The notes under the pieces: model-generated | Database searches by the model: none | What the model saw: only the letters and a program-made list of their open reading frames with translations | Told to the model about the DNA's origin: nothing | Source: Ceratodon purpureus | Lineage: Eukaryota > Streptophyta > Bryopsida > Pseudoditrichales > Ditrichaceae | Direction: 5' to 3' | Length of the DNA stretch: 64,000 nt | Assembly (NCBI GenBank): GCA_014871385.1 | Contig: CM026430.1 | Coordinates: 250,501-314,500, forward strand | Program-made: the position numbers and the translations under genes | Shown here: piece after piece, positions 1 to 64,000 of the stretch | Numbering within the stretch: the first letter of the stretch is position 1 | How the letters are laid out: each line of letters starts with the position of its first letter

Positions 1-664
1 GAAAGCCAAAACCTTATCTTATATTTCATAATATTCCTTGATTTACATATATAATCTATTTAATTAATCAATTTTCTATATATGTCTTTGTATTTTCCAT
101 GATATGCATCTCGGAAATTTATTTTATTATTGCAATTATTTATATGTCTAAATCATATAATTTTATATTTTACCATTTGATGTTTTTTATGATTATCTCT
201 ATTGCAAATGTTTTTTTTTTTTTTTTTTTTTTTGTTTTTTCTTCAATTTTTTTGCGATTTTCACTTTGCACATTGACCTTTTTTCCTTTGTCTCTTAATT
301 TAAATCGTTTAATTTCATATTTCAAATTTTTTTATTTTATTTTCCAAATCTCACTACATCTACATTTTTTATTTTTATTCATCCTTGTTCCGTTATTCCT
401 TACGTTCCAATCTCAGCTTACTTACTTATTACTTTTTTCCATTCGGTGATATTCTCACCTTGTGCATCCATCCTTCAATCTTCTTAATTACGTTCCACTT
501 ATCTATATACGGTGTATGTATTTGATGTTTTTATTATTTATTTAATATGTTATCATCCTCATATTTTGAATTTTTGGGTTTTTATTTACTTCTCGTAATT
601 TATTATTCTCTTTAATCCCTAAACCTTATTCGTTATGGCATTAAACATTTTATCTTTAAATAAT
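1..664. other. T/A-rich flank without genes
   Basis: This stretch is very rich in T on the plus strand, including a run of about 24 T near 211-232. The only long open frame (99-449) translates to a Phe/Leu/Ser/Ile-rich string expected of T-rich DNA. I see no gene, RNA or regulatory element here. It forms the left flank of the GC-rich block that starts near 850. Confidence 0.7.
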
Positions 665-694
665 AAAGGGGTATTTAAGTAATTATGGACAAAA
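665..694 (+). repeat. Left candidate terminal inverted repeat
   Basis: The 30 bases here match the reverse complement of 16127-16156 at 26 positions. The core TAATTATGGACAAAA corresponds to TAATTCTGGACAAAA on the other side. The word AATTATGGAC is repeated directly at 700-709. The AT-rich setting lowers the weight of the match, but the two copies sit exactly at the composition borders. Confidence 0.5.
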
Positions 695-906
695 CGCTCA
701 ATTATGGACTACTTTGCATCATCAGTAGACGTCCAATTCATGTGTTATCCCTCAAATTTAAAGACAAAGATGTCAAATATTTATGAAAAAATGCATTCCG
801 TTTACAAGGGATAAAATCATTTGAGTGAATTTATTATAATGTTGAATAGAGGACATCCCAGTCCCACTGTCATGGCCGAATCTCTCGGCGAGTGGCTGAC
901 TGAGAA

Positions 907-954
907 CCCTAAACCCTAGAAACCCTAAACCCTAGAAACCCTAAACCCTAGAAA
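907..954 (+). repeat. Interstitial telomere-like repeat
   Basis: Three tandem copies of the 16-mer CCCTAAACCCTAGAAA, followed by a partial copy. CCCTAAA is the plant telomere unit and CCCTAGAAA a variant. The tract lies just inside the left edge of the GC-rich block, so it may mark an old insertion or repair junction, or act as telo-box promoter sequence. Confidence 0.8.
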
Positions 955-1258
955 CCCTATCCTTAGAAATCTATCTGTTCTAATAAAAGGAAATACTTGC
1001 TCTGCAAAATGTGGATCTGTGAAGTGAAGCGGGTGAAGGGAAGATCGTCGGCGACCCGCTGAGTGGACACGACTGCCAGGCATCTCACATTGGGGTGTCC
1101 GTCTGTGAGGACTCCGGAGTCGTCGTTTAGAATGAACAGTATTCACGGTCACAACGAATGGAAGTCCTTTGTAGTCGGCTGGCCGCCGACTAGGAGAGCC
1201 AACCTCTTCCTCACTCAACCGACCTCTGGAATCTGAAATACATATAAAGATGATGAGG

Positions 1259-1444
1259 AAATAAGTCCTAGTCCTAGTGATAAAAATGATGAGTAAGCTA
1301 GTCCTAGTCGGCTATCAGCCGAGTAGGAGAGTAGGGGCTACTAGTCCTAATGATGAGTAAATAAGTCCTAGTCCTAATAATGCAAATGATGAGTAGGCTA
1401 GTCCTAGTCGGCTACCAGCCGAGTAGGGGAGTAGGGGCTACTAG
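1259..1444 (+). repeat. Tandem repeat, 100-bp period, two copies
   Basis: The segment beginning AATAAGTCCTAGTCC at 1259 recurs at 1359 with exactly 100-bp spacing and few differences. Each copy carries one variant of the palindrome (1307 and 1407), with right arm GCCGAG and multiple CTAGTCC words. It is noncoding. Confidence 0.85.
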
Positions 1445-1540
1445 ACTAGGTCGACGTTGGCAATTAGTCGTCCAGAAAACCCTAGAGAAGTGGATTACTA
1501 GAACGTTTACCAGTTTACTAGACGAACTCGTCGGCTGTCC

Positions 1541-1600
1541 ACTGTAGAAGAAGGTCGCATACTGTAGAAGCAGGTCGCATACTGTAGAAGTTTGTCGCAT
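1541..1600 (+). repeat. Tandem repeat, three 20-bp units
   Basis: Three adjacent units of the form ACTGTAGAAGNNNGTCGCAT, differing only at three central bases, directly upstream of the ORF at 1622. The preceding bases (about 1529-1540) look like a half palindrome GTCGGCTGTCC. Confidence 0.9.
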
Positions 1601-1621
1601 ATTGTCCAATATTTTGTCGTT

Positions 1622-2143
1622 ATGGTGAGGCGTGGTAGCAATGTGAGACCACTGGGTTATCAGGAGTCACCGGCTGACCTCGAGGAGCTCCGGCCATGGT
1701 ATAGGGCGGTGGTCGCCCGTTCTCGCAACACCGCCATTCCACGTTTCAAGTACATCACACGCCTTCTGCAGCCAGGTGCGGTGTGGTTTTGGAGTATTGC
1801 TCACACCATAGAGTTGTTGGAGATCGCTGACGCTTCGGGCATCGCCTTCCCACTGACATTCGAGGAGTCCGAGGAGTCTGAGGAGTCCGAGAGTGTTGGC
1901 AGCGTTCACTTCAGCCACACAGGGGAGGTGTCAACGCAAACCATGTCAACTGCAGGGTGGCTCCGCATTGTTGGCGAAGCATACGACAACTTGGAGGGTG
2001 CTGGAAGTCGGTGCTCTGGCCAAGATCAGTGGTGCGGAGGGAACGCAAGCCCGCAGTCCACGTATTCGTCGTTTGGATCCGTGCATCCATCCGTCGATAC
2101 TGGGTGTAGTGCTGTCCGAGCCAAGTCTACTGCGAAGGACTGA
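1622..2143 (+). CDS. Hypothetical protein of the element, 173 aa
   Basis: The open frame starts at ATG 1622 (MVRRGSNVRPLGYQ). It contains an acidic Ser/Glu stretch encoded by repeated GAGGAGTCC words at about 1862-1893. I recognise no family. The composition matches the GC-rich block rather than the flank, no palindrome interrupts it, and a 3' region with AATAGA/ATAGAG words follows. It may be one exon of a longer gene or a degraded coding remnant. It is the leftmost rightward ORF of the element and converges on the DUF7869-like gene. Confidence 0.35.
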   Translation: MVRRGSNVRPLGYQESPADLEELRPWYRAVVARSRNTAIPRFKYITRLLQPGAVWFWSIAHTIELLEIADASGIAFPLTFEESEESEESESVGSVHFSHTGEVSTQTMSTAGWLRIVGEAYDNLEGAGSRCSGQDQWCGGNASPQSTYSSFGSVHPSVDTGCSAVRAKSTAKD

Positions 2144-2793
2144 TCGCTTCATGGCGTTGGCGACCATATGCAGCTTTTTGGTTTTTTGGCTTTAGGGTGA
2201 ATTACTGTGTGTTAGAACTGTCCAGCTCGTTTTCAATAGAGCTGCTTCACACTCTCGGATAGTTGTAGAATTCATGGTTAGTATTTGTTACTGAGGCTTT
2301 AGGAGTAGTGGCATCTCTGATGTATACACAATACAAAGTAACATGTAAAGGGCGGAACACTACCGTTGTACTCCGATAAGAATATAATGAAATGGATAAA
2401 TATTTTTTCCCAGTTTCTCAAAGCGCATAGTGGTTCTACCAATGTTGTGGAAAGCGTCGGCGGGCAGCCGACTAGAGTAACAGTGTCCACCGTAAAAATC
2501 AAAGGCCATACAATATAGACCAGCCTCACAAAGTCACCGTTCATGATGCTTATCTAACATGGTTAGAGGCATCGGCGGACAGCCGACGACCACCGAAGAA
2601 GGAAAAGTAAGGCATCAGAACAACAATTAGAAGACAAAGCGTAATACATGACTAGTATTGGGTCTACGGTAGAATACAATTCTTATTCGAAGGAATCACA
2701 GTGTTTACAATATTCAACTATAACGTTTACAGAGGAAACCATCACTAGCTACATCTTCTACAGCTAAGATCACAATCGTCGGCGGGCAGCCGA
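2144..2793. other. Intergenic with palindromes at 2456, 2571, 2778
   Basis: There is no gene here. The stretch holds three copies of the 17-bp palindrome. The third (2778-2794) overlaps the last base of the TAG stop codon of the leftward gene. Spacing is consistent with the 3' untranslated region of the gene ending at 2794. Confidence 0.6.
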
Positions 2794-5700
2794 CTAGTCT
2801 TCCTCCTCGTCATTCCAGTTCATCGAGATTCCATGCGATTCGAAGTTTGCCATGGCAGCAATCACAACATCTTCGGGTATTAGATGGGACTTTGGGGGCC
2901 CCTCATGCGTAGTTTTCTTGGTCCTATGAGTGTATACAACGGATTTACACTCCACCCACTCCGCAAGAGTCAACTCCCTTTCCCACCGTCTTGTCCAGCA
3001 CTCTCTCGCAACCTTCTTCTTACCTTCCTTCTTGCCCTTCATCGGAGTCCACCATTCAACCTTGAACTTACCGTAATTAGGACCAGGCTCTGTTATAACA
3101 GGCTCTATCGCCCTACCCATCCAAATGGGTAGGTGGTCTTCCTTACACGGACGACAGAAAACCCAATCGCCACGTAAAACGTCACGATATGGGTTAAACA
3201 CAGACTTCGGCCTAGAGTTTTTCGGACCACAGAAAGGATAGGGCTCCACCTCATCCTCGTCACCGGGACGAATATCCGGATCCGGTATATATTCGTCCTG
3301 TGCATCGAATGTGGTGACGTGGTCCCGCTTCCAGTCTGAGATAGGCCAGAATCCTTCCTGTAAGGTGGCGGAATTGGGGGGCAGTGGCTCGTTGACCTCC
3401 TTTAAAATTCGCTCCCAATACAGTACATATGGTAACATGTCTTGTGCGTATTTCTTATCCCGAGCCATGCCAGTTCTCCAGTACTCAATGTACTTAGATA
3501 ATCCACTTTTAATGAAATTTCTCTTCTCTGAACACTCCGCTGCCCTTGCCACCTCTTTATCCGCGTTCTTCTTGCCCTCATCGACTTCAACACTACCCCA
3601 TAAGTGCTTATGAGGAACCGGTTTGGGATCACCGACGGGCAAACGTGGTTTACCCTCTTTGTCTGCCCTCCACATTTTCACGGGTTTGCCAGGTGGAAGC
3701 CATGACGGATCAGTTGCACGCTTCTTGTACGTCATTACGGGCCACCCCGCATCCTCCCCATCCTCCACCACATAGAACTTAAAAAGATGCATTTCACTGT
3801 GACCTTCTATCGCATTACCTCCGTCGTGATGAAAATCAGCAACATAACTTTTGAAGTCTGCCACTTCCTGAACAACCCCTGGAATAAAGGCAACTGTCTT
3901 CTGAGAATCCATGAATGCCTTCATAAGGTCTGCAAGGCAGTATGTGTTCTTTCGCTTAATGAGTTTCGATAGGTGACTGAAGTGGGCATCGATGTCCTCA
4001 TGTGTGTGTCCCACAATCAGGAAACCAACTGTAACTTCCTTGAATATTCGCCTCGCCGTCAGCAACGAGCAGAATGCTAGAAGAAACCGGTTCTTGTTGT
4101 CCTTCGCAGAATTGTCAAGCTGGAGATACAACTTCTTCGGCAAAGGAACAGCAGGCCTACCAGGCAGAGGTGGAGTGAGTGGCTCATCTCTAGAAGGTGG
4201 AATTGAGGGGATGCAACGTGACGATCCATGCATTAGCGCTGCAAAGAATTCATTCTGTGGCGGTGCCTCGAAGAGTGCTTTTGACTCCCGGACAGGTAGT
4301 CTCTCCAAGGCACGGAATACCCTGCACAACGAGGAGATTGTGAAATTTGGGTCTCCTGGCCACAGGGCAGTTGCATAGTGTGCGTAGGCGCCATCTCCGT
4401 GACCGTGAGTCAGCATTCCAGTACAGGAAATCGGAATTTGACCAAGCCCTGCCGTAGCCTTCGTGATACGTTGCATGCGGGGGATCGCTGTTTTCGATGT
4501 GTCCATCTTATCATGTATGATGCATAGGAACTCAGAAGGACTCTGTATAGATTGGGTTGTCCATCCGTAATAAATGTTGCGACAAGCTCGCTGATAGTTC
4601 AAATGCCTCGTCCTATCCTCTGTCAAGCTCTGCCACTCGTCCGACCCTCTTGGATACTTGGCAATGAGTTCAACGAGGAAGTCACACTCAGTGCACTTGG
4701 AGAAATTACTTCCTACGGCCTTGACCTCAACGTTGCGGAAGTACTCCTTCCTCATGCGACTAACGGAGGACTGCGAAATCAGCTTCGCGTTGCACTGCTC
4801 ATTGACCTGAATAGCACAGAGTGAGGTCGATCAGTTGGGAAGTTCGTCATCCAGTCGGCGGGCAGCCGACGATAGTAATCACTACAATTCAGTAAACTAT
4901 CCAAAGTGAAAGAAGATGAGGAGGAACTTACGGCGTTGGCCATTTCGCGCATGTGATTCCAGTTCATCGCAGACGGGAGTACTTTGAGCGCGGCCACTCT
5001 CTTCTTGCCAATCATCCGAAACTCATTGGGCATTTGGTCGGCATTCTCATTAACGATAGTGGTCAACGTCGCGCGGGCCTAGATTGTGTGAATCTGGGGA
5101 CGATGTACACCGGAATTTCCGTGACTCCCACTGACACGACCACTTCGGGCCGCAGCCTTGTAGCTGTAGTACGCGGATTTCGATACTCCGTGAATGATAT
5201 ACCACGCCACTTCACATACGTCAACGTTCGCAAGAGTAACATAGAGCTTCCGCTTGCCGGGTACAGTATGTAAGTGCCCTTGCACAGCGAAGGACATCTC
5301 TCGCCTCGCCTGGAATGTTGTTGCGTAAAATTTACGCCGAATACTCACAGTATCTTCCCATCTAAAAGTCTGGCAACATCGGTCCTTGCAACAGCGCTTT
5401 GAGCTCACTAAGCGGCATTCAGCAGGGACAACCATTCGACGAAGCTTAGTGGAAGAGACGTCATCTTTTTCGCGGACTTTCCTCCGCACCGATCGATAGG
5501 CATTCTTCGGGACACCATCCAGACCATCGTCCGCGTCGGCGTCTGCTAAATTCTCGGAGCAGTAAGTAATTATATCAGAGAGAAGGTGACCCCCTTCTAA
5601 CCGAGTGTGAGTCAGACGCCATCTGAGAGTTGTCATCTGCAGATGATCGTCTTCAGAGACGAAGAGAACCCCAACCTCTGTATCCCCTAGGACTTCATCA

Positions 5701-6704
5701 TCACATGCCTCGTCCGGTAAACATACTTGAATCATTGCTCTACCACGGACTGATAGATCATCATTAAGAAGTTCGACATACCGATTTCTCCAGAGGTGGC
5801 GGTCAGGATAAGAAGCATCTGGAGTGGAAGGAGTACCCGAGGTCCCGGAATCCGGACCCCAACAATGATCATCTGTTTCTACGTCGGATTCCCCTTGTTT
5901 AGACACATCGTCGTCACTGCTGATATTCATTGGAGACCTAGTCCCCAGATCCTGCTCAGACGGAGCGGAGTTGCTTTCATCAATTTCTTCATCTTCGTTC
6001 CCCAAGTGAGGCTCCGTCGGCGGGCAGCCGACGGGACATGTGCCAGCCAACGCGCCGTTCACAAGTGGACAAACCTTGTATCCACTCCAAAGTACCAATC
6101 GCCCCACAGCACACCCGATCGTTAACACATCCGGTAACTCGCAGAAAGCAGGTGCTTCAGAGAATTCTGGATTGACGGACGACACTCTCACTATTAGAAA
6201 GAAGCTGTGAGGAATCAAGAACCCCTCCCACGTTCCTTTAGGAGAGCACTCCATAATGACTCCAGCGGCTACACAACGCTTTGAGCCTCCGGATTCCTCG
6301 AGGAGCGCAACTTCCATCTGCTCTGCGAGGTCCAGGAATTCTTGAACGGGCTTGACATCTTCTTCAACATCCGTCGGCGGGCAGCCGACGGCCTTGATGT
6401 CATCGTCTTCCACCTCTCCGAAAGGCCTGAGGTCAGCCGCCTCCCACAATATCATTTGTCCTAAGCAGTTGCTCAAGGACTTCGCACCCTCATCCGGAAA
6501 TGGTATATTCATTTCCATGCTGTCTGAAACCTCAATCACTTTTACCACCACCACTATAGGATCAAATTCTACAACACGTTGGATCACTGCCCTGCCTGCA
6601 TAATAGAGCCCAGAATGAGTAAGGGCCACGACAACGCCCTTTTTAACCTTCCACCGCCCTGATCGGCCATTCCTTAGAAACGTCTGGATCGGCTCTACTT
6701 CCAT
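2794..6704 (-). CDS. DUF7869-type protein with DDE/RNase-H-like pattern
   Basis: I read two exons: 6704-4932 and 4806-2794, with an intron 4931-4807 (GTAAGT donor, ATTCAG acceptor) holding one palindrome. The frame is open upstream to 6827. ATG 6704 is the first in-frame ATG. The N-terminal ~430 residues are acidic and unrecognised and encode palindrome peptides VGCPPT at 6016 and 6373. Then come CCKDRCCQTF, a helical segment and SHGNSG, as at the start of the DUF7869 family. The second exon holds an SKCTECDF Cys pair, IIHDKMDTSK, LYLQLDNSAKDNKN and VGHTHEDIDAHF. The spacing of Asp in KMD, Asp in QLDN and Glu/Asp in HEDID resembles a DDE RNase-H fold, so a transposase-like role is inferred. 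A single in-frame TAG at 5079-5081 interrupts the first exon, so this copy may be inactive. Confidence 0.65.
5079..5081 (-). other. In-frame TAG inside DUF7869-like gene
   Basis: The frame before (6794-5082) and after (5078-4932) this codon is the same, and both sides carry family-like sequence. The TAG is therefore a nonsense change, a readthrough site, or hidden by splicing. A 57-nt in-frame intron (GTCAGT to AATCTAG) is possible, but it would remove the conserved HGN motif. Confidence 0.6.
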
Positions 6705-6829
6705 TGGATAAAAGATGAAGACCTCGTCGGCGGACAGCCGACAGGGTCGACGGGAAGTGTCCCCGCCGACGGAGTAAAATGTATCCGCCGACAACGAAGA
6801 CGACTCGGCGGGCAGCCGACGCGGATCCT

Positions 6830-7691
6830 ACGACTCGGAGTGTGCACAGAAATAGCATCCGCCGACAGAAATTGCAGGGGACCTGAGTTGAGAAGCAGTA
6901 TGATGTCCCTAACCTGTCCAATCAGAGACTCCTCTCAACCGTCCAATCAGAAACGATAGACGAAGACAACAGAAACGGCAACAGAAGGTGCGGGACAGTT
7001 AAGCACATGCGGGAATAATAACGGTCCTCTCAGGAAACGTGTGCGTCAGGAGCACTCTCAGAGGGAATCGAAAGTGCAATGACAGAAATAGAATGAAGTA
7101 TGCGCATCTGACGGGGGGTTAGTTATGAATTCCCAGGAGTACAAATTGGCGCCAGAATCGAATTCAATTTTGCGCGCCATGGACAGATCAAGATCCCATC
7201 ATGGCGGCGAGATGCCCCCGCCGTCACAGAACAATGTTGGTTCATTATTACGAATTTGAACGTGGCGATTGGAGCAGCTGTCATATCACATGCCCAGGCC
7301 ATCATGACTGGGTGACGGATTGAAAAAAAGTCAAAAGACGTCCCATCATCATCCTACGTGGCGTGATGGGACGGATGTTAGGGATGACCATCCATGCATG
7401 GATGGTATGTACATAGCCATACGTCATGACCCATCGGGCGTGACGATTCAGTCTCGGGAGGTGGGGGTCTGCAGGGTATACACCCGCCACTCCCGACATT
7501 TCCTCCTCATTTCCAGCCTTCTCTTTTTCAGCTCTCTTTTGTCCTCTTCTCAGCGCTCCGCAGAGGTCGCGTCGGCTGCTAGGTTTTTCTGCGTCGGCTG
7601 CTAGGGTTGAGGGCGTCGGCTCCTTCACCTGCGCGCGTCGGCTGCTGTTCGAAGGTCATCCGCCGACGGTGAAAGGCCATCCGCCGACGAC
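6830..7691. promoter_or_regulatory. Divergent intergenic/promoter region
   Basis: This separates the leftward DUF7869-like gene from the rightward ParB-like gene, so it should contain both promoters. It holds a 20-bp perfect palindrome with an RY motif at 7387-7406, pyrimidine-rich leader sequence at about 7500-7560, and six half-sites of the element palindrome (GTCGGC at 7571, 7593, 7615 and 7637; GCCGAC at 7662 and 7683) just before the start codon at 7692. Confidence 0.55.
7387..7406. promoter_or_regulatory. Perfect 20-bp palindrome with RY motif
   Basis: The sequence ACCATCCATGCATGGATGGT is fully self-complementary and contains CATGCATG, the RY/Sph core bound by plant B3-domain factors of the ABI3/LEC2/FUS3 group. 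It lies about 290 bp upstream of the ATG at 7692. The regulatory role is inferred from the motif. Confidence 0.45.
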
Positions 7692-10600
7692 ATGGCAGCC
7701 TCCGAGAGTGGGTAAGTTGTCCAGTCGGCTGTCCGCCGACACTCCCCTTCTTGAGTCCTTCAAGTTTCCAATTTCTCGCCTGGGTTTGTCCCTCCCGTCG
7801 GCTGTCCGCCGACGCCACCCCTGCTTTTGTCCTTCGTGTTTCTGTTTTCTCGCATGAGTTTGTCCCTCCCGTCGGCTGTCCGCCAACGCCACCCCTTTCT
7901 GAGTCCTTCATTTTTCTATTTTCTCACATGGGTTATTCCCCCCGTCGGCTGTCCGCCGATGGGTAGGTCGTGTCCATCCGCCCCGTCGGCTGTCCGCCGA
8001 TGGAGTGAGAATCTGATGGTCTAATCTTGTGATTCTAATTTTGCAGGGCGAAGGTCGACTCCACCGCAAAACCAAATGGGTTACGGTGGCTCTGTGACAA
8101 GGTTGTTGATCCTGAAGTAGAAATACTCGCACGGGGCTTGAAACCGAGGGTGACATTCCTCGCTGATTCGAAGATAACGGAGTGGGGCATCACCTGGCGT
8201 GAGACTCCCATGTCGCTGGGCTTCGTGACTAAAATAGGTCAGAAGCAAATGGCAGGTGGACCAAGATTTGAGATTATTGGTGCCAGGGAATGCGAGGATA
8301 ACGACAACGTGTTCTTGGTGTTTGCATCGGTTCCTGTCGCGGAGGGCACACCAGTGGACTGCTTCGCGGTTGTAATTCCGGTTGAGAAGTGCATGGACGG
8401 CTTGTGCTCTAAAGAAGTACAGGATGCGGCTACTTGGGGCAGGGGCGAGAACATAGCTGTTGAACAGATACTCGACGTGATTGATACGCTCGGGGACAAA
8501 GTGATGGAAGAGAAGACGAAGAACTTGGTTAAGCCTGCAGCAAAGAAAAGAGGCGGCCGCAAGTCTGCTGTAGAAGCGGGCACTGGTACAGTCACCCCCG
8601 AGACCGGAGAGACACAGACGACAGGGGAGTCATCGAGAAGGAAGAAGGGAAAGGCAGCGGCTGCTGAGGGCGAGGGTGGGAAGAAGAAAGGTGGGAAGAA
8701 GGAAGAGAAGAAGCAGACCGTGGCGGAAGCTCTCATGCTCGCAAACAATCTCACTTCCAAAACAAAGGACACCGACGTCCTTGCCATGTACCAGACGTTG
8801 GAGGAGGGACTTGGGCACTGCTTCCCCAACGGGCAACGTGCCCTTCCTTGTCAGATTCCATATAACAGGATACACATAGCTCCCGACGAATTCAAGTATA
8901 GAGCGATATTCAGGAAGAGGCAGGATCAGATAAGTCTTTTCTACAAAGGACTTGGAGCAATCCGGAAGAAGCCCGAGCTGTACTGCCTTCCTATGAGTGG
9001 TGACCCCAGAGTAAAGGATCCAGTGACGGGCGAGATTAAGCTTAAAGGCTTGGAAGGACTTCTTCGACCTTGGATGGCCCTTAATATCAAGTATTCACTT
9101 ACACTGGATGACGGCCAAACTAAGCTGGTACCTTGGTATGAAGATGAGGGCATCCACTGGTACATAATTGGGGGCCAGCACACGTTTGAGGCTTGTCGAG
9201 AACTGGGAGAGAAGGAACCACTGGACTCTCCTATGCGGCAGTATTACCTTAACCACGACATCATTCCTGTATATGCTGATAACAAGGATACCCTCATTAA
9301 GGTCTCTAACGCATTAAACATCGAGGTGAAGGATAAAGTCGCCGAAGTAAGTTTCAGGTCCCAGCTGGCGAAGATGCGCGCCAAATGGATCGAGCGGGGG
9401 AGGATCGACAAGAAAGATGACTACAGCGCATGGAAGGTAATTCACATCTTCCTCTTTTCCTGTTGTTTCCATGTAGTTGAAAGTCGTCGGCGGACCGCCG
9501 ACGCTCAAGTGGTTCTCCGTATTGCAGAAGTGGGATTTATTTATCAATGTCATTTTCTTCTTCCTTGCAGGAGTTCTGCAAGGAGTACCTCAGTCCGATT
9601 CTCGGAAAGTCCCCTACGTCCCAAACCTTCAAGTTGCCCTTAGTCTTCGTGTCTGACGAAACATACAACGAGTGGCAACTGGTGTTCGACGCCTGGGAGG
9701 AGGGGAGGATCATCGGGGAGGACGGTCTGAAACCAGGATTTCCCCCAAAGCCAGCCCGCCGGGACATAACATTCAACGACATGCAGTACGTGATCGGTCT
9801 TCGGGACCACGAATGCAAGAGGCTGGCCAAGGAAATTCTGGACCTTAAAGTGTACGTCAAGGTCACTGGGAAAGAGGTGGTTCAACGGGATGGAACATCA
9901 GTGGAGAATTGGTGTAAGCGTGTGAAATTCGAGTATATTGTCCGGAACGAGCTCATGTGTATTTACTGGGGCTTTGCACTGAAGAAACCAGGGACTGGGA
10001 AGCATATTGAGTGGAGCATGGATGACTGGAATTCCCTTGAAGTCGAGAAGGGGTTCAATGATACAATGGTTAGTAATATTCGGGCTGACTTGGAAGATAG
10101 TCCTGAGGGGAAGGAGTGGCTTAAGGGACGGAATCATCCGCTCACGCCGTCGCAAGGGCCAACACCAGAATTCTTCAAAGACATTGTGCAAAAGTACTGG
10201 AAGTCGGATGTGGACCAGTCTTCGCAGTCGTCTGTACAGTTCGATGTTCGGATTGCAGAGGACCTGGGTGAAGTGTGCACAGCTCTTGACGTTCGCGGAG
10301 CATTCTCCTTCAACAAGGCGCAGTATGAGATGTTCGTGGTCTTTGTCTACGATCCAGCGGGAAAGGAGATGCCTAACATGCGACAACAACACATTATAAC
10401 TATCGCTGAGAGGATTCACCGTGAGGTGGAGGAGGAGGTCATTCTGGATGGGGAGGTAGATACAATTAAGGTGAATAAGCTTGTCACCCCATCCTTGTGG
10501 CTACTCGATGCTGAGTGTAATCACACTCTTCAAGGCGTGTCAAGGCTGACGAGTAATTCGTGGACGGTTCATACTATGCAGTACTTCCCTGATAGTTCCG

Positions 10601-12221
10601 CCGGGTTTCAAAGGAGTTCTCTCATTGACTCTAGACCCAAGGTTCATGTGTCCGTTATGTATCCAAGAACAACGCCCGGGGATGCATGGAATACCTTCTC
10701 GGACTTCACTGGTTTGAAACGTCCGCTTCCTCCCTATGTGGACGAAGGAGAAGATCATCTTGGGGAGGATTGGTCAAATGGACACTGCCACGCTAGTTTC
10801 TCTTTCCTCCAATCTCTTCTGGAGAAAGCGATGCAGATTGAGGACGTTCGGGTGATCAATTGCTGGGGAGGGGGGAACGTCACGGCCCTCGCTCTGGTAA
10901 GTTACTGCAGTCTCTTCTGGTGCCTTCGCTGTTTGCTCACCGATCGTCGGCTGGCAGCCGACGCTGATTGAATCCTTCGTGTTTCTTGTGTAGAAGGTTT
11001 CCTTAACCGTTTCGTCTTGTTCTGCTGCAGAAAAACCATTTGACTGTAATTGAGATCGTGCGTACCGAGGAAGAGAGATACGAAGCGCACTGTCGGGTTC
11101 GGAATATGACGTTCATTCCGGGCGTTTATAACGTGCCCGTCCAAGCTCCAGTTCAGACCACGCAGTCTGGGGCCGGGCCGTCTGTCCCCGCCTCTGCTAG
11201 AGGCAGGACTGGCTCTCTCACGGCTGCCGACTTGGGTGTGAATGCGGAGGAGGCCCATTTGGTCGGGAAGGGTGGATGTATGGGTTCGGGGAAGACTGCG
11301 GGGGTTCCCTCACAGATTTTTCAGGACTCCGACGACAATGTCGACGAGGAGCCACCAGATGTACCCGACCCAGACGTTGAAGATGAAGCTGGAGATGGTG
11401 AGGAACAGCCAAGAAACGAGGACGACCAAGCTGAGGCTTTCATTGCAACTGGAGATGCAGAGGTAGAGGAGCGAGACACGCAGGAATTAGACTATGAACC
11501 AGAACCCGACGAATTACCACTGGAAGAATCGAATCCTCGTTACGTGAACCCACCGATGTTGCAAGTTCTAGGGGAGCAAGGAACTGACTCCCTCAGCTTC
11601 GGTATTATTTCTCCTACATTTCAAGAGCAGGAGACTCCTCTCGCCGAGCCAGAACGTGATTTAGACCAGGCGGGGCGTCCAAAGAAGATGCAGGTTCCTC
11701 TAGCATCGAGGCCTGACGATGAAGTGGTTCTCCGTGTCCAGAAGACAACCCAGGAGCCTGCAGTGAGCATTGAAGGGCATGTTCCTCCTGCTGCCGTCGG
11801 CGGGCAGCCGACGGCAGACAAGCAAACCTCATCTAACCCCTCTGCCAAGACCAAGTTGACAGGGAAGTCAATCGCATTCGTCACTCAAGGTGTGAAGGGC
11901 GCAACTCGGATGATTGGCCCGGATGAGAACCCTCTGGTGAAGACACGATCAATGAAGAGAAGTAAGACCGATGGTACTGCGCAGGATTCCTCTCTTGTGG
12001 GTAACTTATCCCGTGATTCCTCAGGGGTTCAGGAAGGGGAGGAGTCCTCTGGGAAGGGCAAACGGAAGGCTGCTTCGAAGAAGACTTCCTCCAAGAAGGG
12101 CACATCTGGGGATCTGCTCATGAGTCCCAGGAATGTGGACGCTCCAGAGGACGTTCTGTCACCTCCGTGGGCATCCAAACGGGAGCCTAGGCCGAAGAAG
12201 CACAAAGGTGGAGGTCAGTGA
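7692..12221 (+). CDS. ParB-like / DNA-methyltransferase-like protein, ~1308 aa
   Basis: Four exons join in frame: 7692-7711, 8047-9436, 9571-10896 and 11031-12221. Exon 1 encodes MAASESG. Residues ~140-220 are Lys/Glu-rich. Residues ~300-440 resemble a ParB N-terminal domain, with YCLPMSGDPR and IIGGQHTFEAC in place of the GGxHR box. Residues ~890-930 (INCWGGGNVTALAL, then IEIVRTEEERYEAHCRV across the third junction) match the shape of the SAM-binding motif I and following strand of N6/N4 DNA methyltransferases (FxGxGTTALA then IGIExxxxYxxxA). No DPPY box is evident, so any enzyme is degenerate or divergent. The C-terminal third is acidic and basic low-complexity with nuclear-localisation-like Lys runs and a palindrome-encoded VGGQPTA at 11796. 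Each intron holds palindromes: five in the first, one each in the others. The domain calls are inference from motif shape. Confidence 0.6.
7724..8001 (+). repeat. Intronic minisatellite built on the palindrome
   Basis: Five palindromes start at 7724, 7797, 7871, 7944 and 7985, giving periods of 73, 74, 73 and 41 bp. The intervening sequence also repeats (CTTTTGTCCTTC, TTTCTCGC and GGTTTGTCCCTCCC-like words), so this is a true tandem repeat. It fills most of intron 1 of the ParB-like gene (7712-8046). The palindrome loop is TGTCC in all five copies; stems vary at one base in three copies. Confidence 0.85.
9437..9570 (+). other. Intron 2 of ParB-like gene with palindrome
   Basis: This is a 134-nt GT-AG intron with a palindrome at 9486-9502, 49 nt after the donor. 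Its length and palindrome offset are identical to those of intron 3 (10897-11030). Confidence 0.8.
10897..11030 (+). other. Intron 3 of ParB-like gene with palindrome
   Basis: This is a 134-nt GT-AG intron with a palindrome at 10946-10962, again 49 nt after the donor. The loop (TGGCA) differs from intron 2 (GGACC), and the rest is only loosely similar. Words such as TCCTTCGTGTTTCT are shared with the minisatellite of intron 1. Confidence 0.8.
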
Positions 12222-12453
12222 ATCAGGCGGTGGCCCAGTCCATCTTTTAAATGCCTGCATTGATAATTTAGTGTAGTGATCGGGCTCTAGGATTGTGTTA
12301 GATGTTTGTACTGCCAAATATGAATAAATTTTCGGTAAATGCCAAGTTGTACGCTTTCCCTTTTTTCAAATAATGTTGCTTGCAAGTCGGCTGTCCGCCG
12401 ACCGTCATCCTAACCGTCACGTTTGTCCTCTGCTTCGTTTTCTGTCACTCCAG

Positions 12454-13223
12454 AGTCCGCGGACAAGGAAGTCCATGGAAATCTTCACGAAGATAGACCC
12501 AGTGCAGTTCTGGAGCAGGGACCTCCACCTCTGAATCCACTTCACATAGCCCCGGAACAGGCTGGTACTCAGGTACACGATCCAGTGCTGAAGTACTTTC
12601 TTGTTCTGGATATTAACGGCCTGCTATTAGTCCAGACGAAGCAGGGTACTAGGTGGAGTACTAAACTTAGACCGGGTTTAGAGAGGTTACTAGAGTTCTG
12701 CCTGGACAATTTCGAGGTGGTCTTCTGGAGCTGCGTTCAGGAAAAGAGGTTCCAGATTCTGTGGAAAGCGTTGCAGCAGCGCTGTCCTCGTCTAGATGCC
12801 GAAGTGCGCTACAAGTTCGACCAGAGTTTCTGCAAGACTTGCGTACATAAGGCTAGTAGGGAGTTTTATTTGAAGAGACTCCAGACCCTCTTTGACCTCG
12901 ATGACGGGCTGAAGGGGACGGGGGCGTCTTCAATTAACACTCTCTTGGTTGATGATTCCCCTTATAAGAATGTCGCAAACACTCCTTGGAACGCTGTGCA
13001 CCCTACACCATATACCTTCGAGTCGAAGGAGTCGGAAAGTAAGAGGAATTATCTGCTTGGAGAATTGATTCCTTGGCTTACCAGTTTGAAAGAATCCAAA
13101 CTCCCCGTGCCCGAGTACTGCCAGAAACATTCCGAATTCGGTCAGCGTCGTCTGTTTCCGGGGGATGAAGCTTATAGTCTCTTCTCTCCACACATTGATT
13201 GCCCTAAACGAAAGAGAACATAG
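12454..13223 (+). CDS. FCP1-like domain exon 1, altered catalytic motif
   Basis: This is a plant-type FCP1/HAD-like domain. YFLVLDINGLLLVQ occupies the place of DxDGT, so the second catalytic Asp is Asn, and the downstream boxes FEVVFWSCV and LLVDDSPYKN are present. Such DxNGLL proteins occur among plant FCP1-like proteins and are presumably poor or non-phosphatases. The frame contains no ATG at all. It begins at a splice acceptor (CACTCCAG, 12453). A GTCAGT donor at 12214 in the last codons of the ParB-like gene is in matching phase and would bypass its TGA, making a fusion. A polyadenylation-like AATAAA lies near 13311, and a palindrome follows the stop at 13264. Confidence 0.65.
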
Positions 13224-13537
13224 TAGATGTAGAAACTGTTTTAGAGAGCATGCACATGATTCAGTCGGCTGCCCGCCGATGGGATCTTCATGTATTTAGA
13301 CTTTTTCAGTAAATAAAGTTTTCCTCCTTTTAAATATATGAGAACGGAACTCACTGTCGAGACTGTGTATTCTGTCGTGGGTGTCTTATTGTGTCTCCAT
13401 TTGTACACTAGAGCAAGTATGAATTGTGAGCATGCGATTGATCACCGGAATTTTCTTGGAATTTGTCCTTCATTTTTCTGGAGTCACTGGAGGATGACGC
13501 TGAAATTAAAGTGCACCAGGGACCTTCCCTTCTTAGT

Positions 13538-14578
13538 ATGCTCTTGGAGGAGTACCCAACATCTCCTGATGGTGATGCTCTCAGAGAAGAGTCTCCGGGA
13601 GCGGAAGCCGAGAATGTCAGTGATGGGGAGGACGAGTACGACTATCCAGTCGGCGGGCCGCCGACGCTGTCTGCTGCACATAACTCTGGCCGGTGTGCGA
13701 TGGCTTCCACCTCGTTCGTCGAGACCAACGTCGCGATCCCGCGCACCGGTTCCCCGCGCGATGATTCCGTCAGTGTCAGCACTGATATTATTGCGCGTAA
13801 TATTGAGGTACCTCTCCAACGATACTACCTTGTCCTTGACATTAAGGGATTGCTCATCGCGGAGCACCACGGGTATATCGGTGATGACCAGAAGACAAAA
13901 ATTCATATCCGGGCTAGACCAGGACTTCTTTCATTTCTAGAGTTCTGCACGGCGAATTTCGAGGTAGTCTTTTGGTCCACGGTTTCTGAGAAGAATCTCG
14001 ATCGTCACTTCCAGAAGCTGTTAGCCATTCATCCTTTGCTCAGGAGCAATTACAGACGCCTTCCAGGATTCTGGTGTGATATCTCAACAAGGACTAATCC
14101 GAATGGGAAACGGGAGTACTTGTTGAAGCGTCTGGATAGACTTTTCTGCGACACTAGGCTACTGGCTCGATCAGGTGCCACTGTCCAGAATACCCTACTG
14201 GTAGACGACCGCCCTTATAGGAATGTCCTTAATCATCCATTTAGCGCTGTCCATCCTAATTCTTTTTTCTGGGACTCTGCAGAGTGCAAAGAACCTCAAC
14301 CCACCCCCAATCCCTATTCAACTAGGGTAGTTACACCATTCCTTGCAGGACTTAAGCAGTCTGGATTGGATGTCGAGGAGTATTGTAGGAGGAATTCTAG
14401 CGTGGGGAAGCCACGTCTTTTTCCAGAATCTCGCGAATACCAGAAGTATAGGGAGGTTATTCCTTCTCATGCATGCGGGTTTGACGTCCCGGGTAATCCT
14501 GGATCTTGGTTTGTGAATTTACCTTGTCCTCCGGAGGCCCCTGGTAGTTCCATCATCGGCGGGCAGCCGACTGATTAG
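13538..14578 (+). CDS. FCP1-like domain ORF 2, altered catalytic motif
   Basis: A second FCP1-like domain. YYLVLDIKGLLIAEHH replaces the catalytic DxDGT (second Asp to Lys), followed by FEVVFWSTVSEKN, NTLLVDDRPYRNVL and a C-terminal VEEYCRRN-RLFPESREY block shared with ORF 1 (VPEYCQKH-RLFPGDEAY). The frame is open from 13442, and ATG 13538 is the first in-frame ATG. Two palindromes are translated: VGGPPT at 13649 and IGGQPTD at 14555, which ends two codons before the stop. A Ser/Asp/Glu-rich leader of ~90 residues precedes the domain. It is a tandem paralogue of the neighbouring FCP1-like ORFs. Confidence 0.6.
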   Translation: MLLEEYPTSPDGDALREESPGAEAENVSDGEDEYDYPVGGPPTLSAAHNSGRCAMASTSFVETNVAIPRTGSPRDDSVSVSTDIIARNIEVPLQRYYLVLDIKGLLIAEHHGYIGDDQKTKIHIRARPGLLSFLEFCTANFEVVFWSTVSEKNLDRHFQKLLAIHPLLRSNYRRLPGFWCDISTRTNPNGKREYLLKRLDRLFCDTRLLARSGATVQNTLLVDDRPYRNVLNHPFSAVHPNSFFWDSAECKEPQPTPNPYSTRVVTPFLAGLKQSGLDVEEYCRRNSSVGKPRLFPESREYQKYREVIPSHACGFDVPGNPGSWFVNLPCPPEAPGSSIIGGQPTD

Positions 14579-14887
14579 AGCCTACATCAGCGGCGCCACT
14601 AGTTTTAAAAATCACATATGATACTCTGCACTCTTTAGTTTAATACGCTAAGACTGTTCCCTTTCTGAACTTCCCTGCACCACACAATTGTTTCCAGTGC
14701 TGCAATTCGGTACTTCTTTTTGTAGATGCATGCATGACATTTCACTTGCTGCACATTTACCTTTGAGGTTTCTTCAATGCATCGTTTTGTCGGCGGGTCG
14801 CCGACGACTTTGAATGTAGTCCATTTCTTTCATATACTTCGTCCTGTTCCTTGATTTCCTTCACTGATTGCATTTCATATTCTTCAG

Positions 14888-15565
14888 GGTTCCTCGTTTT
14901 ATTTCAAATGCCTTCACGGTCCACCTCATCATGTCAAGAAATGTATTGTCCTATGCGTCAATGGCCTTCTCTGCTATGTGGATCCCAGGATAGAGGCTTT
15001 GCCATGGGATACGCATCGGAATGTAGTGAAGCGCCCAGGTTTGAAGAAGCTTTTCGACATGCTTTTCTTGCATTTCCATGTTGGTCTGTGGTCGAAGATG
15101 CCCTTGGGAGAACTGAAGCCTTTACTCACACATATTCTGCCGGCCGGTGTAATGGAGAGGCTGTCCTTCGTGTATAGCAGAAGTGACCTTATCGACCGGG
15201 AGAATTTCCCCTGGAGTTATAAGACGTTAGGTCAAGTTTGCTCCAAGGTACAGTCTAGAAACGTCTGCAAACTAGATCAGGTGTTATTTGTGGATGTTGA
15301 CCCGAGGTCATTGAGGAGGACACCAAACTGTATGTGCTACATTCCTTGGCCTTTTCAGGGTCATCTAAACTTTCCGAACGATGACGGCGTTATACCTAAC
15401 ATTGCTACAGATATCCTTCCTCTGGTTTATCCCTTGCACAAGTTCGGATCTGTACCGGAGTATATGGCGCAGGCGTGTAGGCCGGGGCAAGTGCACTGGG
15501 CAATTGAAGCTGCGAGAAAGTTTGGACGTGCACGAGTGGACTGGACTGAAGTTTGCTGGGACTGA
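14888..15565 (+). CDS. FCP1-like domain exon 3, most divergent
   Basis: The frame opens at a splice acceptor (ATTCTTCAG at 14887). KCIVLCVNGLLCYVDPR aligns to the catalytic box, but the first Asp is Cys and the second Asn. FHVGLWSKMPLGE and LDQVLFVDVDPRS follow as the later motifs. The end VPEYMAQACRPG parallels the C-terminal VPEYCQKH of exon 1. No in-frame ATG precedes the domain, so an upstream exon is needed. Palindromes lie before it at 14789 and just after its TGA at 15632. With both nucleophile and acid residues gone, it is a pseudo-phosphatase fold at most. Confidence 0.55.
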   Translation, partial: GSSFYFKCLHGPPHHVKKCIVLCVNGLLCYVDPRIEALPWDTHRNVVKRPGLKKLFDMLFLHFHVGLWSKMPLGELKPLLTHILPAGVMERLSFVYSRSDLIDRENFPWSYKTLGQVCSKVQSRNVCKLDQVLFVDVDPRSLRRTPNCMCYIPWPFQGHLNFPNDDGVIPNIATDILPLVYPLHKFGSVPEYMAQACRPGQVHWAIEAARKFGRARVDWTEVCWD

Positions 15566-16126
15566 GTTAGGCGGACTTTTTCGCCTCCAATTTGCACTTC
15601 TTCCCTCCTCCTGACCAACAGAACACCTTCCATCGGCTGCCCGCCGACTTGGTCGACCCGTTTGTGCGGCCTTCAAATATATGATTTACTCATTCACCTT
15701 ACGGCTATGCTTTCAGGGAAATAGTTTTCAGAGTAGGTTATAATGTGATAGGATTTACGTGAACTTGGTACATAGTGCTGGGTGTAGACTTAATGTTGTA
15801 GGACTTCAGGACTCAAAGTGCTACGGGACTAGTTAGTTTAGCGTGTTCTATTATCGGCGGGTCGCCGACTCTGTATTGTACATTTCATTACTTGAATCAA
15901 CATGATATTCTTTAAAGTATTCATTGTAACTCTTATTCTGCATTATATGTCGCAATCTTCGGGTTCATATATCCATCACTGGCAAATTCCGCCCATGACA
16001 TCTCGATGTCTAGTTTTGCATTCCATATTCTGTGGTATTCATGTACAATGACACTGTTCATCTGTGGTCTCCATCCATCGGCGGTCCGCTGAGTTCGCAT
16101 TGGTCATTTTTGAATTCTGGACTTTT
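15566..16126. other. 3' region of the element, no gene
   Basis: It holds palindromes at 15632, 15853 and 16077 and no convincing ORF. A perfect 10-bp inverted repeat (AATTCTGGAC, eight T, GTCCAGAATT) at 16113-16140 straddles the inner edge of the right terminal repeat. Confidence 0.6.
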
Positions 16127-16156
16127 TTTTGTCCAGAATTACCTAAATATCCCTTA
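16127..16156 (-). repeat. Right candidate terminal inverted repeat
   Basis: Its reverse complement matches 665-694 at 26 of 30 positions. It lies exactly where GC-rich element sequence gives way to T-rich DNA. An ATATATATATT tract follows directly, and no clear target duplication is seen. Confidence 0.5.
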
Positions 16157-17210
16157 ATATATATATTTTGTTTTAATCTTTAAATTGTGACCGACCAATT
16201 ATTTTTATTTTTATTTTTAAATATTGTGTTTATTTTTTCTATTATCTAATTCTCTTCTTTTAGTTTACCTTAGTTTCTTTCGATCAATTTTTATCATGCC
16301 TAGCTTTCTTCATTTGTTTTATTTGTTTTTGAGCATGTATGTTTTTCCAGTTTAATAAGTTTTCTTTATTCATGTATATTGTATTTTTTTATTGCATTAA
16401 CATAGAGTCTTTATATTTTAAATGTATTCACTAAAATTTCACATCTGAACATTATATTTTATTTTCTCTGTTTCAATTTTAATCTACTATCTACAAGCCT
16501 TTTATTTTTAAATAATAATTTTATTTGATTCATTTATTTTCCTTCTTCTATTATTATCGTTCATGATATTCATTGTTTTACACATTTTATTTTATTTTTA
16601 ATTTTACTCCACAGTGGTTTAGAAACTATTTTCTTGTATTTCTTTCTTCTTCTTCTAATACGTTTGATATATTTCTCATTTCAATGTTTATTTTTTAATT
16701 CCATTTTTTTTTAATAAAAAAATCTTAATATTGTAATTCTGTATATCTAAAATCATTCACTTATTACTTCCTCTTACTCGATATTCATCCATTCAAAATC
16801 CACTGTCGTTTAATCCTTTTATAATTGACTTCCTTCTGCAATACACATCCTTCCCTTTTATATCCTCATGTATTTCCTTAACACCTTTTTCCCATTTCTT
16901 ATTTGTTTTCCATAGTGGTTGTTTGTTTGCTTCAAAATCTGTTACGTCAGTATCCGTATAGTTTGTTTAATTATTTCACTTTTTTTTATTTGTGAAATTT
17001 GAATGTTCTCACTCAATATACTGGTTGCGGAAAAATAACTAAATAATTTAAAAGCCACAATCAAAATGTACAGTTAAAAAGTTACACAAAAATTTACCCC
17101 TCGAAATTTACATCTGACCCTTGAAAATGGCGGCATTTCAAAATTTCTTGCATCTATGCACTACATAAATTATCACTTCTACGATGATTGTACACTTCAT
17201 CAACAACCTC
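16157..17210. other. AT-rich spacer between the two elements
   Basis: Strongly T/A-rich sequence without long ORFs. I see no gene or structured repeat. It separates the palindrome-bearing block from the Ulp1-type gene. Confidence 0.7.
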
Positions 17211-20200
17211 CTAAAATCCAACAGATACACTACATCTGCGTCGACCTGCCTTTCCGCTACTCAATGCAAAGACTATAGCTTCCTTCAATCCCTTCCGTAG
17301 TACAAAAATCTCGTTGTGCTCGAAACAGTCCGACATCTGCAAACATAATCGAAACATTAATATTATGTTGTATATCAAACGAAGAGACCCTAATCCAGAG
17401 TTGTGCTCTTCGTAAACTGACAAATATCCAAAGCACTACACTCAGCACAGCACAATACACGATATACACTACATGACTACATTCACTACAACACTACAAT
17501 CATTCAAGTAGTCCATAGAGCAGGTTACTTACATCACCCTCCCAGTCCCTCTCGTTGGCGGTGGTTTGCTTCAAGTACGAACTCAACATCACAATATAGC
17601 ACCCTACATAGAATCCACATGTCCAATCGTCTGGTTGCTGTGGACATTTGACATGGACCCATGACTGAATAGAGGACGCCCGCTTCCACTGAGGAGTACC
17701 CGGTCCATGTCCATTGGCCATGCACCACAACTTTGCCATTGCCACGTGGAGACATTGTGGCCCATGAAAGTTTGGATTTGTGTGATAACCTGAATCAAAC
17801 TTGTAGAAGCCCTCGTCTGATATCACCGCTAAACTCCAGTGCCTGCAATCAAATACTGGTATGAACAGTATCTTGTCCTGAAAATTAGCAATGTAAGGGT
17901 TGTCCTCATAAAATCCACGTAGTGCGTGTTGTGAGACAGATCGATTTGTAAGGATTCTTAGTGACACTGCAAAATCGGTCTTGCAGATAAGTACGCCAGG
18001 AGGTGTATCACCCTCAACCCACTTAGCAAACCAATCCATCAATGGAGGACTCAATCCCATCCCAGATAAATCCAGTATCTCCATGTCTCCATCCTCGGTC
18101 AGCCTGATCTTCTCATCGCCAAAACAGAAGTCAAAGTATCGTCCTCTCACACGGCCATCTTCTAGAGAGATTTGGTCCATTGGGAGATTGAGTAAGCTGC
18201 AATAATAGAAACCCTTTATTTATACAATGCGCATGTTCAGATCGAGAAAAATGCCACAGGGAGCACGTAGCTACTTGACCTATACCGCACTACAGATTTC
18301 CTTAGCACTACTTCTTTGGACCAAACGACAATTGAAGCAGTAAACACTATGCTACTCCTCATGAAGTAACAGACATAGGAATTGTAGGGCTACACTACCT
18401 ACTAGGTGTGTGGACCTCTTCGGTAGCAGGTCCATGCACTACATCAGCAGCACTTGCAGCCTCCTTGTTCGCAGGTTCCTCCTCTCTTCTGAGAACATTT
18501 TGGCTTGCCAATGCTGCCCCTTGAATGTCTCCTTCAACCATTGCAGAGGCAACGTCTCCAAATGAACCCTCGTCTCCATGATCAAAGTCCAGTACCCGCA
18601 TGGGTGTATGACATGTACCTGACCCTTGACCAAGCATAACTTGAAGGTGATACGGAGTCTTGCGGTGCCATTGTGTACAACCGTCCTCCATAACCACCGG
18701 CCTTGGCATCTTTATGTGCTCGCAAAGGAGACGTCTCTCCCTGTCCTCTGTACCAACATCTGGAGAGATCTCAATTTGAGACCAATCTAACTGTTGTGTA
18801 AACTGAGAGCCCACAATCTGGGACATCTGAGGAATCTCCAGATGATCCAAGTTTACAGGACTGCTCATCGACCTTGGCTCCGAAGCTCCTCCATCAGAAT
18901 ATCCAAGAAGCTTGAATGTTATGTCTTGTTCCTTGCAGTGCAACTCCGTAAGTACGTCGACGACCTTCTCTACACATGGTCTTAGATTCTCCGGCGGTGG
19001 CCCTTGATTCTCCAACCCAAGCATAGACCAACCCAAGTCGACGTTTTCTCGCAAGATAAACACCCTAGAAAACACCTGAAACCTCCCACCCAATACAATA
19101 TTCAAGTAAGCCTCACATTCACCCTAAACTGGGCTGCACTACAGCTCTCTCATACTAAGGTAGATGTGCATTCTAGGCATTTAAAGCACTTACAAGACTC
19201 AATGCAAGAGCACGTCCAAAAAAAAAACGCCAAATTCGAATGTAGCTCACCTCCTCACACTGCAGTCGTAGTGCACTGACATCCTCTGGTGGAGGGGTGT
19301 ACCACATTGCAGCCACATCGGATCGATGCTCGTCAATCCGATACAGATCTACAAGGGCACGACAAGCTATCTTTCGAAGAAAAAGTTCGACCTTCTCCAG
19401 CACAGGATCCTGGCTCCACCCTTCGAAACCCATCAATGCAACCATGTCGGAGCATGACATAGACCTTGGTTCTGTAGTTTTCCCGAATGTGCATGGAAAA
19501 TAAGCAAATCCAATGTCAACCACGTCTTGGGCACATATGGACAATCGCCGTGACTCCACTACATTTTCAGCAATCTCCAGGAGCTTTGGCCTGGTTACAC
19601 CCTTCACTGGGTGTGCTAGTGGTACACCGCGTCCCTCTATCATTCTAGTGTATAGTTTTAACGCACGCACTACATGTGGGCATTCGGACTCAAGACTAGA
19701 CCTGTTAGTCCCTACCTCCTCCCCTAAAACCCGCATGATCTCCTGTAGCTCTTCCTCAGTATGCTTCCAAGGTCGTTGTGGTCCGGTACTTGGGAGGTCC
19801 CTGATAAGGGCCTGATAGATAGGCGACCACGACCAAAGCCTCTCCTCTACTGCATAGGCTTCCTCCTCTGTCTCCAATTCCTTCAACGCTTTTTGTATGT
19901 GCGAGTCTCGTGCTTCTTGTAATGCACCATCTACATATACCTGGTACTCCCGAAGCTGCTGAGTGTACTCCAGATACAACTCAAGCTTCTTTAGTTCGTT
20001 GTCTCTGCCCATCTTGTCTTCCATCGCACGATATGGGTTCCAACAGCTTGTAGCACAGTGTACAAAAGACTGCATTCGCTCTTCATCGGGAAAGGTGGCC
20101 ATGTCATCCTTCAGAGCACGGGGAACGGTCTCAGTGCAAATACATAAGTCAACCATCACAAATTGTGCTACACTACATCAACTCAGTATAGTTGTGCACT

Positions 20201-21100
20201 ACATTAACTTACTGTAGCTTCATTAGTTAGGAAGTTAGCGATTTACTTACCACTCTTGCTAGGCGCCATTGTACCCAGTGACCTAGCGCTGGGATTATCT
20301 TCTCTGATAGTTTCCCATTACGTTCCATGCTGGTAAGGTGCTCCATGCATTGGATAGGCTGCATCAACAAGTCCTTCTCCACTACACTGATAGGTCCTTC
20401 ACTGAGTAGGTAGTATAGGCCCGGCACAGGCACAGACTCTGGGGCATCACGAAGATCCCTAACATCATTGATAGTAAGGAGGTCTGCTTCACGCTGAGCC
20501 TCTCGAAGTACCTCATCGCGTCTCTTACTTGATATGTGCGATACTGGTGAGCAAGAGGTGGTGGGTAAATGGAGACCGTTATCTGCCATGGCCTCTTGAA
20601 CCTCGCCTTGGTCCTCTGTCATTACAACGTTATCCTCCATGTCTTCCTCACCTTCATCATAGATCAGATTTCTAGGTTTCACACGGAAATGTTGATGGTC
20701 GTCCCCTGTTCCTTCAGAATGTGCAACATTCAGTATGCACTGTGCCACTACTTCTCTAGGACTATCAAACTCTTTGTCTGACTCCCCTAAGTCGATAGCG
20801 TTCCCTGAAATCCCCGCACTACCTGAATCCACCCTTGTCTTCTTCCTACTCCTGGTTTCACGTACCGACTGCAGCCGCCTCATACTCTTTCTCCTTGTCT
20901 CGAGCCCGTCTCTTTCGCTACCATCCCTTGTACTCTGCGACCCTGTCCTCGACCTTCTCCTCTTATTCCCGCTACCTCCTCCCACATCGGTTGTAGTGTC
21001 TGCCGAGGATTTGTGAGCAAAGTTTGGAAGGTCGGGAGAACTTACCACAGTATTCTTCATCCTTCTTGGACGCATCGAAGGTGCATGTAGTGCATCGGAT
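17157..21100. repeat. CACTAC/GTAGTG word enrichment across Ulp1-type gene
   Basis: About twenty copies of CACTAC (either strand) lie in 4 kb, where roughly two are expected by chance. There is a dense run at 17428-17500 (CACTACA repeated five times). At least one copy of CACTAC or the shorter ACTAC occurs in every intron of the gene, and further copies lie inside coding exons and just downstream of the gene. Confidence 0.65.
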
Positions 21101-21873
21101 CTGCGGCTTTTGGTGTGGCTCTTGTCCCCTCTGCTACCTGTAACCCCTGTTCCCCTTTCACCCCCTCTACTCCTCGAAGTTGACCCTAAACCATCTCCAT
21201 GTGCTCCAGTTGGATTTGCCGCCCCCTCTTGTCGTGGAGCCCAAGGCTGGGACCCTGACTTAGCTGGGAACTAGAGCCCGCACTCAGCTAGTATGGTCTC
21301 AGCAGCCTTGGTATCGCTAGGTTTGAATGTTGGATACATCTTCAAAATCCCTCCCTTACCATTCTTCATCCTCCTCCATTCTATGCACTGATTTCTGTGG
21401 CGGTGATAGGACAGTGCATTCTTGTCGGAGAAGTCTTCCTTGCAGTATAGACACCAGTACCATCTTCTTCTATCCTTCCCCTCGATAACATGGTAGACGT
21501 GATATCTGCAGTTGTAATGGGCTTCTACTACCAGGTCTTTGTACTCCTGCTCCGTAAACAGACATACACATGGCTCACGGCCCTGAGTGAGAGTGCACCG
21601 ATACAGATTCTCACCTTTCACCTTTGCCCCATGTACTAAACCCACTGGCCCATTCAACACTATGTCCCACCACTTTTCAAATCCTAACTCTGCAATAAGC
21701 CTGAAATCCTTGTTCACCCTAATGCTACCAAGCTCTCTGCCCTGTTCATACTCAGGACCAGTTATTCCAATACCATACCCCTCGATTTGTGTATCAGAAA
21801 TTGTTCCCACTCTGTGCCTCTCCGTGCTGCCCTGTCCATCGCTGATCATTTCTTCGTCCCCCCCACCCTCCAT
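17211..21873 (-). CDS. Ulp1-type protease gene with zinc-finger-like N-terminus
   Basis: Five exons join in frame: 21873-20251, 20129-19251, 19075-18399, 18196-17533 and 17336-17211 (about 1320 codons). Residues ~141-163 hold a C-x2-C ... H-x-H-x3-C zinc-finger-like motif. The middle is basic (Arg/Lys-rich, ~260-330) then acidic, and the second exon is predicted helical and resembles no family I know. The fourth exon is a C48/Ulp1 protease with CRHWSLAV (His), YKFDSGYH (Asp) and PQQPDDWTCGFYV (Gln and Cys). Ulp1-like proteases are typical of several plant and fungal DNA transposons, so a mobile-element origin is likely. One in-frame TAG (21271-21273) splits the first exon, and earlier exons may lie at 21900-22220. 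Introns and exons are rich in CACTAC/GTAGTG words. Confidence 0.6.
21271..21273 (-). other. In-frame TAG in Ulp1-type gene
   Basis: Frames on both sides (21873-21274 and 21270-20251) are identical and open. I found no splice pair that removes the codon and keeps the frame. It is either a nonsense mutation, a readthrough codon, or the boundary between two genes. Confidence 0.6.
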
Positions 21874-24040
21874 TGTCCCTCTGACCTCGTACCTGTAGAA
21901 CTATTCCCTTCGAATCTTGCTCCCAGTTACTACTACCCTGCTCCCTGCGCCAGATTGTTCCTACTAAGTGTCCCCAGCTTGTATCACTTCCACAGATCCA
22001 TTCCACAATGTATTCCCGATTAGCTATCTTCTTCGAATTATCAACCTTGACAGCATACCTGATATCCGAAATTCTTTGAGATGCTCCAGTACCAACCCCA
22101 ACATCTTCCATCCCCTACCATGATCGCAACACAACTCTGTCGCCACTTCTTCGGGTTGACATCCAGCATTAATCAGACATCTACGAACTCTGGAATTTGC
22201 AATCCTTACATTTCGCACGTCTGCCAGAAAAAGCTTTCTAAATGTAAGTGCATATTAAAAAACAAAACAAGACAATTTAGCAAAACATTCCGTTTCTTCA
22301 GCACCTGATGTTCCCCCCAACAAACCCTAAATCGATTTTTAGCCATTCTCCTTGCACAGAACATGCAACCCTAAACCAGAAAATCCGTGGATACTAAAAG
22401 CAATAAAAAGAGATAGCGTGCCAGGGCTCTTTTGTGCTCATATCAGGAAACCCCGATCCATTTCGAGCTAGCTAGAAAACAAAAAACTGAAATCAAGCTG
22501 TCACTTAGCAATTTCTAGCTTACCTCTCGCATGTCTCTACCTTCAATTCGCAATCCACTCCAGGTACTCATGCCCTACCCATTCTTCATTCAGCTGTCAT
22601 ACACCGAAACAAACGTCCCTTAGAGAATGCTTGCTAACCCCAGAAATAGGAAACCCTAAACCTACATGAACAAGGTGAAGGCCATGCAAAAAATGGTAAA
22701 CAAATGGCAAGAAAGGCAGCAAAATGAAATTAGGAATTGGCGAGGAAACGAACCCATGCTGATATGGCGATTGATCACCCCCCATCCATGCTGCTACGTC
22801 TCCTTCATTCCATGGTGCCGCTTGATCACCCCCCATCTCCAAACTAGAACCCGAAACCCCACGCCCCACTACCTGAGTGCAGACAGGATCTTTGTTTTCG
22901 TTGGTGCACAGTAGTCGCACCACAGTCGACGACGCAGTACAGAGAGAGATGCCTTCCCCGAACGCAAGACAGCTCCAAATGCAAGACATCGGTTTGATGA
23001 ATGTAGGACGTAACCCTAAACTGAGATCCGCCGTCATCCCTAAACCTAAACCGGGTTTCAATGGACGGGGACGGGTCTGCCACCCAGGACCCGGTCTGGG
23101 CGGTGGGACCGGGACGGGTGAGCCACTGGCGCGGGCCCGGGCTGACCCCATGACCCGGCAGGGATGGCCCCGCCGCCTTTTCACGGGCTGCCCCTAATTC
23201 CCTGACAGGTCCAATTTTTGGGGTTCGTAGGGGGGTTGTTAACGTGACGCCTCCACACCGACGTGCTGTGGTGCAATTGCTTTGCCACCATGTAAATAAG
23301 AAGTTTGCTCGAACCTGAGGACAAAACATGCAGCTTGTGTGGAACGTGGCCAATTTTTAATCTTTTTTCATACTGATATTTTAAAATAGTATTAAGTACT
23401 TTTTGGAGGACAAATGTTTTCATTTTGAAACTAGTTCTAAATATGTCATTTTCATCCAGTTATGGACGTTAAACTTGTCGAAAGCTAATTCTCTATGCTA
23501 ATTGTATTTAACCTAAGTTCCTTCACTTTCCTTGTATCGTGTTTGTTTTTTCAATTGTATGTATTTTGTAGTGTGTAAGTGTACAAGAGAGAGTGTTATC
23601 ATGGTTCCCAAGCAATGAAGAGTTGATTGTGCTTTTAGATCCATTACAAGTGAAGGAGAGCAGTGGAGATGGAGAAGGAATTTACAAATTTGGACTAGAG
23701 GTTAGAGGAGGAATGTTCTAGGTCGGGCAAGGAGCTCTTGAAACAACTAGTAGGCAGACCAGAGAAGACTGAGCTGGTGCTCGTGAAGCCAAAAGTAGAG
23801 AAGATGAAGCGAACAACAAAGGTTAGAGGTTCTTACACCAACTGGTTTATACTAGTCCTTTGCCTGGACCAATTTTCAATGCTATGAAATAGTGTAGATG
23901 CATTTCAATAGCTTTGAGTTTTTTGAGAGCAACTTACAGAAAACGAGGAGATCTGTCTAGTGTCTACGACAATCTATCCAAAAGTTCTATGAAAGATTGG
24001 TTCCACCCGAATGGAGACCTAAAAGATACTTACAAAAGGT
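21874..24040. other. Upstream of Ulp1-type gene and GC-rich island
   Basis: Minus-strand reading at 22111-21905 and 22218-22024 gives short open stretches that may be upstream exons of the Ulp1-type gene, but I cannot join them. A G/C-rich patch with repeated GGGAC/GGACC words lies at about 23040-23190. The remainder looks like degraded DNA. No complete gene is seen. Confidence 0.4.
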
Positions 24041-25409
24041 GTGTCAAAATTTGGCACTTACTTTTGTAAGTCCGCTCAACATTGCCTAGTACTAGAGTCT
24101 TATCCTGCCTTGAAAGAGGAAATCTGCACAGTCTTGAAGAAGATGAGAGCAGCCGGACAACTACTGTATGCAATTTGCATTCAACCGATGATCAAAGCAA
24201 TCATCCTCGAGAAAGCACCACAAATTCTCAAAGGTACATACGCCACAACTTTTCGTGTTTCTTATGAATGGACAAAAAACTTTGTTAAGTCACAGTTAAA
24301 CTTGAGTTATCGAGCATCAATAACAACTGTAGGGAAATTACCAAAAGATTTTGAGGAACAAGGCATAGCGATGGCACAACGTTGTGCTTATTTGGTCAAG
24401 GTTCACAACATTCCAACGGAATTAGTTGTGAAATCAGACCAAACAGGAATTCACTTTGTACCTACATGAGGATCACAAACTTGGGAGACAAAGGGATCAA
24501 AGCATGTAAAAGTACATGGAGCAGAGGATAAAAGGCAGATTACCATCACGGTGTCTTCTGCAACAACCGGAAGCTGTCTTCCTTTCCAGATCATTTTTAA
24601 AGGAACAACGACAAAATCATTGCCTAAGGCAGGAGGGAGGGCAGAGTGCGAGTTATCAGGGTGAAACATCTTCTACAGTCATAACCATTGGTCTACTTTG
24701 GATACTTGCAAAGAATTTGTAGGCAAGATTCTTAAATCCTACCTCCTTGCACAAATTCAGCTCAATTCTTTTCCAACACATTAGGAAATGATTCGGCTTA
24801 TAGTTTCCTAATAGGAAATGATTTCGCTTACAAAAGTGTCCATATCAGCAAGGAATTTTAGGAGTGGAAGAAGAGTCATCACTCCGAAATCCATGTGCTT
24901 TACATTCGAGCCAATTGTACAATTGTATTTCAACTTGCAAATGTAGTGATACAGAGACCTTTCAAACATGCTTTTTGTCAAGAGTTCAATCACTTCACAT
25001 GATAGATATCATCACAAGGCAATTTAAAGGTAAAGAAAAAGTGCACATTGATTTGAAGATGTTGAAGCTCAAGCCTCATATCTGTCACTGGCTTTTTAGA
25101 GCTTGGAATCATGTTTCTAGTATAACTAGGATGATCAGCAAGGGATGGGAGGAAGCATGTCTATTGAAGGCATTTGACACTCAATTTCAGAAGCAAGCTA
25201 TGCTAGTGAACATGGTAAAGCCACTATTCAGCAGCAGAGGAGAAGAAGAAGTGCAAGCTTTAGACACGGACTGCAATGAGGAAATTGATGTGGAAGTGTC
25301 CCTAGACATTGTAATGGAGAATAGTTTGAATAGGGTTGCAGAACTCTTCAAGAACATCAACACAAACCGAATGACAACAATCCAAGAACTAGCAAAAAAG
25401 AAAAATTAG
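24041..25409 (+). pseudogene. Pogo/Tigger-like transposase relic
   Basis: Reading across frame breaks gives a DDE_1-type transposase. There is a helix-turn-helix-like N-terminal part, then KSDQTGIHFVPT with the first catalytic Asp, followed by an in-frame TGA at 24467. The same frame continues with GSQTWETKGSKHVKVHG and KRQITITVSSATTG, a second TGA near 24661 and a TAG near 24782. Later parts are ANCTIVFQLANV and QRPFKHAFCQEF, and the C-terminal segment at about 25000-25409 has KPHICHWLF and AFDTQFQKQAM. The second catalytic Asp region (IDCWSVH in relatives) is lost. It is clearly inactive, and I see no terminal repeats. Confidence 0.75.
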
Positions 25410-28400
25410 TATACCATGTAGTTTATATTTTCTCTTTCAAAAATTAGATTTGTGTCTAACAAAAAAAAACTATAGTATCTTGCTAAAAAATCGGAGATGT
25501 GAAGTGCGAAACTCAAAATTACTTTTATTTATGCAGGTTTAATAAATCTGCAAATTGTTACAACCTAACCTGCAGATGCACAACAAATTGTCAATTCCAA
25601 GCTGGTGTAGATTATCAATCATAAGCAAGAGAAAATTCACAAGCACGATGAAATCAAAAGCATGTCACATTCACAAGCTGGATGTCAATTACTATAGGTT
25701 ACAGGTTAGACTTACCCTTCACAATCTAGACAACCCTAACATGGTTGAATTCTGGTTCCACTTCTTCTCTTCATGTCTTTATTAATAATTTTGGAGCAAT
25801 TCATCAACAAAAGACCAAGAGATTTGAAGTCCTCGTCAAGAAATAAGTTCACAATGAATTCATTTTCGAAGTAAACAACTTTCTTGACCGAATTTGAATC
25901 TTCTTGGAAATGAAGACACTTATTGTCTAGCGTCGACAAAGACCATGCACCTCCAAACACATCAACAACGGCATCAATCACCTCCGCATCGAGGTTTTAA
26001 AGCCTCTCAGAAGCAATTCTGAACAATACAACCGCTGAACATTACAGTGGATGGGCGGCTTCTCTCCTTCAAGGAGCTCTCTTTGACGATGCCTTTCTCT
26101 GAAGCGGGCTCTCCATGTAGCCGCCTCTCTCCGATGCTGCCCCTCGGCGATGCCGCCTCTCCTCAAACTTGCCTCTCTATAATCCCGCTTCTTCCCGATC
26201 ATACCAACTCTGACTCTCCGTGACGCACATCTCATCCGACACTACATAATTAAGGGATTTGATGATACGCTACTAAATTGAAGGAGACGCCACTCAATTG
26301 AAGGCCATGGAGACCAAGGAAGCTGCGAATCCGAAACTACACAGAGAAGACTCCGAAACTCCTAAACTACACTTCCAAAGCAAACAGAGCAGTGACCTTC
26401 ACCAAGATCCTCCTCTTTCATGCTCTCATCCCACCTTCGATGTGCAACTTGTGATTAGAATTGAGAGGAGCGAGGGTTTTCAAAGGGCCTTTGCTCGGCG
26501 CTCAAGCAACATGAATTCCAGATCTGGGGACCCCGTGAGCTGAATTGTAGGATCTAGGAAGCTTTACAACTATAGAACTTGACAAGTGCCGCTTCTAGGA
26601 AGCTTTACATCTATAGAACTTGGTGTCGCTTCGTCTTATAGTGTAAATCAACAAATTTTCTGAATTTTCAATCTTCTTTCACAGTAATTTATCAAAAATT
26701 CATTCTTGAAGGCACATAATTATTGATTTTTTTCATTTTTTTTTTGGAATTATTTAAGAACAAACCTGCTATAGTGTTACCGTACATGAGCAGCCAATAT
26801 AATCAAGACTAGCCAATTTAATGAATATGGCCTTAGATATATTGTTAGAAGAATGATCATAGTTAAACAACCAAGTACTCTTTGTTAAAGCATTTCACTA
26901 TTTCTACTTTCAATTGATTTAGTGGATGTATGTTGTTAGGTCCAAATCATCAATATGTTTCTTTTGGCAAACAGACATACTGCACCGCTTCATACTTTTA
27001 TTAACATATTCTGACACTAAGACATATCCATCGTCAATCTCTCTTGAATGTAAAGACTTGAACTTTTCATACTCTCAAAGAATATGTGATTGTGCTTAGC
27101 AACAACCTCATTATCTTGTGATTGAGGATGTGGTCTTAGTTTAGAAATTAGCTATGATGTCACTTTCTAAAGTATGGACCAATATCATGTTGAAATGACC
27201 TTATTCCATCATAAAGTTCATCCAATGAAGATAATATTAGTTTGATTGGCTTTTTAGATTATTTTGTAATTTATACTTAGTACTAATAATTGTAAATATA
27301 TAGCACTACTTCTCCTTTTATCAACAAAATAATTACTTTTAGCTATTATTTCAACACGGTATTAGAAATCTGCTCTACTAGTCTAATTCTTTTTTCTATC
27401 AGCCTTTTTACTTGCTCTTGTAGCTCTATATCTACTTCCACCATTGAGCGTTTTTCCACTAGTAGAGAGACTTTACAAATCACCAATTTTGAGGATTTCT
27501 CCAACAATATTAGTTATTTTGCAATTAGAGTAGCTATTGCAGGTAGTCTTACTTAAGTTTGGAGTCTTGTCCTCCACTTCTTCATGCATCACGTCCTTCC
27601 TTCCTTTCATATTTCTATCTACATGAGAAGATAGAGTTTGAGATTGAATCAATAATACCAACACTTATAACTCCATCTAGGCTTAAAGATCAATGTCATT
27701 AAGGTATTTGTATGATAGTAGCAATAATCAAATGATTGATGATTCAATGAGATTAAACATGGCTGTAAAGACCAATACTTACTCATTATGCCAATCAAGA
27801 CTGACAAACTCAACTCCAATTTTTTTGACAAACTCAACTCCAATTTTTTGACTAGGTTGAAACTTCAAATGCAACTTAACAAAAGAATAAGGTTACCACA
27901 AGCAAGATGCAAGTACGGGTGTTGAAATTAGTTCACCATAGGATAATTTCATTCAATGAAGATAACATTGGTATAATTGACTTTTAAATTTGTTGTATCT
28001 ATACTTAGTTCTAATAATTTGTGCATAAATAGCAATGCTCTACTACTATGATAATTGAGTTTTTACATAAACAAAAGATTTGCTTATGTCGTTGATTTTA
28101 ACTTATCATTTGTTCATGTTGTGTAATGTGTACATTTTCAATATTATATGCACAAGCTAGGAAGAATGGTACAAAATAGTATATTTTGCCTTGTAGGTTT
28201 GATAACTTTTTGCTCCACTAACCGTTCTTTGAATTGAAGACTTGAATTTTGCATCATTGTACTTCAAAGATGAGCTTGAAGTTGTACGTGATTTTAGATG
28301 ATTTAACTATTAGGCCATTTTATATCGGATAGATAGTCTGATAGTCTTCTTGATGTTCATACTACTCAAGTGAGTTGGATGAAGAAATAGATGCCATGTC

Positions 28401-30664
28401 TTTAAGTAAAGAGCTCTCATTTTTCTTTTTTTATTTGTTTGAAGTTTGAAGGTAAAGAAGTAGGAGAGGACATATGAGAGATGTGACAATCCTTAATTTC
28501 ATCATTTTAGATTTTCTTCACATTATATACTTTGTTAGACTCAAAGCTTCTAATTGAATATCTTCTACTCCATTTTTCATCTATCATTATGATTTGTTTT
28601 ATGAATTCTTATTGAAAAAGCTTCCAACTAAATAATATAATTTTTTAAATATCCCCCATCTTCATTATTTGATTAAAAAATGTTAGGAGTCTACTTATTG
28701 CTGTGACTTGATTTTGTTTTCCAACAAACCTCTGCATGGCCTCTACTTCTACTTATAAATAAAGATGCTAACATTAAATGAAGCTTTAAACCAAGGCATT
28801 GAACACCTTTATTTAAGGATGAACAATTATAGTGCTTTATAAAGTTTTTTTGGTCATTCTATAGTTTCAAAAGTTTGAAATTTAGATTAATCATATTATT
28901 GAAGTATGTCGTTGTTTAATTTACTTTGCTTATAGTTAGTCTTCCACGTCATACAATGTTTTCATGCAATTAGGTAGTGACAAAATGAGCCGTTTCAAAT
29001 TTCAATTGGTAAAAAGAAATTCCATCCTAAACTTCTTCGATGGTGTATAGCATGTCTTGCATATCCCTTGGCATTTCGTGCTGATGTAGTAGACCTTGAA
29101 TACTTTTCAAAGGTTTTTAATAGAATTTAGATTCGGTAACTTTGATAATCAAACAAATCGTATTTGCATTCTCTTGCCAAATTACTCCAATGAACAGAGA
29201 CACCATCTTCCATGAGTATGAGGTCCTGAAGATTACCATACTAGACATAAAACTTTTTGAAAGTCCTTCTCCATACATTGAATAGAGCAGAATGGGCAGG
29301 TGTTCTTTCCCCTTTTAGCATAATGATTAAAGGCTCCTATGGAAAAACCAGTAAATGCAAGTTGCAACCAAACCATCACAGATGTCCACACAGATGAAAA
29401 TCAGACATGTTGTACCGTAAATTACTTTTCAATGCTCAGAGAGAAAAGACATATAGAGCACGACAAGACATGCATACAATACACGTCGAGGACACACCAC
29501 ACCAGGATACCCACAGCAAGACAATGAAAGCCCAATCGAGAATCAAATGCATGATGCACATGGACCATAACAGATCATTTGTAATGATGCACCAAGTTGA
29601 CCTCACTTCATACTCGTCTATTTTACTGTGAAGTTATGTACATCAGACTACGTCTGCACTGCTAGGAGCCGGGCCATATTGGCCAAGGCCCAATTAAATT
29701 TTCCAATCTTTTCAGAGTCCACTAGCAGAACTTGTAAGGTCTTCTCTACTACCATCTTTTCGTATGACCCACCCGGCACTAGAGCGGTGGCAACGAGACA
29801 AAGTAAGATAACGTAATGTAAAGGAGGTCCAAAAAAGTAAGATAACGTAATGTTGGCAACAAGATCCAAAGAAGTATTAACTTGTACTTTCATTCCTGCA
29901 ACAGAACGAAATGGACCCCATCTAAAGACATACCGATACTTCTACAGTTCTCATGTTTCTGAATTTTAAATCCTCAAATGTCCACTCAAATATCAACATT
30001 TCCGGCTCTACCAAAATCTTGTTGCACACGACAAATTCCGCTGAGATACATTTTCGACTTAATGCAATTAAACTATATAAATGGCGCACCACCTCTTGGA
30101 CATCGCTCTCGGGCCAGAACTTGAAACTCCAACCTCACGGTGCCACGCAGTCACGGTAACTGCGTATTCAAAACAGTCTTTAGCACCACTTGTAGCATAT
30201 CAAATTGGTCACCATCGATGCACCTGCTCCTGCACCTGTTACCTGTACCATGTAAACCTCAGTGCATCTCCATTCAACGTACCTTGGAACCTCTTTTCAG
30301 GTGAGCTGTGAATCGAGAATACACGACACTGATGGAGCGGCTGTTCCGGTGCTACCTTGTAAGTCATGCATGATTGCTGAGTTCATTGTAAATATACATT
30401 AAGTCCGAATGTATTTTGTCTGACAAGATCGGCGTGATGGAAGAGTGCGTTGATAGTGCGGCTGATACGCCACCAGGATTTACAGATGACATCCATTTAA
30501 GTATTGGTTTACTAAACTCCTGCATGCATGATGACTAGACTCTAGATCTAATAAGGAGGGAGTCTTGAGAACCGTACTCGTCGGACCAGAACGAGAAGTT
30601 CCAAGCCTGCAGCTTCAAGACGCTACCCGCAAACTCAAAGAAGCAGAGTTCGAGAGGAAGTTCC
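25410..30664. other. AT-rich gene-poor stretch
   Basis: No gene could be supported. A Leu/Arg-rich minus-strand frame at about 25978-26235 and a plus frame at 26298-26543 lie in a slightly GC-richer patch and may be remnants. A diverged duplication of ~120 bp occurs at about 27190-27310 and 27915-28040 (shared AATGAAGATAA, TTATACTTAGT and CTAATAATT words). A 24-bp unit, TGACAAACTCAACTCC followed by T, is tandemly doubled near 27803-27850. The final 700 bp would include the polyphenol oxidase promoter. Confidence 0.5.
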
Positions 30665-30712
30665 ATGATAGAGATGGTGGAATATAACATCGAGAAAACT
30701 GGGAAGACCAGC

Positions 30713-32712
30713 ATGGGAATAAATTTCCTGGTGTGGGTGACGTTAAGCTTCTGCATCGTCAACGTCAACGTCACCGTTGTGGAAGCATTGCCATTTCCAG
30801 CTCCGAACCTGGACAACTGCCTCAGCTCCGAAGCATGCTGCACACCGATCCCCTCCACCGCCAAACCCACCAAATTCAAATTCCAGACCCACCTGCCGAT
30901 GAGGATCCGCCCGGCTGCACACCTCGTCGACGATGCCTACATCGCCAAGTACCAACGAGCAATGGAGCTCATGAAGGCGCTGCCCGACACGGACGGCCGC
31001 TCGTTCACCAACCAGTGGAAGATCCACTGCCTGTACTGCGACAACCATCTCTACTTCGAAACCGAAACCCACCCTTACCCGCTCGAGATTCACAAGAGCT
31101 GGCTCTTCTACCCCTGGCACCGCCTCTACGTCTACTTCCACGAGCGCATCCTAGCAAAGCTGATCGATGACGACACTTTCGCGCTCCCATTCTGGAATTG
31201 GGACAACCAGTCGCCGGAGCTCCCCCAGGGCAACGTCGTCCCGAAGGTGTACGCAGAGAAGCGGAGCTTGTATACGGATCCCATCAACAAAACGTCGTCG
31301 ATCTACGATGAGACCCGCACCCCGTGCGCGTTGTCGCCGGAGGGCTTTCTGGACATCCAAAACCCTTTCTCATGTCCAGGTGCGAATGTGTCTGAAGAGG
31401 TTCGCGCGACGAATGCGCATGTCACATATGTGCAAGCCGTTGGAGTGGGGGTCACTCCGCTGCTCTTCCACGGGTGGCCGTATCGTCTAGGTGACGAGGG
31501 CGGTGGGGGGAATGGGGCGTTGGAGGCTACCCCTCATGGGTCTGTGCACGCGTGGGTGAACGCGAAGAAGATGTTGACCTTCAGGGACTCTGCCGCGGAC
31601 CCCATTTTTTTTGGCCACCATGCGAACATGGACCGCCTCTGGGAAGTTTATTAGACGCTGCCGGGAGGAATCCGGAAGGACATCTCGGATCCAGACTACC
31701 TCAACACGGAGTTCACATTCTACGACGAGAATGGCGGGATCGTGACCGTGAGCGTGGCGCAAGCCCTTCAGCTGGATCGCCTTCGGTGAGTCACACATGC
31801 ACATACCTTGTACGGCGGGTGCATGCGTTCTAGGTAATGTTCTTGCGGTCAGGAGATCTAGGTGATATTCTTGCGGCAGTGATATTCAGTGATACCCGGA
31901 GTGGTGTATCTGAACCTGAACAAGTCTGAAAAGATGTCATGATGAGTAACGATATGACTTCCTCACAATTTGCACCCACATTTCCACAAGATTTTAAGAA
32001 ATTTAAGAACAATTCCTTGTCCCACGGTAAATATTTTGCGTTCCGCATCTTGGAAAAACGGACTTTTTCCCCCTGTCAGCACGTCGTATTCCCCCGTGAT
32101 GTGTTCACTGCGAGTGTCATATTTCCCAGTAGGCTGTGTGGAACTCCAAATATTTTCCTACTGTGTTTCAGGTACACGTATCAAGATGTTGTGAATCCTT
32201 GGGTTGCCAACGGAGCAGTTCGGGAAAATTCCAAGCCCAAGTGGAAGAGGTGTAATCCTAAGAGCTCGCCTGCGGAGATAGCAATACTGATAGAGAACAC
32301 AAAGCCGTTGCAGGACCCTGTGAACTTCACCACGGGACCGTTGACCTTCAAAGTGCAGAGGAACCCGAACTGTTCGACGTCGGAGTACGGAGAGGAGATG
32401 CTAGAGGTGAGAGCCAAGGTCGACTACATGGAATTGTTTTCCATTACGGCTTATGCGTTTCATCCCGCAGCATGGATGGGTGAGTCGTTAGGATGTGGGG
32501 AGTTTTTGGGAACCACAGCAAATTTTCCGCACGTAGGGACCTCGCCGAAGCTGCAAGAGGCTGGGTTGGTGTGGCGAATGGGAATTCGAAGGCAGCTGGA
32601 AGTCATGGGAAGAGCAGAGTTTGAGTATATTGTGGTGACGCTGGCAGGGTCTGAGGCGAACCAGCATAATATCACGTTTACTGATGCTAGTGTTATTTAT
32701 TCCAAGAATTAG
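30713..32712 (+). pseudogene. Polyphenol oxidase interrupted by TAG
   Basis: Two exons (30713-31785 and 32172-32712) encode a plant polyphenol oxidase (o-diphenol to o-quinone, type-3 copper). The start at 30713 gives a hydrophobic secretory signal peptide; an upstream ATG at 30665 is in frame. CuA residues lie in WKIHCLYC and HKSWLFYPWHR, CuB in HGSVHAW and FFGHHANMDRLW, so all six copper His are present. Right after LWEVY a TAG (31652-31654) interrupts the frame, which otherwise continues with TLPGGIRKDISDPDY, the intron, the DWL-like YTYQDVVNPW and a KFDV-type C-terminus. The TAG sits where plant relatives usually have Lys before TL. The product would be a ~313-residue copper domain without the C-terminal shielding domain. 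Only this one lesion is visible, so it is a recent pseudogene, an assembly error, or a truncated form. Confidence 0.85.
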
Positions 32713-35586
32713 ACAGACAGCGATTGACGTATGGTGCCGTACTTTTGCATGCTTAGCTTGTATCGTTTCGGAGTTTGGCAGACCAGCGTCGGCGCAGGCA
32801 ATAGATGTGACGGACACAAGAGATGTTTAATACAACACATGCACTTTGTGGTATTCCTTGTGTTGGAAAGTTTGTTATTCTTTTTTTGTTTTCTTGAATT
32901 GTGTTCTCTTGTTCATATCCCATACATAAGTGTATTCCAATCTTGATCAATGTACCAACTCCTTACGCACTTTAACAAATAAGTTTTTTTCCTAAATTGT
33001 ATATGTATATTAATAAGTTACTTTCACTTAAAAAATTCATAGTAATTATGTGTGAGTCTATTTTTGACATGGAAGATTGTGATGGAGGAGTGATGTTGAC
33101 ATAAGTCATTCTTAAACCTTATCACTTTTATATTTAAAAGTTAAAATTAAATTTTGTAAGCTGAATACCTCAAAAATCTCATTTTTGAATGTGAATTTAT
33201 TAATTCATAGACATGCTATAATTTTCCAATCCAATCTTACTAATGTCTAATGAAAAGAAGTACTTATTTGCTCAAGGTAACCTTACGTTTATACAATTAA
33301 ATATTATAAATAGTATCACTAATTCCAGCACAAAGACTTTCAAGAAAACAATCACCAAAAAACTATGGTTTTTCTAGAACCAATCCGGGTCACAAAGGAT
33401 CAAAGAAAAACTACTCAATTAAATCATATACTTCTAGGAAATGATTAGCTTGGGGTATTACTTTTTGGACACACTAATTAGCTTCTTTTGTGTAAAAGTT
33501 AAAACTCCAAAAGTTTATCTAATTTGTTCATCTTGATCAAGAAAAAAGATCCTAAAATGAAAAATAGATACCTTGCACCTGAATGGAATGAAAACATATA
33601 TGTTTAGAGATTCTTAATTGAACTTATCAATTTTTTTAATCTATTCATAGATGTGAGAAAAAATGTTAAATTTTAGAATTTATAAGCATAATAATGTACA
33701 ATTTTTTAAAATTTTCATGAAAAAATAAATCATTTTGTATTCTACTGAATTAGATGTAGGACACATTCAAAAATAATAATAAATTCATTTTTTTGATATT
33801 CCATTTGCTTGATTTTAGGAATTATAGGTGAATGAAATATAACTTACTTTCTCAACTAAAAAATGAAAGAAAATTACTATAAAATCTTGAATTGATACTT
33901 TATAAGTGTAGAACACTAAAATCACATTTAACCTCTAAAGGACAATTGTCCTAGAATGGGCATTTTTAAATTTTGGGCAAGTACCTATGATCTCAATTTA
34001 AGATATTTGTTTTTGAATCTTTTTCAGAAAGTAGGCCATAACAAGAACTTTGAAAGAATCTATTTCTACTTACAATTAGACATTTATAAAAACAGTGATA
34101 GTCCTTGAAGTCAAAATTTCTGTTCAATAGGCAATTTGGTCAGCCATACTAAATTCATATGCTAACTCTGAGAATTATTCTCTTAAACCAGATATCCGCC
34201 TGTGGCCACAGGCCGCCCTACTCCCGAACCCTAACCCCGTGCAGCCCGGGGCGCCTCCAAGCCCCCCCGCTCTCTCTCTCTCTCGGGCTTCAGGTCTTTC
34301 TCAGCTATGCCGTCGTGATGGCTCGTATCGCACAGCAACATAATTCTGTGGAATATATTAAGAGCAACTTTTTTTACGCACAATCAAGAATTGCATTGAC
34401 ATTTAACAGTAAAGCCACCTGTGATTATTGCAAGTAAGCACATACACAATACATGGTTTGCGGCGTTTGCCTACTTCAAGCAGCGCTAGGGTCTGTAGCT
34501 TAGGCATTATATTGTTCTGTAGAGCTTCGGCGGTGACTGTAACACAGCAGCATGCCATACGTAACATCAATGATAACGCAACGCAATCAGCTGTATCAAG
34601 GAACATGTTCCTCTAATCTAGAGTCATCAATCGTTCACCTGCAACAAGATAACATAAGGGCGAATTTGAAGACACAAGGCCGAAACTTGAAATACGAGTA
34701 ACATTTGAATATAAGAATAGGAATGGAGAATACCTGCAGGGAAAACCTCAAATATGTGCAGAAAATAAGGAGCTATGACCGCACATATTGTAGAACTCTC
34801 GGAAAGAGTTACTCACAATTTTCAGAAAGAATTTTGATGATGGTAAACCCCGAGCTCCTCCGCGCTCTCTCTCCCGTGCGAAGGCGGTGGCAGGGCAGTG
34901 GCGGGGTAGTGGCCGTGATCGGGTGCTGAAGTGGCCCGGGGACTGGAGGTAACCTCGAGAGTGCACGGTGAAGCACTCCCAAACTTCCAGTTTAATTATG
35001 TCATCTTTGAGATTTCCAAAAAAATAATTCTTTGGGTACATAATGTTCACTCCACAAAATATCAAAGTTTTCTGGCCATTTCGGCCAGTGTACCTAAAAA
35101 AACTTCGTTCCTTCATAAAAGTTTAAAAAAACAGTGTTTTAGGTTTTTTATTTTTTCCACTAAACCTTCACTTTGACCCACTTTGACCGTTTGGATTAAA
35201 TCATTACTTTGACGGTTTGATAATGGGATTTCTAGGAAATAAATAAGTCCAGCCATCGCTTCTTAGACGTTACACAAGATGCGTTGCAGTTGCAGCAGAA
35301 TATACAGTAGATGCAACACAAGGTCCCCCTACACCATACCAATGTAACGCAAATCCTCATTCGGCAGTCACGAACCTTCACAAACTGAATTCAAGTGCAC
35401 TCATCTCTCATCCACCAGGTCTTTCGAGGGTCCAAATCATTCGTAATCACAGACAGCAAACAGACAACTCCACTCCCTTGGCAAGTAAACGTCACACCAC
35501 AATCCAGGCAACTTCAAAACTATCGGAGAACTCCCTTTCTATTGCAAAACGAGATTACATTCTCCACAACCAACACATCGTCATGT
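32713..35586. other. AT-rich intergenic DNA with two GC islands
   Basis: No gene is seen. Two short GC-rich islands with CT runs, at about 34195-34330 and 34845-34960, carry AACCCTAA and CTCTCTCTC words and look like promoter- or leader-like fragments. They are in roughly opposite orientation, flanking ~500 bp of ordinary sequence. Confidence 0.5.
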
Positions 35587-37322
35587 CTAAGCCCCAGGCA
35601 CAGGCTCCGCAGCTGCAACCTCTGCGTCATCTCCTACTGGCCTCTCAATCTTAGCACCGACCTCCTCGCTGTAGTCGCCATGGACCTGCCACATCCAAGC
35701 GCTTCAGTTAATAAATCATTAACTCATCGACTCGCGTCTCAAACAGCACACTGAACTCCTCTCCGTGTGGTGACCAACTCCGGGCACGGCGAGGTCAGAT
35801 CTCAGACTGGACGGTAACAAGAATGGACGTACCTCCATCAACTTCATGAGGTCGAACTTGGGGGCCTTCAGGATCTTCACTTTCCTGATGAAAGTGCTCT
35901 GCAGAGGGTAGATGCCCTGCGTTGCCTTCTCGATCTCCTTTCCGATCACCTCAGGGATGAACTTCGCCACCAACTCCTTCAGGTCACAGGTCTGGGCTTC
36001 ACGGACCATGATTTCCCTCATCTTGCGCCTGATCTGCATTACCACCAAGGTCGCACGTCATGAGGAACAGTGCCATCGTTTCGATAGGGTGCACGACGAG
36101 TACAACAGGGTCTGTCACCGAACCAGAGACTCCCATCAACTTGAGTCAAATTCACCTGGCCATATCCCAGGACAAACCATAACGATCCTGGAGCCTTCAT
36201 GATTGGAAATACTGAACCAAGCGTAGTGATTCAGGATTACAGATTTAGGGTTAAATTGGAGTTTGCTTCCTCACTACATCCAGTTTGGCTTCCCAAGCAG
36301 TAATCCCATCTAAATTCTACTGATACAAGGTTGGTGCAAACCTGACGAATCTGGCTCGACTGAGCGTAGCAGGTCTTCTTGATCTGGTTCGGCCTCTTCT
36401 TCGTGAAAGCAATGCAGAACATGCGAATCTGGTAGTTGTCGGTGGTCTTCACATCCACGTGAGCCTCGATCAAACTCTGCCACTTGCGCACCAGAGACCG
36501 CAGCTTGTCCGTGGTGAAGTCCATGCCCTATATTCACCCCAGTGTCGAGATTTTAGCGTCCACGACATCTCAATTTCTCCAGACACAATCAAAATGCATT
36601 GCCTCCCAGCAACATGCTCTCAGGAACCCCCCTTACGACTTCGAACGTCATGTACGCCGATAATTACAACGACAATGCTGGTTCTGTGTAGTTCATAGTA
36701 ACCCTGTAACTATGCAGAAGTTCAGATACCCAGAAGTACACATACCCAGAAGTTCGTGAGGACGTTCTTGCCCTGCACATCCTCGGCCCTCAGCTTGATC
36801 TTGCGGAAAGCCTGGTCCTCATCCTGCTGCAAGTCCGCCAACGATACCTCGAACACACGCCCCTTCAACCCATCGGAAGCAATCTGTTGCGCCAAACCCA
36901 CTCACAAATACCTCTCGTCAATCAACCACTCACGCCCAGCACCTCCACAAAACCTCAAAATTGAAAACCTGAGCACAACCAAAGGTGCTACATCGGCGCA
37001 CGACAAACCCACCTTGGTTCCCGCCGTCCTGGTCACCAAAGTCTTCCCCAACGACCTCTGCGTGAAGGTAGTCGGAGCCTTGATGTCATACCAGTCCTTC
37101 TTGGAGAAAGGGTCGACACTGCAATGGCACAAACCACCATCACCCCATCAGGTAGGCAATCAGCCAATTAAGCAATCAATCAATGAACGCCCATGAGGCC
37201 CCCTCTCCTAAAACCCTAACTGAAGTTTGGTGCAAAGTGGCGAAGTCAGAACGAGGTCGGTACATTTTCTTCTTGCCACCCTTCTTGCCCTTGGAAATGC
37301 GTTTGTTCTTGCCGACGGCCAT
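35587..37322 (-). CDS. 40S ribosomal protein eS1 (S3a)
   Basis: Six exons join to exactly 262 codons plus stop: 37322-37264, 37118-37013, 36883-36746, 36527-36342, 36033-35833 and 35685-35587. The protein starts [19 protein letters not shown] and contains [46 protein letters not shown] and [14 protein letters not shown]. It ends EPVPGA, matching plant eS1 in sequence and length. It is a structural protein of the small ribosomal subunit at the mRNA exit/platform side. All internal junctions after the first are in phase 0. A telo-box-like AAACCCTAA lies in intron 1 (near 37211) and another, AACCCTAAT, upstream (37443), as is usual for plant translation genes. The gene looks intact. Confidence 0.95.
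37209..37219 (-). promoter_or_regulatory. Telo-box in eS1 intron 1
   Basis: AAAACCCTAAC on the plus strand. Telo-boxes in the promoters or first introns of plant ribosomal protein genes are established regulatory elements in dividing cells. A second copy lies at about 37442-37451. Confidence 0.4.
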
Positions 37323-38421
37323 GGCTGGCAGCGCAGGGGAGTGGTCTGCGCAGGAGCTGCTCCGCGATGGTTCGTTTGGAAAAGGAGTGACTTGGACGTC
37401 GCGGCCCTCTTCTCATGGCCTCTGCCTCTGCGCTTCCCCTCCGAACCCTAATTGGTGCCTTTTTAAACCCGTCACCGCACCCAAACCCCGTCTCATCTAT
37501 ACGTTGCAAAGATTTGACACTCTCTGATTTTTGCTTTTCGTAGATGTTGTTGGTCTTACGTGCAGTGACGGTTCCATGTACTCTGCGTCCGGTTCATGTT
37601 AACAGTTTTGTGTATGCGTATCGTTGACAGGGATGGTTTTGGTTGCAGTGACGGTTTTCTGTACGCATCATCTTGATACTGTCAGTGTGAGGGGCAGAGA
37701 CTTCAAATCGCCACTCCTCAAAAATACACTTAAGTGTGATAACAACAAAGACAAGTTGTATGAATTGAAACATTGGATATGGGATTGAGATAATTGCAAT
37801 GCATAATGCAGGAGCGTAGAAAGAATTCAACGTTTCGATTCTTCAATTTCATATGAGGACAGGGTTCAAGCTGAATGTTAACGGTGTGCATAATATCATA
37901 TATGGAATGCAAGCTAACAAAAATGGAAGGATCCACATCATCATTTAAAGTAATAACACATGCTTTTTAATGATTAAAGTTTCAGATGTTATGTTCTCAT
38001 TCACAGTGTACATTTCAAAGACTTTCAATCACTTCTAACATTTTTGGGCCCCGACAAAGGTGTGATGATGTTAAGGGAAGAGTGTAGGGTAGAGTGTAGG
38101 GTAGAGTTTAGAAGTGGACAGAGTGCAACAATTATAGAAATCAGATCTTATATAACGTCAAACATTTGCACAATGATTCCATTACAGAACTGCACAAGGT
38201 ATCATTCCAAATATGAATAGTGTCTAAGAGGTTCTTTACAAGATTGTACACTCTGCTTTGCTCCAGCTTCCCTAGACTATTCTTGTTACACACACCCAGG
38301 TCCAAGCAATGATAAACAAAAACTGCACATAGCCTAGGTAATGCCATGTTTCCAGAACATTCTCACAAGCACCCTTCTGAATATTAAAATATGGGGTTCT
38401 CTCCGAGTTAGAACAAGGTAA

Positions 38422-41400
38422 TCATCTCATTCTCCTGCCCTTGCCGCCAGTATATTGTCCAACTGTGTCCATGTGCCGTTGATGAGCATTGCGGTGGTTT
38501 GTGAGAATCCAGAGCGCAGTTAGTATTGTTAAGAAGATAGACAAGAGTAACATGGGAATCCAGAGGTGACGAAGTGCAGAATTGAGGGGATGGCACCTCT
38601 GATTGACAAAGTTGTTAAATGTGTCGATTACAAATGAACAGTCTGCTAATTTGCTCAGTTTGGGAACTGTGTTGAGTAAATTTTGCGATCCTGAAACACA
38701 TCCATATTGAAAATATCAAAAAACAGTCATTTGAACTAAGCTGTGAAGTTCATCAAAACTGAAGACTTTTCAATTCGGTTGGTTTTGGTTTAAGTAAATA
38801 CCTTGTGCGAACTCGTAAAGGGTAGCATTATTATCTGAACTCACGAAGCGGCCGTCTGTGAGACATTGAAATGTCGTCATGTTCGCCATGCACACATAAG
38901 GCTCCAGGACCTGCAGAAAAATGATAAGAAAATATTACGAAAATTAAGCTTAACAGTTAAGCCTGTAGATTAGAATTCAACATTGAGAAGTAAGAATTAC
39001 TTTGTTAGTATTTGGTGATGTAGAATTGGTTTCTGAGTCTTACTTGAGGAAGTTCACCAATTGGTAGTGTTCCTGTAGGACAAGTCTCCGTGTAGTTGTA
39101 GTCTGGAGGGGGACCAAACGGGTTGCACAAACTGAGAATGGTGCCATTCCCCTTCCCCAGAAAGTTGTTGAGTCTCTGGATTGTGATTATTGTAGAATTA
39201 GCCTGACATCAAACAGAACAAAATCAGCCCTCAGTCAGTTTATTTATTAAACCAGAGTATTCGGTCTAAGACAAAGATTCTGCGGATGAGAAGAAGCAAA
39301 TCGTCATCATTTTAAAAACGAGACTGCACAAACCTCTTGAATAATACTGCTGGTGCCTTCTCTAACAGTAAGCAGAGCGGCATTGGAAGTAGCCGAGTCC
39401 ACACATGGAAGAAAACTGTCCAAAGTGGTGTTCGCAGGAGCTTGAAGAAACTCAGTCAGTGCCTGACATGTATCTAATGCCACACTGCGAAGAGTTGCAA
39501 ACGTCAGCCTCAAGACATATATCGTCATCTTTTACAATTTTTTCAGCATGCTAACATTTTCGAACGAAAAAGTGGGTGTGGAGAGAAATCTTACTTGTTG
39601 AGAGAGAATAGAAGGCCAAACAGCAGCCAAGCCAAGGCAGTCAGTATCCAACCGAAGACGATAATCCTAAGAAGAAAGCGCACATCGATAATTAGATGAG
39701 TGGGTACTCTCACAAGGACATGGTTGCGGAAGACAAATTAACGAAACAAAAAAATAATCAAATTGCAAATGCAAATGTTGCTGAAAATGTGGCAACTTAC
39801 AGGAAAAAAACCCGACGCCATCGCAAGAACGCCGCAACTGCAGATGACCAAATCAACCGACGTCAATCAACGCACAAACTAAAAGCACACCAGGAAGGAA
39901 TAAGCTTTCAACTTGAACCAATACTTGCTAACTTATACGTCTCATGCCCAGAATCTCTAATCAACGGAATATAACCCAAAACGAAAGAACAATAGAAAAA
40001 GAAGGGAGGCTCACCAAGTCCAATGACAACGAGAAAGAGACCCAAGGATAAGATGATGATGAACGCGATTTCCCTGCCATAGCAAAGAGAGAACCACCTT
40101 GAAAACAAAATGGCCCAGAATGGAGGCAATCATTCGTGTTACCCAAGAGTTTCTACGCCCACGTAAACTCTACTATCGTGTTCAAGAAGTCTTACACAGC
40201 GTTGATGAGATTGTTGAACTTGCGCACATTGCGGTCGATTTTTGCCGTCACGAGATCGGCTTGCTCGTTCAGCTTAGCCTCCGTGGCGTTTAAGACTTGC
40301 CATCCGGGAATGTTATACTTCTCAATGGTATCCTCCACTCTGCCCAGAGTGGACGTCACGGTGTGTATCGTATCCGTCACGAGCGTCGCGGCTTCGACGA
40401 CGGTGGTCTTCACCTTCGTGGTTTGGTTGAAGGCGCGCTGGTTGAGGATGAATAACGCAATAAAAAGCCCGCTGCACGTCGCGAAGGAGCTCATAAGAAT
40501 ATAAACACAGCAGCAACAGAGTACTACTATCCAGTATTCCGACAGCGAAGACCTTCCTGAAGCAGCTGAGTAAAGTTGTCAGACTGAGCACGTACATTGC
40601 GAGCAAGGAGAGCACAAGCACGATGATGCGTGGAATCAAGTAGTAATTCGACGATTGATGCTCACTCGACCTCTCCCGATGCGAACAGAGTCGGAAGCAC
40701 GCAAGCAGCGCTAGAATTAGACCCAAGAGCAGCCACGCCAACCCGATCGCGTATCCATATACCCCCGTGAAGGCCACCGACTGCAAAACCCCGACACCAC
40801 TACAACAATATCAGCATCGCTCTGTTCCATATTCTCTCTGACTTCCTCAGCAAGTGCTCCCCATTCGCTCCGGGTGAGGCCTCAAAGGCGAGAGTATCCT
40901 ACCGCCCAATAATGCTTGCTGGTCACGTCGTAGCCGTCTCTGTAATACCGGAACTTGTTCGTTGGGTCTATGCGATCGCTCTTCACCGCCAGTGGCTTCT
41001 TCGTGAACAGCCCTGTCACAGCCAATTGCCGTCTCTCGTGATAGTTTCCTGTTGACAATAAATCATTCCTGTCAGTGACCACAATCCTCGGTCTTTCACA
41101 GACCACTTCACCAGTTGCACCGAACTGAGTTCTAGCGTGTCGAGAACAGGTACGTGTTTGCGTGTCATGATATTACTTCCACTCATAGACACGAAGAAGT
41201 TTTCCAACTCCTGCTTCTTCTTTTTTTGAACATTGTTCCTCACACAGCTCAGTTTCAAGCTGGCAATTGAGAAAAGGCCCAAGAGTTCTGCCAAGTTAAC
41301 AAACTGACAACTGGTGTGGTCATGTCTAAGCACTTCAGTCATTGTGAAGAGAACAAACAGGCCGGCAACGATCTGTGATTGAAAGCAACCTGGGCCGGAG

Positions 41401-41689
41401 GAACCAATTCGTAACTAGCGAGAACTTTGCGATTGAAGGTGAGGAAATTGTCCGTACCAAGAAATTGCTCAAAGTCGTAGTCTATTCGGGATGTTTGAGC
41501 TGGAAAGACAAGTTCTGGTCCTCGAAGCATGTGTAATCCGGGAACCACACCTCCGCCCTCGAAGTGAAGAGCTTTCTCCGAGGACGCAAAGACTTCCGCA
41601 TCTGAGGAACCGTGAACCAACATAACCAGAAACGCTACCATAACAGTCGTCACAAGTGCTGTCCGAGACATGGCGCTGTCACTAGCCAT
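38422..41689 (-). CDS. Plant-specific multi-pass membrane protein (tweety-like topology)
   Basis: Eleven exons join in frame to ~564 residues: 41689-41458, 41048-40903, 40780-40596, 40471-40196, 40073-40015, 39837-39801, 39666-39595, 39484-39334, 39202-39044, 38910-38802 and 38690-38422. The first junction is the least certain. There is an N-terminal signal peptide (SRTALVTTVMVAFLVMLVHG), then DGYDVTSKHYWASVAFTG, four central membrane segments (GLAWLLLGLILALLACF; LIPRIIVLVLSLLA; IAFIIILSLGLFLVVIGL; GWILTALAWLLFGLLFSL), a Cys-rich extracellular loop (DTCQAL, FLPCVDSATSN) and a final membrane segment IPMLLLSIFLTILTALWIL. It matches the uncharacterised Arabidopsis At2g25270/At1g80540-type family in order and motifs. 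Its function is unknown, and surface or endomembrane location is inferred. Confidence 0.8.
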
Positions 41690-43597
41690 AACTGAACGAA
41701 ATCTACCAAGTTGATCGGAAGGCAGGGAGTTTGATGAACCGGTGCCTAAGTCGCATTCTGCTTAGCCTTTCAATCTAACAACACGATGGGAAAATCGTCA
41801 TTTGCTTGCAACAGCTACAGCAACCCCGGGCCTCCATTAAATCTGCCGAGACGTTGATCCATCTGCCAACAATTTGAATCCTTCCGGCACGATTTGAGTC
41901 CAAAGATCAACCGAGTGAAACGTCGCAAAGCATCGTCTTTAACCTGAAATTGCACAAACTTCTGCTACACACGAGCTCGACTTAACCTCAGATTGCAACG
42001 GCATTCTGAAGAGTATGAGAGCCTGTCAAAGCCAGGCACGCTTAACATCAATTACGAAAACAGCAGCACTAGCAAGGCCCAAGTACAATCCTGGCAATGA
42101 ACTCACATCATTGCGTCTATCTGTTATTGCCTCCCTCTTGATGAAGATTAAAGCGGCCTCAGGTGCCGGATTCGCTGCCGAAACAACGGTGGGGTTTACG
42201 ATGGTGGTGCACACTGCACGGATAAGTAGGAAAGCAAAGGAGAAACCTTTTTTTGGTTTCTGTGCCAGAGTGGGCGCCAGGTCAGGCGAACACTGGATCA
42301 ACGTTCCTGCGAACTGGCTCCGTGGCAGACTCCAGCAAATGCCTCAAGGACGGAAAATATTACTTTAAATTGGATCAATGAGTGCCGTGGACCGGCTAAT
42401 AGGTCTGTGGTGCTGCGGTGGTGCCAAGTGGAGGCCAACGGAAACCGGGAAACAAGTTCACTGGCGTGAGGCATCAGACGGCGAATGACCCGGCAAGGTA
42501 CACCAGTATACAGGATCAGATTCTGCTTCCTCTGGGCGGGAATTCCGAGGCAGTTGGACTCTGGAGGGGCCCAACTCAATTTTCCGTTGCAAGGATTTAG
42601 GGGTGGAAGGTGCAGTAACATAGTGGGGAAGTGCTCGCTGCAGAGGTCATCGGATCGGAAATCATGCAATCTGCAACTCGCCGTGGTCGGTGACATTCAT
42701 CAGCTTTGAAGTTGACGGTAATTCTATGCTCGAGTTTGTGTTCAATTCTACAGCTCACATGGATTTTCTCGGACGCCAGTGTACATATATATCTGCCGTT
42801 TGATGGTAAGAGTGCGGATAAGTTGAGAACGGAGCTGAAATAAGGGGTACGAGTCGCTACAGTTTTCGAGCTGAATATCTTCATCCATACGTGACGCATC
42901 ACGCGTTCGTTGTGTAAAGGAGGCACAAATGCAGAAGATATTTCAGCTTCATGATGTCCTTAGCAAACAGTGAAATGAGAAGGTGGTATTTCAAATGGTG
43001 GGTCAAACAAAGCTTTATTGTATCAGGTTGTACACACCGACCAGGTGACCCACAGAATTCACTGACAATGTCAGATCTAGATTCTCTCGACGCAAATGGT
43101 GGATTCTTCTGGAAGGAAATAGGGCATGATATAAGGCTGCTTTGCCGAGGCCTGGAATAATTTCCTACTCTGCTGACGAGACATAATGCAACTTCGAGTG
43201 AACTTGCCCCCCTGAATCACGGAGTAACCCAGGCGAATGTCATGCTCCCAAACTCTCGTGGAAACCAAAAGGTATACCTCTATCTATGGAGCCCACTAGC
43301 ATCGTGAACACGGAACAGTGATGGAAACTGGGCAATCTGAACATTGGGGTGTGAAATAATAAAACAGGTGACTTCACCTACACTTGAACATTAGTAAAGT
43401 TAGAAAGGAAGCATTAAACTAAAGAAGCATCCATGTCCCAAAACTCACAAAGATCATATGCACACTTGAGGCGTACCGAAAGTTGCTCCTTTGACCCTCC
43501 AGTTGCCGGTTTAAATCATAAGGTCAATGAACTTTGAAAACGAAAGATAGAAAATAAAATGCCTTCCTTTCTAAAGGAAAAATCACCTGCTCATCTC
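41690..43597. other. Intergenic, no gene seen
   Basis: The region upstream of the membrane-protein gene and downstream of PAT10. Several open frames overlap on both strands at 42015-42930, but none shows family similarity or coherent splice structure. The first few hundred bases should hold the promoter of the minus-strand gene. Confidence 0.5.
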
Positions 43598-45624
43598 CTA
43601 GACATTCGATGTAAAGAGTGGGACAGAATAGCAGAAGAGCTGGAGGGTCCCCTTCCCATAAGGGCAGCCGCAGTTCAAACACTCGGCAACACTCCCTGAA
43701 AATATTAAGACTGAAAGACATAGATCACATCTGTCTTCACAAGTTGGTTGAATCAATAGATATAGACATTTACAAGAGAGAATTTGAACACCAAAACTAC
43801 ATAGACTATCAATGGCCACAAATCAAATACAAAAAGAAAAAGAAAAAAACACTTGAAAGCCACGATTTTGAGCTTGCAAACACGCCAGTTCATAGACAAA
43901 GAACCAAGCCAACCTCCACCTTAATATTTATTTTAAAAGTACAGAAACTATTAAACTACTCAATGAATCCCAGATAAATAGCTTCATCCTCAAAGACAAT
44001 GTAAAAGACATAAATCCAGAGTCAGCAAATTCCGTCCTCTTCTTCTACTTAAAGAAGCAGGATATCGTTGCATTCTTACCAGCGAAGTCCAAACAAGAGA
44101 TCCGCACTACACCCTATCCACATCCACAATCTGCAAAAATTTCAATGAATCTCATTTGCTTTGCTTTGAAGTTACCAAGAAAACAATCCACTTAATTCCC
44201 CAGAAGAGTCAAACAGATACAGAAAGAAATCACTTAAATTACTAGTAAAATATTCTCATCAGCCTGGTGTGTAAACCTGACCTAGAAGTACATAATTGAA
44301 TAGGTCACAGACCATAAACCTTTCTAGTGTTACATGACTTATATCCATGGATAATTCATCCTCTATCAACAACCTGACACTGAGCTTGACAATGCGAAGC
44401 TGACCAGTAATATATTTTGAAACATACAGCAGCGATGGATACCTCAATTGTGCTCTAGTACAAAATATTTTGAGCCTAACTTAATCCACCCCCTGACCTA
44501 CTTAAAGACTTGTGTGTCATATATGGAGAGAGTTAGCAAAAGCTGAAGTACTTACAGTTGAAACAAGAAGTGGGGCGTGCCATATCCTCTAACTCGTCGG
44601 GACTTGGGAGTACGTAAATTGGGTACTCCGAGCTCGGAGAACAGCAGAATGAATACAAATTGGCATCAATACCTTGGCTGAAGGGATGCACTTTATCCGG
44701 CAGTGATCTAAGATACGGAATCCGACGTCGCCGTGTCAATTCATAAGTCGTTTGGTTGGTTAGTATCAAGAAGGAATGGAAGAGAAATAGAGTTACTAGG
44801 AAGCACTCCGTTGTGATCAGTGCCAGTATCAACAGCAACACACCCGACTCCTCCGCCAAGGAAGTATGCCCAATGCTCCTCCCGAAAGCGCGGGTGTACC
44901 ACACAATGGTCCACATTACAAGGGCCGTCTCGTAGAAAATATACCACCAGAATTTCCTATGATTGCTCTGGCCAACGCAAGTCCCGAGCCACACGCAATG
45001 GTGGTCGAAACGGAGCACACATTTGTCGCAGTCGTGACAGTGCTTAGTACGCAACGGCTGCCAGTGTCCGCAATATGGGCAGCGTCCGGTGTTCCCGTTC
45101 GACAAAGAGGAGCTGTTGGACGCCCGAACCAAGTGACGTCCATCGGAAACGCTGGACGACTCTCGCTTCACATTCGCGGAGTTCATCAGCAACGGACTCG
45201 CCTCCGAGACAGGGGAATGTCCACCCTGTCCATTTTCCCTGAAGATTCGTGAGCTGCTCTCCGACGGTGCAAACGATCCGTACGAACTCCGGCCCGCAGC
45301 CTGCGACCCCCTGGAGCTCCCATCCATAGCTGACTTGGCACGAGCCTCATAGTCCACGTCTTTACTCAAAACCTCCACCAAATACCCAGGCGTAGATCCC
45401 GCAGTGCAGCAGTACTGCACCACCACCGCCAGCAACAAGAGGTAATACCCCCCCGCCCACCACGACCACGCCACCGTGTGCCTATACAAATCCGAATCCA
45501 GGAACAACAACCCCCCCACACCCACCACATGCACCAAAACCCACATCACCCTGACCCCCCATCCTATCTGCCACGCACTCGGCCTCATCCTCCCCAGCCA
45601 CGCCCACGCCACACACGAGATCAT
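43598..45624 (-). CDS. Protein S-acyltransferase (DHHC), PAT10-like
   Basis: Exon 1 is 45624-44556 and exon 2 is 43695-43598, joined across a GTAAGT/TTTTCAG intron to give 388 residues. Four membrane segments surround the zf-DHHC domain: CPYCGHWQPLRTKHCHDC then FDHHCVW with the catalytic Cys. Downstream FHSFLILTNQTTYELTRRRRIPYLR and KVHPFSQGIDANLYSFCC match Arabidopsis PAT10 motif by motif. That enzyme is a Golgi/tonoplast palmitoyltransferase that recruits CBL calcium sensors to the vacuole. Exon 2 encodes a Cys-rich end (ECLNCGCPY), similar in nature to the Cys-rich PAT10 terminus, with a ~20-residue extension. A Ser-rich insert (~100-190) lies between the second membrane segment and the zinc domain. 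The leader at 45625-46100 is extremely CT-rich on the sense strand. Confidence 0.88.
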
Positions 45625-45959
45625 AAAACCCCAATTCCCAACTCCTCACCAGCTCAGACGCTCCCTCCCCATCCCATCCCGAAGCTCGAATCCAAAGCAG
45701 AAAATTCCAACTTAGGGTTCCAACCGCATCATTCCCCCGCAGTGTTCTCAAATCATGATCTCACGCAGTGCCTCCACGCAGTGCCCACCCAGCCAACCAT
45801 CCATCCATCCATCGAAAAGGGATCCTGCGCCCACACTGGACTCTTTCGCCAGACAGAGAAAGAGTGAGAGAAAAAGAGGGGATGGTGGAGCCTGGGGCTC
45901 CGTTTGCGGACGCGCGAGAGTGGGAGGGGGCGAATTGGAGTGGATATGAGAGCCTAGGG

Positions 45960-46100
45960 CGACAATAAGTGAGTGCACAACAGAGAGGAGGAGCAGAGCA
46001 GGGACAAGGGCAGTGGATGCAGAGCGAGCGAGCGAGAGGGGAGGGGAGGGGAGGGGAGGGGAGAGAGAGACACAGCGAAAGAGCGATGGCGCGGGCGAGA
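45960..46100 (-). promoter_or_regulatory. CT-rich leader/promoter of PAT10-like gene
   Basis: The plus strand shows GA-rich runs, including GGGGA repeated five times at about 46036-46064. The transcribed strand therefore reads CTCCCC/CTCTCT. Long CT tracts near plant transcription starts are common. The G-rich strand could fold as a quadruplex. The extent is approximate. Confidence 0.4.
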
Positions 46101-46439
46101 GCACTCCCGTAAAAGGCAACCACACACGGCGCTTGTCCCCATGCTCACTCCATCTCCATCACCCCATGCTCCCACGCTCCCACGCTCCCCTTCAGGCGAC
46201 TCCACTCCACGGATGAATGCTTGTGGCCATTCATCCCAACCCCCAACATCTGCCCCCTCCTTACATTTCGGCCTCGTTCGGGCCCCAATCCACATTCTCC
46301 TCCCTTCCGCTGGTTCCGGCTCCAGCCACGGTTTTCGATCTTTTTCTTCCGTCCGGACTCCGGAGGCTGTGGCCGTGGGAGGGAGGCTCTGTGACCGCGG
46401 GTGTCCCCTCTCAAGTACCGTTATTGGGAGTAGGTTAGT

Positions 46440-48452
46440 TCCTAAACAATTCTAAAATATGAAAATCAATAAGTAAATCATTCTAAAGTTGAAAAAACAT
46501 GTATTTTATTTTTAGAGCTCTATATCAATTTAAATTCATGTTTTGCTATTTTTTGTGTTTTAGATTTTAAGTTTTTTCCTTTCATGAGGACAAACCAGAT
46601 TTATTCCATATTATTTTATTATATTTTCTAAGTGGATGAATCTTCTATCCAAGTATAATAGACAAATTTATAAACACTTGTTCATAGGACTTATAAAATT
46701 TGGCCATATATATTAAATAAAAAATACTCTTACACTTATATCAAAGGAAGAATCCATTGTTATTTGATGTGATTTTTTTATGTAGAAGATAGTGGATTTT
46801 CTTTAAAGAGAAAAGCTTTGTCCTAACTTCACCAACATTATTTTCTTTTTTGTTCTTAAAATGTAAATAGAGTTGCTATCATTTTTCCTATTTAAAAAAA
46901 TGAAACACGAGGACCTACTGCTTCACGAATTTTTAAATCATCTTCAATGATTTCATATACATGTGATGCACTAAGTACATTCAACATGTCTTCCTAGTTT
47001 TCCTAGTTAGAACATAAGAATGATTCAAATTAAATTTAGCTTCAAAGTATTTATCTTCTAGTATATTCATTGTCACTATCAACTCACTAGTCCTTGACCC
47101 ACTATTCCCTATTCTAATTGATAATTGAAAGAGTCCATATAGTAGCATCACAAATTAGAACATTATTTCCACTAATAGAAATTAATAATATTTCTGGTCT
47201 TTTCGGTAAGATGGATTCTAAATCCCTTATCATCCATTCTGTATTCACAAATTGTCAATATTTATTTGTTATATAATTTGAATCATTCTTATGTGGACAG
47301 GCTAGACAGTCTTTTCAAGCAGATGAAATTGTGGTCATAAAGTGGTCCGGAATAACCTTAAACTAACAAATGAAGGTAGGCAAGAAGATGGGCTTAAAAC
47401 TTCCAATAGTCAACCATGAGGTCTCAAGTTTAGGTTTGACCTGCTACAAATACTTAATGTTGCATGTGCCTCACCACCTGATAGAATGCCACGGGTCAAA
47501 AAGCGCCATGTGTGCTCCAAATAAAATAAAATAAAAAATTCAACATTTTGAGAAAGTGCATAATCAACTGCTCCAGTTTCTAATGTGGAAACAACCATGT
47601 TACATTGCTTGCAACAAGGAGACTAGTGCATTAAGTGGACAAAGAATGCATTAAATTTGTAATGAGTTACATAATAAATCAATGTCATTGACAATGATGC
47701 ATTAAAATATCCACAAAGTTTGCATGCTAATCCTTATACATTATCTCATCCCAAGCATAGAAGCGGCTCTATTGGTAGCTAAAGCCACTAGTTTGTCAAG
47801 AGAAAACTCCAACTCCTCCGATGAATCTACGACATTCTTGGAGAACACTTCAACTAGTAAATCTTTAACTTCTAAAAGATCAACATTCCTCAAATGTTGT
47901 AGAATGGCCTACAAATAAAAATTAATGATAATTTTCCTTCAAACAATTTTTTTGAAGAAAATCATCCTTGCACTGGCTTAAACTGAGGGGAATAGAGTCC
48001 ATTCCCTTAAATTATGATAAGCACATTTCCAGTGCCCATTTTACTAGAATACCGAATTTACTCCACCAAAAAGTCAGAATTTGCAAGAAGTTCCACTGCC
48101 GCAGTTGTTTTTTCCATTCTCCATTCAGCATGCTCTCTTAGGTTGAGCATAATAAATACATGTGAAGTACAGTAAGGCAATGACACAGGCATCATCCAAT
48201 CCAACGCCAAAATCTATAGCCGGACGATGTCCTGCTAACAAAAATTTCTAATAGAGTAATCTGAACGACCAGGAGCTATAGGTTAGCATTCCAGAGATAT
48301 ACAAGTACTGTGATTGGAATACTAAAAATTAGTTCTAAGCTCGCAGAGCAAGAACCATTCTAACTTGATGCTCAGCTCGTGCCCATGTCTTCACTTCACC
48401 ACAGTTCACAAGACCTAACCATGATCAACTCAGCTCTAACTTCCTTTGTAAT
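46440..48452. other. AT-rich intergenic DNA
   Basis: Low-GC sequence with no supportable gene. A short open frame at 47724-47918 has no recognisable features. Confidence 0.6.
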
Positions 48453-50178
48453 TCATGTGTCTTCGTCTGAGTTGTTTCCTCCTCCTTTTGTTGCGTGCCG
48501 CATTACCATTTTCTCAATGTAGTCTTTCTGGACCCTCTCCCTGACCGCATCACTGTCCGTTTCCCCAGGTTCACCAAGAACCGGCCCCACCTGACTAAGC
48601 ACTAGCGCCACATCTGGACCCCACGCCAGAAGATTAGAGTCAACGATTTGTAACTAGTTATGTTTCTTGCTGAACAATAACATGGTTGCAAGAGAGCGAG
48701 ATAGAAAGAACAAAAGGAACAAGAAAAAAATATAGCTGGAAAATTACCTTCAGGGGTGCACTTTGGACCTCCGAACCTTCGCAGACCCACCAAGTTAGCC
48801 TTGACATTGGTACTGTTATAGACTAACAAAGTGGGAAGTAGGTTGTCTGGATAATTTTTAATGCAGTCCGTGGAAACTATCTTCACAAACTTTGTGTTTG
48901 TGTACTTCGCCGCCAACCGATTCAAGCACTGCCCAAGCAACTCACATTCTGCTAATCTGCCAGTACAGGAGGTCACTTGTTAAAGTTAACCACAGTTCAT
49001 TTAGGACACATGTGAACGAAACTATTCTCAGGGATATATTCACAATATATATCAATACACAGGTTCATGACTGGCAGGAGAATGGAGAAGCTCGAAACTC
49101 ACCCGTCCTTAAAAAGATGGACGACCACCCAAACATCGGCAGGTGCTTGGGAGACCTCCCTAACGTAATCGGAGCCTGAAATCAACTGCACGGAGCCAAA
49201 GCGTGGTTTGCTTGCAACTTCCTTCATCTCTGCCAACCGCTGCTTTCTGCCAGCACGCCACAAGATTCAGCAGCAGCCGCTAGTTCTACATATCGTCCCT
49301 AGTGCCGCATCCAAGCATCGAAAATAAAAAAGACAGTCTTGTACGCACCTAGAAATCTACCCCAACATGGAGAGGAAGCAGACCCCTGTTCACTTTAGAG
49401 ATCAAAAATTGTTTGACCAATCGTTAGGGTGTGCGCATCTCAATGTAGCGAAACAGTAGTGCTGTATCATAAACAAGGTCCCAGAGGCAAATTCAAAGTT
49501 CACACTAAAACTTTAAGACTTAGAATTCGGAACAGTGCAAAGACATGATAACGACAAGTTAACTTGACCAACCGCAGAACAAACAATCCACAAACTCAAT
49601 GGCAGTGCCCTCGTTAAGAGCGATCAGACACTGACCCTCAATACCAAACCCTAAACCTCTGGGTATTGAAAGCGAAGAAAACGTCCGAGAAAAATCTCAG
49701 AAAGTGTAGAACTACAAAAGTCCCCACATGATTAACACTAACCGGTCACCACGTTACTTAATAAAGGTTTAAGAGACAAGTCGAAGAGGACCCGATATTC
49801 TTCAAGCACGAGAAGCACGAGTTCCACCCTACTCCTCCGCACCCCTTCCTAAAGATCTCCATTCAGGGCCCAACCCTTCTGAGCTGCGCAAATACCAAAA
49901 AAAATACACACAGCAACGACGAGAAATCCGTACCGATACTGCTCGAGGAAGCGATCGTCCTCCAGCAACGGATCGTCCTCCAAGTCCTGGAGCTCGTCGA
50001 TGGACTTGCCCTGCAGCCATTCTGCATCCTTAGGCGCGTTCTCTCGATCCGAGTCCGGAACCCAGCCCGGGGTCGGCTTGGGAGGCGGCTTCTCAGGCAA
50101 GTTGCCAAGCTTGCGCTGGATGTCGTCCCATTGCGTGCTCGTGCCCTCCGCATCCTTGTACACAAAATTGTCGCCCAT
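48453..50178 (-). CDS. Phosducin-like thioredoxin-fold protein (VIAF/PDCL3 type)
   Basis: Four exons join to 252 codons plus stop: 50178-49934, 49246-49103, 48956-48748 and 48613-48453. An upstream in-frame ATG at 50184 is an alternative start. Signature parts are FVYKDAEG, STQWDDIQRKLGNLPEKPP, DDPLLEDDRFLEQYR, then FGSVQLISGSDYVREVSQAP, VWVVVHLFKDG, KFVKIVSTDCI and NLPTLLVYNSTNVKANLVGL. These match Arabidopsis At5g14240-like and animal PDCL3/VIAF proteins, cytosolic co-chaperones of the CCT chaperonin that aid tubulin/actin folding. The thioredoxin fold lacks a CXXC active site, as in relatives. It is intact. The role is known from the family, not from this sequence. Confidence 0.9.
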
Positions 50179-51034
50179 TGTCACCAGATCCTGAATCCTG
50201 CCAGCGCTCGCTCACCACGGCACCCAAGCATCCGACGCGACGCGATTGCCACAAACACCGGCGTGGCAATTCGCCCGCCCTCACCCAGAAATACTCTTCT
50301 CGAGATCACAACCTGCCACTTGACTTATCCAGCTCTCTCTCTCTCGCGCACTCTCACTCTGTGTGACTCTGTGTTTCCTCTCCTCTGTCATCTGCTTCCC
50401 AGCTTTGGTGCCCTCAACCCTAATTCCCGCGCACTTCAACCACGGACCAGACCAGGCGCGTAACCGTGCTTGCGAGGTTGGAGAAACTTTAAAAACTTTG
50501 AAAATTCATTGTGAACTTAAAAATGATCAGAATTGAAAATTGTAGAGTGCGTTGGAACCGTATCAAAGTGTGCTACAATATTATGATAAAATAAATTTTC
50601 TTTTTGTATTTCATTCAATATAATACAATTACCTTATACACCATTTATCATTGACTACTCCTATGTTTTGCTTCAATTACAATGTAAATTTCAATTGCAA
50701 ATTTGCAATGAGCTTCCAAAGTTGTTCTTGGGATAGTTTAGTGCATACTTGAATGATATAAAGAATTTCCTCTTCTGAATTCTTTGGTTTGGAATGATTT
50801 CTTATGGATTTCCTATCAAAACTCAACGTGGAAAATAAATCTTCTTTTGAACTTGGAAAGAATACTAGAAGATTTTAAGCTATTCATGAGGTTTATTATT
50901 CTAATAGCCTCCTGCCATCTTTCAAGTCCTTGGGGGGGCATTTTTACTGGTATGAAAGGCTTTTATAGGGTTTTGGAAAAGTTTATTAGTTAGTAGGACT
51001 TCTTAAGAAATTCCTCTAAGCTATAAACTAAATA

Positions 51035-51038
<4 letters not shown>

Positions 51039-51128
<90 letters not shown>
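51039..51128. repeat. (AT)45 microsatellite
   Basis: An uninterrupted AT dinucleotide run of 90 bp. It is likely polymorphic and prone to assembly error. Confidence 0.98.
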
Positions 51129-51130
<2 letters not shown>

Positions 51131-51286
51131 ACAATACCACAAATATATGCTCAAGTATTCCAAGAACAACTTTGGAAGCAACTTCAAATTCCAATGATGA
51201 TAATTTTACCCTCTAATTTTAGGTCACTAAAAAGATAAGTCTTGGTTTGTGCTGAGCCTTATGGTGACCCACTAGAGATGCCCTTA

Positions 51287-51783
51287 GGGCATCCTCAGTC
51301 CAACACTCTAAAGCTCCCTCCAAACTAAAACCTATCGTTGGACTGATCTAGAATTAGAAAGTGAAATTACCATCATTAGAAGCGCATTGGAATAAACGTG
51401 TGATATTTCTCAAGAAAAATATTTTGTAAAAATTTAATGTAGGTGAAATGTTACATTGAAAACACCACATTTTTAAAATTTAGAGGAAGTACACCAAAAA
51501 TCCTTCCACACTTCCTCTATATTTCTGAAATTTAGATTGAGTGTGGGAGGATCTTTCCATTTTTAAGCAAATTTGGTGTACTCCCTCTACATTTTGAAAT
51601 TGTTGTGTTTTCAATGGGAAATTTCACCTACGTCCCAATTTCACAAATTTTTTTGCTTGAGAAATATCTCAGGTTTATTTACATGCATTTCCTATGATGG
51701 TAATTTCACTTTCTAATTCTAGATCAGTCCAAATATAGGTTTTAGTTTGGAGGGAGGTTTAGAGTGTTGGACTGAGGGTGCTC
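51287..51783. mobile_element. Foldback MITE, PIF/Harbinger-like, 497 bp
   Basis: The two halves are imperfect inverted copies over nearly their full length. The left end GGGCATCCTCAGTCCAACAC pairs with a right end whose complement reads GAGCACCCTCAGTCCAACAC. Both copies contain TCCCTCCAAACTAAAACCTAT, GGACTGATCTAGAATTAGAA and GAAAACACCACA/CAACA. TTA flanks both ends (51284-51286 and 51784-51786), the target duplication typical of PIF/Harbinger. There is no coding capacity. Confidence 0.85.
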
Positions 51784-51956
51784 TTAGGCTACAGAAACGT
51801 TGCTTACAGTGCTGAGGTTCGCATTTATTCCATGGCGGCAACACCGAGACCCACGCAAAGTCTGTCAATCGCTGTTTCCTCATCCCACCAATACCATGGT
51901 CCATGGTATACATCAAGAATACAACTCAAAGCATGCTTGTTCACTTCTCGGCACAA

Positions 51957-52300
51957 TTGAGAAGTTGCGTATGGTAGAGCGACCAAAAATGGCGCAGTGC
52001 CGAAAATGGAGCTCTAGTCATCTTCCCTCAAAGGTACATAATAGCTTCCCCACCCAAGAGTACCATGTACTGATGGAAAACATTATAGGGTGCCATTTTA
52101 GGGCGCCATTTTAGAAATACCTATGAATCCATCTTCAAAAATTCATAAATAATTGTAGAAGAATCCAAAAATGATGATTCCACTTGCTCCAACTTTTTAA
52201 TTAGTTTCTCATGCATGAAAATTATTTGCACTACTAATTTCGCAGTAGATTCAACAGGCTGAAATTTGCGCCATTTTTGGTCTTCTACCATACAAGTCCT
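51957..52300. repeat. Inverted-repeat element, possibly a MITE fragment
   Basis: TATGGTAGAGCGACCAAAAATGGCGCA near 51969 is matched in inverted orientation by TGCGCCATTTTTGGTCTTCTACCATA at about 52265-52292. The interior contains further GCCATTTTAG words. No target duplication could be identified. Confidence 0.5.
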
Positions 52301-52402
52301 ACTTTGTACAAACACTTGGGAGACTACACGTAAGCTTTGAAGAAGTTTGGAGACAACAAGGGCCAATTAAATGTAATAAGTTAGAGCACCATCTTAATTG
52401 CC

Positions 52403-52705
52403 ACTTTGACAGGACATCCCTCAGGCTGGTACTTACCGCGTGCTACGAGCGTTTTTCGGAGGGGCGGAGTTGATGAGCGCTTAGTTTTTGGTTTTTCATT
52501 TTAAAATTCCTAAGAGTGTCCCTCTAGAGTAATTTGGGGTCACCGGCCCCATTTTTGAATTCAAAATTACCAAAAATGGCCTTGGGGGGGTCCAAATTGA
52601 AAATTTCAGGGTTTTGGAAGGAAAAAAGCCAACCAATGGGAGTGGCTCCTAAAAACGCTCGTAGCAGGCGGTAAGTACCAGCTTGGGGGATGTCCCGTCC
52701 ACACC
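52403..52705. mobile_element. MITE with 10-bp duplication, Mutator-like, 303 bp
   Basis: Terminal inverted repeats of about 50 bp share GGACATCC, AGGCTGG/AAGCTGG, TACTTACCGC and TGCTACGAGCGTTTTT. The 10-mer CTTAATTGCC occurs directly on both sides (52393-52402 and 52706-52715). A 9-11-bp target duplication with long terminal repeats is characteristic of Mutator-superfamily elements. There is no coding capacity. Confidence 0.8.
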
Positions 52706-52715
52706 CTTAATTGCC

Positions 52716-53872
52716 TGGTACCGGTGTTCGAAGTTTCTAGAAGCTTACAAGCGACCATGGCGATGTGCAGATCTTGGAAGGATTCATTCACTGCTTTCGT
52801 TTGGCTACAGCTCTAATACCCCTCGAATGCATGCAGTATGGCATTCTTACACACGCTACACCATCGTGTGATTTGTAGTCCAAAATGTATCTGCCTAACT
52901 ATTAGAGTCACATAATTGTACACACGTATGGCATGAACTAGATAATCTGCAAAGAATTTTTTTTGAGTATATTTAATAATTTTTTGTGTTGTGATGCTAC
53001 AAAAATGTCGAGAAGCTGGGGATGCAGGCCCGCATAGCCATGAGACATACGCGAGAAAGGCATCGTCATGGCCGTCTCAGTGACCGAGCCGATCCTAAAA
53101 CACTAGCCTTGCAAGCCTCCCTTTGTGAGTCCTATATTCCAGCTTACTGATTTCAAATCTTGCCAATACCTGGTCGAATAGGCACATCAATTAGTATCAA
53201 TCTTCTTACGTTCAAGGCTCGAGCATCAACAAACGACTGCCAGCTAGGTTTCGTATTGAAGAGAGCTGTCACTCCAACAACGGCCAGAACTAAGAACAAC
53301 TACCATTCAGCTCAAGGTACACAACTTCGTGTTAGGTACTGTACTGTACAATATCGTGTCATACGGCATTAATCCTCGCTGATAGGCAAACATCATCTCT
53401 TAGAGAGAACAGGCTCATCACCAAACTGAGAAAATTCTGAGAAAAACGCTTTGTTCTGAGTCTAAATGATTACAACATAATACAGCATGTAGACATCATT
53501 TACATTACAAGGAATGGTTCATCCTTCAGGATTGTACTCCTACTGCTACTGCTAGAGTAAGCATACTGTTGTTTCACCTTACTATGGCGCTCCTGGATAT
53601 CTTCTAGTATGCATAACACCGAACTCGAGATGGGGCCTTCAGTGGGAACGTTGATGCTTCACATCACCAAGCTCAGAAGCCAGGATGACAAGGCACTTCA
53701 CCAGACGAGTAGATAGTCCCTGCCAATCTGTCCTGGCACATGAAAATAACCTGTCGACTAGATATACAGATGGTTCAGAACAGGATCACCTGGAAAGAAT
53801 CGGAGAAAATGGAGTATCTAGGCTGGAAGGGAGTTGGCGAAATTGTGCCCAGAAACATGTTTGAACCTGGAT
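52716..53872. other. Intergenic, no gene seen
   Basis: Ordinary sequence between the MITE cluster and the transporter gene. The last few hundred bases are the 3' region of the minus-strand transporter. No supported ORF. Confidence 0.5.
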
Positions 53873-55916
53873 TTAAAGTTCTTTCTTTCTTTCGACTTCA
53901 TCAGACTGGGAGACCGCAGCAAGTTTTGGTTCTGCCGGTATCAATCCAATCCAGAGGACCGGAAGCAAGGCAAAGAAAGCTTGAATGAGAATCCCAAGAG
54001 GTAGACCCGAGAAGTCATTTGCCGAGATGTGGAGGTAAGAAGCGAGGGCAACACCCAAATAGCCATTGGTCAGACTTGCAAGGCACTGGGCAGACATGAA
54101 GAAAGCAAATAGAGAGGCTTCGCTGCCGGGAGGGCAGAGTTTCGCCAACAGCACCATGAAGGGGAGAATCTTGAACTGGCCAATGCCTTCCACAAACGCT
54201 GACGCTCCGAGGACAAACCACTTGTCGGGGATGCCCAGATCCAAGTTGATCCGTTTCACGAGTACTATATCTGTCAGCATGCACAGTGACAGGAGGATCT
54301 GCACTGTGGCAAACATGCGCCGGATGGGCACATCTTTGAGCGACTTGTTGTAGAGAAAACTCCCAAAGAGGAGACCCACTTGTCCCACCACTCGTGCAAG
54401 TCCCAGAACGGAGGCACCCAAGCGCAAATATTGCGTTTGGTAATAGAACAAGGCGCTTCCAAGCCCCGGGATTACCGCATAAGATGAAAGGAACCACAAA
54501 AGGGGCTTGAAAATCTCAGGTTTTTGGAGGGACTCTTTCAATTTCGTAATCTGGTCCCGCATCGCTGAAACCGCACCTTTGTTAGGTTTAAATTCTTTCG
54601 ATTGTGGGTTGTCGTCCGTGTCCTTGTTGGGTCCCGAAGTAAAGGAGCGTTCGTTAACAGTGAGAGCTAAGAACAGCTGTGCCGCTACGAGGGAAATGAA
54701 TATGGCTAGCATCATCTGGGGGGGTAGAATCTTCATGGCGTACCCGGCTGTCAGGTTTCCTACAACTCCTCCTGAGGCCATGGCTAGCCAAGCAAAAGAC
54801 TGTAATTCACCTGCAGAAAACGGTAGCATGCACCATGGGTGAAAACTACACCCTCCCATTATAGAGAAATACAAAGGTACTGGTACACTTGTGAGCTTAC
54901 ATGCTGCAAACACGAGATCCAGGAGCGACCATCCAAGAAGACAACCTTCTAAAGCAATAGTAAGTGAGAGTATGTGTGGACCGGTACACATATCATTCAC
55001 AATGAAGCTTGAAGTGATAGCTCCCTTACCTTGCTGTGCACCTGCTTTATTCTTTGCAGCTTCGGCAATCATGGCATCATTGACCACCTCGGCAATTGCA
55101 GCTCCTATATTCGTGATAGTAAGGAAGATCGTCAGAACAGCTGCTGTTGAAGAAGCCCCAGAGTGCACAGCTATGGCTGTCCAAGAGAAAAGTTGAAGCG
55201 CGCCTGGAAATTAAATACGCAGTAAAGGATCAATCAATTTTCTCAATCACCATTATTGATAATTGAAGTTCGGTTGAATATCTCAATTATGTTCTCCAAA
55301 ACATCCATCATTCTCGGATTCAGTCAGTATGACACAAAATGGTAAAGCATAGTCTCACCTGCGATGACGAGATACGGCACGCGATGAGCGCCTTTAATGT
55401 AGACAGAATCAGAGATAATACCATAGATAGGCTTTGCTACCATTGGTAGTGCGGCAGTTGACATCAAGAATTGCATCTGGCCAGGATCAACCTGCACGCT
55501 CGACAATCTCAGCCTCCAGAACTTCCAACAAAAAAGACTAAATGGTCTGTGAATACGATATGTAAGACTGCTTTACTCTCCTATTTAGCTGCGTCACAAT
55601 AAAATGCAAGACATGGATAAACTAGCATAAGACAAAATCCCTAAAAAACACACTGAGAAGGTAAGGAAGTTCATAGCCAACGCACAGAAGTATATTTGCA
55701 AAACCTTAAGCCCCGGGCTGTTCGAGGATATTGCAAAGAACAAAGATGTAGAACTGGAAGGGTTACCTTCAGGGTGTCCTTGTACCAGTAACTCATGGCT
55801 ACCCAGGGAAAACACCTCAACCCCTGTGTAAAGTAGCCCAATAATAAAAGTAGCAGAAACGAGACTCCATATGTATGATTCAGACGTGCGATGGTCGACA
55901 TTTCTTCTAAACTCAT
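53873..55916 (-). CDS. Folate-biopterin transporter family protein (BT1/MFS)
   Basis: Exons 55916-55767, 55491-55359, 55203-55030 and 54810-53873 join in frame to 464 residues. ATG 55916 lies nine bases inside an exon whose acceptor is at 55926, implying an upstream untranslated exon. Motifs of plant folate-biopterin transporters are GYFTQGLRCFPWVAMSYWYKD, QFLMSTAALPMVAKPIYGIISD, PYLVIAG, EVVNDAMIAEAA, GELQSFAWLAMASGGVVGN and a final transmembrane bundle ending LPLGILIQAFFALLPVLWIGL. About twelve membrane segments are expected, and the membrane (plastid or other) is not clear since no transit peptide is obvious. The hydrophilic loop around SGPNKDTDDNPQSKEFKP is between the halves. The gene looks intact. 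Confidence 0.85.
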
Positions 55917-55925
55917 TGCTGCAGC

Positions 55926-57011
55926 CTGGGCAAGGAAAACAAGACTAAAATTGAGTAACTGAGAAAAGAATTGATTGTAATGCTCTTTAACAATACGAGG
56001 GTACTGCAAACATTCAATTAAAAAAACCGCAATTTTCCTTTAAAATTAGATTCCTCCTTGTTGCCCTTGCTTCACGACTTCAGACACCGCAGACTAGAAA
56101 CGAACCATTGTGACGACGATCAATATGGTCAAAGCCCACACTCTAGTTGGTTTGCGTTTCTTCAAGAACCCAATGCCAATTCTCTCAAAGATTTCACATG
56201 TACCTATCAAATGGCGCTCAAAATTGAATCCTCCTTCCACGAGCTCTATCTTCGTGGCGATCCTTCAATCGCCAGTTTTTTCAAAACGCCCAACCTTGCG
56301 GAATTCAGTTGCCAAATCTCCCCTCAGGCACGAAAATCAAACCTGAAACACAAAACCGAGGGGGAAAGGTCCTACGCTGTTCGGACGCAAGGTACCATAC
56401 ACAAAGGCTGCAGCTTTGCGCCTTGACGCCGTGCTCCCCTCACGCATGAGAGCCCTGTTGCACCTGACCTACAAGTGTGGCAGGTCCAATGGGCTGCACT
56501 TGCACTGGGTGGCTCCGACATGTATGTAACGATATCCTCCCAGAGACAAGAGTAGGAGTAGCACGCCCTAATGAACCCACCCAAGGCAGGCAGGCAGGCA
56601 GGCAGGCGGCAAAACGAGAGCGAGAGAGAGAGAGAGAGAGAGACAGGACAGAAGGAGTGCCCGACACGGACAGGGCCGGGAGAAGAGAAGCGAAAGGGGA
56701 GAGAGAGAGAGAGAGAGGGGGGGCAGATGGATGGTGGTGTGTGGCATGAGAGAGGGTGGAAGGAATGACAAGTGACCTCCACTGGCTATGTGTGTGTATG
56801 TGTGGGCAGGGCAGGGCAGGGCAGGGCGACGACAGAGAGCGACAACGAGAGCTTCCAGAGAGAGGAGTGGACTCTGGAGTGGACTGAACTACACAGTCTC
56901 TCACTACTACTACAGTACTGGGATACGTGGGTTTGTTGGTTGGTTTGGTTTGTTTGGATTGTTGGCTGGCATGTTTCATGGCTTTCAGCTTCAACTTGTT
57001 CACGCTCCCCT
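55926..57011. promoter_or_regulatory. Upstream region of transporter with simple repeats
   Basis: This should contain the promoter and leader of the minus-strand transporter. It carries GGCA repeats at 56586-56607, GA repeats at 56622-56643 and 56700-56717, and GGGCA repeats near 56808-56826, so the transcribed strand is CT-rich. I see no supported coding exon. Confidence 0.45.
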
Positions 57012-57564
57012 ACCTGCCTGCTTGGCCTGTGTGTGTGCGTCGCCCCTTGGCCCTTCCTCCCCCCGGATGGGATGCGGCCTTGATTGCTTTGCGAGCATGG
57101 CAAAGATCGCTCCATTCTCTGCTGTGCTGTGCTCTACTCTACTCCTTTGAGCTGGTCGATCTCCTTTGCACTCCGGCCTCTCATCTCGGATGGCCATTGT
57201 GGTCGAAGGAAGTTGGTTCACGTTTCTGAAGCCTTAAGTTCCCTTCCCTTCCCTGCCCTTCCCTTCCCTTGATGCATCTGGGGGATGGCATTCATCTGGG
57301 GCATGCCATGGCATGGCATCTATGTAATTCATATTCTGTTTGTTTGCTTGCTTTGCTTGCTTGCTGTTTTTCTCCTCCAGCTTCACTTTTTGCTACTTAG
57401 GATTTGCTAATTGGGTTTGCTAAATATTTCCTCTTGTTACCAAGTTTTGTGTGCAACGCTGTCTCCTCTATCGCTTGATTTATGTGGCTGCCTTGGGCGC
57501 CAATGAATGAATGAATGAATGAGTGCAGCAGCTACAAGATTGTTTGCTTGGATTGTGTTCTTCT
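57012..57564 (+). repeat. Direct duplication, copy A
   Basis: This shares near-continuous similarity with 61853-62448: CCTGCCTGCTTGGCCTGTGT, GCATGGCAAAGATCGCTCCA, CTCTACTCTACTCCTTTGAG, the CTTCCCTTCCCTT tract, GGGGGATGGCATTCATCTGG, and TTACCAAGTTTTGTGTGCA through GAATGAATGAATGAGTGCAG. The two copies are direct, about 4.84 kb apart, and flank the nitronate monooxygenase region. Confidence 0.85.
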
Positions 57565-59480
57565 CATTTTGTTTGATGTTACTTTTACCCATTCTTTAAT
57601 ATTTTTTCACTTTGGTTGTTGACTTTTTTCCTCTGGATTTGCTACTCATATTTCAATTTCTGCTTGGAGTTGCTTTGTTAACAATTGTATCATGCTTTCT
57701 TTCTTCTCGCGTCGATCTGTTGATTGCTAGTTTCTCTGCGTTTCTCTGCATTGTACGGGCGTTTCTTATAAGTGTCTTCTTCCAAGTATTTGAAAGATTA
57801 GGAAAAAGTCAACAATTTTTATATAAGGCTTTAAATACTATCTCATGTTTCTTCTCTTGAGGGGCATCGTTTTCTTTCTTTTGCTTTTGCAATGGAAAAC
57901 ATCTTCGTATCAATTCTAGAAGGACCAATGCCACCACAATAGATTTGAAAAAAATATAAGCCAAAACTTAAGAAGACAAATTTCTTCTTGGCTTTGTAAG
58001 AGAGACACATGGTTGTTGATCTGAAGGATTTGGAAGATTATGACATCAAGCCATCAATCGAGGTTGGGGATGCTATAGCGTAAAGATAATTTTTATTTCC
58101 ATAGCCTTCAATAGATAGTTGGCATTGGACTTTTTTCAATATTTTTTTGAGTTTACTCTTCTAACTAACATTCTTACCTTCTCGTTTATGTGCTAGTATT
58201 CATAGCAAAAGTTTCTTCAAATAATGTTTGATATATGGGTTTAGATAATATTTGATCATAAGATGACGTTTTGCTATTTATATGAAGCTAACGTTATATG
58301 TTTTTTGCTACTTGCTTCTTTGTTGAAAGACTTTTTTTAAGTTAGAAGTTTGGATTATAATAGAATCATATAGATATTTTGTATCAAGTCCTTCCATGAT
58401 TAGAAATTCTGAAGGTAAAAAAGGTGGTTGATGATTAGTAAAACATCACACTTGCTTGATTCCCAAACGTGATTGTGACACTTAAATTTGTCCTTGCTAT
58501 TAGAGTTATTAATATGTTATAGGAATATTGAACAAAAATAAACTCTATAACCTTACAAAGATATAGATTATTAGTTCATGCCCTTTCACGGTGCTTGAAT
58601 TTGTAATATAGTTCCTCAAGTTTTGTAAACTTTTTACCAAAACAAATATCAGTTAGAGTGTAGTATGTAGGACCTCTCTATTGTTGTATATGGGACCTCT
58701 CTAAGCCTAATCTTAGTTTGGGTGGCTGAGATCCATTAGGAACATTTCCAAGGTTGATATGAACTAGTGTATAAAGGTTACCCATATTTTTTTTTTAAAT
58801 ATAGGTCTGGGAATAGCAAAGAATGTGTACCCCAAGTATAAAATAGGACCATATGCCCCATTTCTCAACTCAAAATTGCTCTTATTAGAAACCCGACCCA
58901 CCCATGCTCTTGGTCAACAGGGAGGGTTCTCTACGACATCCGAAAAGAGCCTAAGGCTAATACAAATGCAACCTATTAAAATGGCCAAATAGCCTATTAG
59001 ATTTTGAAAAAGTAGGAAAATAATGCATGAAAATTGCAAAAAAAAATCTATTCTCAGTATAAATGGAGGAATTAGCCTACAAAGGTCTGTAACGGAACCT
59101 ATTGGTTATGGGAAAATAAAAGAAGTTAGCCAGTAAAATTCAAAAATGTTCCCGGAGGCTGGTCCCCTGTAGTGCGGACTTGAGCCCAACTATCAAAGAA
59201 ATCACTTCTTCAAAGTAATTGATGAGCAACACTAAATAGCAAGGGGCCACCCTCCGACAGTGAGGAAATGACAGAGCCTGCTTCGTGCTAGTGAGCGAGG
59301 GAGCTGCTTCTTCACCACCTTCGTCGACTCTCCAATTCCTTTTCTATATATGCAGCTCTGGAATTCTAGTATGCAGCATCCGTTTCTCGATGCACTCACA
59401 TCCTTCGCCCTTTCCAATTGTATGTAGAGAAACCAGATTAGATTGTAAGTCGAAACAGGCATCGATCCATCGATCGATCA
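57565..59480. other. AT-rich intergenic DNA
   Basis: No supportable gene up to the start at 59481. A short repeated phrase (GGGACCTCTCTA/AGGACCTCTCTA) occurs near 58670-58700. The last 200 bp is the likely promoter of the monooxygenase. Confidence 0.5.
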
Positions 59481-61197
<1,717 letters not shown>

Positions 61198-61852
61198 ACG
61201 CCCGAAAAAATAACCTGACGTGAATGAAGAAAACGGTTCTAGTGTCTACATCAAATAATTGTAAATAGCGAGCTCTACCTTGTAACATCGAGTACCTATA
61301 ATCGATAAGTAAGAGAATAGAAAACGAATACCCTGTATCAGAATCATGGAAATTAGATACTTCAAGTGTGCTTTTGTAAATTAATATTTAGTTTTGGATA
61401 TACGTACCTCAGTGCCTCCTTGAAGAGGCTCACATCCTGTCTATTGTAAACATCGATAGAAACAGCAGAGGTGATATATACAACAATCTTGCGGAATGAA
61501 GTCTCTTTACTCCACCCTGGCTTATATACAGTACATTGAGGTCATGCCACTACTAGTGCCAAACTCATGTGAGACAACTCCAAGCTTGGGTTCGAACAGG
61601 AATCAAATGAATGATGAAGAAATGCTATGTACACGATTGAAACAATCCAAGGGTTGGCCCGTATCCTCATGTGACAGTAATTTACACTGAGGCGCAGTCC
61701 ACAAATGCTAACTGTAAATTGAGTTCTGATACTGCACCCTAGTGAGACTTGGATCTCCCTCGTCCTCCTCTGGTGTGTGTGAAGTTAGTTACCTGCGCCT
61801 TCTCAAAGAATCTATGTTTCCTCAAGCCCATTTATGAATCATGGCAGTTACA
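61198..61852. other. 3' region of the monooxygenase gene
   Basis: No coding sequence recognised. AATAAA-like words are absent near the stop, but TGTAAATAG and TTGTAAATTAA occur. Confidence 0.4.
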
Positions 61853-62448
61853 TGCCTGCCTGCCTGCTTGGCCTGTGTGCGTCACTCGCCCCTTGGCCCT
61901 TGGCCCTTGGCCCTTCCCCCTTGAGCCTTGGCCCTCCTCCCGGGTGGGGTGGGGTGAGGTCTTGATCGCTTTGCTTTGCGAGCATGGCAAAGATCGCTCC
62001 ATTCTCTGCTGTGCTGTGCTGTGCTGGGCTGTGCTCTACTCTACTCCTTTGAGCTGGCTCGATCTCCTTTTCACTCCTTGTGGCCTTACTTGTGGCCTTA
62101 ATTGTGGTCCAAGTAAGTTGCTTCACGTTTCTGGAGCTCTTCCCTTCCCTTCCCTTCCCTTGACACATCTGGGGGATGGCATTCATCTGGGGCATGGCAT
62201 GGCATGGCATGTATGTAATTCATATTCTGTTTGCTTGCTTGCAGTTGTTCTCCTCGAGCTTCATTTTTGCTACTTAGGCTTTGCTAGTTAGGTTTTGAAA
62301 ATATTTCCTCTTGTTACCAAGTTTTGTGTGCACCGCTGTCTCATCTATCGCTTGATTTATGTGGCTGGCTTGGGCGCTAATGAATGAATTAATGAATGAA
62401 TGAATGAGTGCAGCAGCTACAGGATTGTTTGCTAGGATTGTGTTCTTC
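61853..62448 (+). repeat. Direct duplication, copy B
   Basis: The second copy of the segment described at 57012-57564, in the same orientation. It has small internal expansions (CTTGGCCC repeated; TGCTGTGCTG repeated). It lies directly upstream of the exons at 62750-63352, so it may be the leader or first intron of that gene, and copy A a detached duplicate of it. Confidence 0.85.
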
Positions 62449-62749
62449 ATCCGGTTATTGGCTGGCTAGGGTTTTGGTCCCCCCTGCCGTGATGATTCTG
62501 TGAAGATTTAGTGATCTCGGCTGTCAGGTTAATAAATCTTCGAAGATCCACTCACTCACATGAGAATACGACTCCAACGTCTTAGCCTTCTTGTATTCTC
62601 AAATAGCTTGATCATGTGAGTTCTGATAATGCTCGGTAAATTGAAGAGAGTCCTGAATCTTTGCACATTTATTGATCTCGAAGTTTGAATTGCATTGTAT
62701 GAGATTATTTGGAAATATTATACTGAACTGCAATGTGCATGCTTTTCAG

Positions 62750-63352
62750 TTGGAGACCACCATATGGAGCTGGAACCAGGCTGCGACCCAGTTTGGCATT
62801 ACCTTTGAATTGTATAGGTAAAATGTCATTCCAACAATGTCATTCGGAGTCTTGTCATTGTCCTTGTCTCTTTCTTCAAAGTGTTGGTCCTGTGTTTTTG
62901 AAAACTTTACAAGATTTTTGAAGATAAGATGGATAGTCTCATTGCCTTCTTTCTTAAGTCTTTGATCTTGCACAAATTGGGTATACCATGATGTATGATT
63001 GGCAACATCTCTGTAGTTTTCGATGTTCTATAGAAAAGTAATTGTGATGATCTTATTACAGGATCGGAAGATACATGGGCTTCTTGAAGGATGCACGCTG
63101 GGGCATACGGCTCGTACGGATGTCTTCAATGGACGAGTACGGGACCGTGTTTTATCAGACGCTCGGTGGAAAAAGCTTCAAGATTAATCACACAAATATG
63201 TATGTTTCTTCATTAGGACCCCTATCTGAGCACCTTCGAGATATAAAGCCTACTGGAGTCTCATTTTCATAATGCTCTTTCTTGCACCCCTTTTTCGTAG
63301 GAAAGTCGATTACTGCGGTAGACAAGCCGATGAGAGGCTGTTCAAGAAATAA
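62750..63352 (+). CDS. Last three exons of an unrecognised gene
   Basis: Exons 62750-62817, 63062-63199 and 63301-63352 have matching phases and good acceptors (TTTTCAG, TTACAG, TCGTAG). They give a continuous C-terminal part: TTIWSWNQAATQFGITFELY, then RYMGFLKDARWGIRLVRM, YGTVFYQTLGGKSF, and a basic end DERLFKK. I do not recognise the family. The upstream exons and start codon are not identified and may lie within the duplicated copy B or before it. The consistent phases argue for a real gene. Confidence 0.5.
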
Positions 63353-63795
63353 GTGAGTGACGATAGAAATGTTTTACGAGCTTGAACAAAGAAGTTTTTT
63401 ATTATTCTAAGTAAGTAGCGATGAACCGGCAGTAAACGGCAACCTACCGCCAGGTTTACCTACCCAGGACTTACCTACCGCCAGGAGCAGGTAAGGAGTC
63501 AGGACTAGTCACAAGTGAAGTGGCACGAGACTCGTGGCAACGCAGAGTTCGAAACGAACTCAGAAAAAGTCAGGACTTTCAATACGTGTCGGCAAAGCCG
63601 AGTGCGGGAATTTTGAAACCTAAAACGAGGCGAACAGAGGAAGGAATTACGCTCGGATTGAGCTGGAAGGATTCCTAACCTGGAGGACTTGTTCTCTCTT
63701 CCCAACTCTATCCACCCTTGATGGTGCCTCCCATTTAGCCTCTCCTCCTGAAAGCCTGCCGTTTAGGTCCTGCTCCGTGCATGCCACAGGTCGCA

Positions 63796-64000
63796 ATGGC
63801 TTCTAGGTCCGTCGCCTCCTTGCTCGCCTGCGTCGTCAGCGTCGTCCTCCTGCTTAGTACTAGCTCGCGCGCATTTGACACGGGCGCTCACAGCGACCTC
63901 ACGCGGAACTCTCTCAACCTTTATGGCTATTCGCGTGATGCGCAGCATATGGGCGCCTTCTCCAACTGGCTTACTGACCTGTACGCCTTCTCCCCCAGCA
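63796..64000 (+). CDS. Secreted protein, truncated by window end
   Basis: The frame starts at ATG 63796 and is open to the last base. It begins with a clear signal peptide (SVASLLACVVSVVLLLS) and continues FDTGAHSDLTRNSLNLYGYS, then NWLTDLYAF. The FDTGAH-DLTR start resembles secreted or hydrolase-like proteins in lower plants and microbes, but I cannot name the family. Only 68 residues are in the window. The leader at 63415-63490 has repeated TACCTACCGCCAGG words. Confidence 0.6.
   Translation, partial: MASRSVASLLACVVSVVLLLSTSSRAFDTGAHSDLTRNSLNLYGYSRDAQHMGAFSNWLTDLYAFSPS

Follow-up and report, generated by a model that had tools for sequence, protein, structure and literature searches.

Within a stretch of 64,000 nt of Ceratodon purpureus CM026430.1, here called the window, one gene block repeatedly carries the palindrome GTCGGCN5GCCGAC. 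This raises the question what the palindrome belongs to and what might read it. All coordinates are positions in this window and the features of the block are collected in Table 1.

Occurrence and architecture of the palindrome

The sequence-only reading had counted 28 copies within the block and this number is borne out. At ≤2 mismatches the window contains 28 sites (15 exact, 11 with one and 2 with two mismatches) compared to a mean of 0.65 and a largest value of 3 in shuffles. None of 100 dinucleotide shuffles contains an exact site. The range originally given, 1047-16093, fits as well, although one site with two mismatches is located earlier, at 884, and the last one, at 16077, has three. 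Before and after the block there is no site at ≤2 mismatches, in agreement with the earlier impression that the palindrome is absent from the rest of the window. A scan of the remaining window blocks for other repeated spaced palindromes yielded single or double cases at most. Also the observation that sites occur in introns, in coding frames and at a stop codon is confirmed: all four introns modelled by eye (4813-4931, 7712-8046, 9437-9570, 10897-11030) contain one or more, those at 6016, 6373, 11796, 13649 and 14555 are found in coding frames and that at 2778 overlaps a stop codon. Judged by eye, the five palindromes downstream of an ATG within an open frame encode V/I-G-x-x-P-T, invariably in the same one of three possible frames, and the palindrome at 6726 is located in a listed ORF ahead of the first ATG in another frame.

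Table 1. Features of the palindrome-bearing element (window positions).
Feature	Position	Strand	Remarks
Whole DNA transposon, 15,490 bp	666..16155	no strand	AATA 4-bp target duplication on each side; from comparison with other copies
Left 29-bp terminal inverted repeat	666..694	+	26/29 identical to reverse-complemented right end
Right 29-bp terminal inverted repeat	16127..16155	-	alignment with left end
28 dispersed palindromes, (M)GTCGGCKG-N-CMGCCGAC(K)	884..15869	no strand	pattern scan
Palindrome starts, first half	884, 1047, 1174, 1307, 1407, 2456, 2571, 2778, 4854, 6016, 6373, 6726, 6804, 7724		≤2 mismatches
Palindrome starts, second half	7797, 7871, 7944, 7985, 9486, 10946, 11796, 12386, 13264, 13649, 14555, 14789, 15632, 15853		≤2 mismatches
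Degraded palindrome near right end	16077..16093	no strand	3 mismatches
100-bp tandem repeat, palindrome in every unit	1250..1444	no strand	unit number varies among copies
74-bp tandem array in gene 2 intron 1, one palindrome per unit	7720..7959	no strand	unit number varies among copies
Single half-sites, GTCGGC x4 and GCCGAC x2	7571..7690	no strand	directly ahead of gene 2 start
orf0, 183 aa, TTG start as listed	1592..2143	+	homologous to duplicated ORF of sister element
Gene 1	2794..6794	-	DUF7869 exon 2794-4755, upstream ORF 5079-6794, palindrome-holding intron modelled 4813-4931
Gene 2, 1309 aa	7692-7711, 8047-9436, 9571-10896, 11031-12221 (exons)	+	GT-AG introns, modelled by eye
Three NIF/HAD phosphatase-like ORFs (PF03031)	12423-13223, 13463-14578, 14978-15565	+	Pfam 3.4e-12, 8.1e-10, 3e-5

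Site statistics were based on the 26 palindromes with ≤1 mismatch. A more accurate description of these is a pair of (M)GTCGGCKG half-sites flanking one free base, with the outer base being C or A in 47 of 52 half-sites. G at position 8 and C at position 10 are each found in 24 of 26 sites, positions 7 and 11 are K and M. The stems are kept as first noticed, but the loop is not free to vary, with positions 8 and 10 near-fixed. The combinations at positions 7 and 11 are G..A (10), T..C (9), G..C (4) and T..A (3), hence pairing is possible in only 7 of 26 sites, which disfavours a hairpin and favours a protein dimer on the DNA. The half-sites are spaced by 11 bp, a value fixed by the search pattern and close to one helical turn, and from its sequence the palindrome would fit a dimer on one face of the DNA. 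The initial proposal of a DNA palindrome or an RNA hairpin is half correct. RNA hairpins acting in transcripts, for which the 6-bp arms could provide a short stem on either strand, are highly unlikely given the rare 7:11 pairing, the presence of sites in spacers and in genes on both strands, and a window devoid of Rfam matches at gathering scores. An asymmetry between the half-sites (19/26, P 0.03) was discarded; it is 16/23 (P 0.09) after removal of three array sites by hand.

The palindromes of the two tandem arrays did spread through tandem copying. Outside these arrays the flanks of different palindromes are unrelated: comparing the 40-bp flanks of the 26 sites, two within-array pairs are 0.83-0.88 alike and every other pair ≤0.60. 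The idea that the palindromes are neutral, i.e. hitch-hiking repeats or short palindromic inserts that spread by themselves, agrees with the expansion of the arrays but is at odds with non-array sites lacking common flanks and with the single frame shared by the five sites behind an ATG. We consider such an origin quite unlikely.

Lone half-sites are clustered ahead of both main genes. Plant AP2/ERF-DREB proteins bind the DRE/CRT element, whose core is GCCGAC. The sites might accordingly attract a host factor of this type, whereby the element would use host stress signals; the identical half-site and the position of the lone half-sites are in line with this. Paired half-sites scattered along 15 kb, coding frames included, are however unlike a promoter element, and we regard a host factor as improbable.

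The transposon, its copies and its genes

The block represents a young TIR transposon from a plant and was active recently. Its bounds were derived from the window and three further full-length copies from contig C1. As to the hallmarks of TIR class II elements, 29-bp inverted repeats are present and the target duplication is constant at 4 bp. Both ends are found in 10 of the 14 copies examined (window plus 13), nine of them with perfect 4-bp duplications, and these ten copies are 97.3-99.9% identical. Copies c6, c11, c3 and c4 stop before the right end or depart from the element early; having no recognisable right end they were omitted from the ten-copy counts, and c12, with unmatched flanks, was retained. 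A GC-rich minisatellite in c11 is unrelated. In the searched genome (362 Mb, 151 contigs) the left end is found at no fewer than 40 places (40 of 310 candidates scored) and the DUF7869 exon of gene 1 at at least 68 (68 of 1297 candidates scored), the latter being 98-100% identical and stop-free in 60 of 68 cases.

Gene 1, modelled without a defined join between 4931 and 5079, ends in DUF7869 (PF25273, Pfam 1.4e-43), a family without assigned function, and it probably encodes the transposase. Base changes at the three codon positions amount to 6/4/21 in the DUF7869 exon, i.e. mainly third positions, and to 9/10/20 in the upstream ORF. This DUF7869 exon has largely remained intact. In the majority of the other ORFs, stops were gained or lost in at least one of four copies compared. 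Gene 2 is fast changing, with changes distributed evenly across codon positions (62/64/70, three exons). It has no library match at curated cut-off and consequently no recognised DNA-binding domain. Below the cut-off there are weak matches to FlbD (E 0.02-0.06) and, for exon 3 of the sister element described below, to MHCassoc_trimer (E 0.0026), and a fold predicted without alignment is uninformative (mean pLDDT 35.7). No Pfam match was obtained for orf0, which contains an additional in-frame stop in all three other copies compared and resembles its sister counterpart by 52-53% in tblastn (best E 4.7e-18). In IMG/VR no relatives of the DUF7869 protein were confirmed, and eight stretches have one exact palindrome each. 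The open-access literature searched contained no paper on this element and none on DUF7869.

Genome-wide, the exact palindrome is found 2858 times compared to 3 times for a reversed control pattern. Among the 50 matches listed of these 2858, 49 are located in three full-length copies and one in a MITE sharing their ends. This supports the previous suggestion that the palindrome is a property of the element itself; the refuting outcome, a similar density everywhere that is unrelated to these genes, is not seen among the matches listed. The MITE is non-coding, 381 bp in length and exhibits the ends of the element together with a GTAT target duplication. It contains two palindromes, of which one is perfect and located 57 bp inward from an end and the second, close to the opposite end, is degraded. 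A further pattern gave 262 matches (control 0). By eye, at least 27 among about 100 listed of these 262 show the MITE-type spacing of 53 bases from a TIR letter run to the palindrome, one of them fetched and confirmed as a MITE; the other rows of this list resemble the intron-1 array. Both the retention of palindromes in the MITE and the constant spacing would be expected if the palindromes were transposase-binding or end-synapsis sites, comparable to the subterminal repeats of En/Spm but extended inward. Against this, the outermost palindromes (884, 1047, 16077) are the most degraded ones with two or three mismatches, exact ones are found deep inside the element, ~7 kb from either end, and the MITE rows were chosen for an exact palindrome and share common descent. 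We therefore rate transposase sites as rather unlikely.

Conservation within the family and in a sister element

Selection on the paired arms had been proposed from the window alone. Across the ten copies, conservation of the arms does not significantly exceed that of the flanks (polymorphic columns 13/306 versus 148/2710, P 0.42), nor do CpG sites differ significantly in polymorphism between arms and elsewhere (4/49 versus 103/717, P 0.29). The copies are young, and arm conservation within the family does not show selection, a result that speaks for neutral palindromes. Covariation of the stem arms between copies, recommended as a check, is uninformative as the arms hardly vary. A four-copy comparison of arms and flanks (2.2% versus 4.1%) contained chance 3-mismatch sites and is superseded by the ten-copy counts.

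C>T changes affect 87 of 1696 CG, 77 of 1584 CHG and 108 of 4585 CHH positions, other base changes 40, 71 (4.5%) and 104, respectively. The C>T excess is clear at CG, while at CHG it is partly matched by the other changes. The CpG o/e of the element, 0.85, is matched by the 0.93 of a gene block nearby, which by eye looks tyrosinase-like, and is 0.48-0.78 in five other blocks. The value for the element may reflect its youth or its coding content.

The evidence bearing on selection comes from a diverged sister element in the same genome, represented by one stretch without its ends. Its genes are homologous, including gene 2, the DNA similarity is nearly gone, and the corresponding introns contain a different palindrome, which has unrelated letters but a like geometry (odd, with a one-base centre). 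DUF7869 gave no match in the sister stretch at E 0.5. A likeness of the C-terminal end of gene 2 to the exon in the C3 stretch was not established (P 0.07). That palindromes in corresponding introns differ in letters yet agree in geometry is predicted neither by one host factor nor by neutral spread, but by a self-encoded reader that diverges together with its site.

Proposed role and comparison with known systems

Based on these data we suggest that the palindrome may be a family-specific protein-binding site composed of two half-sites that are separated by one helical turn. Through its distribution over introns, spacers and a small number of coding places where it is tolerated, the entire 15 kb would be marked. 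The likeliest reader would be a protein made by the element, with the product of the fast-changing gene 2 as the best candidate. Its likeliest job would be to counter DNA methylation by the host in a VANC/VANDAL-like manner, so that copies of the family stay accessible to transcription, and related elements would have changed gene 2 and palindrome together, each serving its own kind. That gene 2 reads the palindrome and counteracts silencing is assumed by analogy to VANC, from its fast change and from the arrays in its own introns. In our estimation the account as a whole, comprising a family-specific protein site, a reader made by the element and anti-silencing, has an even chance of being correct. 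If so, a palindromic code would be readable from nothing but the sequence. The co-evolution of protein and site is directly testable, as homologous elements carry different palindromes in their corresponding introns, and a young family with many near-identical copies renders experiments feasible.

A neighbouring block (17.1-21.1 kb) that includes an ORF for an Ulp1-type protease contains the dispersed 7-mer CACTACA 16 times, 14 of them in one orientation. It is possibly a second case of the same principle.

With regard to its ends the element resembles the Sola superfamily, DNA transposons with 4-bp target duplications, by its TIRs and a duplication of the same length; it differs in being very large and equipped with accessory genes. 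En/Spm likewise has many copies of a short motif within one element, but the TNPA sites are located subterminally at the ends and the palindromes along the whole element. ParB-parS shares with it the palindromic sites. By eye, IIGGQHTFEAC in gene 2 and IINGQHSVAAS in its sister have a ParB/sulfiredoxin-type look. Library and PDB searches do not support this kinship, nor one to methyltransferases: ParB gave no match for gene 2 in Pfam, PHROGs, NCBIfam and PDB at E up to 10, with filters that drop most weak matches, and the kinship was rejected. It is a long shot that gene 2 encodes a ParB/methyltransferase-like protein which, loaded on its palindromes as a dimer, coats the whole element, with families parting via joint change of protein and palindrome, in a plant lineage and a kind of transposon apart from the Arabidopsis VANDALs.

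The precedent is VANDAL/VANC of Arabidopsis. VANC21 binds to a short motif found in VANDAL21 outside of its coding regions, the motifs form tandem repeats changing between copies, and those of VANC6 are different (PMC5735166); VANDAL non-coding regions are targets of RdDM (PMC10398659). The Ceratodon element likewise exhibits a short dispersed motif at many intron, spacer and end sites, family-specific among the first 50 matches listed, arrays that vary between copies and a different motif in a sister known from one stretch. Its motif differs from those of VANC21 in being strictly palindromic around a single central base and in occurring also in coding frames, and the element differs from VANDALs by its 4-bp duplications, DUF7869 and a candidate protein without VANC domain. 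The VANC domains DUF1985 and DUF287 (PMC5735166) are absent from the Pfam matches of the element ORFs scanned, for which reason we do not class the element as a member. It may nevertheless work like the VANC system, and would then represent a counterpart of VANC anti-silencing that is independent of it and belongs to a different kind of transposon.

Element ends and related palindromes

A 381-bp MITE on contig C1 of the same genome is flanked by a GTAT duplication and contains one perfect palindrome; 27 rows among the matches listed share the spacing of this MITE. On the same contig, a palindrome sub-type TTAGCTCA-N3-TGAGCTAA occurs in arrays of ~26 and ~41 bp (G000:C1:18062501-18093045) and perhaps represents a third palindrome family. 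Comparison of the element with the sister stretch by blastn yielded a sole match (69 bp, 74%), which falls on the telomere-like array.

Features and their coordinates (L019, stretch of G000:C1; L041, sister-match coordinates)
Feature	Location	Remarks
MITE, 381 bp	L019:4899-5279	ends same as those of the element
Short telomere-like array, AACCCTAAACCCTAGA units	window 905-959; L041:732-798	close to the element's left end
Gene 2 stretch WYIIGGQHTFEACREL	window 8846-9436	sister counterpart IINGQHSVAASKSL
Neighbouring block	window 17159-21086	contains Ulp1-type protease ORF
Ulp1-type protease ORF	window 17503-18180	minus strand

The Ulp1 block

CACTACA is present in 16 copies in the neighbouring block, 14 of them on the plus strand, and in 11 copies in the window outside 16200-24000. 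Two 8-mers are likewise frequent in the block, GCACTACA (8 observed, 0.20 expected) and ATGTAGTG (9 observed, 0.27 expected). The block is perhaps a further element with a private motif.

Gene starts and the gene 2 product

Unpaired half-sites (GTCGGC or GCCGAC) are clustered ahead of the starts of gene 2 (window 7571-7690) and gene 1 (window 6765-6866).

Library searches with the gene 2 stretch gave no confirmation of a ParB/sulfiredoxin-type likeness. Judged by eye, its sequence and that of the sister counterpart resemble proteins of this type.
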